NCBI GenBank assembly: GCA_002255575.1
Contig: NCAT01000014.1
Coordinates: 1-64,000, forward strand
Direction: 5' to 3'
DNA: 64,000 nucleotides
Source: Acidocella sp. 20-57-95
Lineage (GTDB): Bacteria > Pseudomonadota > Alphaproteobacteria > Acetobacterales > Acetobacteraceae
The notes under the pieces are model-generated. The model saw only the letters and a list, made by a program, of their open reading frames with translations, ran no database searches and had not been told where the DNA came from. Positions within the stretch are counted from its first letter, which is position 1; each line of letters starts with the position of its first letter. The position numbers and the translations under genes were made by a program. Shown here piece after piece: positions 1 to 64,000 of the stretch.

Positions 1-1
1 T

Positions 2-1244
2 CACGTTGTGGGTGCCGGGCATGACGCCAAGCAGGTGCCGTGGATCCCGTATTACGGCGGCAGCATCATCGGGTCGCAATATTACATCACCGGCGGCATT
101 ACTGAGCTGAATTATAATATCCAGTCCGGCGGCGTGCAGTTCCAGGTTAATCAGCTTGGCCCGAAAGACCGCGTTTATACTGAAGATGTGGGTATCGACC
201 TTGAATTGGTGGATAGCCGTTCGTTGCTGATCGTCAAGTCCGTCAGCCTCGTGAAGCAGCTGACCGGCTATGAAGTTGGTTTCAACATCTTCCAGTTCTT
301 TGGCAACAATCTTTACAACCTGAACATTGGCAACAAGAGCCAGGAGCCCGAGCAGCTTGGTGTGCGCACCTTGCTTGAAGAAGGCGTGTTCCGCCTGGTG
401 GCATATGCCGAAGGTTTGGCCCCAGAGCCTTGCCTTGCTACCGCGACGGGTTGGATTCCGAAGGAAACTGCCGAACAATATTTAGCTGCTGACCGTGCTG
501 GCGCTGCCACCCCGGCGCCGGTTGCGCCGACGGCACCAGCGCCGGTTGCAACCGCCGCCCCGGCTGTTGCCCCACCACCGCCTGTTCCAGCGCCCGCTCC
601 TGCCCCGGCACCGGCTGTGGCCGTTGTTGCGCCTACTCCCGCTCCGGCGCCAGCCCCCGCGCCGGCGCCAGCCGCTGCGCCGGCTAACCCGGTTCCGGCA
701 GCTGACTCTGCTGGCATTGCGGTGCCGACCCCGAATGCGCCGCCGGCGCCGAAGCCGGTTGCTGCCGCCGTCGCGGTGCCAGCTCCCGCCCCGGCCCCCG
801 CCCCAACCCCGGCGCCGCAGGCCGATACTGGCGTGCCGGTTCCAGTCCCGGTGCCAACGCCCGCTCCGGTGCCAACGCCAGCCCCGACCCCGGCTGCTGC
901 GCCGCAGGCTGACAATAGCGGTATGCCGGTACCTGTGCCGGTGCCAGCCCCGACCCCTGCCGCAAGCAATGTATCCACTATGGCGGCTGGCAGTGCCGCG
1001 ACGTTAAATTCCCAAACATCATCTGCGCCGGTGCAAAACGGCCAGATGGAGGCGCCATCTGATCAGTCGAACGTGAAGTTTGACTATGGCGCGACCGATG
1101 TCACCGGTGGTGACATGTCGGCTCTCGACCAGGCTGCCTCAACTGCCCGTCAGCATCCTGTGGACCCCAGACCCGATGTCCGGCACCGCCATTATGGACG
1201 CCTCCGGTTCGCAGAAAATCGCCTTGCTTGTCGTCTCCCCATAA
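2..1244 (+). CDS. CsgG/HfaB-family outer-membrane secretion protein, 5'-partial, probable frameshift
   Basis: The reading frame is open from the window edge, so the N-terminus is missing. The visible part starts inside a CsgG-like domain (YYITGGITELNYNI, then alternating beta-strand segments, VKQLTGYEVG, KSQEPEQLGVRTLLE), as in curli CsgG and Caulobacter holdfast protein HfaB, which form outer-membrane pores for fibre or anchor proteins. After about residue 160 comes a tail of about 160 residues made almost only of Pro, Ala, Val and Thr. The original frame stays open to 1357, but after about 1150 it becomes Arg/His-rich with poor codon use. Shifting by +1 gives a well-coded hydrophobic end (MSGTAIMDASGSQKIALLVV) stopping at 1244, leaving about 100 bp of AT-richer spacer before the next gene. 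I therefore infer a frameshift between about 1150 and 1180, by mutation or sequencing error. It lies directly upstream of the giant repeat protein it probably exports. Confidence 0.72.
506..965 (+). repeat. Pro/Ala-rich low-complexity coding repeat
   Basis: Imperfect short repeats of gcc/ccg/gcg codons encode a run of about 150 residues dominated by Ala-Pro and Val-Pro pairs. The same bases stay open in two other frames, which gives spurious long reading frames on both strands. It probably forms an extended linker on the CsgG/HfaB-like protein. Confidence 0.8.
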
Positions 1245-1346
1245 GGGGGGCGGCAAGTCACTCTAAACTTTACGTAAACTGTTCCGATCAAGCACTTGTT
1301 CCGTTTTATTCACCCCATCTAACTTCTTCAACAAAGGTATACGACA

Positions 1347-4300
1347 ATGAAATATAACGTCTCAAAAACCGCTACCTCGCGCACCGCGCGTCGCGCCGTT
1401 GGCGTTAGCGCCGTCGCGCTGACCGCGATGCTGGGCGCTGCCCCGGCAATGGCCGCCTCCACCACCGATTCACTGTTCGCCACCACCGGTTTTGTGGTGC
1501 TGGGCAACAACGACACCAATAGCGCGCTGATCGCCGCCCAGGTTTCCAATTCAACGGTGAGCAACACGGTTGTTAGCAACCCGATTACGACCGGCAACAC
1601 CAATACGCCGAGCACCTTCTCAGTGACCGGCAACACGCTGTCCACCAGCGCCACCGAAAGCCAAGCAACCAACTCGGTTGACCCGACCACCATCGGCAAC
1701 AGCACCGGTAACGGCATCGCGATCCTTTCTGAGCAGGCCACCACCACCGGTGCGGCTGTTACGGCCACCACCACCAACAACAGCGTTGCCAACAACGTGA
1801 CCAACGCGGTCAGCGCTGATGCGCTGATGCTGTCTGGCAACATGTTGTCTTCCACGGCAACCGTTAACAGCTCAAACAACAGTGTCGCGGGCGACCTGCC
1901 GATCACCTATACCGGCGCTGCTGCTCCTGGTGCCGTTAGCAACACCACTGGCACTGTCGCTAGTGGAACTGCCTCGGGCAACGTGGTTGCCGCGACCAAT
2001 CAGAGCAGTGCTTCGTTCACCAATGGCGCCACCACGTCTGGCGCTTTCACCACCGGCAACACCGTTGGCCAGGATGTGACATCCACCGGCAACGGCACCA
2101 ACACGCTGGGCCTGACCGCACCGGAAAACAACAACGCTGTCACTTCGTTGTTCAATGGCAACAGCGCTGGCAACAGCATCAATTTCTCGCTCACCAATGG
2201 TCAATCCACTGGCGCGCCGAGCCTGAATGGCTCGCTGGTTATTTCGAACCAGCAGGCGAACAACCCAACCACGGCCCCGACCGGCGTTGGTGCCAGCACC
2301 GCCAACAACACCACCAGCAACGTGGTTGATGGCGCGACAGGTTCAACTCTAACCCTGACCGGTGCCACCACCCAGACCGGCAACAGCTTCACCTCGGCTG
2401 CTTATGGCAATAACGTGCCAGCTGGCACCGGCACCACTGGCGGCTCGGGCAACCAGTTGACGCTGGGCGTTAACCTGGCCGGCACTACCACCCCGGCGCG
2501 GAACGCCATTGCGTTCGGCAGTAACGCGATTAACGCAGCGGCTGACCTGCTGCTGGCGAACCAGCAGAGCAACGTCAACCTACCTTTGAGCGCCACCACT
2601 GGCGGTGCCACCACCGCTTCTGCCAACACGCTGGAAACCCTCATTCAGGGTGCCAGTGCGGGTTCAGTATTGGTGGGCAGCAACACATTGTCTTCCACGG
2701 TTGCGGGTAACTTTGCCAGCAACGGCATTGCCACTGCCGCGGGTGCTGCCATCAACAGCATCGCTGGCCTGACCGCCCTTGCCAATGCGCAAGAGCAAGG
2801 CACTGGCTCAAACGTCACCGCCACCACCCAGAACAACCTTGTGCTGGGTGATATTGGTGTTGCAAGCGGTACCTTTACCAACCCAACGGGTGCTGCCGCT
2901 TCTACCGTCACTGTTTCGGCGAACAGCGTCACGTCCACCGCGAATGCGAACTCTGAAGCCAGCGCCGTGAATTTGGCTGCCAGCACCATCGATAACGGTG
3001 TCGCCGGTGCGAATAGCGCTGGTACATTGTCGAACAGCGCTAGTGTTGGCGCAGGCGCTGGGGTGAATAACCAGCAAGTTTCGCAGAGCACCACGGCGGC
3101 CAACACCAGCAACAACACGGCAGAAGCTTTGGTGGCTGATACGGGCACTGGCAGCAACACGCTGACCGTTAGCGGTACCAGCGTTGGTGCAACTACGAAC
3201 AGCAACCTTGCCACCAACAGCTTGACCGAGACGGCCAGCACGGTTGGCGGTTCGGCCGGGGTGCTCAGCATTCAGTTGGCAAACCCAACGGGTGCCACGG
3301 CCTCAAGCGTAACTAACAGCAACAACCTCGTTGAAGCTGCGCTCACCGGCATCGCCACTGGTACGGGCCTGACGAATGACACGCTGGCGGTTTCCGGCAC
3401 GCAAGTTAGCGGGATTGGTGCGGGCAATAATGCCAGCAACAGCCTGAGCATTGCGGCCAGCAACGCCAATAACGGCAATAGCAGCACGCCAAACCTGACT
3501 TCGGTGATCACCGGTGCCGATACGGCCAATGCTGACCTTAGCTTGATGAACACCCAAGCTTCGAGTGGCGCGGTTTCGACCACGCTGAATGCGGATCAGA
3601 TCGCGGCACTGGGCAATGCTGGCAGCACTGCTGGTACGGTAACTGGCTCAACCTTCACCGTTGCCGGCCCGGCCGTGAACGTGCCAACGATGCTGGCGCA
3701 AGCGCTGGAAAACCAGGCCACCAACAGCATTACGGCAACTGGCACCGCCACCTTGTCTGACAGCGTTGGGTTGCTGAACGCACAGAGCAACAACAACGCG
3801 GCTGCCACCGCTAACGCCACGCTCTCCGGCAGTTCAGTGTTGGCTGCGGTTAACGTCAATAGTGGCACGGGTAACCTTTCGGGTGACACAGTTGCCGCCA
3901 CCAACAACTACCTACAGGGACTTTCCGGTGAAAACCTCGCCAACAACAGCTACAGCGTTTCGGCTGGTACTCTGACGCTGGGTGAAACCCCAACGACGGC
4001 TGGCTCCAACGTGACCTTGGCGACGGCCAGCACGACCAACCAGGTTGGCTTTGAAGATGCCCTGTTGAACAACCAGTCGGCCGTGGCTGGTGCCACCACC
4101 TCGGTGACTGGTAACCAGGTGCTGACAGAAGCTGGCAATACCGCTGCCAACTCAACCGTGACCAACAGCACCCTGTCCACCAACAACAACAGCCAAGTTG
4201 CGGCGGCCTTCGGGAACCAAGCGGCTGATGCTGGTTCAGTTGCTGGCAACACCCTTAATAACGGTGGCACCTACGTGCCGGCGGCGGATGTGACCAGCAT

Positions 4301-6791
4301 CCAGACCACCAGCGCGGCGGGTCCGGTGAGCGCCAACATCACTGGCTCAACGACTGTGCCGTCTTTTGAAACCGCTATTCTGGGCACCGGCTTGGTGACA
4401 GGCTCGACGCTGGCTGTGAATGCCAACACTGACAATGCGGTGGCTGAAGGCAACCTCGGCACCAATACGCTGAACGTGACCAGCACCAACATCACGGATG
4501 TTGCCACCGCCGCACCAGTTAACTTGGTGACCGGCCTGACCACAGCGAATGCCCTGTTGGCATTCGATGTGCAGAACATCCAGAATGGTGCCGCGACGGT
4601 GACAGCTTCACAGAACGTGACCAACGACCTGCTGGCCGTTGGCGGCGCTGTGACCACCTCAACGCTGACCGCGAACAACAACGCGTTTGATGTGTCATCG
4701 CTGAACAACTATGCCACCAACGCGCTGACCTTCGGTTCGGGCACTACCCCGGTTGACAGCATCACCTCCTCGGCTGGCGTGCAGAACTACCAGAACGCCT
4801 CCAGCACTGTGACTGCCACGCTGGGTTCGGCTGGTACGCCAGGGACGGCTACGGTGCCGGGTTTTGCTGTCACTTACAGCGTGACCAACACCACAGGGAA
4901 TGGCACGGTCAGTGGCACGATCATCAACAATGGCACCCAGTTCCAAGTCAGCACTGACCCCGTGACGTTCAATGTCGGAGGTCTGACGGCACAGCAGTTG
5001 ACAGCGTTTGAAGCACTGTTCGGGAATGCGGGTACCTACAATAATGGGACGTACACGCTTGCGGTGGGTACTTATAATCTTTCAACGACGTCGGTTTTCG
5101 GTACTACCAACTCCACAGTATATCTGGCCAGCGGTGGGGGCAGTGTCACAAATGCAAACCTGAGTTTGCCCGCCATTCAGGGCACCGCGGCGGTACCGGC
5201 TAACCCAACAGTTGAGATTACGGTTGGTAGTGCAGCGACGCCGGCAACATCAAGCATCACCAACAGCACGCTTACGGAAAATACCAACAGCTTTAACGCC
5301 ACGGCGGTTGCCAATACCGCAACCAACAGCAACACCATCACCGCGACCACAGTGGCTGGCGGTGCTGACATTGCCAGCGCCACTGCCACCTCCAGCGCGA
5401 CCACCGCTGGCGTGGTGACGGCAACGGCGGCTTATGCAACCTCGAACGACCAGATCGCTTCCGCTGCGGTGACCGCGTCGGCAAACGGTGAAGTGGCGAT
5501 CAACCCGACCGCCACGGGTGCGACGATCAGCAACGATACGCTGAGCGTTTCTAACAACACCCAGGTTGCTGAAGCGCAAGCGAATGTGGGCACAAACTCG
5601 CTCTCGATCGCGGCAAATAACACCGGCGCGGCCGGCACCAGCGGCACCACCGGTGCGGTTGTGTCCGACCAGTCCGGCACCAGCAGCGTGACGGCCGATG
5701 CTGGCGTGGTTGCTACCACGGGCACTTCAACCTACGGGCTGATCATCACGGCGCCGGGCGCGATTGCGAACTCCACCCTGACCATGAGCGGCAACAGCAC
5801 ATTGTCTCAGGCTGAAGTGAACAACGCTACCAACACGCTCTCAGCGTCCGCAGCCAACCTGCTCACCGCCAACACGGCGCAGACCAACGCGGCAGCCAGC
5901 GTGGTTGGTGGGGCTTCGGCCACCGCTGACTACACTGTGACCAACCTGCAGTCCGCCACGGGCGGCACGGTGACCGCGAATGCCGCAACGTCGATCTCCA
6001 ACACCGACGTGGCAGCCTCTAACGGTCTCTCGGCCAGCACTGTGACGATTAGCGGCAACAAGACCAAGGCGCAGGCGGTTGCCAATATTGGCAATGACAC
6101 GCTGAACCTGACCGGTGACGTGGTTACCGCAACTGGCGCGATCAGCAGCGGCCAGACCAACAGCGACACTGTGAACGCTGCGGGCCTGACCAACATTGGC
6201 TTCAACCTGACTGGTGGCGCCGGTGGCGCCGCTGGCCCGGCCGGGGCAACCAACTCGACGATTACGATCTACAACAACGCTCTGAACGTGCTGGGTGAAG
6301 GCAACCAGGTTTCCAACGTCCTGAACGCTTCCGCCTCAGCGGCTTACGGTGCGCAAACCTCAGCGAACAGCACTGCGACGACCGACAACGCCACCTTTGC
6401 GGTGTTGAACAACCAGAATAACTCTGGTGCGGTTTCTGCCCTGGCTGTTAGCGCACCAACCACCAGCTACGCGGTGGCTCTGAACGGTGGGGCAAGCACC
6501 ACACCGGTTAGCAACACCGCAGTGACTGTTTCCTACAACAACACCACGGCGACTGCTTTCGGTAACAATGCGACCAACACGATAAACGCAACCGCCCTGA
6601 ACTCCGGTAACGCGACGCTGGCCCTGCAGAACACGCAGGTTAACAGCGGCAACGTGACCGCGAATGTCATCGGCGCGACGGTGGCTTCCAGCCTTGGCCT
6701 GCCGGGCGTGTCCGGCTCCAGCGTTGGTATCGCCAGCAACGTTATCGGCGCAACGGCGGTTGGCAACATCTCTGTCAACTCAGTCAAGTAA
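1347..6791 (+). CDS. giant secreted Asn/Thr/Ala/Ser-rich repeat protein (amyloid/adhesin-like)
   Basis: An 1814-residue protein with a clear signal peptide (basic start, hydrophobic stretch, cleavage after APAMA near residue 36). The rest is built from degenerate repeats of about 60-90 residues. Their core reads roughly S-T-L-x-V-S-x-N-x4-A-x-A-x2-N-x2-T-N-x-L-x-V/I, for example near residues 525, 600, 680, 1045, 1310, 1410, 1485 and 1580. Between cores sit Q-x-N-S-G-x-V-T-A segments. Charged residues are very rare and I saw no Cys or Trp. A less repetitive Gly/Tyr-containing insert lies around residues 1180-1285. The composition (many Asn and Gln, regular beta-strand spacing) and the CsgG/HfaB-like gene just upstream suggest a surface fibre or holdfast-anchor protein, perhaps a functional analogue of HfaD or curlin. 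No catalytic domain is visible. A terminator follows at 6819. Confidence 0.8.
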   Translation: MKYNVSKTATSRTARRAVGVSAVALTAMLGAAPAMAASTTDSLFATTGFVVLGNNDTNSALIAAQVSNSTVSNTVVSNPITTGNTNTPSTFSVTGNTLSTSATESQATNSVDPTTIGNSTGNGIAILSEQATTTGAAVTATTTNNSVANNVTNAVSADALMLSGNMLSSTATVNSSNNSVAGDLPITYTGAAAPGAVSNTTGTVASGTASGNVVAATNQSSASFTNGATTSGAFTTGNTVGQDVTSTGNGTNTLGLTAPENNNAVTSLFNGNSAGNSINFSLTNGQSTGAPSLNGSLVISNQQANNPTTAPTGVGASTANNTTSNVVDGATGSTLTLTGATTQTGNSFTSAAYGNNVPAGTGTTGGSGNQLTLGVNLAGTTTPARNAIAFGSNAINAAADLLLANQQSNVNLPLSATTGGATTASANTLETLIQGASAGSVLVGSNTLSSTVAGNFASNGIATAAGAAINSIAGLTALANAQEQGTGSNVTATTQNNLVLGDIGVASGTFTNPTGAAASTVTVSANSVTSTANANSEASAVNLAASTIDNGVAGANSAGTLSNSASVGAGAGVNNQQVSQSTTAANTSNNTAEALVADTGTGSNTLTVSGTSVGATTNSNLATNSLTETASTVGGSAGVLSIQLANPTGATASSVTNSNNLVEAALTGIATGTGLTNDTLAVSGTQVSGIGAGNNASNSLSIAASNANNGNSSTPNLTSVITGADTANADLSLMNTQASSGAVSTTLNADQIAALGNAGSTAGTVTGSTFTVAGPAVNVPTMLAQALENQATNSITATGTATLSDSVGLLNAQSNNNAAATANATLSGSSVLAAVNVNSGTGNLSGDTVAATNNYLQGLSGENLANNSYSVSAGTLTLGETPTTAGSNVTLATASTTNQVGFEDALLNNQSAVAGATTSVTGNQVLTEAGNTAANSTVTNSTLSTNNNSQVAAAFGNQAADAGSVAGNTLNNGGTYVPAADVTSIQTTSAAGPVSANITGSTTVPSFETAILGTGLVTGSTLAVNANTDNAVAEGNLGTNTLNVTSTNITDVATAAPVNLVTGLTTANALLAFDVQNIQNGAATVTASQNVTNDLLAVGGAVTTSTLTANNNAFDVSSLNNYATNALTFGSGTTPVDSITSSAGVQNYQNASSTVTATLGSAGTPGTATVPGFAVTYSVTNTTGNGTVSGTIINNGTQFQVSTDPVTFNVGGLTAQQLTAFEALFGNAGTYNNGTYTLAVGTYNLSTTSVFGTTNSTVYLASGGGSVTNANLSLPAIQGTAAVPANPTVEITVGSAATPATSSITNSTLTENTNSFNATAVANTATNSNTITATTVAGGADIASATATSSATTAGVVTATAAYATSNDQIASAAVTASANGEVAINPTATGATISNDTLSVSNNTQVAEAQANVGTNSLSIAANNTGAAGTSGTTGAVVSDQSGTSSVTADAGVVATTGTSTYGLIITAPGAIANSTLTMSGNSTLSQAEVNNATNTLSASAANLLTANTAQTNAAASVVGGASATADYTVTNLQSATGGTVTANAATSISNTDVAASNGLSASTVTISGNKTKAQAVANIGNDTLNLTGDVVTATGAISSGQTNSDTVNAAGLTNIGFNLTGGAGGAAGPAGATNSTITIYNNALNVLGEGNQVSNVLNASASAAYGAQTSANSTATTDNATFAVLNNQNNSGAVSALAVSAPTTSYAVALNGGASTTPVSNTAVTVSYNNTTATAFGNNATNTINATALNSGNATLALQNTQVNSGNVTANVIGATVASSLGLPGVSGSSVGIASNVIGATAVGNISVNSVK

Positions 6792-6818
6792 GCCTAACGC
6801 TAATACGACGGCTAAATT

Positions 6819-6849
6819 GGGGGAGAGCCTGTGGCTCTCCCCTTTTTTT
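6819..6849 (+). terminator. intrinsic terminator after the giant repeat protein
   Basis: A perfect GGGGAGAGCC / GGCTCTCCCC stem with a 3-nt loop is followed by seven T residues. It sits 27 bp after the stop codon and separates the repeat-protein transcript from the next gene. Confidence 0.9.
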
Positions 6850-6908
6850 GAAACGAGTGGTATGAGCCGGGACCAAATATTTTCCGGCCAAAACAGGAGT
6901 TGATTTAG

Positions 6909-7586
6909 ATGAAAAAACATTCTTTTGCCGCAACGGCATGGCTGCTGGGTTGTGGCCTGTTGGGGGCAACGCTGGCCCACCCGGCTTTGGCGGCTGATAC
7001 CAAGCATTCATTTGCGGTCCATGGCATTGGCGCCGTGGGGTGCGCGGATTTGATCAAGGGCCTGACGCCGGGCGATGCCAAGACCATGACGCCGGACCAG
7101 TTGAAGCAGCAAAATTCTGACCAGGCGGTTATCCGCATGTCTCTGGGTTCATGGCTGCTTGGCTATGTGAGCGAAATAAACCGGGTGCAGGCCGGCGCTT
7201 ATGACGTGACGCCGGTGCAGCAGGAAGACGCGCTGATTAATATGGTGGCTGGCGTTTGCGCGAAGCACCCCGATGCGCGCGTTGAAACGGTGGCGGATGT
7301 GGTGTTCACGTCTCTTGCCAAGGCCAAGGTTCCCTCTGAATCGCCGGAAGTGAAGGCAAGCGCTGGCAACAATGCCACGGTGTTGCGCCAATCGACCCTG
7401 GTGCAGTTGGAAAAGACGCTGGTTTCTGAGAAGCTGTTGAAAGAAGCCGACGCAAACGGAAAATACGGCCCGGCTGTGCAGGCAGCTTTGGTGAAATTCC
7501 AGACCGCGCAGAAATTGCCAGTCACGGGTTTGCCTGACCCGGCGACCGTGATCCGCGCTCTGGTGGGATTACCAGCGCAGAAGTAA
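6909..7586 (+). CDS. secreted protein with C-terminal peptidoglycan-binding domain
   Basis: 225 residues. A signal peptide (basic start, hydrophobic core, cleavage after PALA near residue 29) precedes an uncharacterised domain of about 100 residues. This has two Cys (VGCADL and GVCAKH), a YVSEINR segment and a helical look, and recalls HdeA- or Rap1a-type small periplasmic domains without a firm match. Residues about 160-225 fit a peptidoglycan_binding_1 domain (LVQLEKTLVSEKLL...GKYGPAVQAALVKFQTAQ...VTGLPDPAT). A good ribosome site (AGGAG at 6895-6899) supports the start. The neighbours suggest a role in anchoring or assembling the surface fibre in the envelope; that role is inference. Confidence 0.75.
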   Translation: MKKHSFAATAWLLGCGLLGATLAHPALAADTKHSFAVHGIGAVGCADLIKGLTPGDAKTMTPDQLKQQNSDQAVIRMSLGSWLLGYVSEINRVQAGAYDVTPVQQEDALINMVAGVCAKHPDARVETVADVVFTSLAKAKVPSESPEVKASAGNNATVLRQSTLVQLEKTLVSEKLLKEADANGKYGPAVQAALVKFQTAQKLPVTGLPDPATVIRALVGLPAQK

Positions 7587-7602
7587 GTTTACGTTCCGCA
7601 AC

Positions 7603-7639
7603 AAAAAACCCGCCTCACATACATGAGGCGGGTTTTTTT
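7603..7639 (+). terminator. intrinsic terminator closing the fibre locus
   Basis: The stem CCCGCCTCA / TGAGGCGGG has a 6-nt loop, with an A-run before it and seven T after it, so it can act on both strands. It lies just outside the left end of the genomic island. Confidence 0.9.
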
Positions 7640-7648
7640 GTAATATGG

Positions 7649-7694
7649 TGGTGCCGTCCGCCGGAATCGAACCGGCGACCTACTGATTACGAAT
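7649..7694. repeat. left attachment site (46-bp direct repeat of tRNA-Thr 3' end)
   Basis: These 46 bases are identical to 17896-17941, the 3' part of the tRNA-Thr(CGT) gene including the T-arm and part of the anticodon arm. Similarity stops inside the anticodon region, so this is not a tRNA gene but the duplicated crossover site left by integration. A tyrosine integrase gene follows at 8198. Confidence 0.93.
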
Positions 7695-7848
7695 TAGGGA
7701 ATCATATCGTCGGACACTCAAAATAAGCCCCGACAACAAGTTGTGAAATAAATAATCCTTGCATATTGCTTGCTCTATTTTAGACCTACTTATATATTGT
7801 GTTTGTGGTGCTCATATTGTGTCATGAGTATCCCCAAATATCTGGCGC

Positions 7849-7872
7849 AATTAGGCCCAGATTAGGCCCAGA
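7849..7872 (+). promoter_or_regulatory. left pair of TTAGGCCCA repeats, possible integrase arm sites
   Basis: Two direct copies of TTAGGCCCAG start 11 bp apart. The 24-bp block matches 17828-17851 with one mismatch, at the other end of the island. Paired short repeats just inside both ends are typical of arm-type binding sites of tyrosine integrases or excisionase sites; the assignment is inference. The block also precedes the ribosome site of the gene at 7885. Confidence 0.6.
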
Positions 7873-7884
7873 AAGGCAAACACA

Positions 7885-8139
7885 ATGATCGACAACTCAA
7901 ATAAATCGACGGTTCAGGACGTGGCTTTACTGTGCGGGCAGGCTCTAGAGCCGGGTATGCACACGGGGGCGCTCGCCGAGTTACTGGCTGGCATTGACGA
8001 GCCGCTCACAGGCTTTACCGCCGAGGATATGGTTGAGCCAATGGCGGAAGAAGTGGCGTCTCTGCACCGGCAGGCCACCGGGCGGGAATGGCCGCATGTG
8101 ACTGCGGAAGAAGTGAAGGCCGTCCTGGTGGCGGCTTAA
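7885..8139 (+). CDS. small hypothetical island protein
   Basis: An 84-residue acidic protein, first gene inside the left end of the island, with no family I recognise. It is rich in Ala, Glu and Leu and looks helical. The start ATG has AGAAAGG about 9 bases upstream. It lies directly upstream of the integrase on the same strand, so a role in recombination control (for example an excisionase-like accessory) is possible but unsupported by any motif. Confidence 0.5.
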   Translation: MIDNSNKSTVQDVALLCGQALEPGMHTGALAELLAGIDEPLTGFTAEDMVEPMAEEVASLHRQATGREWPHVTAEEVKAVLVAA

Positions 8140-8156
8140 AGCTCATTCACAAAAGA

Positions 8157-8184
8157 GGCGGGGGATGGCTGTTGATCCCCCGCC
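8157..8184 (+). promoter_or_regulatory. perfect 10-bp inverted repeat upstream of the integrase
   Basis: GGCGGGGGAT and ATCCCCCGCC are separated by 8 bases. There is no T-run, so it is not a classic terminator. It overlaps an alternative upstream ATG (8165) of the integrase and ends 13 bp before the preferred start, so it could hide the ribosome site or act as an operator. Confidence 0.55.
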
Positions 8185-8197
8185 GCGGGGGTGCGAA

Positions 8198-9562
8198 ATG
8201 GCAAAGCGGGCAGAGAAGCGGGTCAGTTTAACCGCGAAATTAGTTGACAAGTTAGAGTGTGCGCCCGGGCGGACCGAGACTGTGTTTTGGGACTCTGAGC
8301 GGCCTGGGCTTGGCCTGCGGTGTCGGGCGGGCGGGGGGAAGGCCTGGGTGGTGCGTTACACGTTCCAGGGGCGGCAGAGGAAGGCCGCTCTCGGTGATGT
8401 GGATACTGTGGCGCTAGAGCGGGCGCGCATAGAGGCGACGCGAATTATGGGCGGGGCTATAACCGGTCATGATGTGGTTGCAGCAAAACACGCAATCAGA
8501 GACGCTGACACCATCGGGGAGTTGATTGCCGACTATCTCAAAGACGCTGAGCGCCGTCTTAAACCTAGCACGCTACTGGACTTGAGGCGGCACCTAGAGC
8601 GGCACGCCAAGCCTCTGCATGGGTTAAAGGTTGTCGAGCGCACAAGAGTTGCCCGATTGATTGACCAAGTCCGCCAGGGTGGTGGGGTGCCCCGTCCGGC
8701 AGAAGCTAAAGCCTTGAGGGCCAGTCTCTCGGCCTTGTTCTCATGGGCTATCGGGTGTGGGCGGTACGATCAGGCTAACCCGGTCCTGAATATCCCAGCG
8801 GGCAAGCCTGTGGTCAGAGACCGGGTGCTTACTAAGGATGAAATCAAATTGTTCTGGCAGGCAACTGATGACGGCACGGACGCGCACCGGGTTATTCGCT
8901 TAATGTTGCTCACAGGCCAGCGTGAGAGTGAGGTCGGGGGGATGCGGTGGAGCGAGCTTTCTCGGGAGGGTGATTTAGTAATTTGGACCATCCCGGCAGA
9001 GAGAAGCAAAAACAAGCGTGAGCATGTGGTGCCACTAACTCCACTCGCGGCGGAGCATCTGCCGCCCCGTCCAGGCAGTTTATTTGACGCTGCGGGGGTA
9101 GAGCGCCCGATATTTGGCCGGCGGAAAGCCAGTGACAGCACTCGGACGCGCAAGAACATCAGGACGCGCACTACTGGCCGTTTTGGCTTCTCTGCGTGGT
9201 CAAGGACAAAGCGTGAGGTCGATAAGGCCATGCTGGAGGCGCTCCACAAGTCTTTTGTAAAAGAGCACGGCAAAGAGCCTTCTCTCGGCGAAGCCAAAAT
9301 AAAACCTTGGCGGTGGCACGATCTACGCCGCACAGTAGCAACGTGCATGAATGATATCGGCATTGAGCCACATATTGTTGAAGCAATCTTAAATCATCAC
9401 AGCGGCAGCCGGGGTGGTGTGGCAGGTGTGTATAATCATTCAACGTATCATAATCAGAAAATAACAGCGCTTCGTGCTTATGAAAATTATATTAGCAAAC
9501 TTGTGCTAAAGTCTGAACGTGATGATTTATCAAACGTAGTAGTGTTGCGTTTAGCGACGTAA
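8198..9562 (+). CDS. int: P4-type tyrosine site-specific integrase
   Basis: 454 residues from the preferred ATG at 8198; an in-frame ATG at 8165 lies in a strong hairpin. The N-terminus has the DUF4102-like arm-binding region (VFWDSERPGLGLR, then WVVRYTFQGRQRKAALGD). A core-binding SAM-like domain spans about residues 95-200. The catalytic domain holds the expected residues: Arg in TGQRESEVGGM, Lys in the ERSKNKREH loop, HxxR in WHDLRRTVAT, His in LNHHSG and Tyr in GVYNHSTY. It should catalyse integration and excision at the 46-bp tRNA-Thr repeat. The catalytic set looks complete, so the protein is probably active. Confidence 0.95.
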   Translation: MAKRAEKRVSLTAKLVDKLECAPGRTETVFWDSERPGLGLRCRAGGGKAWVVRYTFQGRQRKAALGDVDTVALERARIEATRIMGGAITGHDVVAAKHAIRDADTIGELIADYLKDAERRLKPSTLLDLRRHLERHAKPLHGLKVVERTRVARLIDQVRQGGGVPRPAEAKALRASLSALFSWAIGCGRYDQANPVLNIPAGKPVVRDRVLTKDEIKLFWQATDDGTDAHRVIRLMLLTGQRESEVGGMRWSELSREGDLVIWTIPAERSKNKREHVVPLTPLAAEHLPPRPGSLFDAAGVERPIFGRRKASDSTRTRKNIRTRTTGRFGFSAWSRTKREVDKAMLEALHKSFVKEHGKEPSLGEAKIKPWRWHDLRRTVATCMNDIGIEPHIVEAILNHHSGSRGGVAGVYNHSTYHNQKITALRAYENYISKLVLKSERDDLSNVVVLRLAT

Positions 9563-9705
9563 TCATTTCTATTTTACATCACTCAATTATATGTCTCTCA
9601 AAAACAACAGTAATTTACTACATCTTTTTATGTAAACTAGTTAACAGAAAAAATAATTGTTGAAAATTTCTAACGGTGTGGGTTAATAAGTTTCAGGTGT
9701 ATTCA

Positions 9706-9936
9706 ATGAGGTTTACCGTGAATCTTATGACCGAGGCCGAAGTCCGCGATTTCCTTAGAATTTCGCGTTCATCAATGAGGCGGATATTGAAACAAGGTAA
9801 TTCATTGCCAAGAATTCAAATATCAGATCGCCGGTTTATGTTTGACAGAGCAGATGTCGAGGCTTTTTTGGCGTCTAAGCCTAAAGGGTTTTTCAACACT
9901 CTAAAATTAGAGCAGCCTCCACGTAAGGCTGCATAA
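9706..9936 (+). CDS. AlpA/excisionase-like helix-turn-helix protein
   Basis: 76 residues from ATG 9706 (a GTG at 9676 would add 10). The pattern LMTEAEVRDFLRISRSSM, then LPRIQISDRRFMFDRADVEAFL, is the winged-helix excisionase/AlpA (HTH_17) layout, in which the last part selects the wing and helix. Such proteins in P4-like islands control integrase expression or act as excisionases. It sits between integrase and primase on the same strand in clearly AT-rich DNA and is followed by a terminator-like hairpin at 9940. Confidence 0.75.
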   Translation: MRFTVNLMTEAEVRDFLRISRSSMRRILKQGNSLPRIQISDRRFMFDRADVEAFLASKPKGFFNTLKLEQPPRKAA

Positions 9937-9939
9937 AAA

Positions 9940-9964
9940 ACCCGGCCACATGCAATGGCCGGGT
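9940..9964 (+). terminator. hairpin after the AlpA-like gene
   Basis: The stem ACCCGGCCA / TGGCCGGGT has a 7-nt loop and starts 3 bp after the stop codon. An A-run precedes it and only a short T-rich tract follows, so termination is more convincing for the minus strand. Confidence 0.6.
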
Positions 9965-10021
9965 AAGTTTAATTCGAAATAAACACGGCAATAGCCGGAT
10001 ATCACAAAGAAATTATAAGCT

Positions 10022-12406
10022 ATGACTGCAACTTGTTCAACTCAAGAATTCCTTGAGACAATTGTACCGCCCGGCTCCAGCGTCGTCATCGGTGTGTATG
10101 ACCCTGTCGAGCAGAGACTGAAACATAAATTCCACCCCACCGCCAAGCAGGCTGCCGCGCAGGCTGCGTATCTCCTCAAGCTCAATGCGACGATCTATTT
10201 CGGCTGCGCCGGGTTCGGCCCCCGCCAGGGCGGTCGCAAGGGCGAAAACGTCACCGCTGTCGGGGCGTTGTGGTGTGATCTCGATGTCGGCGAGAGCAAG
10301 CCCTACAAGACCAAACGACAGGCTGCAGAGGCGCTGGTTAGTTTCTACAAGGGCGTCGGCCTACCCCAGCCCATGATCGTCGATAGCGGCTACGGTATCC
10401 ACGCCTACTGGCTGCTTGCTGAGCCAGTGTCGGCGGCTGAGTGGAAGCCTGTGGCGCGGGCGCTCAAGGCTGCGATGGTGGCCTGGGGGTTGCAGGCCGA
10501 TCCCAAGCGCACGGCTGACGTAGCCAGCGTCCTGCGTCCTGTTGGGACGATGAATTTCAAAGACCCAGGAAACCCTAAGCCGGTCAAGTTGGTGTTAGCA
10601 TCTGCTGAACGCTGGCCGCTAACAGAGTATGCCCGGCTACTCGGCGCTGACGAGCCGGATGATCTGGGCACTGTGCTTCCCGCCGGCCAGGCGCGGGTTG
10701 ATAACTCCGACCTCACCGGTGGCGTTGAGCCGCCACCCCCAGCCGACCCGGAAGCCGTCATGGCGCAGTGTGCCCAGCTACGGGCGCTGCGGGATACCCA
10801 GGGGAACATCGGCTACCCGGAGTGGTATGCCTGCCTGGGTGTGCTGGCCTATTGCGAGGGCGGCGATGATCTGGCCCATGAGCTATCCTCCGGTCATCCC
10901 AAATACAGCGCGGCACAGACCCAGCGGTTCCTCGATGACTGGCGGCGGATGACCGGGGCCGCGACGTGCCAGCACTTCAAGGATGTGAACCCGGCCACCT
11001 GTGCGGGCTGCACCCATGCAGGGAAGTGTCCCGTCACCGGCACGCGGTTAACTCAAATAAATTCTGCAAGGACGACATCTCTTGCAGCGCCTCTACAATC
11101 CCCGGACATTATCCCGCTATCGCAAGCCAAATCGATCATGTCTGAGAGTGATGCGCTGGTGTTTATGAACGCCCGCTATGGTTGGTGCAATCAGTGGGGG
11201 AATGGTAACGGCACTTATATAGAAGCCGGTACGAATAGGCTCCCGTGCCCTGTGGAGGGGCGCACGATGCTGGAGGCCGTAAAGCATTTAAGGGTTCTTA
11301 CGATAGATAAATCAGGCACCGAGAAACCTGTGCCTATTGGCCCTTGGTGGCAAAACCATATCGACCGCCGGATTTTTGACCGGGCTATCTATGACCCCGA
11401 GCAGAAGCATACTCGTAATAATGAGGTCACACTTCCATTGTGGACAGGTTTCGCCGTGACTGAGCGCCCCGGAACCTGGTCTAAGATGCGGAGGCATCTT
11501 CGAGATGTCTGGTGCAATGGCGATAAAGAGCTGTTTCGCTATGTGGTTCAGTGGATGGCCTATGCGATACAACACCCCGGCACGAACCCCGGCACTGTGC
11601 TGGTTGTTAAATCTGCCCGCGAGGGGTCAGGAAAAACGATGGGGGCAAATTGGCTTGCTAAGATATTTGGCAGCCATGCCTATGGGGCGAATACGGCTGA
11701 GCAAGTAACTGGTCGTTTTAACGATCATCTTGAACGAGTGTCTCTCTTGGTTGTGAACGAGCCGCCCTTTGCAGGCAGCAAAGAAGTTCAAAACAAGCTA
11801 AAATCTTTAATCACAGAAAGCAGTATATCAATCGAGCGCAAGTTCGGCGGGTCGTATATGGCCGATAACAATCTACACATTATTATGACGACGAATGAGG
11901 AGTGGGCTGTCAATGCCGGTTCTGAAGCGCGGCGTTATGTCATATTAGAAGTAAACGATAAACGTGTCGGTGACACTGCATACTTTAACTCGTTAGCTGC
12001 GGAAGCTGATAGTGGCGGCATTGAAGCGATGTTTTGGTTTCTCAAACATTTATCACTCCGCAAGTTTAATCCACGCACTATCCCAATCAATCAAGGGTTA
12101 CGCAAACAACAAATGCAGAGCTTGAGCGTTCTACACAAGTGGGGCTTTGCGCTGTGTGACGATCCTGCATTAGCCCACCTTCCATATTTTCAGTTTGGGC
12201 AGTGGGCGAGTTCTGCTGATCTCTTTAAGGCGATGCAAGATTTTGCAAGTGCAGGCAGACATCGTCCGGCAGACCAACACAGCTTCGTTGAATTCTTGGC
12301 CTTAATAGGCGCAACTAACCAGCGTAAAAATGTCGGGCGGGGATGGGTGCTACCCGACGAAAACACAGTTCGAGCAGCAGTCACAAAACTGGCGGGCATT
12401 CGATAA
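10022..12406 (+). CDS. primase-polymerase/superfamily 3-like helicase replication protein
   Basis: 794 residues. The N-terminal part looks like an archaeo-eukaryotic primase-polymerase: GALWCDLDVGE gives the DxD metal site, DSGYGIHAYWLL the SGxGxHxYW motif, and SVLRPVGTMNFK the third motif. Around residues 315-340 a Cys/His cluster (CQHF...CAGC...GKCP) may bind zinc. The C-terminal half is a DUF5906/phage NrS-1-type helicase: Walker A SAREGSGKTMG, Walker B-like LLVVNEPP, sensor IIMTTNEE and a likely arginine finger in EARRYVILE. Such proteins both prime and unwind for phage, satellite or plasmid replication. The repeats just downstream (12427-12696) look like an origin, so the island may replicate by itself after excision. 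Confidence 0.85.
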   Translation: MTATCSTQEFLETIVPPGSSVVIGVYDPVEQRLKHKFHPTAKQAAAQAAYLLKLNATIYFGCAGFGPRQGGRKGENVTAVGALWCDLDVGESKPYKTKRQAAEALVSFYKGVGLPQPMIVDSGYGIHAYWLLAEPVSAAEWKPVARALKAAMVAWGLQADPKRTADVASVLRPVGTMNFKDPGNPKPVKLVLASAERWPLTEYARLLGADEPDDLGTVLPAGQARVDNSDLTGGVEPPPPADPEAVMAQCAQLRALRDTQGNIGYPEWYACLGVLAYCEGGDDLAHELSSGHPKYSAAQTQRFLDDWRRMTGAATCQHFKDVNPATCAGCTHAGKCPVTGTRLTQINSARTTSLAAPLQSPDIIPLSQAKSIMSESDALVFMNARYGWCNQWGNGNGTYIEAGTNRLPCPVEGRTMLEAVKHLRVLTIDKSGTEKPVPIGPWWQNHIDRRIFDRAIYDPEQKHTRNNEVTLPLWTGFAVTERPGTWSKMRRHLRDVWCNGDKELFRYVVQWMAYAIQHPGTNPGTVLVVKSAREGSGKTMGANWLAKIFGSHAYGANTAEQVTGRFNDHLERVSLLVVNEPPFAGSKEVQNKLKSLITESSISIERKFGGSYMADNNLHIIMTTNEEWAVNAGSEARRYVILEVNDKRVGDTAYFNSLAAEADSGGIEAMFWFLKHLSLRKFNPRTIPINQGLRKQQMQSLSVLHKWGFALCDDPALAHLPYFQFGQWASSADLFKAMQDFASAGRHRPADQHSFVEFLALIGATNQRKNVGRGWVLPDENTVRAAVTKLAGIR

Positions 12407-12723
12407 ACATGACCCTAAAACCCCAACATGACGGGGCATGTCGGCTGTATGTCGCTTCATACCGGCATGAAAAAATGCAGTTAAAATCTACATCTTTGTC
12501 GATCATGACGGGGGTGACGGCATTTTTGGCAAAACTCTATATATTCCCTCTTTACTGTATATCCATATACACCCTCTCTCCTCTTATCATGATATTAAAT
12601 TAAGTGTCATAGGTGTCATGGATAGAAAAAACATAAATAAACCAAGGCTTTCGACCATGACACCCCCCCGTCATGGGGGGGACATGCCCCGTCATGCCTC
12701 CACCCACACTCGCGGAGCCGGTA
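12407..12723 (+). other. candidate replication origin with iteron-like repeats
   Basis: This gene-free stretch follows the replication protein. CATGACGGGGCATG at 12427-12440 recurs as an exact inverted copy at 12683-12696, with a further CATGACGGGG at 12505-12514 and a CATGAC at 12656. A C7/G7 inverted repeat lies at 12663-12681. The middle (about 12530-12650) is strongly AT-rich, as expected for an unwinding element. Repeats plus AT-rich core next to a primase-helicase is the usual plan of a satellite or plasmid origin; function is inferred. Confidence 0.5.
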
Positions 12724-13398
12724 ATGCAGAATAGTGCTACAGCAAAAAGTCGATCAATGCAGGGTAATGATACGCGCCTGACAGCCACCATTTCACGGTT
12801 AAAGTTGCTTGGGCCGTCAAACCTTGTAATGCCTCCAGCATTGGGTGCAGGCGCAAAAACTTTTGCACATACTTATCCCTACAAATGGCGAGTAAACAAG
12901 TTGTTTGCGGGTGTGGATTCAAAAACAAACAATGCGTGGTGTAATATCAGTCACAAGACGATCTTAGATGATGCTTGGCGCGACAAGATAATTATGTCGT
13001 TTCAATCAACGCAGCAATTGTTATTGGCTGATATTATCTGTGACCTTAGACGGCCTACAAACAAAAGTGTGACACGCCATACGTTTATTATGGATAATAT
13101 GAATGTAACACTGTGTCGATTAAACTGGAAACCGCTTTATGCAATCGAGCGTGGTATAGGACTTAAATTTCGCGTCAACGATGTGCAGAATGTATATGAT
13201 TACCTAAACCCCTTCTACGGCTTGGCTTTTGCTGCCTTCTGGGTGCCGTATAAACCGGCGAAAGATCACTTTAATCCGTTAGCAGTATTTGAAAACTATG
13301 TCGCGGAAACGATCAAAGACAGCGCAAAAACCCCCGCCACAGAGCGTATGAGCTTGCTGGCAGCATATTACTCATCAAACCTTGTCAGCCAACCCTAA
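12724..13398 (+). CDS. hypothetical island protein
   Basis: 224 residues from ATG 12724, which has GGAG 9 bases upstream; an upstream ATG at 12673 lies in the G-rich hairpin and is less likely. I recognise no family. The protein is mixed alpha/beta, with a basic Ser/Thr-rich first 40 residues, a KTILDDAWRDKIIMSF segment and a Tyr/Phe-rich part around residues 150-190. Codon use is AT-richer than in the host genes. The next gene on the other strand overlaps its 3' end by 14 bp. Confidence 0.6.
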   Translation: MQNSATAKSRSMQGNDTRLTATISRLKLLGPSNLVMPPALGAGAKTFAHTYPYKWRVNKLFAGVDSKTNNAWCNISHKTILDDAWRDKIIMSFQSTQQLLLADIICDLRRPTNKSVTRHTFIMDNMNVTLCRLNWKPLYAIERGIGLKFRVNDVQNVYDYLNPFYGLAFAAFWVPYKPAKDHFNPLAVFENYVAETIKDSAKTPATERMSLLAAYYSSNLVSQP

Positions 13399-14122
13399 AC
13401 CCCGGCACCACAAGATCACGAACACCGGCATTGGTCGGCGGCGCGGGCTGTGGAAGCCTCGCAAGTAAAGATCCAGTTTGAACCGCTGGGCGTCGAACAC
13501 TTGAAGGGCCGCTCTCCTCGACATCTACCACATCGTCACCAGTCACGTTTTCGGGCGTAGCGCGGCCTACAATACTGATCAGTGGCTTGTCCGAGTGTAT
13601 TGGGGCGGCGTCGATGGTGTGGGCGCTGCTCGGGAGGCTTGAGGTGGACGGAAGGTTGATAATGATTGTAGCCGTATTCGCTGGGTCGGGGGGCTGTTGA
13701 GCACCTATGCCCGCGAGCTTGGCGATGGTCTCGATACCCTTGTGAAGCTGAGCACTGGCGGCGGTGAGGGCACCTACAGCGCCGTCCGTGGCAGCCTTCT
13801 CTGCGGCACTGTCGAGGCGATGGAGAGAGCGCTGCATCATGCTGAGAAGGTCGGCCAAGCCGAGAGCCTCTGATGGTGTTGGGGTGGCTGTGCCGGCTGC
13901 AATTGCTTTGGCTCGTTTATTTGCCTGGATGATCGGGGCTTGAGGTCGAACCGCAGCGGCAGCCGCCGCCACGCGGGGGGCTAGGCAGTTCGTCCGGTGG
14001 CGGCCCATGGCTGACTTGCTCAGGCCGTATTTAGCTGCGGTGGGAATCAGTGTGCCCCCGGCCATCAGATCATTGTCGATCTCGGTGCGGCGGGCGTCTA
14101 AACAGATGGTGCAGACGGGCAT
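13385..14122 (-). CDS. zinc-finger/HTH phage-type hypothetical protein
   Basis: 245 residues from the ATG at 14122; an upstream start at 14143 is possible. The N-terminus (VCTICLDARRTEIDNDLMAG, then IPTAAKYGLSKSAMGRHRTNCL) has the CxxC - EID - HTH - RHxxxxL layout seen in many phage and island proteins of unknown function, thought to bind DNA. The middle is helical and Ala-rich, the C-terminal 100 residues are Pro/Ser/Thr-rich and probably disordered. It converges on and overlaps the preceding gene by 14 bp. Confidence 0.65.
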   Translation of the reverse strand: MPVCTICLDARRTEIDNDLMAGGTLIPTAAKYGLSKSAMGRHRTNCLAPRVAAAAAAVRPQAPIIQANKRAKAIAAGTATPTPSEALGLADLLSMMQRSLHRLDSAAEKAATDGAVGALTAASAQLHKGIETIAKLAGIGAQQPPDPANTATIIINLPSTSSLPSSAHTIDAAPIHSDKPLISIVGRATPENVTGDDVVDVEESGPSSVRRPAVQTGSLLARLPQPAPPTNAGVRDLVVPGFRVG

Positions 14123-14243
14123 GAGTAACCCGTTACCACACAATTCCCACGGTTCCCATAAAAAATTCCCGTGTGCCTGGCGAACCTTTTATGCCTATAA
14201 AACCACTTCAGCATTAAGCGTGGCTAACGTTGTCAATTATTAA

Positions 14244-14251
14244 GGATTTGC
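14244..14251. repeat. left 8-bp target-site duplication of the IS element
   Basis: GGATTTGC directly abuts the left inverted repeat and recurs directly after the right one at 17366-17373. An 8-9 bp duplication is typical of the IS1 family. Confidence 0.9.
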
Positions 14252-14260
14252 GGTAGTGTC

Positions 14261-15157
14261 TCAGTTTGAAATCTTAGGCCGTTCGGCCTTCTTATAAGTC
14301 GCCTGGCGGTTTGGCTTAGCGGCCTGTGCATCGATCAGCGCCACCACGTCCTCCATGCTCCAAAGCGTCTTGCTGACACCCGCTGCCATAGCTGGCGAGC
14401 AACGCAGCGTCTTGTGGGTACGGACAAAATTATACCAGGTCGTATATAGCGCAACCATGTGAGCGTGGTTCTCTGCCTTCTTGCTGAAGGCGTTGGTCAG
14501 CCGGGTGAACCGGCGCATCAACATATGCATAGTGAGGTTCTGGCGCTCCACGTAAGAGGTGGAGACATGTTTTTTGCTGGGGTTGCCCTCGATCCGGGTT
14601 TTCTTGATGCCCGTGCATTCGGCGGGGCTGTAGCGGCCAGCGGGGCCGGGCGCTTCGCCGTAAAGTTTCACCAGCATAGCGTAGTCGACGTTCGCCCCGA
14701 AAGCCCCCTCTACGGCATCCAAATAGGCTTTATGGCCGTCCGGTGTCAGTTGAACCCGGTTAGCCAAGCGGCTCGCCACATTTTGCATGAACTCATTGGC
14801 ATAGCCAGCATCGCGGCCGCCGATTAGGTACGACACGATCAGTTTGCTATCGGCATCCAAAGCGGTCCACGTCCACACGTCGCCAGCCTCTTCCGGAGCA
14901 GCCTTGGCCGTCGCCACGTTCTTTTGCTTTGCGTAGCAGAAGGACCAGATTTCATCGGCCTGGATGCGCTTGGAAGCCACATTCCGCACCGTGCGGTCGT
15001 GGTGTTCCGCGCAGGCTTTCCCGGCATCCACAAGCAGTCCGGACACCGTGTTGATGCTTACATCCGCAATGCGAGAGATCGACCGCATGGACGACCCATC
15101 ACAGAGCATGGGGAGGATTTGGACGCGCTTGGCGAGGGGGAGCTTGTTCATACTCAT
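14261..15157 (-). CDS. IS1-family DDE transposase
   Basis: 298 residues from ATG 15157 (another ATG at 15151; the open frame runs on to 15256). An N-terminal HTH (KLPLAKRVQILPMLCDGSSM, SISRIADVSINTVSGLLVDAG) precedes the DDE domain: Asp in IQADEIWSFCY, Asp in ALDADSKLIVSYL, Glu in SYVERQNLTMHMLMRRFTRL. The last motif with TNAFSKKAENH is characteristic of this IS1-related group. It should move the whole 3.1-kb unit. The stop codon falls inside the left terminal repeat. Confidence 0.93.
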   Translation of the reverse strand: MSMNKLPLAKRVQILPMLCDGSSMRSISRIADVSINTVSGLLVDAGKACAEHHDRTVRNVASKRIQADEIWSFCYAKQKNVATAKAAPEEAGDVWTWTALDADSKLIVSYLIGGRDAGYANEFMQNVASRLANRVQLTPDGHKAYLDAVEGAFGANVDYAMLVKLYGEAPGPAGRYSPAECTGIKKTRIEGNPSKKHVSTSYVERQNLTMHMLMRRFTRLTNAFSKKAENHAHMVALYTTWYNFVRTHKTLRCSPAMAAGVSKTLWSMEDVVALIDAQAAKPNRQATYKKAERPKISN

Positions 15158-15428
15158 GTTGCATGAACTTTTATGCTTAGCGTCAAGTATTTCTTCTCGT
15201 TTTGCTTTTGCCGTTTTTCTATTTAAAGTGAAATAATAATACACGGGAGCAGTCATTTGGCGGTGCTTAGGCGAGCAAACTTAAGCCGAGATGTGAATTG
15301 CGCTGCGAGGCGAAACATCTTTTGAGTCAGCAGACGCATTTTCGCGCAAAAGCCTTTCGCCCATTCATATTCATAATGGGCGGTCTGATTCGCATTGCGC
15401 GCTTGCGTTTATGCGGAAATTGACTTAT

Positions 15429-15935
15429 ATGTCAATATGGCACTTGATCAACGCATGGAAAGACGATGGAAAGCTCATCATATTGCAACCTGAATTTAGT
15501 CCTTCGACAGGAGGGCGTTTCGTCATCGCCACTAAAAATGTTTACGAGGAGCTTTACGGCGTTTGGGAAGACCCAGGCGTTGGCGAACGCTATGCACGCG
15601 CAAGACAGCTTGTAGAGAGCTTTGTAAATAACTCGCGTATGAAGGCAAGATTTCCCCCATCTAAATCAGTACATGCCCAATTGGCATTGCTTGATTCTCC
15701 CGGCGAAGAGGTCTGGGAATTTAGAACCAAACGCCCCGCAGTTCGGGTCTTTGGGAGGTTTGCTGAATTCAACGTGTTTATAGCCCTTAATACTGAATTG
15801 CGGGAGAAGATTGATGCAAGTTTCGATCAGGAGAAAAAGGACTGCAAAAAAATCTGGCGAGAATTTTTCCCGAGTTACGACCCTTATACGGGCACAAAAA
15901 TCTCCGATTACTTCGATAATTTCGATGCGGTCTAA
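15429..15935 (+). CDS. RelE/HigB (Gp49-like) toxin-type protein, IS passenger
   Basis: 168 residues from ATG 15429 (GGAAA 8 bases upstream); ATG 15411 would add six. Residues about 80-125 (LALLDSPGEEVWEFRTKRPA, VRVFGRFAEFNVFIALNT) have the shape of the phage Gp49/HigB/RelE fold, where a strand ends in W-E-x-R and is followed by a second strand with R-V-F. The C-terminus is acidic and aromatic. Its stop overlaps the next gene's start by 11 bp. Short toxin-like ORF plus overlapping HTH gene is the HigBA order, so a toxin role is likely but not proven; the N-terminal 75 residues are unusually long for RelE. Confidence 0.6.
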   Translation: MSIWHLINAWKDDGKLIILQPEFSPSTGGRFVIATKNVYEELYGVWEDPGVGERYARARQLVESFVNNSRMKARFPPSKSVHAQLALLDSPGEEVWEFRTKRPAVRVFGRFAEFNVFIALNTELREKIDASFDQEKKDCKKIWREFFPSYDPYTGTKISDYFDNFDAV

Positions 15936-16389
15936 TCTTGAGGAAAGTGCGCCAATCCCTTCTAGCACACGCGTTTATTTTCAAGAGCGGTTGCGTCAAC
16001 GTCTTTATGATATGGTTATGAATGAATTCGATGTTTACAAGTCTAAAGGCAAGACGAAAGCGCATCTTGCAATGCGCCTCGGAAGGCGTCCGGAGCAAAT
16101 AACCCGTTGGCTCTCTGAGCCTGGGAATCTAACATTTGATACACTAAGCGATCTGTTGCTTGGTCTATCTGCGGCAGAACTGTCTTTGTCGCTGACTTAT
16201 CTACTAGAGCAATCAAAAAAACCGCCTAGGATTCCGAAGGCACTTCTTGAAATCGAACGAGAGTCTACACCACTGTCGTCGTATGTAGTTGCATCGAAAA
16301 ATCCTCAGTTATTTTCCGAAGTTGGCATGGTGGTGGCGACTTCTTTTGCCCTTCAACCGAATAAAATAGAGTATATGGAGACAGTGTAG
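15925..16389 (+). CDS. Xre-like HTH protein (putative antitoxin), IS passenger
   Basis: 154 residues from ATG 15925, inside the end of the toxin-like gene, which implies translational coupling. A helix-turn-helix is visible around residues 34-75 (KSKGKTKAHLAMRLGRRPEQ, ITRWLSEPGNLTFDTLSDLL), of the Xre type. The C-terminal 60 residues are a non-DNA-binding tail that could hold the partner. Its stop TAG overlaps the next GTG by one base. In HigBA-type systems this protein would neutralise the toxin and repress the operon. Confidence 0.7.
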   Translation: MRSNLEESAPIPSSTRVYFQERLRQRLYDMVMNEFDVYKSKGKTKAHLAMRLGRRPEQITRWLSEPGNLTFDTLSDLLLGLSAAELSLSLTYLLEQSKKPPRIPKALLEIERESTPLSSYVVASKNPQLFSEVGMVVATSFALQPNKIEYMETV

Positions 16390-16850
16390 TGATACGTAAA
16401 GTCGCAAGAAAGCCTTCGCCTGATGATGCGGTGGATATCAACAAACCTCCGAAAGAAAATGCTCCAGAAATTCCGGAGGTTTCTGGAGCGCCGCCGGTGG
16501 GTTTAATTGTTAAATATACACAGAGTGACACATACAGGACTGTGTACTCAAACCACTCAAAAGTGGGTATTTCTCAATGGGATTTTACCGTAATGTTTGG
16601 TCAGGCCATTGAGAAGGACGGGCAAAATGTCATTGAGGAATCAATTGCCATTAAATTTTCGCCTCAGTATTTTAAGACGATTGTAGCTTCACTTTCGGGC
16701 GCTGTGGCGCAATGGGAAGCCACTTTTGGGGAAATACAAACTGGGCTTGGACAGTCTTTCAACGAGCAAGGAATGAATGCTGCCTTCGATAACATTAAAG
16801 GCGTGCTCGGAGAATTGGATAAGAGAAATAGCCGAAAAACTAAGTCTTAG
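16389..16850 (+). CDS. DUF3467-like protein, third gene of the passenger cassette
   Basis: 153 residues, starting with GTG that shares one base with the stop of the HTH gene. Residues about 47-125 (TYRTVYSNHSKVGISQWDFT, VMFGQAI, then IAIKFSPQYFKTIVASL and a WEATFG helix) follow the DUF3467 pattern of a strand-rich domain with an S-x-x-D-F-x-x-x-F-G core. The first 35 residues are Pro/Lys-rich and probably disordered. Function of DUF3467 is unknown. The tight overlap shows that it is co-translated with the toxin/antitoxin-like pair, which is an unusual third partner. It converges with the minus-strand gene at 16840 (11-bp overlap). Confidence 0.7.
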   Translation: MIRKVARKPSPDDAVDINKPPKENAPEIPEVSGAPPVGLIVKYTQSDTYRTVYSNHSKVGISQWDFTVMFGQAIEKDGQNVIEESIAIKFSPQYFKTIVASLSGAVAQWEATFGEIQTGLGQSFNEQGMNAAFDNIKGVLGELDKRNSRKTKS

Positions 16851-17064
16851 ACCACCGTTTAGCCGCCGCCTTCTTAGCAATCTCTGCCCGTCGCTCTGGC
16901 GTCATGCCAGCAGCGCGGGCCTTTCCGCCCAGCTTGCCAAGGGTCGCGGCGGCGCTGGCCGGGGTAGTTACGTCATCTTCCTCGCCCGTCGCCATCCGCA
17001 TGACCTTCACGGCGTTGCCGACCACGTCGGCGGGGCGTTTCTCGCCTTTAGGACCCTTTGGCAT
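16840..17064 (-). CDS. small basic KRPADVVGNAV-type protein, IS passenger
   Basis: 74 residues, Lys/Arg/Ala-rich. The pattern MPKGPKGEKRPADVVGNAVK...GKLGGKARAAGMTPERRAEI occurs in many small alphaproteobacterial proteins that are labelled only hypothetical or RNA-binding. The Ala/Lys-rich C-terminus (AKKAAAKRW) suggests nucleic-acid contact. Its start overlaps the end of the gene at 17048 by 17 bp, so the two are coupled. Function unknown. Confidence 0.65.
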   Translation of the reverse strand: MPKGPKGEKRPADVVGNAVKVMRMATGEEDDVTTPASAAATLGKLGGKARAAGMTPERRAEIAKKAAAKRWSKT

Positions 17065-17269
17065 CGATCTCAGCTTTCAACGCATTTAGTTGCGGAAGAA
17101 GCTTAACAATCGCCTTTCGCAATTGCTCTTTAACCGCTGCTGTTTCAACTAAGTCGGGTTTTCCATCAGCTCCAATTATCGGGCCAAGTTGGTCCAAGCT
17201 ATCAAATCGTGTTTGGGCAGCTTCCAAATGGGTAAGCAGTCGATAATATTCTTTTTTAGCTTCATCCAT
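17048..17269 (-). CDS. small coiled-coil hypothetical protein, IS passenger
   Basis: 73 residues, mostly helical with Leu/Ala heptads (YYRLLTHLEAAQTRFDSLDQ, then KEQLRKAIVKLLPQLNALKA). It is the first gene of the minus-strand pair near the right end of the IS, and about 75 bp separate its start from the right inverted repeat. No family recognised. Coupling with the basic protein behind it suggests the two proteins work together. Confidence 0.6.
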   Translation of the reverse strand: MDEAKKEYYRLLTHLEAAQTRFDSLDQLGPIIGADGKPDLVETAAVKEQLRKAIVKLLPQLNALKAEIDAKGS

Positions 17270-17365
17270 GCATTGCTCCTATGCTTTCCGCTAAGCATAG
17301 GGCAATTTGGTCCAAAACGCCAGAATCAGATTATGGCCAGGGGATTTTCAAACTGAGACACTACC

Positions 17366-17373
17366 GGATTTGC
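17366..17373. repeat. right 8-bp target-site duplication of the IS element
   Basis: GGATTTGC, identical to 14244-14251, follows the right inverted repeat directly. Confidence 0.9.
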
Positions 17374-17423
17374 TAATTGATTGTACAATAACTGAGCAAT
17401 GTCGAGTTACGAGGCAACCGACC

Positions 17424-17576
17424 ATGAATATCTTTGCGACTATCGTTTGGGTTGGAATCGGTATTTTCGTTTTCAGTTTAGGGTACAAAGTAGGGCATGC
17501 AGATGGTTGGCGAAGTGGTGTGAACTGCGCCGAGTATAGCGGGCCAGCGTACTGTGAATTAAGCGATGCACAATAG
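17424..17576 (+). CDS. possible small single-pass membrane protein
   Basis: 50 residues from ATG 17424 with GAGG 9 bases upstream. The open frame extends back into the IS right end, but that part is clearly not coding. The protein starts with one hydrophobic segment (IFATIVWVGIGIFVFSLGYK), followed by a short tail with two Cys (GVNCAEYSGPAYC). No family is recognised. It may be a small island gene or chance. Confidence 0.4.
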   Translation: MNIFATIVWVGIGIFVFSLGYKVGHADGWRSGVNCAEYSGPAYCELSDAQ

Positions 17577-17895
17577 GTCTATTAGTTGTTTTTCCCGACA
17601 AGCAAAAATTGGTCTCGAATTGTGAGCAATACATTATGACCACGGCACGCACGCCCCCATGGTCCCATGCCACCACCCCCGCAGACCATCACACCATAAT
17701 AAGCTGAAAAATTTAATTTCTACGCGCACTCAAGCCATATAATCACGTAATTCACTGCTTATTCATGCGAATTAAGCATCAAAAGTAGTGCAATTAAGAA
17801 GCGCCAAAACAGTGCTATTTTCAGCCTAATTAGGCCCACATTAGGCCCAGATCAATTTCATGGGCCTAATCAACGGCGTAACTTATTGATTTACA
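17577..17895. other. gene-free right end of the island
   Basis: AT-rich stretch with no convincing gene. It contains the TTAGGCCCA repeat block (17828-17870) and ends at the tRNA-Thr attachment site. Confidence 0.6.
17828..17870 (+). promoter_or_regulatory. right TTAGGCCCA repeats, possible integrase arm sites
   Basis: Two direct copies (17830-17838 and 17841-17850) match the left block at 7849-7872, plus one inverted copy (TGGGCCTAA at 17861-17869). They lie within 70 bp of the right attachment site, as expected for integrase arm or excisionase binding sites. Confidence 0.6.
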
Positions 17896-17971
<76 letters not shown>

Positions 17972-18016
17972 TTCGCTGGGTGCAGGCTATATCGAAGCCG
18001 CGGGTTGGCTGCAAGC

Positions 18017-19231
18017 TTAGCTGCGCGCCATTTCAGCGGGCAGCAGGATGGTTTGCAGAGCGGCCACCAGATCGTCCATCATGGCATCCGTGTGCTTTGG
18101 CCCTGGGGTGAAGCGCAGGCGCTCCTGGCCTTGCGGGACGGTAGGGTAGTTAATGGGGGTGGCATACATGCCAAATTCCCGGATCAAGCGCATACTCACC
18201 TCTGTCGCTTTGGCGGCGTCACCGATGAAAAGCGGCACAATATGGCTTTGGCTTGGCATCACCGGCAGGCCGGCAGCGGCAAATTTGGTTTTCAATGTTT
18301 CAGCGCGGTTGAACAGCAAAGCCCGGCGGGCATGGTCGGACTTCAAGGTTCGTACACTGGCCAAGGCCGCAGCGACGGTGGGGGGTGGCAAGGCGGTGGT
18401 GAAGATGAAACCGGCCGCGACCGAGCGGATATAGTCCAGAATTTTAAAGTCGCCGGTAATATAGCCGCCATGGCAGCCGTAAGCTTTGGCAAGCGTGCCT
18501 TCAATGATGGTGACGCGATGAGCCACGCCGTCACGCTCTGAGACGCCGCCACCATGGGCGCCATACATGCCGACCGCGTGGACTTCATCGAGGTAAGTGA
18601 TGGCGTTGTATTTGTCGGCGAGGTCGCAAATAGCAGCGATGGGCGCAATATCGGCATCCATGGAATAGACGCTCTCAAACGCGATGAGTTTGGGGGCATC
18701 GGCCGGGGCGGCGGCGAGCAGGCGTTCAAGGTCCACCATGTCGTTATGTTTGAACACATGCACAGTGGCTTCGCGGGCATCCTTGATGCCGACGATCATG
18801 GAATTATGATTTTTAGCGTCTGAGAACACGTGCCAATCCGGCAAGGAACGTAGAATGGCGCTTAAGGACGCCTGGTTGGAAACATAGCCGGAGGTGAACA
18901 GCAGCGCGGCATCCTTGCCGTGCAAATCCGCCAGTTCTTCTTCCAGCGCCACATGCAAGGGCGAGGAGCCCGCGATGTTGCGGGTGCCGCCGGCACCGGC
19001 ACCCATGCGGCGGGCGGCTTCGATGGAGGCATCAATCACCGCCGGGTCCGTGCCCATGGCGAGATAGTCGTTGGTGGACCAGACCAGAATGTCGCGCGTG
19101 CGGCCTTCCATGGTCACCTGGTAATAGGGGAAGCGGTCAACCAGCTTTTCGAGTGCGACAAAGCGCCGGTAGCGGCCTTGGGCGGTGATTTCAGCCAGAG
19201 CTTCGTCACATTTTGCCAGAAATTTATGCAT
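18017..19231 (-). CDS. hemA: 5-aminolevulinate synthase
   Basis: 404 residues from ATG 19231; the frame continues upstream to 19294 but the family starts at [12 protein letters not shown]. It is a PLP enzyme of the alpha-oxoamine synthase family that condenses glycine and succinyl-CoA to 5-aminolevulinate, the first step of haem synthesis in alphaproteobacteria (C4 route). Visible marks: [11 protein letters not shown] near the N-terminus, the Gly-rich [31 protein letters not shown] before the cofactor site, and the PLP lysine in [17 protein letters not shown]. Length is normal. It is divergent from rnhB with a promoter gap of about 100 bp. Confidence 0.95.
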
Positions 19232-19337
19232 GATGGCTAAAAACTCTCCTGGGGGAGATTTGGGTTTCGTGAGAAGAACGCCAAGGGGCGGCAAGAGTCA
19301 AATAGCGAATCGGGCGAACTTCCCTATGATCTAAATC

Positions 19338-19949
19338 ATGCCGGATTTTTCATATGAGCTGCGCTTGGGCGGCATTGTGGCCGGTGTTGATGAGGTGGGG
19401 CGCGGGCCGCTGGCCGGGCCGGTGGTGGCCGCAGCGGCTATTTTGCCGCGCAACCTACCGGAAACGCTGCTGGCGATGATTGATGATTCCAAGAAGCTGA
19501 CTGCCGCCAGGCGCTTGGCGGTATTGGCAGGGCTGCACGCGCATGGTGCGGAAATTGCGCTGGGGGCGGCCTCAGTGCGTGAAATAACGCGGCTGAATAT
19601 ATTACAGGCGAGTTTTCTGGCGATGCGTCGGGCGATTGCCCGTCTGCCGCGGGTGCCAGGCCATGTGCTGGTGGATGGCAATAAGCTGCCGGGTGTGAGC
19701 GTGCCCTGCACCGCTTTGGTGGGGGGCGATGGGCTGAGTTTTTCAATCGCCGCGGCCTCGATTGCCGCCAAAGTGCTGCGCGATGGGCTGATGGTGCGGC
19801 TAGATGCGCGCTACCCAGGCTATGGCTGGGCGAGCAATGCTGGGTATGGGGCGGCGGTGCATCGGGCGGGCATTTTGGCACTGGGCGCCACGCCGCACCA
19901 TCGGCCAAATTTTGGCCCGCTGCTACGGGGGCTTAACAAAATTGAATAA
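19338..19949 (+). CDS. rnhB: ribonuclease HII
   Basis: 203 residues. It cleaves RNA in RNA/DNA hybrids and removes misincorporated ribonucleotides. The hallmark [15 protein letters not shown] near residue 13 supplies the DE pair; further acidic residues lie in [11 protein letters not shown] and in [17 protein letters not shown], as in the type 2 family. Length fits. It is followed after about 95 bp by ccrM on the same strand, an order often seen in Rhodospirillales and Acetobacteraceae. Confidence 0.95.
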
Positions 19950-20043
19950 GGCACTCATTTTTAACCAAATATGCTGCTATAAGCTGTTGACGCGGCTACG
20001 CGCGCGTCTTCACGTTACGGCATGTTTATTTTGAGGCTATAAC

Positions 20044-21153
20044 TTGCCCGTGGAAATGCTGCGCGAACTGCCGCTGGACCAGATTCTGCTCGGCGATGCC
20101 GGGCAGATGCTGCGCATGTTGCCGGATGCGTCCGTGCACTGCGTGTTCGCTGACCCGCCCTATAATTTGCAACTGCGCGGCGAACTGCGCCGGCCGGATG
20201 ATAGTTTGGTGGACGGCGTGGACGAGGAATGGGACCGCTTCACTGATTTTGCCGCCTATGATGCCTTTACGCGCGATTGGTTGGGTGAATGCCGCCGGGT
20301 GTTGCGTAAGGATGGTACGCTATGGGTCATCGGCAGCTACCATAATATCTTTCGCATCGGCGCAATTTTGCAGGATTTGGGGTTCTGGATTCTGAATGAT
20401 GTGATCTGGCGAAAATCCAACCCTATGCCGAATTTCAAAGGTAGGCGCTTTACCAACGCGCATGAGACGATGATCTGGGCGGCCAAGGGACAGGATTCGC
20501 GCTATAAATTTAATTATCAGGCGATGAAGTCCCTGAATGATGATTTGCAGATGCGCAGTGACTGGACCCTGCCGCTCTGTACGGGTGCGGAGCGGTTGCG
20601 CAACGCGCACGGGCTGAAATTACACCCCACACAAAAGCCGGAGGCTTTGCTGCACCGGGTGGTGATGGCAGCAACCGCGCCGGGGGATATTATTCTGGAC
20701 CCGTTCTTAGGGACGGGCACGACGGCGGCGGTGGCGAAACGGCTGCACCGGCATTTCATCGGCATTGAGCGCCACCCCGCCTATGTGGAAGCGGCTTGGG
20801 GGCGGTTGCTGGCGGAACGGGCCGCCCCGGCGCATTTGGTAAATGCCCAGGCGATTGGCCGGGATGCACCACGGATTCCGTTTGGCCGGTTTGTGGAAAA
20901 CGGCACGCTCCCGGCCGGGACAAAATTATACGACCGGCAGCGGAAAATCGCGGCGGAAGTGACCGCGGAGGGGACGTTGCTCTCCGGTGCGCATCGCGGG
21001 TCCATCCATCAGGTCGGGGCGGCGGTGCAGAATGCGCCTTCCTGCAATGGCTGGACCTATTGGCATTTTGAGCGAGATGGAAAATTGCTAGCGCTGGATG
21101 TGTTGCGCAAAGAAGACACGCCCCCCGCGCCACCTGGTGCGCGGCGGCCTTAA
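20044..21153 (+). CDS. ccrM: CcrM-type DNA adenine-N6 methyltransferase (GANTC)
   Basis: 369 residues if started at TTG 20044; GTG 20050 and ATG 20056 are alternatives. It is a beta-class adenine methylase: catalytic DPPYNLQL near residue 38, and the SAM motif DPFLGTGTTAAVAKRLHRHF near residue 220 after it. The extra C-terminal domain of about 100 residues (GTLLSGAHRGSIHQVGAAVQ, then NGWTYWHFERDGKLLALD) is diagnostic of the cell-cycle methylase CcrM, which recognises GANTC in alphaproteobacteria. It controls cell-cycle gene expression after replication. No restriction partner is nearby, which fits an orphan regulatory methylase. Confidence 0.93.
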   Translation: MPVEMLRELPLDQILLGDAGQMLRMLPDASVHCVFADPPYNLQLRGELRRPDDSLVDGVDEEWDRFTDFAAYDAFTRDWLGECRRVLRKDGTLWVIGSYHNIFRIGAILQDLGFWILNDVIWRKSNPMPNFKGRRFTNAHETMIWAAKGQDSRYKFNYQAMKSLNDDLQMRSDWTLPLCTGAERLRNAHGLKLHPTQKPEALLHRVVMAATAPGDIILDPFLGTGTTAAVAKRLHRHFIGIERHPAYVEAAWGRLLAERAAPAHLVNAQAIGRDAPRIPFGRFVENGTLPAGTKLYDRQRKIAAEVTAEGTLLSGAHRGSIHQVGAAVQNAPSCNGWTYWHFERDGKLLALDVLRKEDTPPAPPGARRP

Positions 21154-22277
21154 GCGCGCTGCTTCAACCAAGCCTCAACATGGGTGAGTGACTGGTTGAT
21201 CACCTGGTCCATGTCGAGATACTGGTATGTGCCGCAGCGCCCAATGAAGGCGATGTTCTGTTCATCAGCGGCCAGCGCCTTATATTGGTCGTATAGTTTG
21301 TTATAGCGCCCGTCTGCAGTTTTTACTGGGTAGTAGCGTTCCATGTGGTTGTCGCGGTAGTCGCAGGGCTCTTCGCGCGTGAGCGTGTGGCGGCCGGTAT
21401 TTTGTGCGATATGGTGCGGCAATAGGTGCCAGGCGGTCTCACGGGTGATCGGCCCGGTGTCAGTGAAGTTGGTAATGCTCCAAGATTGCTCTGGTATACC
21501 CGCTTCGGTGCGATGGTGGAATTTTAGGGACCGATAGGGTAATTCACCTAGTTTGAAATCAAAATACTCATCAATCGGCATCGCGTTGAAGCAGAATGCG
21601 TAGTCCGTAAGCATGGATTTCTCAAAGCGCGTCGTCAGGCTAACCCGGATATTCTCATGTGCGAAAATGGTTTGAAATAATTTTGTATAACCATCGCGCG
21701 GCATCATTTGCACATCATCATCGGCAAAATAAGTGTCCTTGCGGTCGGTGCGCAGTGGAATGCGTTTAACGACCGCCGCGGACATGTCCTCCAAATCCAG
21801 ACCCCACATTTTTTTGGTGTAGGGGCGGAAGAATAAATCTGTTAGTTGCAGGCCGATATTCGCATAAAGATGCTCAGCGGCATTGGCAGGTTCGACGATG
21901 GGAAGTGCGATGGATTTGAGATGCGCGTGCACCTGCTCGGCAGTTTGATAATCCGTGCCGAAGACCGCATTCACGGTATCAAGGTTAATCGGTAGTGGCA
22001 CCGGCACCCCGCTGGGCAGCAAGGCGCGGACTTTGTGCGTGTAAGGCACAAATGCGCCAAACTTTTGTACCCATTCAATCACGCGCGGCATTTTGGTATG
22101 AAACAGATGCGGGCCATAAGCATGCACGCGAATGCCATTATCATCCACATAATCATAAGCGTTGCCGGCAATATGCGGCCGCTGGTCTATAACATGAACG
22201 CGAAAGCCAGCCTCAGCCAGCGTGCGGGCATGCACGGCCCCAGCAAAACCGGCACCGACGATAAGGATTGGTTTCAA
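21150..22277 (-). CDS. glf: UDP-galactopyranose mutase
   Basis: 375 residues. A flavoenzyme converting UDP-galactopyranose to UDP-galactofuranose for surface polysaccharides. The N-terminus has the FAD-binding Rossmann motif (ILIVGAGFAGAVHARTLAEA, then VIDQRPHIAGNAYDY). Family marks include GPHLFHT, the RPYTKKMWGLDLEDM region and R-R-E-P-C-DYRDN-like residues, and the C-terminal FIGRCGTYQYLDMDQVI. Its start overlaps the end of the preceding small gene by 4 bp. With the methyltransferase upstream it forms a surface-sugar gene group. Convergent with ccrM (4-bp overlap). Confidence 0.95.
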   Translation of the reverse strand: MKPILIVGAGFAGAVHARTLAEAGFRVHVIDQRPHIAGNAYDYVDDNGIRVHAYGPHLFHTKMPRVIEWVQKFGAFVPYTHKVRALLPSGVPVPLPINLDTVNAVFGTDYQTAEQVHAHLKSIALPIVEPANAAEHLYANIGLQLTDLFFRPYTKKMWGLDLEDMSAAVVKRIPLRTDRKDTYFADDDVQMMPRDGYTKLFQTIFAHENIRVSLTTRFEKSMLTDYAFCFNAMPIDEYFDFKLGELPYRSLKFHHRTEAGIPEQSWSITNFTDTGPITRETAWHLLPHHIAQNTGRHTLTREEPCDYRDNHMERYYPVKTADGRYNKLYDQYKALAADEQNIAFIGRCGTYQYLDMDQVINQSLTHVEAWLKQRA

Positions 22278-22537
22278 ACAGGGTCTCCGTAAATTTCAAT
22301 TTCATCGCGATACGGAACAATTCGATGAATGAAACAGACTTCTTCCAGATCAACAAGCTGTTTTATATTTGCATCAGGCAATTCAAAAATGACGGAAGTT
22401 ATTAAAGCCTCGCAAAACGGCCAATCAGCAACCTCATTTGGTGTTTTCTGTTGGGCAATGGTTCGTCTTGTTGATAGCATGGCATCACCAATGTCGGGCG
22501 TAATTATGTCGATAGCGCTTTGGCATACATGGTTCAT
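22274..22537 (-). CDS. hypothetical protein, possibly second half of a split gene
   Basis: 87 residues with no family that I recognise. It is in the same frame as the gene at 22541, separated only by a TAG and one Arg codon before this ATG, so both may be one protein of about 200 residues broken by a nonsense mutation. The 3' end overlaps glf by 4 bp, which suggests a normal operon position. Content is mixed alpha/beta (ALITSVIFELPDANIKQLVD, ICFIHRIVPYRDEIEIYGD-like). Confidence 0.5.
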   Translation of the reverse strand: MNHVCQSAIDIITPDIGDAMLSTRRTIAQQKTPNEVADWPFCEALITSVIFELPDANIKQLVDLEEVCFIHRIVPYRDEIEIYGDPV

Positions 22538-22540
22538 GCG

Positions 22541-22873
22541 CTAATTTAGGTCAATTTTTATGGCGACATCAAACGCAACCATGGCGTAAGCGGCGGTGTT
22601 TGAAAAAGCCCGTCGCAAACGATATGCCGGGTCATCGGCAATATACCATTGAACCTGACTAGCCAGATACTGTGGCAACCCAGAGGCTAAGAAACCTGAT
22701 TTATGCGAGAGTTTTTCGAGAGAATATGTATCAAGCAAACCATCGGTCTCATCCGCGCGCACCACAAAACGGCAACCGGCGGCCGCGCTGTGAAGAGCCC
22801 GCGCCATATGAGCAGTATCGCTGTTCTCCTGATGTGTCCGGAACAAAACGATAAGGTCTTTATTAGTTAGCAT
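22541..22873 (-). CDS. hypothetical protein, possibly first half of a split gene
   Basis: 110 residues with no recognised family. The start (KDLIVLFRTHQENSDTAHMARAL, beta then helix) looks like the first unit of a Rossmann-type or glycosyltransferase fold, followed by FVVRADETDGLLDTY. The frame ends in TAG at 22543-22541 and continues without shift into the next ORF. It lies between the methyltransferase and glf on the same strand, so a role in surface glycan synthesis is a guess from context. Confidence 0.5.
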   Translation of the reverse strand: MLTNKDLIVLFRTHQENSDTAHMARALHSAAAGCRFVVRADETDGLLDTYSLEKLSHKSGFLASGLPQYLASQVQWYIADDPAYRLRRAFSNTAAYAMVAFDVAIKIDLN

Positions 22874-22882
22874 CGAAACTTA

Positions 22883-23590
22883 TTATTTTGCTGCTTCGAC
22901 CAAAACCGCAACCTGTTGGTGCGATGGCACACAGCCAACATAGCTAAAGTTCAAAGATTGTTGCGCAACAAATTCATTCCAAGCTTTATATTCATGCGCC
23001 CGCCAGCCAGGGTAATTTAAGAACTCATCAAACACAATGACAGTCCCAGGCACAATGGCGTCTTTCAGCCAATGTAGAATCGTTTTGGTCGAGCTATATA
23101 AATCACAATCAATATGTAAAAACGAGACAGGTTTTTGGTGGTGAACCACGAAGTGCGGTAAAGTTTTATCGAACCAGCCGATTACAAGCTCGGCATTTTC
23201 GGGGATTTCAGGCGGTTGCTGGGCGAAACTCCCCGCCGGGTACCCTGGACGCCAGTCTTCGGGTAGCCCATTAAACCCGTCAAAACCGTATACTTTGCCA
23301 GCGTGCGCGTCTGCAATGATCCGTAAGGTTCGCCCACTGGCAACGCCAAATTCCAAAAATAATCCATCAGTCCTTGCTGTGGTAACAGCGTGGCGCAATA
23401 GCGCCTCATCGGTTGGAAATCGCATGGCGCGTTTGAAATTCTCAACAGCGAAATTTGAGGAATCGATGCTCGCGGCAACTTCTCCTAACCGATCGTAATC
23501 ATACCCGTTATGAGATCGGCCCAACAAACTTGCGGCCATGATCGGCGCAAGGCGACCGGCCAAAGCTAAAATGTCGATTTCATTCGTCAT
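22883..23590 (-). CDS. class I SAM-dependent methyltransferase (TylF/macrocin-like)
   Basis: 235 residues from ATG 23590. SAM-binding motifs: FLEFGVASGRTLRIIADAHA (motif I with G-V-A-S-G), KVYGFDGFNGLPEDW (acidic end of strand 2), and FLHIDCDLYSSTKTIL (motif IV, metal-binding Asp residues as in TylF sugar O-methyltransferases). VIVFDEFLNYPGW follows. The pattern is that of the TylF/DUF1442-like family acting on sugars or small molecules. It heads the group with the split gene and glf, which suggests modification of a surface sugar. It is divergent from hprK. Confidence 0.85.
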   Translation of the reverse strand: MTNEIDILALAGRLAPIMAASLLGRSHNGYDYDRLGEVAASIDSSNFAVENFKRAMRFPTDEALLRHAVTTARTDGLFLEFGVASGRTLRIIADAHAGKVYGFDGFNGLPEDWRPGYPAGSFAQQPPEIPENAELVIGWFDKTLPHFVVHHQKPVSFLHIDCDLYSSTKTILHWLKDAIVPGTVIVFDEFLNYPGWRAHEYKAWNEFVAQQSLNFSYVGCVPSHQQVAVLVEAAK

Positions 23591-23714
23591 ATTCTGAGCC
23601 TCAGTGATAAATATTTTGGCAGTCCACTTGGGCATAACGGGTCAGACCACCAGGTGCAACGATACGCCAAGCCCCCTTCCCCGCTTGCCCAAAACTTGCC
23701 ACAATCGGGGCAAT

Positions 23715-24149
23715 ATGCGTTTTCACGCCTCTTGCGCGGCCCTTGATGGCCCAAACGGATTTGATGCGGTGCTGCTCCTGGGCCCCTCCGGTAGCGGCAA
23801 GTCTGACCTTTTGCTTCGGTTGATCGAGGCGGGCTGGCAGATGGTGGCGGATGATCAGGTGCTGGTTGAAGATGGCATCGCCCATGCGCCACCCCAGCTC
23901 GCGGGGATGCTGGAGGTTCGCGGGTTGGGGCTGTTTGCCCTACCTTATCTCACGCAGGCTAGGGTGCGCTTGGTGGTGCAACTTGGCGTGCAGACCGAAC
24001 GGCTGCCAGCCCCCGCAACCGACCCTGCGTTGAACCTGCCGCTGATGATGCTTGACCCGACGCAGCCATCCGCCCCCGCCCGGTTGCGCCTGGCGCTGGA
24101 TGCGGCTTGTGGGCGGGTTGCCCAAATTGCCGGTGCCTTTGCCGCATGA
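23715..24149 (+). CDS. hprK: HPr kinase/phosphorylase, short alphaproteobacterial form
   Basis: 144 residues from ATG 23715; the frame reaches further back but without family similarity. It has only the C-terminal kinase domain of HprK, as usual in alphaproteobacteria, where the N-terminal domain is absent. Walker A GPSGSGKSDLLLRLIE, MVADDQVLVE, and the signature region LEVRGLGLF are present. It phosphorylates a serine of HPr and so links the PTS to other signals. ATGA overlap with rapZ and the EIIA, HPr and EI genes behind it make one operon. Confidence 0.93.
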   Translation: MRFHASCAALDGPNGFDAVLLLGPSGSGKSDLLLRLIEAGWQMVADDQVLVEDGIAHAPPQLAGMLEVRGLGLFALPYLTQARVRLVVQLGVQTERLPAPATDPALNLPLMMLDPTQPSAPARLRLALDAACGRVAQIAGAFAA

Positions 24150-25054
24150 ATACAACACCCTGCCCGATTAAAGTGGTGCTGGTGACCGGGCTTTCAGGTG
24201 CCGGAAAAAACTCTATTTTGCGGGCACTCGAAGACCTCGGTTTTGAGACCATGGATAACCCACCGCTCACCGCGTTGGAGACGCTGATCATGGAAGGTCA
24301 GCGCAATATCGCCATTGGGGTGGATGCGCGCTCGCGCGGGTTTGAATCGGCGGCCGTGTTGGAAACCCTCAAACGGCTGGCGCAAAACCCGCGCTTGGTG
24401 CCGCAACTAATTTACGCCAATGCCACCGATGAACAATTGCTGCGCCGCTATACCGAAACCCGGCACCGCCACCCGCTGGCACAAACGGGCCAGGTGATTG
24501 AGGGCGTGGCCTTGGAGCGGGCCTTAACCGACCCGTTGCGTCTGGCGGCGGATTTGGTGATCGATACCTCGACGCTGCCGCTGCATGGTTTGCGCCGGAT
24601 TATTGAAGACCGCTTTGGTGCTGAGACGCCGGGCATGGGAATTACCCTGGTCTCCTTTGCCTATCCGGCAGGGCTGCCCCGCGAAGCGGACATCGTGTTG
24701 GATGCTCGTTTCCTGCGCAACCCACATTATGAAGCTGCGCTGCGCCCGCTTTCTGGGCAAAATCAAGATGTTGCTGCCTATATTGAGGCAGATAGCTTCT
24801 GCGCCCCGTATTTTGCCCATATCGCGGGCTTGACGGATTTCCTGTTGCCGCGCTTCGTGCAAGAGGGAAAAAAATATGCAACAATTGCGATTGGTTGTAC
24901 GGGTGGCCAGCATCGCTCTGTCTATCTGGTGGAAAGACTGGCCGCGCATCTCAAACTCGCTAGCTGGCGGGTGAGGGTGACGCACCGGGAACAGCCACAT
25001 TGGGGCGAGGCTGAGATGAGTAAACAATTAGCGGGGACCGTACCTAGCCGATGA
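24146..25054 (+). CDS. rapZ: RNase adapter/nucleotide-binding protein RapZ
   Basis: 302 residues from ATG 24146, which overlaps the hprK stop. The N-terminal P-loop reads TGLSGAGKNSILRALEDLGF; the residue after the Lys is Asn, where Ser/Thr is usual, with Ser one place later. The family marks DNPP, GVDARSRGF, AYPAGLPREADIVLDARFLRNPHYE and the C-terminal GCTGGQHRSVYL (GHRRSV-like) are all there. In E. coli RapZ controls glucosamine-6-phosphate synthase via small RNAs; in alphaproteobacteria it is regularly next to the regulatory PTS, whose signalling it may share. Confidence 0.93.
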   Translation: MNTTPCPIKVVLVTGLSGAGKNSILRALEDLGFETMDNPPLTALETLIMEGQRNIAIGVDARSRGFESAAVLETLKRLAQNPRLVPQLIYANATDEQLLRRYTETRHRHPLAQTGQVIEGVALERALTDPLRLAADLVIDTSTLPLHGLRRIIEDRFGAETPGMGITLVSFAYPAGLPREADIVLDARFLRNPHYEAALRPLSGQNQDVAAYIEADSFCAPYFAHIAGLTDFLLPRFVQEGKKYATIAIGCTGGQHRSVYLVERLAAHLKLASWRVRVTHREQPHWGEAEMSKQLAGTVPSR

Positions 25055-25067
25055 GTGGACGTAATAT

Positions 25068-25502
25068 ATGATCGGTATGGTGCTGGTGACACACGGGGCG
25101 CTTGCCAATGCGCTGCGCGATGCGATGGAACATGTGGTGGGCAAGCAAACCGCGCTGGCCACAGTGTGCATTGAATCAGACGCTGAAATTGAAGGCCAAC
25201 GGGCCGAGATTGCCGCCCGCATGGCGGAAGTAAATTCGGGCGATGGCGTGATCCTTCTCACCGATATGTTCGGCGGCACGCCCAGCAATCTGGCAATGTC
25301 CATGCTGAACCAGCCAGATGTGGAAGTCATCGGCGGGGTAAACCTGCCCATGCTGGTGAAGCTGGCGAAAGTGCGCGGCAGCCAGAGCCTCGCGGAATCG
25401 GTACAATGCGCAGAGACGGCAGGGCGGAAATATATCACTTCCGGCCACGAAATTCAGCAGGCCGCTCATAACGGCAATGGCGCGTGCCGGGCGGCGGGCT
25501 AA
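25068..25502 (+). CDS. PTS EIIA component, mannose/fructose type
   Basis: 144 residues. The start MIGMVLVTHGALANALRDAM has the phosphorylated His at position 9. The body with VILLTDMFGGTPSNLAMSML is typical of the EIIA-Man (PTSIIA-Man/ManX N-terminal) fold. There is no IIB, IIC or IID gene here, so it receives phosphate from HPr and acts as a regulator rather than in sugar uptake. It lies 13 bp after rapZ. Confidence 0.93.
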   Translation: MIGMVLVTHGALANALRDAMEHVVGKQTALATVCIESDAEIEGQRAEIAARMAEVNSGDGVILLTDMFGGTPSNLAMSMLNQPDVEVIGGVNLPMLVKLAKVRGSQSLAESVQCAETAGRKYITSGHEIQQAAHNGNGACRAAG

Positions 25503-25510
25503 GCGCCGGA

Positions 25511-25798
25511 ATGTGCGATAATAGCGCGATCATTACCCGCGATGTGGGCATTATTAACCGCCGCGGCCTGCACGCGCGTGCGGCGGCGAAACTGGTGACA
25601 TTGGCGGAGCGTTTTTCCGCTGCCGTGGATGTTGCGAAGGATGGGCAATCGGTTTCCGCCCGCTCGATTATGGGCCTGATGATGCTCGGTGCCGCCCCCG
25701 GCAGCACCGTGACCCTCAGCGCCGAAGGCTTCGATGCCAAGGAAGCTTTGGATGCCATCGCCGCGTTAATCGAGGCCGGCTTCCATGAAACCGACTGA
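25511..25798 (+). CDS. ptsH: phosphocarrier protein HPr
   Basis: 95 residues from ATG 25511. The N-terminal catalytic His lies in NRRGLHARAAAKLV and the regulatory Ser, target of HprK, in SARSIMGLMMLGA. It passes phosphate from EI to EIIA. Eight bases separate it from the EIIA gene and its end overlaps the EI gene by 14 bp, so the three are tightly coupled. Confidence 0.95.
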   Translation: MCDNSAIITRDVGIINRRGLHARAAAKLVTLAERFSAAVDVAKDGQSVSARSIMGLMMLGAAPGSTVTLSAEGFDAKEALDAIAALIEAGFHETD

Positions 25799-27566
25799 AA
25801 CGACCCCGCGCCCGCGCCGGGAGTTAAAATTTTCCGGCCACCCGATCGCGCCCGGTATCGGGATCGGGCCGGTTTATGAAGCGGCTGAGCCGGTTCTCAC
25901 CATCACCCATAAAAAAATCGCGGCAGCCGACATCGCGGCGGAAACCGCGCGGCTGGAAGATGCGATTTCGCTCTCCCGCAAGCAGCTTATTAAGCTGAAA
26001 ACCAAGCTCGCCAGCCTGCCCGAGCAAAGCCAGACCGAGATTGACCCGCTGATTGATGCGTATCTGCATATGCTCGGCAATTCCCGGCTGGTGCGTGGCG
26101 CGAGGCTGCGCATTCGTGACAAGCTGATCAGCCCGGAAGCTGCGGTGATGGAAGAGGCCGACGCGCAGGCGGACGCGATTCTCACCCTCACCGGACCAGA
26201 TAAAGCCGGGCGCGTGCGGCGGGCCGAAGAAGTGCGGGAAATTGCCCGGCGGATTTTACGCAATCTCACGCGGCTGCCGTTTCGTAATTTCACCAATATC
26301 AAATCTGGCAGTATTCTCGCGGCTGAATCGCTCCGCCCCGCTGATGCGGCATTAATTCAGCCAACCAACTTTGCCGGCATTATCACGGCTGAAGGTGGTG
26401 CTGATGGCCATACCGCCGTGATGCTGCGTGCCCTTGGCTTGCCCGCTGTGCTGGGGGCTACCGGCGTGCTGGAAGCCGCCAAGCCCGGCACCATGGCGAT
26501 TATTGATGGTGAAGCGGGGGAGATTATCCTCAACCCTACCGCCCGCAGCCTGGCCGCCGCACAAGCACGCCTGGCCGAACGCGCACGCTCATTGCGCGCG
26601 CTGGCCCGCTTGCAAAAAGCCTCCGCCGAAACCACCGACCATGTGCCGGTAGATTTGCAAGCGAACCTGGAATTGCCCTTTGAGATTCCGATGATCGCGG
26701 AATCCGGCGCGCATGGCATCGGGCTGATGCGCAGCGAATTTATTTTCATGAATCGCGAAACCCTGCCCGATGAAGACACCCAATTCCAAATTTACCGCGA
26801 TATCGTGGAAGCGATGGATGGCGACCCCGTCACCATTCGCGTGCTCGATTGGGGGTCTGATAAGGAAGTTGAAGCGCTCGCCGAATACACACCTGATACT
26901 GCCGAAGCCAACCCCGCACTCGGCTTGCGCGGGATCCGATTATTACTGCGTAACCCTGAGCTTTTGGAAACTCAGTTAGCCGCCATTCTGCGCGCTGCGG
27001 CGCATGGGCCGGTGCGTATCATGATCCCGATGGTGGGGTTCCAATCCGAAATCATCGCCACCTGGGAAATCTACGACCGCGTCTGGCGCCGGCTGAAACG
27101 CCGCAATATCCGGCTGCCTGAAACCCGCCCGCCCTTGGGCATCATGATCGAAACACCCGCCGCCGCGCTGGCCGCCCGGCACCTGGCCAAGCACGCGGAT
27201 TTTTTTGCTATCGGCACCAACGACCTGACCATGTACACGCTGGCCGCCGACCGCAGCCTGCCGGTGGGCAGCAAACTTTACGACCCGCTGGAGCCGACCA
27301 TTCTGCGGCTGATCTATGAAACCGTGGTCGCCGCCACCGCCGCCAAAATCCCGGTCTCACTCTGCGGCGAACTCGCCAGCCGGCCGGAAGCCACCCCGCT
27401 GCTATTTGGTCTTGGCATCCGGCAATTCTCGATGCACGGCAACGCGATTCCGCGCGTTAAAAAAGCCATCCGCGCGGTTAACTCCAAACATTGTCTGCAA
27501 CTCGCCGCCACCGCGCTCGAACTACCCGACGCGGACAGCGTGAGGGCTTTGTTGGCGGGTGGGTGA
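25785..27566 (+). CDS. ptsI: PTS enzyme I (phosphoenolpyruvate-protein phosphotransferase)
   Basis: 593 residues. Residues 1-130 form the HPr-binding domain, the phospho-His lies in EGGADGHTAVMLRALGLPAV, and the PEP-binding TIM barrel is in the second half: GIGLMRSEFIF, RVLDWGSDKE, GLRGIRLLL, MIETPAAAL, FFAIGTNDLTMYTLA and the catalytic Cys in PVSLCGELA. There is no N-terminal GAF domain, so it is EI and not the nitrogen-type PtsP. It takes phosphate from PEP and passes it to HPr. Last gene of the hprK-rapZ-EIIA-HPr-EI operon. Confidence 0.95.
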   Translation: MKPTETTPRPRRELKFSGHPIAPGIGIGPVYEAAEPVLTITHKKIAAADIAAETARLEDAISLSRKQLIKLKTKLASLPEQSQTEIDPLIDAYLHMLGNSRLVRGARLRIRDKLISPEAAVMEEADAQADAILTLTGPDKAGRVRRAEEVREIARRILRNLTRLPFRNFTNIKSGSILAAESLRPADAALIQPTNFAGIITAEGGADGHTAVMLRALGLPAVLGATGVLEAAKPGTMAIIDGEAGEIILNPTARSLAAAQARLAERARSLRALARLQKASAETTDHVPVDLQANLELPFEIPMIAESGAHGIGLMRSEFIFMNRETLPDEDTQFQIYRDIVEAMDGDPVTIRVLDWGSDKEVEALAEYTPDTAEANPALGLRGIRLLLRNPELLETQLAAILRAAAHGPVRIMIPMVGFQSEIIATWEIYDRVWRRLKRRNIRLPETRPPLGIMIETPAAALAARHLAKHADFFAIGTNDLTMYTLAADRSLPVGSKLYDPLEPTILRLIYETVVAATAAKIPVSLCGELASRPEATPLLFGLGIRQFSMHGNAIPRVKKAIRAVNSKHCLQLAATALELPDADSVRALLAGG

Positions 27567-27629
27567 GGGGCTAGCCCTTCATGGGGTTCGGGGGAAACGC
27601 CCTGATCTCACGTCACGCCTCACCACCGC

Positions 27630-28382
27630 TTAGACAGCCGTAAAACCGTTATCGACGAGCAGTTCGGTGCCGTTGACGAAGCTGGCATCATCCGAGGCGA
27701 GGAACAAAGCGGCTTGGGCAACTTCCTCGGGCTTGCACATGCGGCCTTGCTGGGTGGCGATGGCTTCCGGAGAGGCGTCGATCCCGAGGGCTTGCAGTTG
27801 TTTGACCTCGTTCAGGCCGTGCGGGGTGGCGATGAAGCCGGGGGAGACGGCGTTGCAGCGGATATTTTGGTCGCGGAATTCCACGGCGATGGAACGGGCG
27901 AACATCAGGCAGGCGGCTTTGGAGGTATTATAGATCACTTCCATAGGTGTGGCGGCGGAGGCGGAGATGGAAGCGGTGCAGACGATCGCGCCGCCGCCCT
28001 GGGTGAGCATGCCGGGCAGGACCGCCTTGGTGACCAGGAACATGGATTTGACATTGACCGCCATCAGCCAGTCCCAGTCGGTTTCGGTACATTCCAGGAA
28101 CGGTTTGATGATGATGGTGCCGGCATGGTTGAACAGCACATTGGCAGGGCCGTTGGCGGCGGCAAGCTTGGCGACGGCGGCGGTGACCTGGGCGGCGTCC
28201 GCCACATCGGCTTGCGCGAAGGGAATGTTCAGCTCGGCGGCGAGGGCTTCGCCCAATGCGGCGTTGCGGTCGATGATGCCGACTTTCGCACCTTCCTGGT
28301 GAAATAATCGGACAGCGGCGGCACCGCAGCCGCTGGCGCCGCCGGTGATGATGGCGGTTTTACCCGCGAGGCGTTGGCCCAT
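27630..28382 (-). CDS. short-chain dehydrogenase/reductase
   Basis: 250 residues, classical SDR. The NAD(P) motif is TAIITGGASGCGAAAVRLFH (TGxxxGxG), followed by the acidic residue in KVGIIDRN, which favours NAD(H). NHAGT corresponds to the NNAG motif, and the active site is Ser in CTASISAS with YNTSKAA (YxxxK). The C-terminus (SDDASFVNGTELLVDNGFTA) is normal. The substrate cannot be told. It is a single gene, convergent with ptsI. Confidence 0.9.
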   Translation of the reverse strand: MGQRLAGKTAIITGGASGCGAAAVRLFHQEGAKVGIIDRNAALGEALAAELNIPFAQADVADAAQVTAAVAKLAAANGPANVLFNHAGTIIIKPFLECTETDWDWLMAVNVKSMFLVTKAVLPGMLTQGGGAIVCTASISASAATPMEVIYNTSKAACLMFARSIAVEFRDQNIRCNAVSPGFIATPHGLNEVKQLQALGIDASPEAIATQQGRMCKPEEVAQAALFLASDDASFVNGTELLVDNGFTAV

Positions 28383-28474
28383 GTTTCTTCTCCGTTGAAA
28401 ATAATAACCTGAGAGAAGCGCAACCCACGTTTGAAGGCAAGGCGTGGCGGTAGGGTTTTATCGCGTCAGGCTGG

Positions 28475-30403
28475 CTAATTTGTCGGTTTTAGCAACTTGA
28501 TCGCGGCTTTAACGTCATACGCGCAGGTGGCGAGTGTGGCGGTGGCTTGGTTTTCTGTAACGCCGGCGATGGCGGCGGTGATGCGGGCGGCCCGGCGGCG
28601 GAGTTTTTCGTTGCTGGCGCGCACATCGACCATGTAGGGGCCATAGGTTTTGCCCAATTTGATCATGATGGTGGACGATAAAATATTCAGCGCGATTTTC
28701 TGGGTGGTGCCGGCGGAAAGCCGCGTGGAGCCTGCGATGATTTCCGGGCCGGAATTAATCTCAACGGCGATCTGCGCGGCGGCCGCGATGGCTGTGTTGA
28801 CGTTGTTGACGATAGCACCGGTCAGCCCGCCCAACGCCTGAGCATGTTCAATCGCCGCCAAAGTGAAGGGCGTGGCACCCGAGGCCGCAATGCCGATCAG
28901 CGCGTCGGCAGCGGAAAATGCCTCGGCGTTCAAGGCGGCGATGGCGGCCTCGCGGTTATCCTCCGCACCTTCCGCCGCGCGCAAAAAGGCCATGTCGCCA
29001 CCGGCCAGCAATGGAATGATGACGCCCTCAGAAATTCCGAATGTCGGGCCGCATTCCACCGCATCGAGCAGAGCCAACCGGCCGGAGGTTCCGGCCCCCG
29101 CGTAGAATAATCGCCCGCCTTTGGCGAGTTTGGCAGCCACGGCTTGCGCCAGTTCAGCTAGTTTGGGGGCGGCAAAAGCAAGGGCGGTTTGGGCGGCGCG
29201 TTCCTGGGCAAGGAAGGTTTCCACAATCTGTAATGCGGGGCGGCCTTCCAGCCCCACCAGGTCGGTGCGCACGGTTTCGGTGCCGCGGGGTTTGGCACTG
29301 GGTAATGCGGTGACGCCTGCTTGCCACACTTGCTGAACATTAAATTGCGTGTCCCACCAGACCAGGTCGGCGCGGGCCTCGGTTGCGATGACGCCACGGT
29401 CGGTAAGGCCCAAAGCGGCAGCGGGGCGGGCGGTGGCGGCGGCGAGCGCAGTTGCGGGCGGGATGCCAAAGCTGATCAGGCGGCGCAAACCCTCATCCAG
29501 AGTAATCCCGGCACCTGCGATGGTCCCATCGGTGCGGCGGCCTAAGCCGTCCTCGCCCAATATCGCCGGGGCACCGCCAAATGCCCCGGTTGCGCCGGGT
29601 GCCAGCCCGGCGATGCGGATGGAATCAGTCACCGCAATGGCGCGTGGGCAGGCGGCGAAGGCCAGGGCCAGGATGGCCGGGTCAACATGCAGCCCGTCGG
29701 TGATCAGGCAGGGGGAGAGGCGTGGGTCGGTCAGGGCGATGCCGGGGGCGGCTGGTTCGCGGTGGCCCAAGGGGGATTGCGCGTTAAAGACATGGGTGAC
29801 GAGTGTGGCCCCGGCCGCAGCGGCAGCGCGCATCTGCGCGGCGGTGGCTTCGGTATGGCCGAGCGAGACCAGCACACCTTTTGCGAGGAATTTTTCAATG
29901 GCGCCAAGCGCACCCGGTTGTTCTGGGGCGAGCGTGACAATTTTTAAGCCGGGGCAGTCCAGCAGCAGGTCGGCATCTGGGGGTAGCAACCAATCAAGCC
30001 GGTGCGCACCGCGCTTGGTGGGGGCCAGAAACGGGCCTTCGATATGCACGCCGAGAATGCTGCCATGCGTGGCCATGGCATCTGCGATTCGGCGTGCCGC
30101 TTCATGCAGGGTGCTTAAGGGCGCGGTTATGATGGTGGGCAGCACAGAGGTCACGCCGCAGGCGGCCAGCTTGGCCATCACAAACGTGAAGTCATCTGGG
30201 CTGGCGGCGGCAAAATCCACACCGAAGGCGCCGTTATTATGGATATCAATCAGGCCCGGCGAGAGGATGCCGTGGTTGAGGGCAACATCCACCTGCGGCG
30301 GAATCTGACGGAAAATCTCGGTAATCCGGCCGTCTTGCACAGCCACGGCACCGGGGCCGGTGAACGCACCATCGATGAACAGACATGGCGCGGAGATGAT
30401 CAT
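28475..30403 (-). CDS. fused GlcNAc-6-phosphate deacetylase and MurNAc-6-phosphate etherase
   Basis: 642 residues with two complete enzymes. Residues 1 to about 370 are NagA-like: GLIDIHNNGAFGVDF, GVHIEGPFLAPTKRGAH, THVFNAQSPLGHREP, ITDGLHVDP and AVTDSIRIAG. Residues about 385-642 are MurQ-like: the SIS sugar-phosphate domain with FYAGAGTSGRLALLDAVECG, IGIAASGATPFTLAAI and STRLSAGTTQKIALNILS. MurQ cleaves the lactyl ether of MurNAc-6-phosphate to GlcNAc-6-phosphate; NagA then removes acetate. The fusion thus joins two consecutive steps of cell-wall recycling. The joining segment has no visible stop or frame change. Confidence 0.9.
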   Translation of the reverse strand: MIISAPCLFIDGAFTGPGAVAVQDGRITEIFRQIPPQVDVALNHGILSPGLIDIHNNGAFGVDFAAASPDDFTFVMAKLAACGVTSVLPTIITAPLSTLHEAARRIADAMATHGSILGVHIEGPFLAPTKRGAHRLDWLLPPDADLLLDCPGLKIVTLAPEQPGALGAIEKFLAKGVLVSLGHTEATAAQMRAAAAAGATLVTHVFNAQSPLGHREPAAPGIALTDPRLSPCLITDGLHVDPAILALAFAACPRAIAVTDSIRIAGLAPGATGAFGGAPAILGEDGLGRRTDGTIAGAGITLDEGLRRLISFGIPPATALAAATARPAAALGLTDRGVIATEARADLVWWDTQFNVQQVWQAGVTALPSAKPRGTETVRTDLVGLEGRPALQIVETFLAQERAAQTALAFAAPKLAELAQAVAAKLAKGGRLFYAGAGTSGRLALLDAVECGPTFGISEGVIIPLLAGGDMAFLRAAEGAEDNREAAIAALNAEAFSAADALIGIAASGATPFTLAAIEHAQALGGLTGAIVNNVNTAIAAAAQIAVEINSGPEIIAGSTRLSAGTTQKIALNILSSTIMIKLGKTYGPYMVDVRASNEKLRRRAARITAAIAGVTENQATATLATCAYDVKAAIKLLKPTN

Positions 30404-30419
30404 GGGGTCCTGGAATGGC

Positions 30420-30494
30420 TGGTGCCGGATGAGGGATTTGAACCCCCGACCTTCGGTTTACAAAACCGCTGCACTACCACTGTGCTAATCCGGC
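30420..30494 (-). tRNA. tRNA-Thr (anticodon TGT)
   Basis: Cloverleaf on the minus strand: acceptor GCCGGAT/ATCCGGC, D-arm AGCACAGTGGTAGTGC, anticodon loop TTTGTAA, T-arm GGTTCAAATCC and encoded CCA. It lies 17 bp upstream of the NagA-MurQ start on the same strand. Confidence 0.95.
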
Positions 30495-30606
30495 GATGGC
30501 GGGTGATTAACATAACTTGATGAGAGTGCCACCCCTTGATTCGCTGCGCCAGCCCGGTCTATAGGCTGCCCTCCGGTTCGCCCCTTTGGCGCACCGCCCG
30601 GTTTAA

Positions 30607-30682
30607 GGGGCTATAGCTCAATTGGTAGAGCGCCTGCATGGCATGCAGGAGGTCAGCGGTTCGATTCCGCTTAGCTCCACCA
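30607..30682 (+). tRNA. tRNA-Ala (anticodon GGC)
   Basis: Starts GGGGCTATAGCTCAATTGGT, anticodon stem CCTGC/GCAGG with loop ATGGCAT, T-arm GGTTCGATTCC, 3' acceptor strand TAGCTCC and encoded ACCA. It stands alone on the plus strand between minus-strand genes. Confidence 0.95.
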
Positions 30683-30804
30683 AACTTTTTTCAAAACTTA
30701 GTTTCGCAGTTGCGATCCTCCGGTTCATCGCCGGTCTCGCCAGCATCCGCACGGCGGCTTGGCCCGCTTTCAGCTATCACGCAGCCCGGCAGGACCCTTT
30801 GGTC

Positions 30805-31479
30805 TCACCCAACGCCAACACAACCCATAATATCGCTGAGTTGCCCAATCAGGGTGGGGGCGGTGCTGAAGGATAGGTTGAAGGCGGCCGAGCCGATGGT
30901 GAAGGCGTTGGCACCAGCGGCCTGTAGGGCGTTGATGCGGGCTTGGCTGTTGATGTCACCGGCGACGATGAGGCTTGGGGTGGTGCCAAGGGCGCGGCGG
31001 GCGGCTTGGACCAAAGCGATGGGGTCGGAATCGGTGGCGCGATAGGCCAGCAGATCGACCCCGGCGCAGCCTTGCTGCACGAAGCCTGTGGTGTGGGCAT
31101 GAATATCATCAGGCGTGCCGCCCAGTTTGGTGGGGTGGCCGGTAGGGTGGCCCGGGAACGGGTAGTAGGTGATGTTGGTGTTTTTGAGGATGGCGAGTGT
31201 TTCGGCCACCTGGGTGCCACCAAGCAGGCGGTTCACACCGATTTCTACCGCCATGCGGGCGGAGTTGAGGGCAGCCTGCGGCGAGGTCGCGACCACTTCG
31301 AGATAGCTGGTGGCGCCGCTGGCTTGAATTTTCTGGTTGAGGGTCCGCAAAGTTTCAAGCTCAGCACCGATATCTTTAAAGCCGATATGTTGCAGCTTTA
31401 ATGGCGCGATGGTGTCGATGACCTCAAGGCAGTTCGGGATGGTACGATCATCCCGGGTGAGCATGAAAATAAAATCCAT
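30805..31479 (-). CDS. TIM-barrel protein of unknown function
   Basis: 224 residues from ATG 31479, 13 bp after the ligase gene. Repeating beta-alpha units ending in short polar loops are visible: HIGFKDIGAE, YLEVVATSPQAALNS, GVNRLLGGTQ, ITYYPFPGHPTGHPTKLGG, GVDLLAYRATDSDP, SLIVAGDINSQ and GANAFTIGSAAF. This is the layout of a HisA/KDPG-aldolase-like phosphate-binding barrel; GDI...IGSAAF matches a C-terminal phosphate site. I cannot name a reaction. It is the last gene of the four-gene operon with the ligase, the amidotransferase and the molybdenum enzyme. Confidence 0.7.
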   Translation of the reverse strand: MDFIFMLTRDDRTIPNCLEVIDTIAPLKLQHIGFKDIGAELETLRTLNQKIQASGATSYLEVVATSPQAALNSARMAVEIGVNRLLGGTQVAETLAILKNTNITYYPFPGHPTGHPTKLGGTPDDIHAHTTGFVQQGCAGVDLLAYRATDSDPIALVQAARRALGTTPSLIVAGDINSQARINALQAAGANAFTIGSAAFNLSFSTAPTLIGQLSDIMGCVGVG

Positions 31480-31492
31480 CAGGCGTGGATGA

Positions 31493-32842
31493 TCAGTAGA
31501 GGTCGAAATATTCGTTGGTCTCGGCGGCGGGAATATCATCGCGTAGCCGCAGAATCTCGGCGGTTTTCACTTTTTGGAAAACATTCACAAACTCAGACCC
31601 CAGCATATGGGTGAAGGCGGTATCGGCCTGTAGCGCTGCCAGTGCTTCATGCATTTCGGTGGGCAGCTTGGTGAAGCTGTCATCATTTTCTTTCAAGCCG
31701 GCGCGTTCCGGTGCCAGTTGGGATTCGTTTTGAATCCCAAGCAGCCCGGCGGCGATGGTGGCAGCGGCGGTGAGATACGGGTTGGAGAGTGCCGAGGGGA
31801 CCCGCACTTCCAAATGCTGGCGCTTATCCTTGCTGGCTTTGATGCGCACGGATGCAGAACGATCTTCCACGCCCCAGGAGACATTGGACGGGGCAAACAT
31901 ATGCGGGCGGATGCGGCGGTAGCAATTCGGGGTTGGGTTCCAAATGGCCTGTGCGGCGGCGGCGTGTTCCAAAATGCCCGCAGTGAATTGCTTCATCAGC
32001 AGGCTCATGCCGTCTTTGTCGGATTTATCGAGAAACACATTCTCGCCGGTGGCGAGACTATAAAGCGAGATATGAAAATGCGAGCAGGAGCCAGCAAGTC
32101 CTTTATACGGCTTGGTCATGAAGGTGGCGATCAGCCCTTCGGTGTGCAGAAATTCCTTGACCGTATTCTTGAACACAAAGGCGCGGTCGGCCGCTTTGAT
32201 ACCATCAGCGGCGGCAAAATTGAGCTCCCACTGGCTGGGGCCATATTCGCCATTGGCGGTGATCATATCAACACCGCTCGCATCCAGCACGCGCATGAGT
32301 TTATCGAGTGCTGGGTGCTGGTGAATGAGCGATGTGACGAAAATCGGGTTGCCTTGATAGAGCGGCTGACGGGTAGCGGCATCGACCACGTAAAATTCGT
32401 ATTCATGGCCCATTTTCACGCCATAGCCCATGGCCGCCGCAGTGCTGAGCAGGGTCTTGAGTACGGTGCGCGGCGCCGCCGGCTGCGGGCGGCCATCATA
32501 CCATTTGGTGTCGCAAATCACCCGCGCGGTGTTGGCCAGCCACGGCACGTTGGTGACGGTGTCGGGGTCTGGCACCATTAAGCAATCAGCGAAATTAATA
32601 TCCTCGTTATAGCCCGTGCCCTGAATGGGGGTGGAGGCGCTATCGAGTGTGACGGCGCCGCCATAAAGGTTCAGCCCGTTTAACGTATAACTTTCCACAT
32701 GGTTCATCGGCACGGTCTTGCCGCGCGACAGGCCCGCGAGGTCCGGCAGTTCAAAACGCACATATTCCACCGAGTTTTCGCGCAAATTCTGCGCGAATGT
32801 GGCGGCGGTGTCCGGCGTATGGTGGAAATAGGCTGACGACAT
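31493..32842 (-). CDS. glutamine synthetase family ligase (not the housekeeping GlnA)
   Basis: 449 residues from ATG 32842 (AAGGGAG upstream); the longer open frame upstream is only a shadow of the amidotransferase gene. It has the GS active-site set: GHEYEFYVVD (E-x-E), NGEYGPSQWELNF, SHFHISLY, FAPSNVSWGVEDRSASVRI, and HLEVRVPSALSNPYLTAAA. The adenylylation-loop Tyr of GSI-beta is not visible. It is about 25 residues shorter than GlnA at 45487 and only distantly similar. Such paralogues often make gamma-glutamyl amides (PuuA- or GlnT-like). The adjacent glutamine amidotransferase would fit a gamma-glutamylation route, but the substrate is unknown. Confidence 0.85.
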   Translation of the reverse strand: MSSAYFHHTPDTAATFAQNLRENSVEYVRFELPDLAGLSRGKTVPMNHVESYTLNGLNLYGGAVTLDSASTPIQGTGYNEDINFADCLMVPDPDTVTNVPWLANTARVICDTKWYDGRPQPAAPRTVLKTLLSTAAAMGYGVKMGHEYEFYVVDAATRQPLYQGNPIFVTSLIHQHPALDKLMRVLDASGVDMITANGEYGPSQWELNFAAADGIKAADRAFVFKNTVKEFLHTEGLIATFMTKPYKGLAGSCSHFHISLYSLATGENVFLDKSDKDGMSLLMKQFTAGILEHAAAAQAIWNPTPNCYRRIRPHMFAPSNVSWGVEDRSASVRIKASKDKRQHLEVRVPSALSNPYLTAAATIAAGLLGIQNESQLAPERAGLKENDDSFTKLPTEMHEALAALQADTAFTHMLGSEFVNVFQKVKTAEILRLRDDIPAAETNEYFDLY

Positions 32843-32853
32843 TGCGGGCTCCC

Positions 32854-33582
32854 TTAAGCGGCGTTCCTGGCGCGGATTGTTGCGGCGGCGATGTTCAGGA
32901 AATTGCTGAAAATGATCGTAGCGGCACTGTGCAATGCGGCGAAGTTCCGCGCAACGCCTTCCTGTATCACTGGCAGCGCGCCCGGCCCCTTCACCCGCTC
33001 CAGGGCGGCGATATATTGCGGAATCGCGCCCCATTCCGCGGCGGTGCTGTGGGTGAGTTCCATGTGAAATTGCAACCCGTAAGCGTGCGTGCCCAGCGCC
33101 TGTGCCTGGATGGCGCAGCCGGGCGAGGTGGCGATGACGCGGGCGCCCGGCGGTAATTTCGTCACTTCCGCGCCGTGCCATTGGAAACAGGTACATACTT
33201 CGCCAACGCCTTCGAAAATGGGGTCGGGCGAGAGGCTGACTGTGGAGATGCCCACTTCCGGCGGGGCGGTCATGAGCTTGGCTTCACCGCCGCAGGCGGC
33301 CGCCAATAGCTGGTGGCCCAGGCACATGCCCAGATAGGGCCGCCCGGCCCCGACCCATTCACGGATGGCGGCTTTTTCGTCCACCAGCCAGGGATGCGCC
33401 TGCTCTTCCCACACATCCATCGGCCCGCCCATCACCAGCAAGGCATCGTAATCCTCCAAAGGCGGAATCGCTTCGCCTTCATCCAGTTCCACCGCCTCCC
33501 AGGTATGGCCGTAAGCTTGCATCACATCGCGGAAGCTGCCCGGATGTTCCGAGGCGATATGCTGAAACACCAGAATTCTCAT
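32854..33582 (-). CDS. type 1 glutamine amidotransferase
   Basis: 242 residues. GATase class I fold with the nucleophile Cys in YLGMCLGHQLLA and the His/Glu pair in GLQFHMELT. LLVMGGPMDVWEE and EVGISTVSLSP are normal for GMP-synthase-like amidotransferase or gamma-glutamyl hydrolase-like proteins. ATG overlaps the end of the molybdopterin gene by 4 bp (ATGA), and 11 bp separate its stop from the ligase start. Probable work: release of ammonia from, or hydrolysis of, a gamma-glutamyl compound made by the ligase. Confidence 0.88.
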   Translation of the reverse strand: MRILVFQHIASEHPGSFRDVMQAYGHTWEAVELDEGEAIPPLEDYDALLVMGGPMDVWEEQAHPWLVDEKAAIREWVGAGRPYLGMCLGHQLLAAACGGEAKLMTAPPEVGISTVSLSPDPIFEGVGEVCTCFQWHGAEVTKLPPGARVIATSPGCAIQAQALGTHAYGLQFHMELTHSTAAEWGAIPQYIAALERVKGPGALPVIQEGVARNFAALHSAATIIFSNFLNIAAATIRARNAA

Positions 33583-35591
33583 ATGGCAATAATCTCCGCT
33601 TCCACGCCGTGCACGGCGGTACTTTCACCAATATCGGCATGTGCCCCGTTATAGAGCGCGTTGATGTTGGACCCGTGCGAGAAGCGCGGCCAGCGGCCTT
33701 TCGGGGCCAGCGCCACACCCCGCGGTAGCGTTGCGTCCAGATGCAGTTTCATTGTGATGGAATCTTCCTCGTTACGAATCAGCACAAACTTACCTTCGGC
33801 CAGGTTGCGGGCGGCAGCGTCTTGCGGGTGCAAACTGACAGTCGCCTCGCCGAGCTTTTCACGAATTTTTGGGTCGTTGCCGTAGGCGCTATTCATGGTC
33901 CACGGCGATGCCGGGGAAAGCACGCGGAGTTTTTCCCCCGCCGCAGGGTCATCGGCATGGGCAAATGGCAAAGCAGGCGCACCGCTTTCCACCGCCTGGG
34001 CAGAGCGAATTTCCACCTTGCCAGATGGCGTGGGGAAGCTGCCACCTGCAAACGGCACCACGATGTTTTTTGAATAATCCTGCGTGCCAGCAGCCACGAG
34101 TTCAGCGAAACTTGCAGCGACTTTGGTTTCCGCCACCAGTTGGTCCAGCATTTGCGCGTCAGTTTCATAAAGCGCGGGCGCAGTCAGCCCCATGGCGCGG
34201 GCCAGGCGCCGGAAAATCTCCTGGTTCGGAAGCGCGTTGCCCATCGGTTCGCTGGCTTTCACTTGCGCGCTGACGGTGAGGTTGAAATAGGGCAGCACCA
34301 GATCATCAAATTCTAAAAAGCTCGCAGCCGGTAAAATCCAGTCGGCATAGTCAGTGGTGTCGGTTGAGAATAAATCGAGGCACACATGCAACAAATCTTC
34401 CCGTACCAGTGATTGCCGCAGCATCGCCTGGCGCGGCGAAGAGGCTAGAATATTATTGTTCCAGCACAGCAACGCTGAAGCGCGTGCGGGGTCGGCCAAA
34501 ACCTCGGCGAGATCGAGATGCGAAACCGAGGGCGCACCGTTCGGCCCGGCCAGATGCGCGCCTGTCAGCCGCGCCATATCCACACCGCGCGTGGCCGGAC
34601 CATTCAAATAGCAAAGCCCGGCATCTGTCTTGGCCAGATTACCTGTCACCGCCGCGAGTGCCGCCGCGGCGCGAAACACATTGCCGCCTTTGGGCTGGCG
34701 CTGCACGCCTTGGCCGAGCCACAGCAGCGAGGGGCCTGTCGCGTAAAGTTTTGCCGCCTCCTCAATTAAAGCGACCGGCACATCCGTAGCGGCGGATGTC
34801 CAGGCGGGCGTGGCTTTTGCAACCTCCGCCGCAAGGTCGTCCCAGCCTAGCACATGGTCCGCGATGAAATCCGTATCCAGCAGCCCATCGCGCGTGGCGA
34901 TATGCATAAACCCAAACGCCAAAGCGGCATCCGAACCGGGGCGCAGCTGCAAATGCAGATGCGCGCGTTCGGCTGTTGGGTGGCGGATCGGGTCGATCAC
35001 GATAATCTTGCCCGGCGCTTCCGCCAGCCAGTGTTTATGCATATGCGGCGCACTGGCGAACGGGTTGGCACCCCATACCACGATGCACGCCGCATGGGCG
35101 GCAGCGCGCGGGTCAAACCCGGTGCAGCTATCCCCCAGGGTCCAGTTCAGCGCCACATGGCCGGCTTTGTTGCACACGGAATCCGGGTCCACTTCGGTGG
35201 CCCCGATGGCGTTGAAAAACCGCATCCCAAAGCTGCCGGCCAGCATCGCCACGGTGCCGGTGTAATGGGTGTGTAGAATTTTGGCAGGGTTTTCAGCACG
35301 GATGGCATTTAACCGGGCCGCGATATCGCGCAGCGCCTCATCCCATGTCGCGGGCGCAAACTTGCCCTCACCCTTGTTGCCAATGCGCTTCAGGGGCGTG
35401 GTCAGCCGCGCCGTCTCGTCCCGCCAGATGCCATTATAGGCCAATGCACATTTGCCGCACAAAGCCCCGCGTGCGACCGGGTGCTCAGCATCCCCCAGCA
35501 CTTTGGTGATGGCGCCATCATGCTTCACCACCGCAATGCCGCAAGCATCGTAACAGTCGCGCGGGCAGGTGGTCTTGATGATCTCACGCAT
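33579..35591 (-). CDS. molybdopterin-dependent oxidoreductase with [4Fe-4S] cluster
   Basis: 670 residues. The N-terminal cluster motif is TTCPRDCYDACGI...GALCGKCALAYNG (C-x3-C-x3-C, then C) as in the DMSO reductase family. Then come the bis-MGD-binding domains (VVWGANPFASAPHMHKH, IVIDPIRHPTAERAHLHLQL, LGQGVQRQPKGGNVFRAAAAL) and the molydopterin-binding C-terminal domain (RVLSPASPWTMNSAYGND, VSLHPQDAAARNL). No signal peptide or twin-arginine motif is visible, so it should be cytoplasmic. Substrate unknown. It heads the operon; its stop overlaps the amidotransferase start. MobA at 42797 could serve its cofactor. Confidence 0.9.
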   Translation of the reverse strand: MREIIKTTCPRDCYDACGIAVVKHDGAITKVLGDAEHPVARGALCGKCALAYNGIWRDETARLTTPLKRIGNKGEGKFAPATWDEALRDIAARLNAIRAENPAKILHTHYTGTVAMLAGSFGMRFFNAIGATEVDPDSVCNKAGHVALNWTLGDSCTGFDPRAAAHAACIVVWGANPFASAPHMHKHWLAEAPGKIIVIDPIRHPTAERAHLHLQLRPGSDAALAFGFMHIATRDGLLDTDFIADHVLGWDDLAAEVAKATPAWTSAATDVPVALIEEAAKLYATGPSLLWLGQGVQRQPKGGNVFRAAAALAAVTGNLAKTDAGLCYLNGPATRGVDMARLTGAHLAGPNGAPSVSHLDLAEVLADPARASALLCWNNNILASSPRQAMLRQSLVREDLLHVCLDLFSTDTTDYADWILPAASFLEFDDLVLPYFNLTVSAQVKASEPMGNALPNQEIFRRLARAMGLTAPALYETDAQMLDQLVAETKVAASFAELVAAGTQDYSKNIVVPFAGGSFPTPSGKVEIRSAQAVESGAPALPFAHADDPAAGEKLRVLSPASPWTMNSAYGNDPKIREKLGEATVSLHPQDAAARNLAEGKFVLIRNEEDSITMKLHLDATLPRGVALAPKGRWPRFSHGSNINALYNGAHADIGESTAVHGVEAEIIAI

Positions 35592-35738
35592 CGCACGGCG
35601 CTCCGGGTAATTTCCTGCTCATAAAATTAGTATCTTACTGAGAATTTTTGGTTCGGGAAGGGCTTTATTCAGGCTTTGGCAATGTTTTGCGCCGAGACTG
35701 GGCCGTGTGAGGCATTCGGCAGGAGGGAGGTTGTTGCG

Positions 35739-37535
35739 ATGATCGAGCCTGTCCTGATCCTGGTTTGCGGTTGTCTAGCGTGTTGGGGTCTGTGGCGGGC
35801 GCAGGCGGCGGCGCATCGGGCGGTGCTGGCGCGGTTGCAAGCCGACCACTGGCAATGGAGCCAATCCATGGCGGATGCGATGTTTGACGCGGTGCTGATC
35901 CACCGGCAGGGCGAGGTTTTGGCGATGAACCGCGCCTTGCAGCATCTTTTGGGGTGTGCGGCGTCGGACTGGGTGGGGCGCAATTTTTCCTCTGCTGCGG
36001 TCAGCACCCAAGCCACTGCCCTACGCGCCGAACTCACCGCACCCGGCCCGGTGCTGGTGGAATTTACATTGATCGATGTGAACGAGGCTGAACATCTGGT
36101 CGAAATGCGTAGTCAGGTCATGCTGCATGAAGGGCGGCCCGCCACCATTACCGCGATGCGCGATGTGACCGCCGCGCGGGCGGCAGCGGCGCAAATGCAT
36201 AAATTACTGAACCAGGACCGTCTGACCGGTCTCGCCAACCGGGTGCTGTTCATGCAGCGTCTGGCCGCAGCACTTGAGACCGCCGAGGCGGACCGCACCA
36301 AAATAGCTTTACTATGCCTTGATATCGACCAGTTGAAGGCGGTGAATTTGCAACTTGGCCGGGCACGCGGTGATGTGTTGCTGCGGCAATTGGCCGAGCG
36401 CCTAACGGCCCTGGTGCGCGGCTGCGACGCGGTGGGGCGGCTCAGCGGTGATAAATTCGGGATTATCCAAAACCGCGTGAATGCTGTGGGCCAGGCGATG
36501 AATTTGGCTGCCCGGTTGGAAGCGTCTCTGGCGCGGCCATTTCTGGTGGATGGCCAGATGGTCAAAATCAGCCTGTCGGTTGGGGTCGCACTTTACCCGG
36601 ACCATGCCGCCGCGGCGGAAGACCTGATGCAAGCCTGCAACCGGGCTTTAAAACAGGCTGCCGCCAGCGGTGGCGGGTGCAGCCGGCTGTTCGACCCTGT
36701 GAGCGCGCGTGACCCGTTACAAATAATGGTACCTTTTACCGCCCCCTTCGTGTTGCGGCCCGGCCTGAGTGAACCCCAGCGCCTGACCCAGGATTTGCGC
36801 GGTGCCTTGGCGCGGGGGGAGGTGAGCGTTGAATACCAGCCGGTGTTTCGCGCCGGGGATTTGTCGCTGGCCGGGTTTGAGGCGCTGGCCCGCTGGCATC
36901 ATGAGCATGAAGGCTGGATTGCGCCTTCGGTGTTCATTCCACTGGCGGAGCAGGCTGGGTTGATTGAGGAAATTGGTAGTTTTGTGCTGGCGCAAGCCTG
37001 CAAACGCGCTGCCGCGCATGGTGGGGATGTGGTGATGGCGGTGAATATCTCGCCTGTACAACTGCGCAACCAAAATTTTGCCAAGCAGGTCGCGAGCCTA
37101 TTGCAACGCGCTGGCCTGCCGCCGGCGCGGCTGGAGCTGGAAGTGACCGAGACATTTTTGATCGAACAGGAGGATGTCGCCCGCAATGCGCTGGCGGCTT
37201 TGCGCGATATCGGTGTGGGGTTGGCGCTAGATGATTTTGGCACCGGCTATTCTTCTTTAAGCTATTTATGCGATTTTCCGTTTTCGCGGCTGAAAATTGA
37301 TAAACGCTTCGTGCAGGCGGCGGGGCGCGATGAATCGGCCAAAACAATTATCTGCGCCATTGTCTCACTGGCCAAAAATCTTTGCCTGCAAGTGACTGCC
37401 GAAGGGGTGGAAACGCCCGGGCAGTTGCAATTTCTGCAAGCGCAAGGCTGCCAGCTATTGCAGGGGTTTCTGCTGGGGCGGCCCAGCAAACATATGCGGG
37501 TGGCGTTGGACCCCAGCCTGTTAGCCCTGACCTGA
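35739..37535 (+). CDS. membrane-anchored PAS-GGDEF-EAL protein, degenerate GGDEF
   Basis: 598 residues from ATG 35739 (AGGAGG 12 bases upstream). One N-terminal membrane segment (VLILVCGCLACWGLW), then a PAS-like region (about 45-160), a GGDEF domain (about 165-320) and an EAL domain (about 350-590). The cyclase signature is GRLSGDKFGI instead of GGDEF, so cyclic-di-GMP synthesis is unlikely. The EAL domain has FEALARW, MAVNISPVQL, EVTETFL, DDFGTGYSSL and KIDKRFV, so phosphodiesterase action is likely. The GGDEF domain may instead bind GTP as a regulator. Such proteins shift cells away from surface attachment; a link with the fibre locus is only inference. Confidence 0.92.
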   Translation: MIEPVLILVCGCLACWGLWRAQAAAHRAVLARLQADHWQWSQSMADAMFDAVLIHRQGEVLAMNRALQHLLGCAASDWVGRNFSSAAVSTQATALRAELTAPGPVLVEFTLIDVNEAEHLVEMRSQVMLHEGRPATITAMRDVTAARAAAAQMHKLLNQDRLTGLANRVLFMQRLAAALETAEADRTKIALLCLDIDQLKAVNLQLGRARGDVLLRQLAERLTALVRGCDAVGRLSGDKFGIIQNRVNAVGQAMNLAARLEASLARPFLVDGQMVKISLSVGVALYPDHAAAAEDLMQACNRALKQAAASGGGCSRLFDPVSARDPLQIMVPFTAPFVLRPGLSEPQRLTQDLRGALARGEVSVEYQPVFRAGDLSLAGFEALARWHHEHEGWIAPSVFIPLAEQAGLIEEIGSFVLAQACKRAAAHGGDVVMAVNISPVQLRNQNFAKQVASLLQRAGLPPARLELEVTETFLIEQEDVARNALAALRDIGVGLALDDFGTGYSSLSYLCDFPFSRLKIDKRFVQAAGRDESAKTIICAIVSLAKNLCLQVTAEGVETPGQLQFLQAQGCQLLQGFLLGRPSKHMRVALDPSLLALT

Positions 37536-37602
37536 TTTGCTGCCTTGAAGTTGCGGGCGGTTAGGGCTCAACTGACAGGCCAACCGCGAGTCCCGAAATT
37601 TC

Positions 37603-39336
37603 ATGCCCATCCGCCTGCTCTCCCCCCATACGATCAACCGGATCGCTGCCGGCGAGGTGATCGAGCGTCCGGCGGCGGCCGTGAAGGAGCTGGTGGAAAA
37701 CGCGCTGGATGCCGGGGCGCGCCGCATTGAAGTGATCCTTGTCAGCGGCGGTATTGCCCGCATTGAGGTGATCGATGATGGCAGCGGCATCCCCCAGGGT
37801 GAACTCAGCCTGGCAATTGAACGCCACGCCACCTCCAAGCTGGCTGATGAAACTCTGGTGCGGATTGCAACTCTGGGGTTCCGGGGTGAGGCGCTGCCCA
37901 GCATCGGCGCGGCGGCGAAACTGACCCTGATCAGCCGGCCGAAGGGGCAGGAGTCCGCTTATAAAATTTCAGTGGCAGGCGGGGATGTTATCCCCGTCGC
38001 CCCGGCCTCGGCGCCGCTGGGCACGCGGGCGATTGTTGAGGATTTATTTTACGCCACCCCGGCGCGGCGGAAATTTCTGCGTAAACCGGCAGCCGAAGCC
38101 GATGCGGCGGAGCGCGCCGTATGGCGGTTGGCCCTTGCCGCGCCGCATGTGGCGTTCCGGTTAGTTTCCGATGAACGTGTGATGTTCGACGTGGCCGCCC
38201 AGGATGTGCCCAGCCGGGTGGCGGCGTTGTTCGGGCGGGAAACCGCCGGGGCGATGCTGCCTTTGGAAGCTGAGCGAGATGGCGTGCGGCTGAAGGGCCT
38301 CGCGGGCCCTGCCAGCCTGTCGCGCGCCACCATGGCGTTGCAAAGTTTCGTGGTGAATGGCCGGCCGGTGATCGACCCGCTACTGCGCATGGGGTTGCGC
38401 CTGGCCTACCGGGACGTGATTGCGGTTGGGCGGCATCCGGTGGCAGCGTTATGGCTGGAAGTTCCGCCCGAGGCTTTAGATGTGAATGTGCACCCGGCCA
38501 AGACCGAACTGCGCTTTGCCGATGGCAATGGCGTGCGCAGCCTACTCATCGGCGCGATTGGGCGGTTATTGGAGCGGCCTGTGTCATTGGCCGGTGCGCC
38601 ACCTATAAACGCGCCGCGCCCGCCGCTGACTCTATCCTACGCCATGCCGCGCCCCAATGCCGTTGCACGCGGGTTTGCGGAAACTGAATTGTCGCTGCTG
38701 GCGCCGCCGCAAGTCCGGCAATTTGAACCCGCAATACCGGAAGCCGACCATCCGCTTGGCGCGCCGGTGGCGCAGATACTGGATACCTACGTGCTGGCAG
38801 TGGCGGCGGATGGTAGTTTGGTGATTGTGGACCAGCACGCCGCCCATGAACGCCTAACGGAGGAACGCCTGCGGGCGGAGTTTCAGGCCGGGCGGGTGGC
38901 AAGCCAGCCTTTGTTGCTGCCAGTGGTGGTGGATTTAACGCCCATCGAGGCGGCACGGTTGTTGGGCCAAGCGGATATTCTGCAAAGCCTGGGGCTGGAG
39001 ATTGAAGCCTTCGGCCCTGGTGCCGTGCTGGTGCGCGCGGTTCCCGCCGCCTTGAAGGAGCCTGATGCGGCAGCTTTATTGCGCGACCTGGCAGAAGAGT
39101 TCGCTGAAAGCGAGACGCCGGTTGCGTTGGAAGCCAAGCTCGATGCCGCTTTGGCGCGGCTGGCCTGCCACCGCTCCATCCGCGCTGGGCGGCGCTTGGC
39201 CCCGGCTGAGATGGCGGCGTTGCTGCGGGAGATGGAAGCAACACCACGCGCGGGCACCTGCAGCCACGGCAGGCCGACATTTCTCAAACTTACCCGTGCG
39301 GAGCTGGAGACTATGTTCGGGCGGCGGGGGATTTAG
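37603..39336 (+). CDS. mutL: DNA mismatch repair protein MutL
   Basis: 577 residues. The GHKL ATPase domain shows INRIAAGEVIERPAAAVKEL, VENALDAGA, IDDGSGI, GFRGEALPSIG and GTRAIVEDLFYATPARRKFL. The C-terminal dimer domain has the endonuclease motif DQHAAHERLTEE (DQHA-x2-E-x4-E) and ACHRSI...CSHGRPT, so it is an incising MutL as in bacteria without MutH. It is somewhat shorter than typical 600-residue homologues, in the linker. Single gene on the plus strand, 67 bp after the EAL gene. Confidence 0.95.
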   Translation: MPIRLLSPHTINRIAAGEVIERPAAAVKELVENALDAGARRIEVILVSGGIARIEVIDDGSGIPQGELSLAIERHATSKLADETLVRIATLGFRGEALPSIGAAAKLTLISRPKGQESAYKISVAGGDVIPVAPASAPLGTRAIVEDLFYATPARRKFLRKPAAEADAAERAVWRLALAAPHVAFRLVSDERVMFDVAAQDVPSRVAALFGRETAGAMLPLEAERDGVRLKGLAGPASLSRATMALQSFVVNGRPVIDPLLRMGLRLAYRDVIAVGRHPVAALWLEVPPEALDVNVHPAKTELRFADGNGVRSLLIGAIGRLLERPVSLAGAPPINAPRPPLTLSYAMPRPNAVARGFAETELSLLAPPQVRQFEPAIPEADHPLGAPVAQILDTYVLAVAADGSLVIVDQHAAHERLTEERLRAEFQAGRVASQPLLLPVVVDLTPIEAARLLGQADILQSLGLEIEAFGPGAVLVRAVPAALKEPDAAALLRDLAEEFAESETPVALEAKLDAALARLACHRSIRAGRRLAPAEMAALLREMEATPRAGTCSHGRPTFLKLTRAELETMFGRRGI

Positions 39337-39407
39337 CCAACGTAACCAGCCGCGGTATCCCTCCGGCGGGTTTGACGGTTTCATATTATTTCTATATATC
39401 TGGAATT

Positions 39408-40289
39408 ATGGAATCATTAGACGCTATTGCCGTCTTGGCCGCCCTCGCACAGGAAACTAGGCTGGAGGTATTTCGTTCGCTCGTGCGGGCAGAACCGGAC
39501 GGTGTGGCAGCGGGAGATTTAGCGCGGGCGTTGAACGTACCTGCCAACACCATGTCCACCCATCTGGCGGTACTAACGCGGGCCGGGCTAGTGAGCAGCC
39601 GGCGCGATCGCCGTTCGATTATTTATCGCGCCGATATGTCCAAGTTGCGCGCGCTGACATTGTTTCTGGCGGCAGATTGCTGTGGCGGCAACGCTGATTT
39701 ATGCGCGCCGCTGGTGGCAGATTTAATCCCTTGCTGCGCTGAAGAAAGGAGAGGTTTCGTGCCTGATAGAATTTATAACGTGATGTTTCTATGCACCGGC
39801 AATTCGGCCCGCTCGATCATGGCGGAGGCTATTTTGCAGCGCGATGGCAATGGTCATTTCCGCGCTTTTTCAGCCGGCAGCTACCCGAATGGCAAGGTTA
39901 ACCCATTCGCGCTGAAAGTGTTGGAAAGTTACGGCTATCCAGCGCTAGGGGCTCGTTCAAAAAGTTGGGATGAGTTTTCCGGCCCGGATGCGCCAGTGAT
40001 GGATTTTGTATTTACCGTATGTGACAATGCAGCCGGTGAGGTCTGCCCGATCTGGCCGGGCCACCCGATGACCGCGCATTGGGGCATTGATGACCCGGCG
40101 GCGATACAGGGGCCGGATATTGAAAAGGAGAGAGCCTTCGTGCAAGCGTTTAAATATTTGCGCACGCGCATTGGTGTATTCCTCAGCCTACCATTGGCAA
40201 GCATTGACAAAATGGCGCTCGGCAACCGGCTGCGTGAGATTGGCAAGCTTGATGGTGCATCAACGCGTTTAACAGGAGCTGCCGAATGA
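39408..40289 (+). CDS. ArsR repressor fused to LMW-phosphatase-type arsenate reductase
   Basis: 293 residues from ATG 39408. Residues 1-95 are an ArsR winged helix: LAALAQETRLEVFRSLVRAE, GDLARALNVPANTMSTHLAV, LTRAGLVSSRRDRRSIIYRA. A Cys-rich linker (DCCGGNADLC...PCCAEE) may sense As(III). Residues about 120-280 are a low-molecular-weight phosphatase arsenate reductase with the P-loop VMFLCTGNSARSIMAEAIL (C-x5-R) and the later Asp in SGPDAPVMDFVFTVCD. One polypeptide thus both represses the operon and reduces As(V). It starts the ars operon; its stop overlaps the next arsC by 4 bp. Confidence 0.92.
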   Translation: MESLDAIAVLAALAQETRLEVFRSLVRAEPDGVAAGDLARALNVPANTMSTHLAVLTRAGLVSSRRDRRSIIYRADMSKLRALTLFLAADCCGGNADLCAPLVADLIPCCAEERRGFVPDRIYNVMFLCTGNSARSIMAEAILQRDGNGHFRAFSAGSYPNGKVNPFALKVLESYGYPALGARSKSWDEFSGPDAPVMDFVFTVCDNAAGEVCPIWPGHPMTAHWGIDDPAAIQGPDIEKERAFVQAFKYLRTRIGVFLSLPLASIDKMALGNRLREIGKLDGASTRLTGAAE

Positions 40290-40717
40290 CCGCCCCGAAT
40301 GTGATCATTTATTTCAATCCAAACTGTGGGACAGCGCGCAATGTGCTGGCGATGATCCGCAATGCCGGGATCGAGCCGCAGATTATTGAATATCTGAAAA
40401 CCCCGCCCTCGCGCGAGGTGTTACGGCAATTATCGGTGCGTGCTGGTGTTACCATTCGCGACTGGTTGCGCGAGAAGGACACGCCCTACGCGGCGTTAGG
40501 GCTGGATAATACGGCGCTCAGCGATGACGAGTTGCTCGATGCAATTGCATCGCACCCGATTTTATTGAACCGCCCGATTGTGGTGACGCCGTTGGGCGTG
40601 CGGCTGTGCCGGCCTTCGGAATTGGTGTTGGATTTCCTGCCAGCACCGCAGCGCGGCGCTTTCACCAAGGAAGATGGTGAAGCCGTTGTGAATGCTGAAG
40701 GGCAGCACGTTCTGTAA
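40286..40717 (+). CDS. arsC: arsenate reductase, glutaredoxin-coupled type
   Basis: 143 residues. It belongs to the thioredoxin-fold ArsC/Spx family: IIYFNPNCGTARNVLAMIRN holds the catalytic Cys, IIEYLKTPPSREVLRQL follows, and the arsenate-binding Arg lies in NRPIVVTPLGVRLCRPSE. It uses glutathione and glutaredoxin, unlike the phosphatase-type domain in the upstream fusion, so the operon codes for two unrelated arsenate reductases. ATGA overlap upstream. Confidence 0.95.
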   Translation: MTAPNVIIYFNPNCGTARNVLAMIRNAGIEPQIIEYLKTPPSREVLRQLSVRAGVTIRDWLREKDTPYAALGLDNTALSDDELLDAIASHPILLNRPIVVTPLGVRLCRPSELVLDFLPAPQRGAFTKEDGEAVVNAEGQHVL

Positions 40718-40840
40718 AAAACCAACACGAATCGCAAGCACTAAGACGCGGCCGGCAGCGATCCGTCTTGCAAGGCAAAGATGGATTGCTGCGCCACAAG
40801 ACCATGTTGCTTGCCATAACCCAATAGGTTCATCTCATAT

Positions 40841-42133
40841 ATGCTCGCTCTCCTGATTTTTCTTGTCACACTCGTCTTTGTCATCTGGCAGCCTCGCGGC
40901 TTGGGGATTGGGTGGAGTGCGATGGGCGGCGCAGTGTTGGCGCTGGCCACGGGCGTTGTGCATCTCCATGATATCAGCGCGGTCTGGCATATTGTGTGGG
41001 ATGCCACCTTCACGTTTGTTGCCTTGATTATTATTTCATTATTGCTCGATGAAGCTGGGTTTTTTGAATGGGCGGCGCTGCATGTGGCGCGCTGGGGCGC
41101 TGGCCGTGGGCGGTTGCTGTTTCCACTGGTGGTGGTTCTCGGCGGCTTCGTCTCCGCAGTGTTTGCCAATGATGGCGCGGCGTTGTTGCTCACCCCCATT
41201 ATGGTAGCGATTTTACTGCGGTTGAATTTTACCCCTGTGCAGACCCTCGCTTTTGTGGTGGCGACCGGTTTTGTGGCCGATACCACCAGCTTGCCGCTGA
41301 TTATCTCGAATCTCGTGAATATTGTCAGCGCCAATTATTTTAATATCACCTTTAACCGCTACGCGCTGGTGATGGTGCCGGTGGATATCGTCTCACTGGC
41401 CGCAACTTTGCTGGTATTATGGCTGTATTTTATCCGTGACGTGCCGACGCAATACGACCTTAGCAATATTGAAGATCCGGCGCAGGCCATCCGTGATCGT
41501 GCGATATTTAAAGCGGCGTTTCCGATGCTGGCGGTGTTGCTGATCGCGTATTTTGTGTTTGCGCCGCTCGGTGTACCGGTGTCGGTTGTCACCTGCGCGG
41601 GCGCGGGTGTTTTGCTGGTGCTCGCCGCGCGTGGTCATGTCATTTCAGTGAATAAAGTTTTGCGTGGGGCGCCCTGGCAGATCGTGATTTTCTCGCTCGG
41701 CATGTATCTGGTGGTCTATGGGCTGCGCAATGCCGGGCTGACAGGCTATCTCGCCCATGGGTTGGAATGGCTGAGCGGGCAGGGTGATATGGCGGCGACC
41801 ATCGGTACCGGCTTTGGTGCAGCGCTACTCTCCTCAGTAATGAATAATATGCCGGGTGTACTGGTGGGCACATTATCGATCGAGCAGGCCACCAAACTTC
41901 CTGTTTTGACCAAGGAATTGATGATTTACGCCAACATCATTGGGTGCGACTTGGGGCCAAAATTCACCCCCATTGGCAGCCTGGCAACCTTGCTGTGGCT
42001 GGAAATTCTGGGCCGGAAAAATATCACCATATCCTGGGGCCAGTACATGAAAGTGGGGCTCGCGATCACCCCGCCGGTGTTGCTGATCGTGCTGGTCTCA
42101 TTGGTGTTATGGTTGAAGGTGTTGGGCGCATGA
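40841..42133 (+). CDS. arsB: arsenite efflux permease ArsB
   Basis: 430 residues, with about 11-12 membrane segments. [23 protein letters not shown] at the start, [47 protein letters not shown] and the C-terminal [20 protein letters not shown] are standard ArsB (ion-transporter superfamily) features. It exports As(OH)3 or arsenite. No arsA ATPase gene is present, so export should be driven by the membrane potential. Its stop overlaps arsH by 4 bp; 123 bp lie before its start. Confidence 0.95.
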
Positions 42134-42819
42134 GCTTACCGAATTTACAATCAGGCTTGCTGGCAGCGCCAGATTTGCAGCGTCTGGAACCAACCGGCCG
42201 CGCCACCCATCAGCCACGCATTCTGCTGCTTTTTGGTTCGCTGCGCGAGGTTTCCTACAGCCGCTTGCTGGTGGCAGAAGCGGCACGGTTGCTGGAATTT
42301 ATGGGCGCTGAGACGAAAATTTTTGATCCGCATGAGTTGCCGGTGGCGGGCTCTGTGCCGAAAACCCACCCCAAGGTGCAGGAATTGCGGGCACTCTCGC
42401 TGTGGTCTGAAGGTCAGGTTTGGTGCAGCCCGGAAATGCATGGCGCCATTACAGGGGTTTTCAAAAACCAGATTGACTGGCTACCGCTTGAAGAAGGCTC
42501 TATTCGCCCCACCCAGGGCCGCACATTGGCCGTGTTGCAGGTCTCCGGCGGGTCGCAAAGTTTCAATGCTGTGAATACATTACGCCTGCTAGGGCGCTGG
42601 ATGCGGATGTTTACCATTCCGAACCAATCCAGCGTGCCGATGGCCTATACGCAGTTTGAGGCTGATGGCCGGATGAAGCCCGGACCACTTTACGACCGGC
42701 TGGTGGATGTGATGGAAGAACTACTGCGCTTTACGTGGCTGTTGCGCGACCGGGCCGATTATCTGGTGGACCGCTACAGCGAGCGTAAAGCCAATTTCAA
42801 ATTACCGGATGCGATGTAG
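42130..42819 (+). CDS. arsH: NADPH-dependent FMN reductase ArsH
   Basis: 229 residues from ATG 42130 overlapping the arsB stop. Flavodoxin-like fold: [25 protein letters not shown] binds FMN phosphate, [20 protein letters not shown] is the family mark, and [23 protein letters not shown] follows. ArsH oxidises trivalent methyl- or organoarsenicals and can reduce other substrates. Last gene of the ars operon. Its end overlaps the convergent mobA by 23 bp. Confidence 0.95.
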
Positions 42820-43372
42820 CAGCGGCTAAATCTTCCGGTGTGTTGATGTTCAAAAACGGGTCGGTTGGTGCGTTGAAATTGACTTGCCGGGCACGGATAA
42901 GCTTCAGGAAATCCCGCACCTTATATTGGCCGTCCGGCTCAAGGAAGCGTTCCAGCATTGGCAGCACCGCCGCCGGCCATAATGCCACCAAATGATGCTG
43001 GCGGCCCTGATAGCAGGCAACCGTCGGCGCGGGGGTTAGCCGTGCCGCAAGATTATCTGGGATAAAGGGTGTATCCACCGGCACGGTGAGCAACGCTGTC
43101 GCACCAATATCCATCGCCCAGGTCAGCCCCGCTGCAACGCCGGCCAGCGGGCCCTTGCCGGCGAGCAGGTCGGGCAGCACGGGCAGCCCGAACCCGTCAA
43201 ACCGGGTGGCATCCCCATTGGCGCTGATGGCGATGTTTGGCACCTGGGGGGTGAGCCGGGTGAGCAGATGGGAGATCAGGGGCTGACCGTTCAGCATCAC
43301 GAAAGCTTTATCAGCACCAGCCAGGCGGGTGCCAAGGCCACCAGCCAGAATAAGGGCGGCTATTTGTGACAC
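42797..43372 (-). CDS. mobA: molybdenum cofactor guanylyltransferase MobA
   Basis: 191 residues. Nucleotidyltransferase start [22 protein letters not shown] (LAGGxxxRxGxxK pattern), then [19 protein letters not shown]. It joins GMP to molybdopterin to give the MGD form required by DMSO-reductase-family enzymes such as the one at 33579. The gene stands alone between arsH and tRNA-His. Confidence 0.92.
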
Positions 43373-43375
43373 GGG

Positions 43376-43420
43376 AAACTGGGGCGAACGAAAATGGGGC
43401 GAAGGAAACTGGGGCGAACG
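43376..43420 (-). repeat. three 15-bp tandem copies of the tRNA-His 3' end
   Basis: Units 43376-43390 and 43406-43420 are identical (AAACTGGGGCGAACG) and 43391-43405 differs at two positions. The last unit contains the 3' acceptor strand and CCA of tRNA-His, so the other two are duplications of that end, downstream of the tRNA. Probably slippage or the trace of insertion events. Confidence 0.8.
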
Positions 43421-43486
43421 ACGGGGATCGAACCCGCGACAACCGGTACCACAAACCGGCGCTCTACCAACTGAGCTACGTCCGCC
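43410..43486 (-). tRNA. tRNA-His (anticodon GTG)
   Basis: Cloverleaf on the minus strand with 5' GGCGGACG, D-arm AGCTCAGTTGGTAGAGC, anticodon loop TTTGTGG, T-arm GGTTCGATCC and encoded CCA. The extra G-1 pairs with C73, the identity mark of tRNA-His, giving an 8-bp acceptor stem. Confidence 0.96.
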
Positions 43487-43522
43487 ATCAGGTGTTCTTT
43501 CAAGTTGTGGGTGATAGTGCGG

Positions 43523-44707
43523 TCAAGCGGTCGCCGTCAATCTTTGGGCGGGGGCAACCCACGCTTTTAGCCGCGCCAACGCTTCCTGCAACACCGAATC
43601 TTGCTTGCAGAAGGCAAAGCGCACAAAGTGGCGGGGTGCGTGGCCGTCATAAAAGGCCGAAAGCGGAATCGCGGCCACGCCGGCTTGCTCGGTAATGGCG
43701 CGGCAAAATTCCATGTCGTCGCCGCTGAACCCAAGCGGGGCAAAATCGGCGGTGACAAAATAGCTGCCATCGGAGGGCAGTACCTCGAAGCCGAGCTCCT
43801 GCAGGCCCGCTGACAGCAAATCGCGTTTGGCGGCTAACTTGCTACCGAGGCTGGTGAAATAATCATCATCCTTGTTCAGCCCCACCGCCACGGCACGCTG
43901 TAAATTCGGTGCGCTGGTGAACGTGAAATTTTGGTGCGCTTTGGCGACAAGGCTGACCAGCGCATTTGGCCCGGACACGTAGCCGATCTTCCAGCCTGTG
44001 AGCGAAAATGTCTTGCCGGCACTGCCGATGCGCAAGCAGCGCTCTGCCATGCCCGGCAGTGTCATGAGCGGGATATGCTTGGCTGGGGCGAACACCAGAT
44101 GCTCGTAAACCTCGTCGCACACCGCGTAGGCATCGTGTTGTTCCAGCAGCCCGGCGATGAAGCGTAATTCGTCCGCTGTGAACACTTTGCCGCACGGGTT
44201 CATGGGGGAATTCAGCAGCAGTAGCTTGGTATTAGGCGAAAACGCGGCTGCCAGTTCAGCGCGTGGCAGCACCCAGCCCGGTGGGTTTACCCGCACCAGC
44301 TTGGGGATGCCGCCCAGCAGCTTAATCACCGGCAGGTAGGTGTCATAAAGCGGTTCGATCACCACCACCTCATCACCTGGGTTGATCAAGGCGGTGAGGC
44401 TGGCGGCCAAAGCTTCGGTGGCGCCGGAGGTGACCACCACGCCGCCATTTGGGTCAATATTCAGCCCGTAAAACCGCTTGTTCGCCGCTGCCACCGCCGC
44501 GCGCAGCTCCGGCAGGCCGGTCATGGGCGGGTATTGGTTGCGGTGGTCCAGCAATGCATCCGCCGCCGCCTGCACCACGTCGGGCGGGCCTTCCACATCC
44601 GGGAAGCCTTGGCCGAGATTGATCGCCTTATGCTGCACGGCAAGTGCCGACATAACAGTGAAAATCGTGGTGCCGATGTTGCTGAGCAGGGTGTTTGCGG
44701 GTTTCAC
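43523..44707 (-). CDS. PLP-dependent class I/II aminotransferase
   Basis: 394 residues, GTG start. Fold type I aminotransferase: NLGQGFPDVEGPPDVVQAAA, YPPMTGLPELRAAVAAANKR, VVVTSGATEALAASLTALI, LLNSPMNPCGKVF, CDEVYEHLVF and the PLP lysine in IGSAGKTFSLTGWKIGYVSGP, with Arg in HFVRFAFCK. The pattern is close to methionine/kynurenine aminotransferase-like (YbdL) and N-succinyldiaminopimelate aminotransferase (DapC) enzymes; substrate cannot be fixed. Single gene, divergent from glnB. Confidence 0.9.
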   Translation of the reverse strand: MKPANTLLSNIGTTIFTVMSALAVQHKAINLGQGFPDVEGPPDVVQAAADALLDHRNQYPPMTGLPELRAAVAAANKRFYGLNIDPNGGVVVTSGATEALAASLTALINPGDEVVVIEPLYDTYLPVIKLLGGIPKLVRVNPPGWVLPRAELAAAFSPNTKLLLLNSPMNPCGKVFTADELRFIAGLLEQHDAYAVCDEVYEHLVFAPAKHIPLMTLPGMAERCLRIGSAGKTFSLTGWKIGYVSGPNALVSLVAKAHQNFTFTSAPNLQRAVAVGLNKDDDYFTSLGSKLAAKRDLLSAGLQELGFEVLPSDGSYFVTADFAPLGFSGDDMEFCRAITEQAGVAAIPLSAFYDGHAPRHFVRFAFCKQDSVLQEALARLKAWVAPAQRLTATA

Positions 44708-44782
44708 AGATGGTCCTTCAACGTGCAGACGTAGGAAGTTACTATGTGTGCGGGGGAAAGTGCAAATTTGCTTAAAATTTAG

Positions 44783-45319
<537 letters not shown>

Positions 45320-45486
45320 CCGCATTCGATGTGATATGGCGCCAATTCGCGTGCAACCTCGTGCGGTGTGGCTGCTTGCCATGCCGCACGCCGCGTTGCA
45401 CACAGTCTTGCGCTCAGCGAATGCCGCATGGTGCGGGTTGGCTGCGGATTTGAAGCATTAACCTTTGTTAAAAACGGGGATTTAGT

Positions 45487-46914
45487 ATGGCGAAGAAGCC
45501 GAGCGACGAGGGCGTCGCGAAAGTATTGGAAATGATCAAGGAGAACGGGGTCGAATTTATTGATCTGCGTTTCACCGACCCCAAGGGTAAGTGGCAGCAC
45601 ACCGCCCAGTATGTTTCGACCGTCGATGAAGACTCCCTTACGGATGGCTTCATGTTCGACGGCTCGTCGATCGCTGGCTGGAAAGCCATCAATGAATCCG
45701 ACATGATTTTGAAGCCGGACCTAGCCACCGCGGTGATGGACCCGTTCGCGGCCAAGCCCAGCCTGATCCTGTTCTGCGACATCGTGGAGCCCTCCACCGG
45801 CCAGGGCTATGCCCGTGACCCGCGCTCGACCGCCAAGAAGGTGGAAGAATATGTGAAGTCAACCGGCATTGGCGATACCGTGGTGATCGGTGCGGAAGCT
45901 GAGTTTTTCATTTTTGATAGCGTGAAGTTCGGCACCGGCGGCAATTTCGGCACCTACCAGGTGGATTCCATCGAGGGCCCTGGCTCTTCGATGAAGGATT
46001 ACCCGGAAGGCAACATGGGTCACCGCCCAGCCGTGAAGGGTGGCTATTTCCCGGTTCCGCCGGTGGATGGCGATTCTGACCTGCGCGCTGAAATGCTCTC
46101 CGCGATGGGTGAAATGGGCCTGCCGATTGAAAAGCACCACCATGAAGTGGCACAGAGCCAGCATGAGCTCGGTACCCGGTTTGGGTCGCTGACCACCATG
46201 GCCGACCAGATGCAGATTTATAAATACTGCGTGCACAATGTGGCCCACAGCTACGGCAAGACCGCCACCTTTATGCCAAAGCCGATCTATGGCGATAACG
46301 GCTCAGGTATGCACACGCATATTTCCATCTGGAAAGCCGGCAAGCCACTATTTGCGGGCAATGGATATGCCGACCTGTCTGAGATGTGCCTGTATGCCAT
46401 TGGTGGCATCATCAAGCACGCCAAGGCCATCAACGCGTTCACCAACCCTTCGACCAACAGCTACAAGCGGTTGATCCCGGGTTTTGAAGCGCCGGTGCTG
46501 CTGGCTTATTCGGCTCGGAACCGTTCGGCGTCCTGCCGTATTCCCTACACCACGTCCCCGAAGGCCAAGCGCGTTGAAGTGCGCTTCCCTGACCCGACTG
46601 CCAACCCGTATCTGGCATACTCGGCCATTGCGATGGCGGCTCTGGATGGCATCAAGAACAAAATCCACCCGGGCGACCCGATGGACAAGGACTTGTACGA
46701 CCTGCCGCCGGAAGAGCTGAAAGGCATCCCGACCGTCTGCGGCAGCTTGCGTGAAGCTCTGACGTCGTTGGAAGCTGACCATGAGTTCCTGCTGGCTGGC
46801 GATGTGTTCTCGAAGGAACAGATCGAAAGCTATATCGAACTGAAGTGGAAGGATGTGTACCGTTTTGAACACACCCCGCACCCGGTTGAGTTCGAAATGT
46901 ACTACTCGGCTTAA
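45487..46914 (+). CDS. glnA: glutamine synthetase type I
   Basis: 475 residues, typical GSI-beta length. It makes glutamine from glutamate, ammonia and ATP. Visible: [91 protein letters not shown], and the adenylylated Tyr in [11 protein letters not shown]. Ribosome site GGGG about 10 bases before ATG. A strong terminator follows, so glnB-glnA is a closed operon. Confidence 0.97.
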
Positions 46915-46937
46915 GTTTTTAAGTTGGGCGACAGAAA

Positions 46938-46961
46938 GGGGACCTTCGGGTCCCCTTTTTT
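46938..46961 (+). terminator. intrinsic terminator of glnA
   Basis: The stem GGGGACC/GGTCCCC with a TTCG tetraloop is followed by six T, 23 bp after the glnA stop. Confidence 0.95.
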
Positions 46962-47023
46962 GTTGGGTGCATTGCGAAACTCGCTCAGTTAAGATTGGTC
47001 CGATGTAATTAAAGGAGCTAATT

Positions 47024-47758
47024 TTGTCCGATTCTTTATGGTTCTCTGAAGTGGTTGCAGACAAATTGCGGTTTTACGTCTATCGACTGATCGATCCACG
47101 AAATGATGAGACCTTCTACGTTGGCAAGGGAACTGGCAACCGCGTTTTTGCTCACGCCAAAGGTGACATTGACACAGGCGAAGAAGCTTTAAGCGGGAAG
47201 TTGCAAAGAATCCGCGACATTCGGCAAGCAGGGCTAGATGTTATTCATCTCATTCATCGGCACGACATGGACGAATCAACAGCCTTTGAAGTCGAAGCTG
47301 CTTTGATCGATGCTTACCCCAACACAGAAAATCTTGTTAGTGGCCACTCCTCAGACGATCGAGGCTTAATGACAGTTCGTCAAATTTTAGAGCGTTACGA
47401 AGCGGAAGAAGCAATTTTCCAGCACAGCGCAGTAATCATTAATGTTGGCCGCCTGATTAAAAAAAAGCCAAGCATCTATGACGTTGTACACTATGCATGG
47501 GTAATTGACGTAAAACGAGCACAATCTGCCGAACTCATTTTGGCTGTTGACCGAGGGCTTATCGTTGGGGTTTTTATTGCAGAAATTTGGCTTTCTGCAA
47601 TTCTCGAAAACTTCCCAGAGCAAGAAAATGAATTTCCGAATCGCTGGGGGTTCAGGGGGCGAGAAGCGCCTGATGAAATAGCATCATTGTACGTAGGGCG
47701 GCGCATTCCGGAACGACTTCGAAAACGTGGGGCAGCAAATCCCATTCGGTACATTTAG
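47024..47758 (+). CDS. GIY-YIG domain (LEM-3-like) protein
   Basis: 244 residues with TTG start at 47024 (GGAG 8 bases upstream). The N-terminal domain reads FYVYRLIDPRNDETFYVGKGTGNRVFAHAKGD, a GIY-YIG nuclease core of the LEM-3 type, with later Glu in FEVEAALIDAYP. The C-terminal 130 residues (INVGRLIKKKPSIYDVVHYA, VDRGLIVGVFIAEIW) resemble a nucleotide- or modified-base-binding tail found with such nucleases. GC content is clearly lower than in the neighbours, which suggests transfer. It has no operon partners; a defence role is possible but unproved. Confidence 0.8.
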   Translation: MSDSLWFSEVVADKLRFYVYRLIDPRNDETFYVGKGTGNRVFAHAKGDIDTGEEALSGKLQRIRDIRQAGLDVIHLIHRHDMDESTAFEVEAALIDAYPNTENLVSGHSSDDRGLMTVRQILERYEAEEAIFQHSAVIINVGRLIKKKPSIYDVVHYAWVIDVKRAQSAELILAVDRGLIVGVFIAEIWLSAILENFPEQENEFPNRWGFRGREAPDEIASLYVGRRIPERLRKRGAANPIRYI

Positions 47759-47800
47759 TACTTATAACGTCACGTAAAAAATTCTGTCTGGCACGGATTC

Positions 47801-48673
47801 CTAAAAAACCTCGCGTGCTAGCTTTTGGAAATCCCGGTACCGCAAACCGAACGAATGGCCGTTCATGTGCATCATTTGGTATTTAGTTTTTCCGGCCAAG
47901 TGAATGATCCCAATCTCCTCATGCGGTGGGGTTGGTAAGACCAGCTTTTTCTTGGTCAGGTTTGCCAGCGGTAAGCAGGCATAGGTTTGCCAATTATCAG
48001 TGGCGCGCAGGGTGCCGATATCGATATTGTTTAAGTAAATCAACTTATGCAATGGAATCTGGTCGGAGAAATAGATGTTTTGTCCTTGCTGGAATTTTAC
48101 ATGCAGCATGGCAAGCTCCTGCTGCCATAATGCCCATACGCGGGAATTATGGCGCAGGGCGATGACCCCGGCATTGAGCATCGGTTTATCAAGCGGCATG
48201 CTGGTTAAATTGTCAGCTTCATTACGGGCATAGATTGTCGCGGTACGTTTAGACGGGGTGGGGTAATTGAGATAATGAATGTCAAACTCAGGATGGATCG
48301 CGATCTCATGTTTTTGCGCCTGGGCAATAATGCGCGGCAGTGAGTCCGCGCCCTGGAACCAGCAATCAGAATCAATCCAGACATACAGTTGATAGCCTGG
48401 AAATATCATCGGCAGCCGCGCCTTGGCACCGCTATAGGCCGCGTAATATCCGAACCGTTTGGAAAATTCCGGCGGTGGTGGCATGGCAACTTGCATGGTG
48501 GCCCGCCCACCTATGCCGGGCGGCGGTGTTTGCGTGCCAAAATTGATGAAAGCGATATCGCAGGCGCCTGGATAGAATTCGTGGAAGGAGGCAAAGAGAT
48601 CTTCCGCCAGGTCGAAATGGCTTTCATCGCAGCCAGTGACCACCAGAATATCGCGGTTTCTAAGAAACGGCAT
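47801..48673 (-). CDS. glycosyltransferase-like hypothetical protein
   Basis: 290 residues. The order ILVVTGCDESHFDLAEDLFA, YVWIDSDCWFQGADSL (DxD-type metal motif), DKPMLNAGVIALRHNSRVWALWQQEL (receptor side NAG motif), SDQIPLHKLIYLN and GIIHLAGKTKYQMM is that of nucleotide-diphospho-sugar transferases of the GT8-like group. No signal peptide. Acceptor unknown. The gene is single and followed by nothing on its strand for 40 bp before the GIY-YIG stop. Confidence 0.7.
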   Translation of the reverse strand: MPFLRNRDILVVTGCDESHFDLAEDLFASFHEFYPGACDIAFINFGTQTPPPGIGGRATMQVAMPPPPEFSKRFGYYAAYSGAKARLPMIFPGYQLYVWIDSDCWFQGADSLPRIIAQAQKHEIAIHPEFDIHYLNYPTPSKRTATIYARNEADNLTSMPLDKPMLNAGVIALRHNSRVWALWQQELAMLHVKFQQGQNIYFSDQIPLHKLIYLNNIDIGTLRATDNWQTYACLPLANLTKKKLVLPTPPHEEIGIIHLAGKTKYQMMHMNGHSFGLRYRDFQKLAREVF

Positions 48674-48807
48674 TTTTCAAACCATCCTTCGCGATACGCC
48701 GCGGCCTGGGCGCCAATATTCCGGCAACGACCTCTATTTATGTGTGAACAGACCGTGCGAGGGAAGTTTTTTATTTGCAAGAGCCTCCGATATTTCTGAG
48801 GCGCTGT

Positions 48808-49725
48808 TTACGGCCAGTCAGTTGGTTGGTTGACGCTTACCCGGTTGCGGCCGGTGTCTTTGGCCTTGCGCATCGCCTGACGGGCACCGAGCAAGACATC
48901 ATTTGCTGAATAATTGTCTGGGTCGACCATTGAAATACCAATACTCACCGAGAGTCTCACCGGCCCGGCGGGTGTTACAAAGGGCGTGGCAGCAATGGCG
49001 GTGCGTAGACGTTCACAGAGTGTGGTTGCATCGGACAGGGTGATGCTCGGCATGCAGATGCCGAACCTGTCATGGCTCAACTTGCCGATGGAATCGACCC
49101 GACGGATATTGTCGGTGAGCAGGTCGGCTAGCGCAAATATCACCGCCTGGCTGGCTAGTTCGCCATAGGTTTCGCTCACGCGCCGGAATTTATCGATGTC
49201 GATATACGCGACACATGGTGCCGCAACGCCTCTTGTATAGGCGGCGGCGACAATTGCATCGAGGTTGCGGGTGAAGGCGCGCAAATTTGGCAGGCCGGTC
49301 AGCGTGTCGCGCTCGGCGGTATATTCCTGTTCATCCAGGCGGCGCTTATCGAGGGTGACATCGCGCTCAATGGCGACGAACGCGATGAGGCGACCGTGAT
49401 CATCGTGCAGCGGGGTGATCCGCATATCCAACCAATAGGGCGCGCCCGCTTTGGAAAAATTCAGTATTTTTTCGTGCGCCTCCCGTCCGGCAGCCAAGGC
49501 ATTCCTGATCGCTTGCAAGGTCATGCGGCTGGTGCCCGGACCTTGCAAAATACGTGGCGACCGCCCCATCACTTCGGCGGCGCTATAGCCGGTAAGCCGG
49601 GTGAAAGCTGGGTTAACATAGAGAATGACCGGGCCTGGTGGCTCCAGTTCAGGGGTGGTTACGATGATCACGTCATCGGCAGCCTCAACGATGCTGCGAA
49701 AACGGATGTTCGTTAGTGAAATCAT
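48808..49725 (-). CDS. PAS-GGDEF signalling protein with degenerate GGDEF
   Basis: 305 residues. A LOV-type PAS domain covers about 5-125 (YVNPAFTRLTGYSAAEVMGR, SPRILQGPGTSR, APYWLDMRITPLHDDHG), but the light-reactive Cys of GxNCRFLQ is replaced by Pro, so it should not be a flavin photosensor of the usual kind. A diguanylate cyclase domain follows (RDTLTGLPNLRAF, AYIDIDKFRRVSETYG). Its signature is KLSHDRFGI instead of GGDEF, so it is probably inactive as a cyclase. No membrane segment. It may act by protein contact. Confidence 0.88.
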   Translation of the reverse strand: MISLTNIRFRSIVEAADDVIIVTTPELEPPGPVILYVNPAFTRLTGYSAAEVMGRSPRILQGPGTSRMTLQAIRNALAAGREAHEKILNFSKAGAPYWLDMRITPLHDDHGRLIAFVAIERDVTLDKRRLDEQEYTAERDTLTGLPNLRAFTRNLDAIVAAAYTRGVAAPCVAYIDIDKFRRVSETYGELASQAVIFALADLLTDNIRRVDSIGKLSHDRFGICMPSITLSDATTLCERLRTAIAATPFVTPAGPVRLSVSIGISMVDPDNYSANDVLLGARQAMRKAKDTGRNRVSVNQPTDWP

Positions 49726-49851
49726 GGCCTAGCGCTTCCGAGCATGCCCTGTGATGGGCAGCTTTAATAAGGACTTGTACAACGTAATGGATGTTATCCG
49801 CCACAAAATAGTAAGGCACTATGACTTACATCATGGCGCGGTCACTTGGCG

Positions 49852-50274
49852 CTAATCTAAATCCCGGTTGCTGCGCAGCTTCTTGATGCCGGAACGGGTG
49901 GATTTCGCCGCTAACCGCCGGGTTTTGGAAGCCAGGGTGGGGCGGGTTGGTTTGCGATAGATGGGGGCCACGGCGGCCTCCCGGATCATCTCAAACAGCC
50001 GCTCACGGGCATCTTCGCGGTTACGCAATTGGGTGCGGTGCTGGTTGGCGGTAATCACGATCACGCCGTCATTGGTCAAACGGCGCCCGGCGATGGTGGC
50101 GAGGCGCGACTTTACGGCCGGGGGCAGGGTGGGGCAGTTGGCAAGGTTGAAGCGCAACTGTACGGCGGTTGCCACCTTATTCACATTTTGCCCGCCCGGG
50201 CCGGAGGCGGTGATGAAGCTTTCTTCTAGCTCAGATTCGTCGATGGCGAGGCGGGGGGTGATTTGCAGCATCAT
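49852..50274 (-). CDS. arfB: alternative ribosome-rescue factor ArfB (peptidyl-tRNA hydrolase)
   Basis: 140 residues. The catalytic GGQ lies in FITASGPGGQNVNKVATAVQLRFN, and the basic C-terminal tail (KPTRPTLASKTRRLAAKSTR, KKLRSNR) is the part that enters the empty mRNA channel of stalled ribosomes. It releases the nascent chain on non-stop mRNAs. Length is normal for ArfB and rules out RF1/RF2. Single gene. Confidence 0.95.
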   Translation of the reverse strand: MMLQITPRLAIDESELEESFITASGPGGQNVNKVATAVQLRFNLANCPTLPPAVKSRLATIAGRRLTNDGVIVITANQHRTQLRNREDARERLFEMIREAAVAPIYRKPTRPTLASKTRRLAAKSTRSGIKKLRSNRDLD

Positions 50275-50367
50275 GGGCGCATAATGCCAACGCGCGATGG
50301 TGCTCTCAGAGACAAGATGAGGATGGCCGGGTCAGGCCCGGCCATGACAGGAGAGGCCGGACCGCGA

Positions 50368-50667
50368 TTAAGCGGCTTTGGCGTCTTTTTTGGCGGCGGC
50401 TTTTTCAATCCGGCGCTTCAGGGCCAGGCCCTCGGTGGTGTGTTTGGCATCCGAAACGCTCATGATGAACGCATCCAGACCGCCATTATGCTCGATGGTG
50501 CGCAGAGCGCGGGTGGACAGACGCAGGCGCACAGTGCCCAGAATATCGGACAGCAGCGTGGTTTCCTGCAGGTTCGGCAGGAACCGGCGGCGGGTCTTGT
50601 TGTTGGCATGGCTGACATTATTGCCAGATTGCACAGTCTTCCCGGTGAGTTCGCAGCGGCGGGCCAT
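50368..50667 (-). CDS. rpmB: 50S ribosomal protein L28
   Basis: 99 residues from ATG 50667 ([20 protein letters not shown]). [13 protein letters not shown] and [21 protein letters not shown] are typical of bL28. Ala/Lys-rich C-terminal end as in alphaproteobacteria. Single gene. Confidence 0.97.
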
Positions 50668-50767
50668 CGTAAACATCCTAATAAATAACAAAGGCGGGCC
50701 GGGGTGCCGGTCCGCGTGGTGAAGGCGGTCTTATGGTGAAAACGGCTTGAGAGGTCAAGTCTCCCCG

Positions 50768-50818
50768 CCGGCCAGAGGCCGGCAAAATAGAATATCCGGC
50801 CAGAGGCCGGCAAAATAG
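50768..50818. repeat. two 23-bp direct repeats with internal palindrome
   Basis: The same 23 bases occur at 50768-50790 and 50796-50818, separated by 5 bp. Each contains CCGGCC-AGA-GGCCGG, an inverted repeat, followed by CAAAATAG. They lie between rpmB and the gene at 50866. REP-like or a regulatory tandem; function unknown. Confidence 0.75.
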
Positions 50819-50865
50819 CAGTTCCAGCAAGTGGCCGGTGAAACGTAATTTAACGGAGAGGCTGG

Positions 50866-51123
50866 TTAAGCTTGCCCTGCCGTATCCGGGCCGGACATAC
50901 CGCGCATTTCGCCGGATTCCACGCTAGCAATGGCGTTTTGTAGAATTTGCACGATCACGTCCTCGGGCAAGCTGCGCGATAAGACACCCATGGCACCACC
51001 CAGCAGGGCTGACGCAATGGCCATCGAAGAGACTTTCTGGCCCATCATGTATTCAATGGCCTTATCGACCACCGAGCCGGCATGGGAGAGGTCACGATCT
51101 TGCAGTTCAGGCATGTCAGTCAT
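50866..51123 (-). CDS. small hypothetical protein
   Basis: 85 residues from ATG 51123 (51114 also possible). Mostly helical: AGSVVDKAIEYMMGQKVSSM, AIASALLGGAMGVLSRSLPE, DVIVQILQNAIASVESGEMR. The middle is moderately hydrophobic and Ala/Gly-rich. I recognise no family. It lies about 60 bp behind the ABC exporter on the same strand, so it may share its transcript. Confidence 0.65.
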   Translation of the reverse strand: MTDMPELQDRDLSHAGSVVDKAIEYMMGQKVSSMAIASALLGGAMGVLSRSLPEDVIVQILQNAIASVESGEMRGMSGPDTAGQA

Positions 51124-51185
51124 TGTTTGTCCAAAATTCACTTATTTCAAATGGTCCTGACCGCGGAAGATACCAGCGTCAAGCC

Positions 51186-53069
51186 TCATTCAGCGGCAGC
51201 GGGCACGGTATTTTGAACATCCTCAGCTCCGGCTTCCTGCTCCACCTGGGCAGCCCACATGGCGGCGTACACGCCCTCGGCGTTCAGCAGGGCGGCATGG
51301 GTGCCGCGTTCCACAATTTCACCTTCACGCAGTACCAAAATTTCGTCAGCATCGGTGATGGTGGAAAGCCGGTGCGCGATCACCAGCGTGGTGCGGTGAT
51401 TGGCGATCGAGCGTAACGCCGTGCCAATTTCCTGCTCGGTCGCGGTATCCAGCGCGCTGGTGGCTTCATCGAGGATCAGGATGCGGGGGTTTTTCAGAAT
51501 GGTGCGGGCAATCGCCACACGCTGCTTCTCACCGCCAGAGAGTTTTAAGCCACGCTCCCCAACTTTCGTTTTGTAACCATCGGGCAGCGAGACAATGAAA
51601 TCATGGATTTGGGCAAGCCGGGCGGCTTGTTCAATTTCCGCCACGGTGGCGCCAGGCTTGCCGTAGGCGATGTTGTAGAAAATCGTGTCGTTAAACAGCA
51701 CCGTATCCTGTGGCACCACGCCGATGGCACCGCGTAAGCTGTGCTGGGTGATGTCCTTTACATTCACGCCATCGACCAGCACCGCACCGGCAACCGTATC
51801 ATAGAACCGGAACATCAGGCGCGAGATGGTGGATTTGCCAGAGCCGGTAGGCCCGACCAGTGCCACTTTCTGGCCCGGGGCGGCAGTGAAGCTGATGCCT
51901 TTCAGAATCGCGCGGTCCGGGTTGTAGCTGAAATGTACATCCTCAAAACGAATTTCCGGCGGGGCGCCTTGCGGCGCCAGTGCGATGGCACCCGGTTTGT
52001 CCGTGATTTCATGATTGACCCGCAGCAGCGAGAACATCTGCTCCATGTCGATCAAACCCTGGTTGATTTGCAGATACACAAAGCCCAGGAAGTTCAGCGG
52101 CACGTAAAGCTGCATCAGGTAGGTATTCACCAGCACAAACTGGCCAACGGTGAGCGTGCGGTGTACCACCCCGTAAGCGGCCATCAGCATCATCACGGCG
52201 AGGGCTGCCGAAATAATCATGGCCTGCCCAATGTTGAGCGCGTTCAGCGAAACCTGAGACTTTACCGAGGCTTTTTCATAACGCGCCAGGCTTTCGTCAA
52301 ACCGGCGGGATTCATGCACCTCATTGCCGAAATATTTGACCGTCTCGAAATTCAGCAGGCTATCGATGGCTTTGGTTTGCGCCTCGTTGTCGGTCTCGTT
52401 CATCTGGCGGCGGAACTTGGTCCGCCAGGCGGTGAAGCTGAAGGTGAACACCATATACAGCCCGACCGCGACAAACGTGATGAGCGCGTACCAGACATTG
52501 AATAAATGCCAGAGAATGCCGACCGTGAGCAGAAGCTCGATGATGGTGGGCAGCACGTTGAATGTGGCGAGGCGCAGGACATTCTGGATGCCGAGCGTGC
52601 CGCGTAGAATAATGTTGGAAAGCCCGCCGGTCTGGCGGTCTAGGTGGAAGCGCATGGAAAGCCCATGCAGATGTTCAAAGGTTTGGCGGGCCACCACGCG
52701 GGAGGCACGCATTTGCACAGCGGCAAAAATGGCGTCGCGCAATTCACCAAAGGCGGCGGAGGCGATGCGCACCCCCGCATAGGCCACGATGATGGCGGCC
52801 GGGACGGCAATGACCAAATCCGTATGGTCCTGGTGCGCCAGCGCATCGACCGCATGGGAATAGAGAATTGGTACGTAAACGGTGGCGACCTTCGCCAACA
52901 CCATACAGATGGTGGCCAGCACCAGGCGCACGCGCAAGCCCAGCTCATGCTTTGGCCACAAATAGGGCAATAGCGAAAATATGGTGGACCAGTTACCGCG
53001 CGGCGTTTTGGCACCGTCAGCAGTTTTAGGGGCAGTGTGGGGGTTGGCAGAATGGGCAGAGCGGGTCAT
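51186..53069 (-). CDS. Atm1-type ABC exporter (half transporter)
   Basis: 627 residues from ATG 53069. N-terminal membrane domain with six segments (about 35-330), C-terminal ATPase with Walker A LVGPTGSGKSTISRLMFRFY, Q-loop GVVPQDTVLF, signature LSGGEKQRVAIARTIL and Walker B ILILDEATSALD, H-switch VIAHRLSTI. The pattern LNFLGFVYLQINQGLIDMEQMF with MNETDNEAQTKAIDSLLNFETVKYFGNE is characteristic of Atm1/HMT1-type exporters of glutathione conjugates, linked to Fe-S assembly or heavy metal detoxification. It works as a homodimer in the inner membrane. Start only 10 bp from the divergent Nudix gene. Confidence 0.93.
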   Translation of the reverse strand: MTRSAHSANPHTAPKTADGAKTPRGNWSTIFSLLPYLWPKHELGLRVRLVLATICMVLAKVATVYVPILYSHAVDALAHQDHTDLVIAVPAAIIVAYAGVRIASAAFGELRDAIFAAVQMRASRVVARQTFEHLHGLSMRFHLDRQTGGLSNIILRGTLGIQNVLRLATFNVLPTIIELLLTVGILWHLFNVWYALITFVAVGLYMVFTFSFTAWRTKFRRQMNETDNEAQTKAIDSLLNFETVKYFGNEVHESRRFDESLARYEKASVKSQVSLNALNIGQAMIISAALAVMMLMAAYGVVHRTLTVGQFVLVNTYLMQLYVPLNFLGFVYLQINQGLIDMEQMFSLLRVNHEITDKPGAIALAPQGAPPEIRFEDVHFSYNPDRAILKGISFTAAPGQKVALVGPTGSGKSTISRLMFRFYDTVAGAVLVDGVNVKDITQHSLRGAIGVVPQDTVLFNDTIFYNIAYGKPGATVAEIEQAARLAQIHDFIVSLPDGYKTKVGERGLKLSGGEKQRVAIARTILKNPRILILDEATSALDTATEQEIGTALRSIANHRTTLVIAHRLSTITDADEILVLREGEIVERGTHAALLNAEGVYAAMWAAQVEQEAGAEDVQNTVPAAAE

Positions 53070-53079
53070 GTGACGGGAG

Positions 53080-53904
53080 ATGGCACGTGACCTCAAAATT
53101 TCAAAGCTATTATCGCACATAACCGCTTGCAGAACCGCAACCCTGCCCGGCGAAAGGCTGCCATTTTATATTGGCGCCGATCAGGTGGGCTATGTGAAGC
53201 CGGATTTCGCCGCGCGTCTGGCGGCCTGTCCGGATATAAGCGTGACGGATAAGGTGGTGCTGGCGGTATCGGCCGCGCCGCGCCTGAATGAAATCGCCAA
53301 AGGCGCTGGTTCACGGATACGGTTTGAGGATTTTGATGTCCGGGCAGTGGTCGACGGCCCGGTGCTGGCCGTGTTGGACCGTGGTGCCTTGCCGGATTTT
53401 GGTGTGATCGGGGTTGGGGCGCACCTGAATGGCTTGGTGCAAAAGCCGGATGGCTGGCACCTTTGGGTGGCAAAACGCGCCGCGGATAAAAAGCTCGACC
53501 CCGGCAAATTGGACCATCTGGTGGCAGGCGGGGTTTCAGTCGGCATGACACCGTTTGAAACCTTGGTGAAGGAAGCCGGGGAAGAAGCCGGTTTGCCGGA
53601 AGATTTGGCCTCACAGGCCAAATTTGTCTGCCAGTTGCACTATAATATGGAGCGCCCGGAGGGGCTGCGGCGCGACGTGCTTTACGCCTATGATTGCGTG
53701 TTGCCAGACCAGTTTCACCCGGAACCCGCTGACGGCGAGGTCGAGAGTTTTGAGCTATGGCCGCTTGAGCGCGTGTTTGAGCGGGTTTGCAGCAGCGATG
53801 ACTTCAAATTTAACGTCAATCTGGTGCTGATCGACCTGTTCATCCGCTTTGCGCTGGTGACCGGCGCCGATGCAGCGTTGCTAAGGGCGGCGCTTAACTT
53901 TTAG
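53080..53904 (+). CDS. Nudix hydrolase with DUF4743 (thiamine-pyrophosphokinase-related)
   Basis: 274 residues. The Nudix box reads GGVSVGMTPFETLVKEAGEEAGL (G-x5-E-x7-REUxEExGU form, with Lys for Arg). N-terminal part (FYIGADQVGYVKPDFAARLAA) matches the DUF4743 domain that goes with Nudix units related to yeast Tpk1 C-terminal and plant NUDT20/24. VYAYDCVLPDQF-like and PADGEVESFELW follow the box. Substrate unknown, probably a modified nucleotide or thiamine derivative. Divergent with the ABC exporter. Confidence 0.85.
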   Translation: MARDLKISKLLSHITACRTATLPGERLPFYIGADQVGYVKPDFAARLAACPDISVTDKVVLAVSAAPRLNEIAKGAGSRIRFEDFDVRAVVDGPVLAVLDRGALPDFGVIGVGAHLNGLVQKPDGWHLWVAKRAADKKLDPGKLDHLVAGGVSVGMTPFETLVKEAGEEAGLPEDLASQAKFVCQLHYNMERPEGLRRDVLYAYDCVLPDQFHPEPADGEVESFELWPLERVFERVCSSDDFKFNVNLVLIDLFIRFALVTGADAALLRAALNF

Positions 53905-53967
53905 GAATGCTGCTTCGGGCAAGGTCGGTTGCCACAGCGTCTGATGCCGCTTGCAATGATGGGCCTT

Positions 53968-54480
53968 TTACTCCCGCAACTGCGGATTATCGTAAACGGG
54001 GTTGCGCCAGCGATGCAGCACGCGGGTAAGCGCTGCGGCGAGGTCACGCTTCTGGGTCTCGCCCAATTGGTGCCCAACCTCCTCGGCAATGCCCCGTGCC
54101 GACAAGGTGAGCCTCGGCACGGTGCCGGGGCGCTCTTCCAGCACCACGTTCAGCCAATAAGGAGATAACGTCACGGTTTTGGTTTTGCCATTCATATCAG
54201 TGCGCTGGATCACAAAATGGCTTTCGGACAGGCTTAACATCTCACAGGCGCGCGCCGCCCGCACGTTCAGCCAGAGCAGGAATATTGCCAGAGTGATATC
54301 GGCCCCATTGAAGCCGATCACCGGCCAGGCGCCGATGATGGCCATCAAGCTGGTTACGATCAGCGAGCCGGTCAGCATGGCACCGATCAGAATGATCAGG
54401 CCGCGTCGGTCGAGGCTGCGATGGGGCTTGACGGTGGCCACAAAGATCAGGCGTTCAGGGTTGGCGGTTACGGCATCCAT
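53968..54480 (-). CDS. DUF2244 membrane protein
   Basis: 170 residues from ATG 54480. Two adjacent hydrophobic segments (GLIILIGAMLTGSLIVTSLM, PVIGFNGADITLAIFLLWL), then a soluble part with ACEMLSLSESHFVIQR...SPYWLNVVLEE, which is the DUF2244 layout in alphaproteobacteria (often near nth and respiratory genes). Function unknown. It is divergent from nth with 42 bp between starts. Confidence 0.85.
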   Translation of the reverse strand: MDAVTANPERLIFVATVKPHRSLDRRGLIILIGAMLTGSLIVTSLMAIIGAWPVIGFNGADITLAIFLLWLNVRAARACEMLSLSESHFVIQRTDMNGKTKTVTLSPYWLNVVLEERPGTVPRLTLSARGIAEEVGHQLGETQKRDLAAALTRVLHRWRNPVYDNPQLRE

Positions 54481-54522
54481 GTCACATACATCGCGTATTG
54501 GTGTGGTTCGGCAAGGGATAAA

Positions 54523-55212
54523 ATGAGCGAAGCGGCAAAAACGAAACGGCCCAAATTGATGAAGGCGGCACATATTGCGCCGTTTCTCACAGCCATTGCC
54601 GCAGGCAACCCAGACCCCAAAACTGAATTGGATTATCAAACGCCCTACCAGCTGCTGGTGGCGGTGGTGATGTCTGCCCAGACCACCGATGTGGCCGTGA
54701 ATAAAGTCACCAAAACCTTGTTCGCCGAGGCACCTACCCCGCAGGCGATGGTGGCGTTGGGGGTGCAGGGTGTGGGGAGCCGGATTAAATCGATCGGGCT
54801 ATGGCAAGCCAAGGCCAAGAATGTGGTGGCATTGTCTGCCCAGCTTTTGGAATTGCATGGTGGCGAAGTGCCGGGCGCGCGTGAGGCGTTGGAGGCATTG
54901 CCCGGCGTGGGCCGCAAGACTGCCAACGTGGTGCTGAACGAGATTTTCGGCCAGGCGACAATGGCGGTGGATACGCATATTTTTCGCCTGGGCAACCGCA
55001 CCGGCATCGCCCCTGGTGCGACGCCACGGGCGGTGGAAGATGGGCTGCTCAAGCGTGTGCCCAAGGACATGCTCAAGCCCGCGCATTTATGGCTGATTCT
55101 GCACGGGCGCTATGTGTGCAAAGCCCGCACACCTGAATGCTGGCGCTGCGCCGGGGCAGCGTTTTGCGTGTTTAAGCCGAAAACCCGCGCGCCGCTGGGG
55201 AAAGGGACATAG
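54523..55212 (+). CDS. nth: endonuclease III
   Basis: 229 residues from ATG 54523. DNA glycosylase/AP lyase for oxidised pyrimidines. MSAQTTDVAVNKVT, the helix-hairpin-helix LPGVGRKTANVVLNEIF with catalytic Lys, the Asp in MAVDTHIFRLGNR, and the [4Fe-4S] cluster motif C-x7-C-x2-C-x5-C (VCKARTPECWRCAGAAFC). All active residues present. Single gene. Confidence 0.96.
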   Translation: MSEAAKTKRPKLMKAAHIAPFLTAIAAGNPDPKTELDYQTPYQLLVAVVMSAQTTDVAVNKVTKTLFAEAPTPQAMVALGVQGVGSRIKSIGLWQAKAKNVVALSAQLLELHGGEVPGAREALEALPGVGRKTANVVLNEIFGQATMAVDTHIFRLGNRTGIAPGATPRAVEDGLLKRVPKDMLKPAHLWLILHGRYVCKARTPECWRCAGAAFCVFKPKTRAPLGKGT

Positions 55213-55616
55213 CTACCCCGCGATTGTGGTTTTTTTTTCATGCTCACCCCGGCGGGAGTTTTTGCCAGCCCTGAGAAGATCCCCGCCTTCGCGGGGATGA
55301 CGAAAAAAGGGTGCGGGGATGACGAAAAAAGGGTGCGGGGATGACGAAAAAAGGGTGCGGGGATGACGAAAAAAGGGTGCGGGGATGACAAAAAAGGGTG
55401 CGGGGATGACGAAAAAAGGGTGCGGGGATGACGAAAAAAGGGTGCGGGGATGATGATAATTGGGTGAGGGGATGACGAAAAAAGGGTGCAGGGATGATGG
55501 AGGCGGGGTGCGGGGATGACCGGTGGAGAGGGCGGGGATGACGAGATTTAGGGTGCGGGGATGACGATAACAGAGCGCGGGGATGGACGGCTGGAGAGCG
55601 CGGGGCATGCGCATGA
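55213..55616. other. gene-free spacer holding the minisatellite
   Basis: No gene is supported between nth and the small-RNA candidate. A short inverted repeat (ATCCCCGC, CTTC loop, GCGGGGAT at 55279-55298), of the kind often dispersed in proteobacterial genomes, leads into the tandem repeats at 55293. Confidence 0.7.
55293..55601 (+). repeat. minisatellite, 14 units of about 22 bp
   Basis: Units read GGGGATGACGAAAAAAGGGT-GC. Units 1-4, 6, 7 and 9 are identical, unit 5 has one deleted base, and units 8 and 10-14 are degenerate, with lengths of 21-23 bp. The first unit grows out of the right half of the GCGGGGAT inverted repeat. The gradient from perfect to degenerate suggests recent amplification at the nth side. 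Unlike CRISPR there are no unique spacers. Confidence 0.95.
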
Positions 55617-55652
55617 ACAAAAAAAACCCGCTGGCTAAAAAGCCGGCGGGTT
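55617..55652 (-). terminator. intrinsic terminator of the small-RNA candidate
   Basis: On the minus strand a 12-bp stem (AACCCGCCGGCT/AGCCAGCGGGTT, one G-U pair) with a 4-nt loop is followed by eight U. There is no T-run on the plus strand, so it acts on minus-strand transcripts. Confidence 0.85.
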
Positions 55653-55758
55653 AAGTCAACAGGGAGGCTTCACGTCTGGGAGACGTTAGGTTTCTGGTCC
55701 GACACTGCCGGAAGAGAACCCTAAGCAGGCCTGGGTAGACCTGATATGTTGTATATAA
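55617..55758 (-). ncRNA. candidate structured small RNA
   Basis: About 140 nt on the minus strand with no coding potential. Three successive stem-loops can be drawn: CAGGTCT/AGGCCTG (55726-55743), GGTTCTC...CCAGAAACC with inner TCCG/CGGA (55689-55720), and ACGTCT/AGACGT with a 3-nt loop (55672-55686). A strong terminator ends it and an AT-rich promoter lies upstream. Size and structure are in the range of 6S RNA or of trans-acting small RNAs, but I find no sequence motif that names a family. It lies behind the LysR gene on the same strand. Confidence 0.5.
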
Positions 55759-55764
55759 GCCACA

Positions 55765-55794
55765 ATAGTAAATTATCTATAGTCAAAATGTAAA
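55765..55794 (-). promoter_or_regulatory. likely sigma-70 promoter of the small-RNA candidate
   Basis: On the minus strand TTTACA (55794-55789) and TACTAT (55770-55765) are 18 bp apart in a very AT-rich block. A TTGACT (55786-55781) overlaps and could be an alternative -35 element with a poorer -10. The transcript would start near 55758. Confidence 0.5.
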
Positions 55795-55868
55795 AATAAA
55801 TTACGAAAACGCGTTCGTGATCTCGACAGCTCCGGTGTTATTAGCCAAATTACGCATTTTCTTGCGTG

Positions 55869-56771
55869 TCAGTGGCCTCTTTCTGAAATACTTTTCACCA
55901 AAAAGTCACGGAAAACCGAGACGCGCTTGGAATTGCGCAGCTCTTCCGGGTACACGAAATACATATCGACATGCGGTTTTGGAACATTCGCCAACACCGC
56001 GACGAGCCCGGCTTGGTCTTGCACCAGATAATCCGGAATGGCGCCGATGCCGATGCCAGCGCGAATGGCAACCAGCATCGCTTGCAGGGAGTTCACTTCC
56101 AGATAGCCGCGCCGGGCGATGCCATCCTTACGGCCAGCCTCGGCCAGCCAGTTCACATCCTGCACCGGCTGCTTGCGGTCCCCGAACAACACTAATTTGT
56201 GCTTATCCAGATCCTCAGCGGTTTCCGGCGTGCCGTTGGCTTTCAAATACTCAGGCGAGGCCCAGATCTGCCAGCGAATTTCCCCCAGATGGCGTTGCAC
56301 CAAATCCGGCTGGCGGGGTGGGTGCATGCGGATCGCGACATCGGCTTCGCGCATCGCCAAATCCAGGTCGGTATCGTCCAGAATCAGCGTCACCGTTACA
56401 TCCGGGTGGGCCGCCAGGAAAGTTTTTAGGCGCGGCGCCAGCCACGTGACGCCGAAGCTGTGGGTGGTGGTGATTTTTAAGCGCCCGGCGGGTTTTTCCT
56501 TGCTTTCGGTCAGCAAAGCCTCGGTCATCGCGAGCTTGGCAAACACATCCCGCACGGTGCGGTTTAGTGCCTCACCCTGTTCGGTAAGGATCAAGCCGCG
56601 CGCGTGGCGGTGAAACAACGGCACAGAGAGCGCTTCTTCCAACGCCGAAATCTGCCGTGAGACGGCTGACTGGCTAAGGTTAAGTGTGTCACCCGCATGT
56701 GTGAAGCTGCCGGCTTCGGCGACAGCGTGGAATACCCGGAGTTTGTCCCAGTCCATTTTTTGCCCTGACAT
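55869..56771 (-). CDS. LysR-family transcriptional regulator
   Basis: 300 residues from ATG 56771, one base after the trxB stop (TAAAATG). N-terminal winged helix: LRVFHAVAEAGSFTHAGDTL, NLSQSAVSRQISALEEALSV, PLFHRHARGLILTEQGE. The C-terminal part is a LysR substrate-binding domain (GRLKITTTHSFGVTWLAPRL and following). Co-transcription with trxB suggests, but does not prove, a redox-linked regulon. Effector unknown. Confidence 0.92.
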   Translation of the reverse strand: MSGQKMDWDKLRVFHAVAEAGSFTHAGDTLNLSQSAVSRQISALEEALSVPLFHRHARGLILTEQGEALNRTVRDVFAKLAMTEALLTESKEKPAGRLKITTTHSFGVTWLAPRLKTFLAAHPDVTVTLILDDTDLDLAMREADVAIRMHPPRQPDLVQRHLGEIRWQIWASPEYLKANGTPETAEDLDKHKLVLFGDRKQPVQDVNWLAEAGRKDGIARRGYLEVNSLQAMLVAIRAGIGIGAIPDYLVQDQAGLVAVLANVPKPHVDMYFVYPEELRNSKRVSVFRDFLVKSISERGH

Positions 56772-56772
56772 T

Positions 56773-57738
56773 TTATGCTGCTTTCTCAATCTGCAGCGGG
56801 AGATTTGCAAGGAATTTTTCAGCTTCCAATGCGGCCATGCAGCCTGTGCCCGCGGCGGTCACGGCTTGGCGGAAAATTTTATCCTGTACATCACCAGCGG
56901 CAAACACGCCGGCAACCGAGGTTTGGGTGGTGCCGGGGGTGGTGATGATATAGCCTTCGGAATCGGTTTTAATCTGCCCTTCGAACACCGCCGTGGTGGG
57001 GGCGTGGCCAATGGCGATGAACACGCCGTCCACCGCAATGCTCTGCAAGGCGCCGGTTTTGGTGCTTTTCAGCGTCAGGCCCGTGACCACCGCAGGGGCG
57101 GCGGTGCCGGTGATTTCCTCCACCGCATGGTCCCAAATCACGGAGATTTTCGGGTTGGCAAATAACCGGTCCTGCAAGATTTTCTCGGCCCGCAGCGAAT
57201 CGCGCCGGTGCACCAATGTCACGTGGCTGGCATGGTGGGTGAGGTAGAGCGCTTCCTCAACCGCTGTATTGCCGCCGCCAATCACTGCAACTTTTTTGCC
57301 GCGATAGAAAAACCCGTCACAGGTGGCGCAGGCCGAAACGCCGCCGCCCTGGAAGGCTTGTTCAGACGGCAAACCGAGCCAGCGCGCTTGCGCACCGGTC
57401 GCGATAATCACCGCATCTGCCACAAACTCATCACCGGAATCCGCCCAGGCCCGAAGAGGGGTTTTCGAGAAATCCACCTTGGTGATGATGTCGTAAATGA
57501 TTCTGGTACCAACATGCTCGGCCTGCTTCGCCATCTGCTCCATCAGCCAGGGGCCCTGGATCGTCTCGGCAAAGCCGGGGTAATTTTCGACATCGGTGGT
57601 GATTGTAAGCTGCCCACCTGGCTGCAACCCAGCCACCATAATCGGCGCCAGATTGGCACGCGCAGCGTAAATGGCGGCGGTATAGCCCGCCGGACCAGCG
57701 CCGATGATTAAAACGCGGGTCTTGTGAACCTCAGTCAT
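56773..57738 (-). CDS. trxB: thioredoxin-disulfide reductase
   Basis: 321 residues. FAD motif VLIIGAGPAGYTAAIYAARA, redox pair in SACATCDGFFYRGK (CxxC), NADPH motif VAVIGGGNTAVEEALYL, and the C-terminal FAD motif GVFAAGDVQDKIFRQAVTAAG. It reduces thioredoxin with NADPH. The operon continues with the LysR gene. Divergent from the Lrp gene. Confidence 0.96.
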   Translation of the reverse strand: MTEVHKTRVLIIGAGPAGYTAAIYAARANLAPIMVAGLQPGGQLTITTDVENYPGFAETIQGPWLMEQMAKQAEHVGTRIIYDIITKVDFSKTPLRAWADSGDEFVADAVIIATGAQARWLGLPSEQAFQGGGVSACATCDGFFYRGKKVAVIGGGNTAVEEALYLTHHASHVTLVHRRDSLRAEKILQDRLFANPKISVIWDHAVEEITGTAAPAVVTGLTLKSTKTGALQSIAVDGVFIAIGHAPTTAVFEGQIKTDSEGYIITTPGTTQTSVAGVFAAGDVQDKIFRQAVTAAGTGCMAALEAEKFLANLPLQIEKAA

Positions 57739-57883
57739 AGAAAAGCAATCCGTTCAGAGTATTTCAGCTAGCATATCCGTGGTTTCGCGGCGGTTACAAG
57801 CAGCTATGCTAAATATCGTGCATGGCGCTTTTCGTAAGAGCAATTATATTGCGCAAATAGTTGTGAGAGTCTTGAGTAGAACC

Positions 57884-58369
57884 ATGAGCGAGCCGAACAT
57901 TTTGGACGAAATCGACCGCCGCATTTTGCTGGAATTGCAGCAAGATGGCCGGATGACCAATGTAGAGCTTGCCAAACGTGCCGGTATTTCGCCCCCACCC
58001 TGCCTGCGCCGGGTGCGCCGGTTGGAGGAAGCCGGCTATATTAAAGGCTACCATGCCGAGACTGATGGCCAGAAACTGGGCTGGCAAATTGCGTTCTTCG
58101 TGATTGTGGGTCTGGAAAGCCAAAAACAAGCCGTGCTCGACGGGTTTGAAACCCTGGTGGCCAACTGGCCGGAGGTTCGCGAATGCCACATGATCCGTGG
58201 CGGTGGCGATTTTCTGCTAAAATTGGTGGCACGTGACGCCGCGCATGAAAACCAGCTTACCGCCAAGCTCACAGGGGCTGCGAATGTGGCGAAGGTGCAA
58301 ACCCTGCAGACCATCCGCACCAGCCGCGCCTTGGCAGGCGTGCCGATGGAGCGCCTCTATGGGCAATAG
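57884..58369 (+). CDS. Lrp/AsnC-family transcriptional regulator
   Basis: 161 residues from ATG 57884; the frame extends upstream without similarity. N-terminal HTH: LDEIDRRILLELQQDGRMTN, VELAKRAGISPPPCLRRVRR, LEEAGYIKGYHAE. C-terminal RAM/AsnC ligand domain: VRECHMIRGGGDFLLKLVAR. It presumably senses an amino acid. Its end overlaps the next gene by 11 bp. Divergent from trxB. Confidence 0.94.
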   Translation: MSEPNILDEIDRRILLELQQDGRMTNVELAKRAGISPPPCLRRVRRLEEAGYIKGYHAETDGQKLGWQIAFFVIVGLESQKQAVLDGFETLVANWPEVRECHMIRGGGDFLLKLVARDAAHENQLTAKLTGAANVAKVQTLQTIRTSRALAGVPMERLYGQ

Positions 58370-59312
58370 GCTCCCCCGCTGGGTTGACCCTGCCTCCGCC
58401 GGGATCATCATCGCGGCCATTCTGGTTGATTTGGCCTGCCGCTTTGCGCCTGCCAACCTGCCTTATTTTTTCCCCTTCATTTTCAATGCGCCGGTGTTTT
58501 TGGGCTGCTGGTTCACGCTGCTTTGGTATTTACGCGGCTTTGCACGGACCCCGGTGGCAGAACGCCCCGGCAAGGTGCGGCAGAGTTTCTTCCTCACCGG
58601 CTTGGCGCTGATTTACTTCGTGCTGCAAACCAAGTTCGAATATCTCACCCAGCATATGTTCTTCCTCAACCGGGTGCAGGCGGTCAGCATTGGCATGGTC
58701 GCGCCCTTCTTCATCGCCATTGGCTGGATGAGTGAAATCCTCGCGCGTGGCATCCCCGCCTGGCTACTCACCGCCTGCCGCAGCAATACGGTCCGCCGCA
58801 TCGGCATCGTGCTGTTCCACCCGATCCCGGCGATGGCGCTGTTTCTCATCACCTCCGATGTCTGGCTGATCCCCGCCATCCATTTTGACGCGATGATCGA
58901 CCCCACGCTGTATGCCATTATGAATCTCTCCTGCCTCACTGGCGGGATGATCTTTTGGCTGGTGGTGTTGGACCCGCGGCCAACCCCGCTCAGCCGGTTT
59001 TCCTACCTCACCCGCGCCGGTGCCGGGTTTTTGGTGATGTTCCCGCAAATCGCGGTCAGCGCGTATATCGCGCTCACCAGTACTGATCTATATTCGTTCT
59101 ACACACTTTGCGGTCGGCTGTTCCCCTCCATCAGCCCCGCTTACGACCAGATGCTGGGCGGCCTGATCCAATGGATCCCGCCCGGCATGATGAACACCGC
59201 AGCCCTGATCATCTCGTTGAACGCGCTGCGCCTTTCCGACATCAAAACCCAAAAAACCGTCATCATCCCGCCAGGCGCTAAAATCTATAAGGCCACCTGG
59301 TTGGGGCAGTAA
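58359..59312 (+). CDS. CtaG_Caa3-type membrane protein (cytochrome oxidase assembly family)
   Basis: 317 residues from ATG 58359, inside the 3' end of the Lrp gene. About eight membrane segments. LTQHMFFLNRVQAVSIGMVAPFFIAIG has the H-M-x-x-H-like pattern of CtaG_Caa3 (DUF1404-like) proteins, though the second His is replaced, and VLFHPIPAMALFLITSDVWLIPAIHF follows the family order. Family members assist assembly of caa3-type oxidases with copper. No oxidase genes are in the window. Could also be an uncharacterised relative. Confidence 0.75.
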   Translation: MGNRLPRWVDPASAGIIIAAILVDLACRFAPANLPYFFPFIFNAPVFLGCWFTLLWYLRGFARTPVAERPGKVRQSFFLTGLALIYFVLQTKFEYLTQHMFFLNRVQAVSIGMVAPFFIAIGWMSEILARGIPAWLLTACRSNTVRRIGIVLFHPIPAMALFLITSDVWLIPAIHFDAMIDPTLYAIMNLSCLTGGMIFWLVVLDPRPTPLSRFSYLTRAGAGFLVMFPQIAVSAYIALTSTDLYSFYTLCGRLFPSISPAYDQMLGGLIQWIPPGMMNTAALIISLNALRLSDIKTQKTVIIPPGAKIYKATWLGQ

Positions 59313-59320
59313 CGGCAGGC

Positions 59321-60127
59321 TCAGGCGCCAGCCTCTCCCCGTACGCCAAGCGCCTCGTAGAGTTCCGGACGCCGGTCCGCGATGAGAGGGTCGGCTTTGC
59401 GGATGGCCGCGTGGGTGGTCTTGTCGCAGGTGGCATAGAGGGTGGTTTCGGTGCGCCCGGCGGCGGCGAGGATATCGCCATTGGGGGCGCAGATGCTGGA
59501 GAGGCCGATGTAGGACAGGCCGTCATCGTTACCGGAATGGTTGGCGTAGGCGACATAGACCTGGTTTTCATAGGCCCGGGCCGGGATGACGTGTTTCGCC
59601 ACTTGCTCGTAGGGTTCCATCTGGGCGGTGGGGATGAGGATGATATCCGCCCCGGCCAGGGCCAAACGGCGGGCAGGTTCGGGGAATTCGATATCGTAGC
59701 AGATCAGCAGGCCGATTTTGTAGCCGTGGAGTTCGGTGAGCGGAAATTCGGTGCCGAGCTGTTTGAACATGGCGCGGTCAAGCTCCCCGTACAGGTGGGA
59801 TTTGCGGTAATTGAGCAGGATACTGCCATCTGGCCCGATGAGGACGGCGGAATTGGCCACCTTGTCGCCCACGCGTTCGGGGTAGCCGAACACGATGGCG
59901 ATGTTGTGGGCTTTGGCGATGGCTTGCGCCGGGCTGAGCCCTTCAGCGGTGATGGCCTGCGCCAGCGCCGCTTGCGGGCCGATATTATAGCCGGAGAGGT
60001 ACATTTCCGGCAGGAGCAAAATGTCAGCGCCGTTGGCTTTGGCCTCGGCGGCTTTGGTCGCCATTAGCGCATAGGCGCCGGGAATATTGTTGATAAGGCC
60101 GGGGGTTTGGGCGAGGGCGATTTTCAT
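59321..60127 (-). CDS. carbon-nitrogen hydrolase (nitrilase superfamily)
   Basis: 268 residues. Catalytic triad: Glu in ILLLPEMYLSGYN, Lys in LNYRKSHLYGELDRAMF, Cys in IGLLICYDIEFPEPARRLAL. The pattern is that of amidase/N-carbamoyl-putrescine-like or NLP-type members (branch with R-K-S-H-L-Y). Substrate unknown; likely a linear amide. 16 bp behind ychF on the same strand, so may be in the same transcript. Confidence 0.88.
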   Translation of the reverse strand: MKIALAQTPGLINNIPGAYALMATKAAEAKANGADILLLPEMYLSGYNIGPQAALAQAITAEGLSPAQAIAKAHNIAIVFGYPERVGDKVANSAVLIGPDGSILLNYRKSHLYGELDRAMFKQLGTEFPLTELHGYKIGLLICYDIEFPEPARRLALAGADIILIPTAQMEPYEQVAKHVIPARAYENQVYVAYANHSGNDDGLSYIGLSSICAPNGDILAAAGRTETTLYATCDKTTHAAIRKADPLIADRRPELYEALGVRGEAGA

Positions 60128-60143
60128 GCCCTCACTCTACAGA

Positions 60144-61238
60144 TCAGACGTTGAAGCGGAAGAGCAAAACGTCGCCATCTTTTACAACATAGTCGCGGCC
60201 TTCGATGCGCAGCTTGCCGGCATCGCGGGCGCCGGCTTCGCCTTTATAGGCGATATAGTCCTCATAGGCGGTGGTTTCACAGGCGATGAAGCCGCGTTCG
60301 AAGTCGCCATGAATGACGCCCGCAGCGCCGGGGGCTTTGGTGCCTTTGATGATGGTCCAGGCGCGGGTTTCCTTGGGACCCACGGTGAAATAGGTGATCA
60401 GCCCCAGCAATTCGTAGCCAGCGCGGATCACGCGGTCGAGGCCGCTATCTTCGAGGCCAAGGTCGGCGAGGAAGGACGCGCGGTCTTCTTCCGGCAACTG
60501 GCTCACCTCAGCCTCGATGGCGGCGGAGACAACCACGTAGGCGGCACCTTGCGCCTTTGCCATCACGGCGACCCGCTCGCTTTGCGCATTGCCGGTGGCG
60601 GCGGCGGATTCCTCAACATTGCACACATACAGCACCGGCTTGGCGGTGAGCAGGTTGAGGCGTTTGACCGCTTCTTCCTCGCCCTTCGGCACGGCGGTGC
60701 GCGCCGCCTTACCATTTTCCAGCGCTGCCAGAATTGGTTCCATCAGCGCCACTTCGGCAGCGGCGTTTTTGTCGTTGCCCTTGGCTTTTTTCTGCAACAT
60801 CGGCAGGCGCTTTTGCAAACTTTCAAGGTCCGCCAGCATCAATTCGGTTTCTACCGTCTCGGCATCGCGGATCGGGTCAACGCTGCCTTCCACATGCGTC
60901 ACGTCGCTGTCTTCAAAGCAGCGCAGCACATGCACGATGGCGTCCACCTCGCGGATGTTGGCGAGAAACTGGTTGCCCAAACCTTCGCCTTTGGAGGCAC
61001 CACGCACCAGCCCGGCAATATCCACAAACTCCAAGCTGGTGGGAACCACCTTGATGGATTTGCCGATGATGGCGAGCTGATCCATCCGCTTATCTGGCAC
61101 CGCGACGCGGCCCACGTTAGGCTCGATGGTACAGAACGGGTAATTCGCCGCCTGGGCCGCCACCGTCGCGGTGAGCGCGTTGAAAAGGGTGGATTTGCCG
61201 ACATTCGGCAACCCAACAATACCGCAATTAAAACCCAT
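60144..61238 (-). CDS. ychF: YchF/OLA1-type ribosome-associated ATPase
   Basis: 364 residues. OBG-like P-loop NTPase: G1 GIVGLPNVGKSTLFNALT, G3 VDIAGLVRGASKGEGLGNQF, and the C-terminal TGS/YchF domain (ITYFTVGPKETRAWTIIKG, FERGFIACETTAYEDYI). Prefers ATP and binds ribosomes; redox-linked stress role in other bacteria. Start shares one base with the pth stop; ychF next to pth is a conserved order. Confidence 0.96.
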   Translation of the reverse strand: MGFNCGIVGLPNVGKSTLFNALTATVAAQAANYPFCTIEPNVGRVAVPDKRMDQLAIIGKSIKVVPTSLEFVDIAGLVRGASKGEGLGNQFLANIREVDAIVHVLRCFEDSDVTHVEGSVDPIRDAETVETELMLADLESLQKRLPMLQKKAKGNDKNAAAEVALMEPILAALENGKAARTAVPKGEEEAVKRLNLLTAKPVLYVCNVEESAAATGNAQSERVAVMAKAQGAAYVVVSAAIEAEVSQLPEEDRASFLADLGLEDSGLDRVIRAGYELLGLITYFTVGPKETRAWTIIKGTKAPGAAGVIHGDFERGFIACETTAYEDYIAYKGEAGARDAGKLRIEGRDYVVKDGDVLLFRFNV

Positions 61239-61816
61239 TATTTTGCTCCACCCCCAGCGCTCGCCACGCGGGTCATAAAATCTTCCGGTTTGCCGGCCGC
61301 CAGCAGGGATGCATTATCCGCCACCGCGTCCAGGCATGGCAGCAGCCAATCCATGTCCGCTTTGCCAAAGTCTCCCAGCACATAGCCGGTCACGCGGTTC
61401 TTGTCGCCCGGATGGCCGATGCCCAACCGCACCCGCCAATAATCTGGCGTGCCCAGCATCTGGTCCATACTGCGCAAGCCGTTATGGCCGGCCGCACCAC
61501 CACCGCGCTTGATGCGCAATTTGCCCGGCGCCAGATCCAGCTCATCATGAAAAACTGTAATATTTTGCGCAGGGATTTTGAAGAACGCAGCAGCAGCCTG
61601 GACCGATTCACCAGACAAATTCATGTAGGTCAGTGGCTTCAAAGCGATGATCTTTTCACCGCCCACCATGCCTTCACAACTCAACCCCTTGAAACGCGAA
61701 CGCCATGGGCTGAACCCATGGCGAATCGCAATCGTATCCACGGCCATAAAGCCGATATTGTGACGCTGCCGCGCCATGCCTGGCTCCGGGTTGCCAAGTC
61801 CAACCCATAGTAACAT
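61238..61816 (-). CDS. pth: peptidyl-tRNA hydrolase
   Basis: 192 residues. [27 protein letters not shown] holds Asn and catalytic His; [34 protein letters not shown] with Asp and [13 protein letters not shown] are all normal. Recycles tRNA from prematurely released peptidyl-tRNA. 21 bp after rplY; rplY-pth-ychF is a standard operon. Confidence 0.96.
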
Positions 61817-61837
61817 GGCGCGGCAGTCTTTCGGGTT

Positions 61838-62551
61838 TTACTTCTTCTTCGCGGGCGCTGCTGCCTTCGCAGGAGCTGCCGCTGCCGCCTTGGCCGGTGC
61901 AGCCTTGCCGCCCTTGCCCTTGGCAGGCGCCGCTGCCGCTGCCGCTGCTGCCGCCGCTGCTTCCGCGATCTGCTCAGCCGAAACGGTCGGCGGTGCGATC
62001 GTGGCGATCACGAAGTCACGGTCGATAATGGTCGGGCGGGTATCGCCCACACCAAGCAGGTTGGACCAACGCACGTTGTCGTTAATATCCAACGCGCCCA
62101 GGTCGGCTTCGAACTTCTCAGGAATGTTGTCCGGGTCGCACGCGACTTCCACGGTATGGCGAACCACGTTCAACACGCCGCCACGCTTCAAGCCAGGGCT
62201 GGTCGCTTCGTTCAGGAATGACACCTGCACGGATACGCGGATCCGCTCACCGGCTGCCAAACGCTGGAAATCAATATGTTCCGGCTGGTCAGACACCGGG
62301 TGAAACTGCACATCGCGCATCAAGGCACGCGAGGTCACACCATCCACGCTGATTTCATATAAGCGTGAACGCCAGCCGCCACGCTTTAGCTCACGCATCA
62401 CAATGCGCGGGTCTACCGCAATTAAGGTCGGTTCTTGCTTTGCACCATAAATAACACCGGGCACTAAGCCCTCACGCCTCGTAGCACGCGCCACCCCCTT
62501 GCCGGCACGCGTGCGAACAGAGGCTGCAATCGTCTCGAAATTAGCCATCAT
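61838..62551 (-). CDS. rplY: 50S ribosomal protein L25/general stress protein Ctc
   Basis: 237 residues (ATG 62551 or the next codon). The L25 core [24 protein letters not shown] and the TL5 C-terminal domain ([20 protein letters not shown]) are visible, followed by a low-complexity tail of Ala, Lys and Pro (about 55 residues). Binds 5S rRNA. Heads the operon with pth and ychF. A hairpin with U-run lies just upstream. Confidence 0.96.
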
Positions 62552-62569
62552 ACGCTCCTATAAAACACC

Positions 62570-62595
62570 AAAAGCCGGCCTCCAGGGGTGCCGGC
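62570..62595 (-). terminator. hairpin with U-run in front of rplY (terminator or attenuator)
   Basis: On the minus strand GCCGGC, 10-nt loop, GCCGGC is followed by four U. It lies 19 bp before the rplY start, in its leader, so it may attenuate that operon or end a transcript coming from the CHAP gene. Confidence 0.5.
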
Positions 62596-62663
62596 AGCGC
62601 AGCATCTACCGCACAGCGGGCTGTAACTCAATAAGCAGCGGGATGGCTTAGGGAGGTATCATC

Positions 62664-62680
62664 ACGGGGCTTTGCCCCGT
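62664..62680. repeat. ACGGGGC-TTT-GCCCCGT inverted repeat
   Basis: A 7-bp perfect stem with a 3-nt loop in the spacer between the CHAP gene and rplY. No T-run follows on either strand; probably a dispersed palindrome or a weak transcription block. Confidence 0.45.
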
Positions 62681-62700
62681 AGCCCAACGCAGTCGCCCGC

Positions 62701-63501
62701 TTACTGGAGATTACGATTAGGAGCGTCGGTGGAGACGAGGGTTGGTTTGGGGGCTTCGGCCACTTCGGAGGCTGGAGCGCTGGTGGTGTCGCCTGGGGTG
62801 GCGCTGGCGACGGTCAGGCCGGTTCCGGTGTCGGGTTGGTTATAGATAAAGCCGTAGGTTGGATAGGATGCGCCCATCGCGGCGGTATCACCGAGCTCGA
62901 CCTGGACGACCGACCAATCATTATTGGGGGAGACGTCTTCCATGGTGACATCATTGGTGATGGTACCGGGGATCCAGTTGGCTTGGGTGGTCAGGATGGT
63001 ACGGCTATCGATCACAGCCGTGACGACGGCAACGTGGCCGAGCGGCATATGGCGGGTCGGGCGGAAGTTCAGCACCGCACCTTCGGCGGGCGTATTGCCG
63101 CGGGCATAGCGGCCGGCGGCTTCGGCCCACCAGAGGAAGGCGTTGCCGGAGAGTTCGATATGCGAGACTTCGCGGGCATAGGGAACGCATTGCAGCATGG
63201 AATGCCGGTACTTGGCGCTGGCCAGCCGGTAATGGCGCTTATAATGCGTCGTGTGATGCGTTGTGAGCGCAACATGGGTTGCCGGATGGGTGGTGGCGGC
63301 AGCGTAGTGGTGCTTGGTCACCGTATGATGGGAAGCAACGACGTGATGGCTGGCTGTGGTGTGGTGATGGGTGGTTGGTTGTTTGGTTTCAGCTAAAGCT
63401 GCACTATGGGTCAGTGCGGCACCGGCGGCCAGGGTAAGGCTGAAGAGCCAAAGCTTCACTTGGCGGGCACGCGTGGTGTCGTAACGCGATCCAGACATCA
63501 T
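62701..63501 (-). CDS. secreted His-rich protein with CHAP domain
   Basis: 266 residues. Signal peptide (VKLWLFSLTLAAGAALTHSAALA, cleavage near residue 37), then about 55 residues with some 18 His (HHHTTASHHVVASHHTVTKH and onwards), then a CHAP (NlpC/P60-like) amidase/peptidase domain: catalytic Cys in MLQCVPYAREVS, AVLNFRPTRHMPLGHVAVVTAV with the His, and ANWIPGTI with the third polar residue. The C-terminus is Thr/Ser/Pro-rich. Likely a periplasmic cell-wall hydrolase; the His tract could bind metals or buffer protons. Start at 63501 (63498 is also ATG). Confidence 0.85.
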   Translation of the reverse strand: MMSGSRYDTTRARQVKLWLFSLTLAAGAALTHSAALAETKQPTTHHHTTASHHVVASHHTVTKHHYAAATTHPATHVALTTHHTTHYKRHYRLASAKYRHSMLQCVPYAREVSHIELSGNAFLWWAEAAGRYARGNTPAEGAVLNFRPTRHMPLGHVAVVTAVIDSRTILTTQANWIPGTITNDVTMEDVSPNNDWSVVQVELGDTAAMGASYPTYGFIYNQPDTGTGLTVASATPGDTTSAPASEVAEAPKPTLVSTDAPNRNLQ

Positions 63502-63693
63502 TGATTAAGATCCATTCCCAGTAGCCTCACGGTTTCGCGATATGACATTTGGCTACGGGTGGAATGCGTATGGTGCAATACGAAAATGCGACAAAAATGC
63601 CACAGCGCTGCAAATTCGTAATATTCGTAGGTTGTGCGGCGCAAAGATAAGAAAAAGTTCCTAAGCGTGAAGATTCCTTAAATTTCGCGACAC

Positions 63694-63729
63694 AATTGCT
63701 GTTCCGCAACTTTTTACGGAACAGCAATT
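63694..63729. repeat. 13-bp perfect inverted repeat
   Basis: AATTGCTGTTCCG and CGGAACAGCAATT are separated by 10 bases. It lies 45 bp after the stop of the RidA gene and about 190 bp before the CHAP gene in an AT-rich spacer of some 270 bp. T-runs are weak, so terminator or operator are both possible. Confidence 0.6.
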
Positions 63730-63773
63730 TCGTATAAATTCAATTAGTAGGCGTCGTTTGTTCGCATTAATTT

Positions 63774-64000
63774 TTAGCGACAGGCGGTAACCATAATTTC
63801 TACCAGATAGCCTGGGTCCGCCAAAACAGACTGCACGCAGGCGCGAGCAGGGGCGCCATTTTCCGGCAGCCAGGAAATCCAGACCTTATTCATAGCCTCA
63901 CGGTCTGCGATATCTTTAAGCCAGATATGCGCTTGCAACAGGCGGGTTTTGTCAGTGCCGTGGGTTTCCAGCAGGGCGTCGATCTGTGCCAGCACATCGG
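63774..64000 (-). CDS. RidA-family (YjgF/YER057c) protein, 5'-partial
   Basis: The frame runs off the right edge, so the N-terminus is missing. LLQAHIWLKDIADREAMNKVWISWL and PARACVQSVLADPGYLVEIMV match the second half of RidA proteins, with the substrate Arg in APARACV and the Glu in VEIMVTA. RidA hydrolyses reactive enamine/imine intermediates. Orientation is minus, ending in a spacer that has an inverted repeat. Confidence 0.85.
   Translation of the reverse strand, partial: DVLAQIDALLETHGTDKTRLLQAHIWLKDIADREAMNKVWISWLPENGAPARACVQSVLADPGYLVEIMVTACR

What the first reader, a model, noticed from the sequence alone, without database searches (positions are those of the whole stretch)
2..7586. 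CsgG/HfaB-like exporter, 1814-residue repeat protein and wall-binding protein: a probable surface-fibre system
The combination is similar in plan to curli (CsgG/CsgA) and the Caulobacter holdfast anchor (HfaB/HfaD), but the fibre protein is far bigger, free of Cys, almost uncharged and repeat-built, and a peptidoglycan-binding protein follows. It may be a large functional amyloid or stalk-free anchor.
Basis: partly seen in the sequence, partly recalled or inferred. Interest (0 to 1): 0.62.

Follow-up and report, generated by a model that had tools for sequence, protein, structure and literature searches.

The report
Giant HfaD-like CsgG-exported surface protein
An acid-loving bacterium carries a gene set, shared with a few other alphaproteobacteria, that probably pushes a very long, almost uncharged repeat protein through a curli-type outer-membrane pore and ties it to the cell wall, a larger relative of the anchor that Caulobacter uses to stick to surfaces.

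Summary
The genes are real. The window begins inside a CsgG/HfaB-like exporter (2-1357, 5' half off the contig). An intact 1814-codon ORF follows (1347-6791; signal peptide, no Cys, 3.7% charged, 16 detectable copies of a 27-residue motif), then a PG_binding_1 protein (6909-7586). The genome is an Acidocella. Relatives show the full locus: a small two-Cys Asn/Gly-rich protein, a CsgG/HfaB lipoprotein with an OmpA-like C-terminal domain, the giant, and the wall-binding protein. All four genes recur together in another alphaproteobacterial family. Every giant found by class survey lies in a CsgG-positive genome; the giant-linked exporters form their own clade. It is not curli: the curlin motif is at chance and Pfam finds none. 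It is not HfaD by the NCBIfam model, but the giant's C-terminal profile matches that of HfaD above every decoy. Repeat units keep their order between close orthologues, so this is a fixed-length molecule. Best reading: a new HfaABD-like variant that exports and anchors a giant surface protein. Secretion and anchoring are inferred; amyloid character is untested. In the window, the exporter's OmpA-like domain has lost about 131 bp and is frameshifted, so this copy may be impaired or mis-assembled.

The parts
2..1357 (+). 3' part of a CsgG/HfaB-like outer-membrane exporter gene: CsgG domain (window residues about 20-143), then a long Pro/Ala-rich linker. The lipoprotein signal and N-terminal half lie off the contig. 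The last ~65 codons are out of frame.
   Evidence: Pfam CsgG and NCBIfam HfaB; contig start; intact relatives of 521-563 aa
1161..1244 (+). Remnant of the exporter's OmpA-like C-terminal end, readable in another frame (WTPDPMSGTAIMDASGSQKIALLVVSP*); about 131 bp present in relatives is missing just upstream.
   Evidence: comparison with L014/L020 DNA; OmpA domain over the Pfam cut-off only in the f39 homologue
1347..6791 (+). Giant HfaD-like repeat protein, 1814 aa, Sec signal peptide (about residues 1-36), 169.6 kDa mature, no Cys, 3.7% charged residues.
   Evidence: orthologues of 1665-2169 aa in Acidocella and another Acetobacteraceae genus
1611..6785 (+). Repeat region: 16 detectable copies of the motif STLTVSGNTVSATATGNTATNTLSVAA, typically 66-102 residues apart; larger gaps are about two or more units (copies undetected). 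The last ~65 residues align with the C-terminus of HfaD.
   Evidence: repeat HMM against shuffles; collinear units; profile comparison with HfaD
6819..6843 (+). Strong intrinsic-terminator-like hairpin directly after the giant gene, before the wall-binding gene.
   Evidence: conserved position in L014, L015, L020 and, with different sequence, L033
6909..7586 (+). Periplasmic wall-binding protein, 225 aa: signal peptide, helical two-Cys N-terminal domain (a weak HdeA/HdeB-like match in one homologue), C-terminal PG_binding_1 (residues 165-214, 7401-7550).

Best explanation
This is an HfaABD-like surface system, a new variant of the CsgG-dependent kind. The HfaB-like lipoprotein forms a CsgG-type pore in the outer membrane. 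The giant HfaD-like repeat protein crosses the inner membrane by Sec, stays unfolded in the periplasm, leaves through the pore and folds outside into an all-beta repeat rod. The small two-Cys protein made from the gene before the exporter is probably a minor cap, base or nucleator, in the place of HfaA. The OmpA-like domain on the exporter and the separate PG_binding_1 protein tie pore and giant to peptidoglycan, so that the giant works as a tether or adhesive brush on the cell, not as a shed fibre. Shown: gene content, conservation, co-occurrence, repeats, peptidoglycan-binding domains. Inferred: secretion route, surface location, fold, adhesion.
For: CsgG domain with best NCBIfam score to HfaB (106.7 bits on the window fragment; 200 bits in L020, 199 in L033; cut-off 300). 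Four-gene locus complete in Acidocella L014 and L015, in G363/L033, and in another family, G747/L069. Exporter-giant pairs also in G233, G448, G575 and family f13. Giants in 6 of 385 class genomes, all six CsgG-positive, where CsgG is in 67 of 385 (genomes not independent). Two-Cys protein in 3 of 337 class genomes, all three with a repeat protein of this family and an HfaB-like exporter. Giant-linked exporters form one clade, 95/95 support. OmpA domain in the f39 exporter, 74.3 bits; weak Pal-like hit at the same place in Acidocella. PG_binding_1. No Cys in the mature giants of Acetobacteraceae, f39 and f13. C-terminus resembles HfaD: hhalign score 23.3 against a maximum of 13.9 in 60 column-shuffled decoys. 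In Caulobacter, surface location of HfaA and HfaD depends on HfaB (PMC6707917).
Against: No experiment. hhalign's own probability for the HfaD match is only 13% (E 0.002), and shuffled columns are a lenient control for a repetitive profile. No NCBIfam HfaD hit in any giant-bearing genome tested. AlphaFold gave no usable model of the giant. The window's own exporter is truncated and frameshifted at the OmpA-like end and lacks its 5' half in this assembly, so the copy may be impaired. The wall-binding gene was not seen beside the giant in G233, G448 or G575. In f39 most giant paralogues lie away from the exporter.
Confidence: 0.68

Rival explanations
1. A true curli system with an oversized CsgA-type functional amyloid as the fibre.
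For: The exporter is CsgG-family; the giant is Asn-rich with alternating polar and small hydrophobic residues and enriched for N-x-Psi-x-Psi-x-A (31 against 16.9 in shuffles).
Against: Curlin core motif N-x-Psi-x-Psi-x-Q at chance (2 against 3.1); no Pfam curlin hit at E<=1 in the window giant; spacing of 66-102 residues, not about 23 (curlin length from PMC10192328); no CsgE or CsgF among the operon proteins scanned.
Confidence: 0.1
2. A monomeric giant adhesin or S-layer-like coat protein that uses the pore but does not polymerise; the peptidoglycan domains stabilise the pore only.
For: Fixed length and conserved order of units in close orthologues (rho 0.97-0.98 among Acidocella, 1.00 between f39 G448_L064 and G575_L083) suggest a defined rod, not a fibre subunit of variable repeat number. 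HfaD is described as having limited similarity to S-layer proteins (PMC6707917).
Against: The minor two-Cys protein and, in part of the genomes, the PG-binding protein are conserved with it, which suggests an assembly of several parts.
Confidence: 0.3
3. The giant is the passenger of another secretion pathway (autotransporter, two-partner, type I) and the CsgG gene is a chance neighbour.
For: In f39 genomes several giants are not next to the exporter.
Against: No autotransporter barrel, TPS or RTX family hit at E<=1 in the window giant; exporter-giant adjacency recurs in Acetobacteraceae, f39 and f13, and every giant-bearing genome of the class survey has CsgG.
Confidence: 0.07
4. In this strain the locus is decaying: the exporter has lost its anchor domain and the system no longer works, although intact elsewhere in the genus.
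For: 131 bp shorter than L014 with a frameshift; only 3 of 25 Acidocella genomes have the locus; a mobile element is inserted directly downstream.
Against: The giant ORF is open over 1814 codons and the CsgG domain is 88% identical to relatives. The lesion lies about 1.2 kb from a contig end and could be an assembly error.
Confidence: 0.3

Closest known systems
Caulobacter holdfast anchor HfaABD
   Same: Gene order minor protein - CsgG/HfaB lipoprotein - repeat protein; exporter scores best to HfaB; repeat-protein C-terminus resembles HfaD in register.
   Different: Giant of about 1000-2170 aa instead of about 400-450; NCBIfam HfaD model does not match; minor protein has two invariant Cys; OmpA-like domain on the exporter; extra PG_binding_1 protein; exporter in a separate clade.
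Curli (CsgA/CsgB/CsgG)
   Same: CsgG-family exporter; Asn-rich beta-type repeats with alternating residues.
   Different: No curlin motif above chance, no curlin family match, units of about 66-102 residues in place of about 23, fixed order of units in close orthologues.
Second CsgG/HfaB locus type in other Acetobacteraceae (L036-L039)
   Same: HfaB-like exporter beside small curlin-like proteins, OmpA-type proteins and large repeat proteins.
   Different: Separate exporter branch; giants lack the motif signature; IalB-domain protein instead of the PG_binding_1 partner.
OmpA/Pal peptidoglycan-associated proteins
   Same: C-terminal domain of the f39 exporter is OmpA; Acidocella region is weakly Pal-like.
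   Different: Fused behind a CsgG secretion pore.

Membership tests
CsgG/HfaB exporter family | CsgG domain over Pfam cut-off | tested here: met
   33.5 bits against 20.8 in the window fragment; 51.6 in intact L020
CsgG/HfaB exporter family | N-terminal lipoprotein signal | tested here: inconclusive
   Off the contig in the window; relatives show a lipobox-like VSGC near the N-terminus by eye
HfaB (NCBIfam NF037935 equivalog) | Score at or above 300 bits | tested here: not met
   200 bits in intact L020, 199 in L033, against 376.7 for the HfaB of G033
HfaD (NCBIfam NF037936) | Score at or above 100 bits | tested here: not met
   No hit to the giant or in its genome
HfaD | Remote profile similarity, C-terminus to C-terminus | tested here: inconclusive
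   hhalign E 0.002, 63 columns, above 60 of 60 shuffled decoys, but probability only 13%
Curlin (CsgA/CsgB) | Curlin repeat family match | tested here: not met
   No Pfam hit at E<=1
Curlin (CsgA/CsgB) | N-x-Psi-x-Psi-x-Q motifs above chance | tested here: not met
   2 against 3.1 expected
Curli system | CsgE/CsgF accessory proteins | not tested
   None among the operon proteins scanned; no genome-wide search made
Functional amyloid | Cross-beta polymer, SDS resistance, dye binding | not testable with these tools
   Needs purified protein
Autotransporter / two-partner / RTX | Barrel, TPS or RTX domain | tested here: not met
   No Pfam hit at E<=1 in the window giant; none at E<=0.1 in two f39 giants
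Peptidoglycan-binding protein (PG_binding_1) | Domain over cut-off | tested here: met
   35.1 bits against 23; the family profile matches solved SleB domains
Holdfast system | Polysaccharide synthesis and export genes (hfs) | not tested
   Not searched

The most novel reading that the evidence does not exclude
A distinct class of CsgG-dependent surface structure: a single secreted chain of about 170 kDa with a fixed number and order of repeat units, charge-depleted in acidophiles, exported by a pore that carries its own peptidoglycan anchor and held by a dedicated wall-binding partner; a length-defined tether rather than a polymerising amyloid.
Probability: 0.35. Interest if true: 0.72.

Novelty: new variant of a known kind. 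Interest (0 to 1): 0.55.

Why it matters
If true, CsgG-type pores handle substrates several times larger than curlins or HfaD, and a secretion pore has been fused to a peptidoglycan anchor, joining export and attachment in one protein. The holdfast anchor would then be one branch of a broader group of CsgG-linked repeat proteins in alphaproteobacteria that need not depend on a stalk. It would also give a candidate for surface attachment or aggregation in acidophilic Acidocella, and a natural charge-poor repeat protein suited to low pH.

Tried and rejected
AlphaFold2 on the C-terminal 525 residues of the giant with three sequences: pLDDT 39, all strand, not interpretable. AlphaFold2 on the wall-binding protein: pLDDT 58, helical; Foldseek in PDB gave no match with E<=0.001. 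PDB sequence search with the giant profile: no match at E<=1. HdeA/HdeB as the N-terminal domain of the wall-binding protein: only 15 bits, below cut-off 22, in one homologue, and not found in the PDB search; left as a lead. The missing 5' half of the exporter and the two-Cys gene: not found elsewhere in the assembly. A first search with PF16823 was a wrong accession (tPilZ) and says nothing. Literature: no description found of a CsgG-OmpA fusion or of this locus in the held library; absence there is weak evidence. Curli, autotransporter and chance adjacency were considered and rejected as above.
Full report
OBSERVATION. The three ORFs exist as described. ORF 2-1357 carries the second half of a CsgG domain (Pfam 33.5 bits; NCBIfam HfaB 106.7 bits) followed by a Pro/Ala-rich stretch. 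The window is the start of contig C20 of a 3.04-Mb, 102-contig assembly, so the gene is cut by the contig end. ORF 1347-6791 has 1814 codons: signal peptide, then 1778 residues, 169.6 kDa, 65 charged residues, no Cys, His or Trp. ORF 6909-7586 ends in PG_binding_1.

ORGANISM. A genome scan with the exporter fragment returned two named records, both Acidocella metagenome-assembled genomes at 88-89% identity: L020 (Acidocella sp. 35-58-6) and L021, which is the same contig as L014. Two other congeners in the genus sample (G009, G017) have the exporter at 88%; with the window's own genome, 3 of 25 genus genomes carry it.

THE WHOLE LOCUS. L014 and L015 hold the intact order: 231/235-aa Asn/Gly-rich secreted protein; 563/521-aa exporter; 2169/1741-aa giant; wall-binding protein. 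L020 has the same order, its first gene cut by the contig end. The first gene has two invariant Cys and a conserved ALNSxQTN...STAC end in most of eight homologues; it was not found in the window's own assembly. The same four genes occur in G363/L033, another genus of the family, and in G747/L069 of a different family, f39 (the exporter there is 7354-8730 minus). G233/L035 has the first three; G205/L034 has them with the giant cut by the contig end. G575/L083 has two-Cys gene, exporter and giant. In G448/L082 the order is two-Cys gene, exporter, a 402-aa protein, giant. In f13 genomes G1006 and G988 an HfaB-like exporter lies beside giants of about 1000 aa. G488/L070 has the two-Cys gene and exporter with a 404-aa repeat protein nearby on the other strand.

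EXPORTER. Intact Acidocella exporters match CsgG at 51.6 bits and HfaB at 200 bits, below the HfaB equivalog cut-off of 300. The f39 exporter has a full OmpA domain, 74.3 bits; the Acidocella C-terminal region is only weakly Pal-like (13.9 bits), so 'OmpA-like' there rests on position and weak similarity. In a tree of 24 exporters the giant-linked ones form one clade (95/95) apart from HfaB proper and from the second Acetobacteraceae type. The program warned of long branches joining deeper in the tree, and the f13 exporters were not in it.

LESION. In the window the exporter sequence runs from ...QHPV straight to WTPDP... in another frame. L014 has 131 bp more there, and 131 is not a multiple of three. 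Either the anchor domain is lost in this strain or the assembly is wrong near its contig end. I cannot decide.

GIANT. A 27-residue motif (consensus about STLTVSGNTVSATATGNTATNTLSVAA) was built from the giants themselves. It is found 16 times in the window protein and 16-20 times in most other giants, with 0-0.7 hits in shuffles; the spacing is mostly 66-110 residues with a median near 80-90. Because the model came from these sequences, the shuffles show only that composition does not explain the repeats. Units are collinear: best-matching units keep their order between the window protein and L014 (rho 0.97), L020 (0.98), G363 (0.87) and G448_L062 (0.74), but not clearly with G575_L083 (0.39) or G233 (0.19). 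So length and order are conserved among close relatives, unlike the variable repeat number reported for CsgA (PMC3521004).

COMPOSITION. Acetobacteraceae giants are charge-poor (1.9-6.3% K+R+D+E, the Acidocella ones 2.6-4.5%), f39 giants acidic (about 11-16% charged); mature giants lack Cys in all except the short G488 protein, which has two. Lack of Cys fits export of an unfolded chain. Low charge fits life at low pH, but that link is inference.

FAMILY TESTS. Not curli: motif N-x-Psi-x-Psi-x-Q 2 against 3.1 expected, no Pfam curlin. Not HfaD by NCBIfam. Remote similarity: the C-terminal 110 residues of 14 giants against three HfaD-type proteins gave score 23.3, E 0.002, 63 columns, in register; decoys reached at most 13.9 and the reversed profile 11.4. 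Probability was 13%, so homology is suggested, not shown.

DISTRIBUTION. A C-terminal giant profile matched 6 of 385 genomes of the class. All six have CsgG, against 67 of 385 overall. These come from three families, so they are not independent. A later profile matched 3 of 398 genomes of the phylum, all in this class. The two-Cys protein matched 3 of 337, all with repeat proteins of this family. In Acetobacteraceae 13 of 397 genomes had any match to the exporter profile, eight of them weak or of the second type.

REGULATION. A strong hairpin with a T-run lies directly after the giant gene (6819-6843), at the same place in L014, L015 and L020, and with different sequence in L033. It suggests that the wall-binding protein is made at a lower level by read-through, or from its own promoter. 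This is inference.

MECHANISM. By analogy with HfaABD, where HfaB is needed for surface location of HfaA and HfaD (PMC6707917): Sec export, periplasmic holding, passage through the CsgG-type pore, folding outside, and anchoring by OmpA-like and PG_binding_1 domains. Each step after gene content is inferred. A tether or adhesive coat is more likely than a shed amyloid fibre, because of the double peptidoglycan link and the fixed unit order.

VERDICT. A real, conserved, apparently undescribed variant of the HfaABD/CsgG kind.

Noticed in passing
window 7649-17941: Integrative element at tRNA-Thr(CGT): 46-bp perfect direct repeats at 7649-7694 and 17896-17941 (the tRNA 3' end), integrase 8165-9562, VapE/DUF5906 protein 10022-12406. 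In L015 and L020 the tRNA follows the wall-binding gene directly.
   Followed up: partly
L036, L037, L038, L039: Other Acetobacteraceae carry a different CsgG/HfaB locus: small curlin-like protein, long exporter, IalB-domain protein, Gly-rich protein and, in L037 and L038, large repeat proteins of 781 (cut) to 1030 aa.
   Followed up: partly
L062, L063, L064, L065, L066 (genome G448): One genome holds five giant paralogues of nearly constant length (1680-1819 aa), only one of them next to the exporter.
   Followed up: partly
L069 506-1225 (-): Wall-binding homologue with a sub-threshold HdeA/HdeB match (15 bits, cut-off 22), hinting at a periplasmic acid-chaperone-like domain.
   Followed up: partly
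window 14261-15256 (-): ORF that looks like an IS1-type transposase by eye, inside the integrative element.
   Followed up: no
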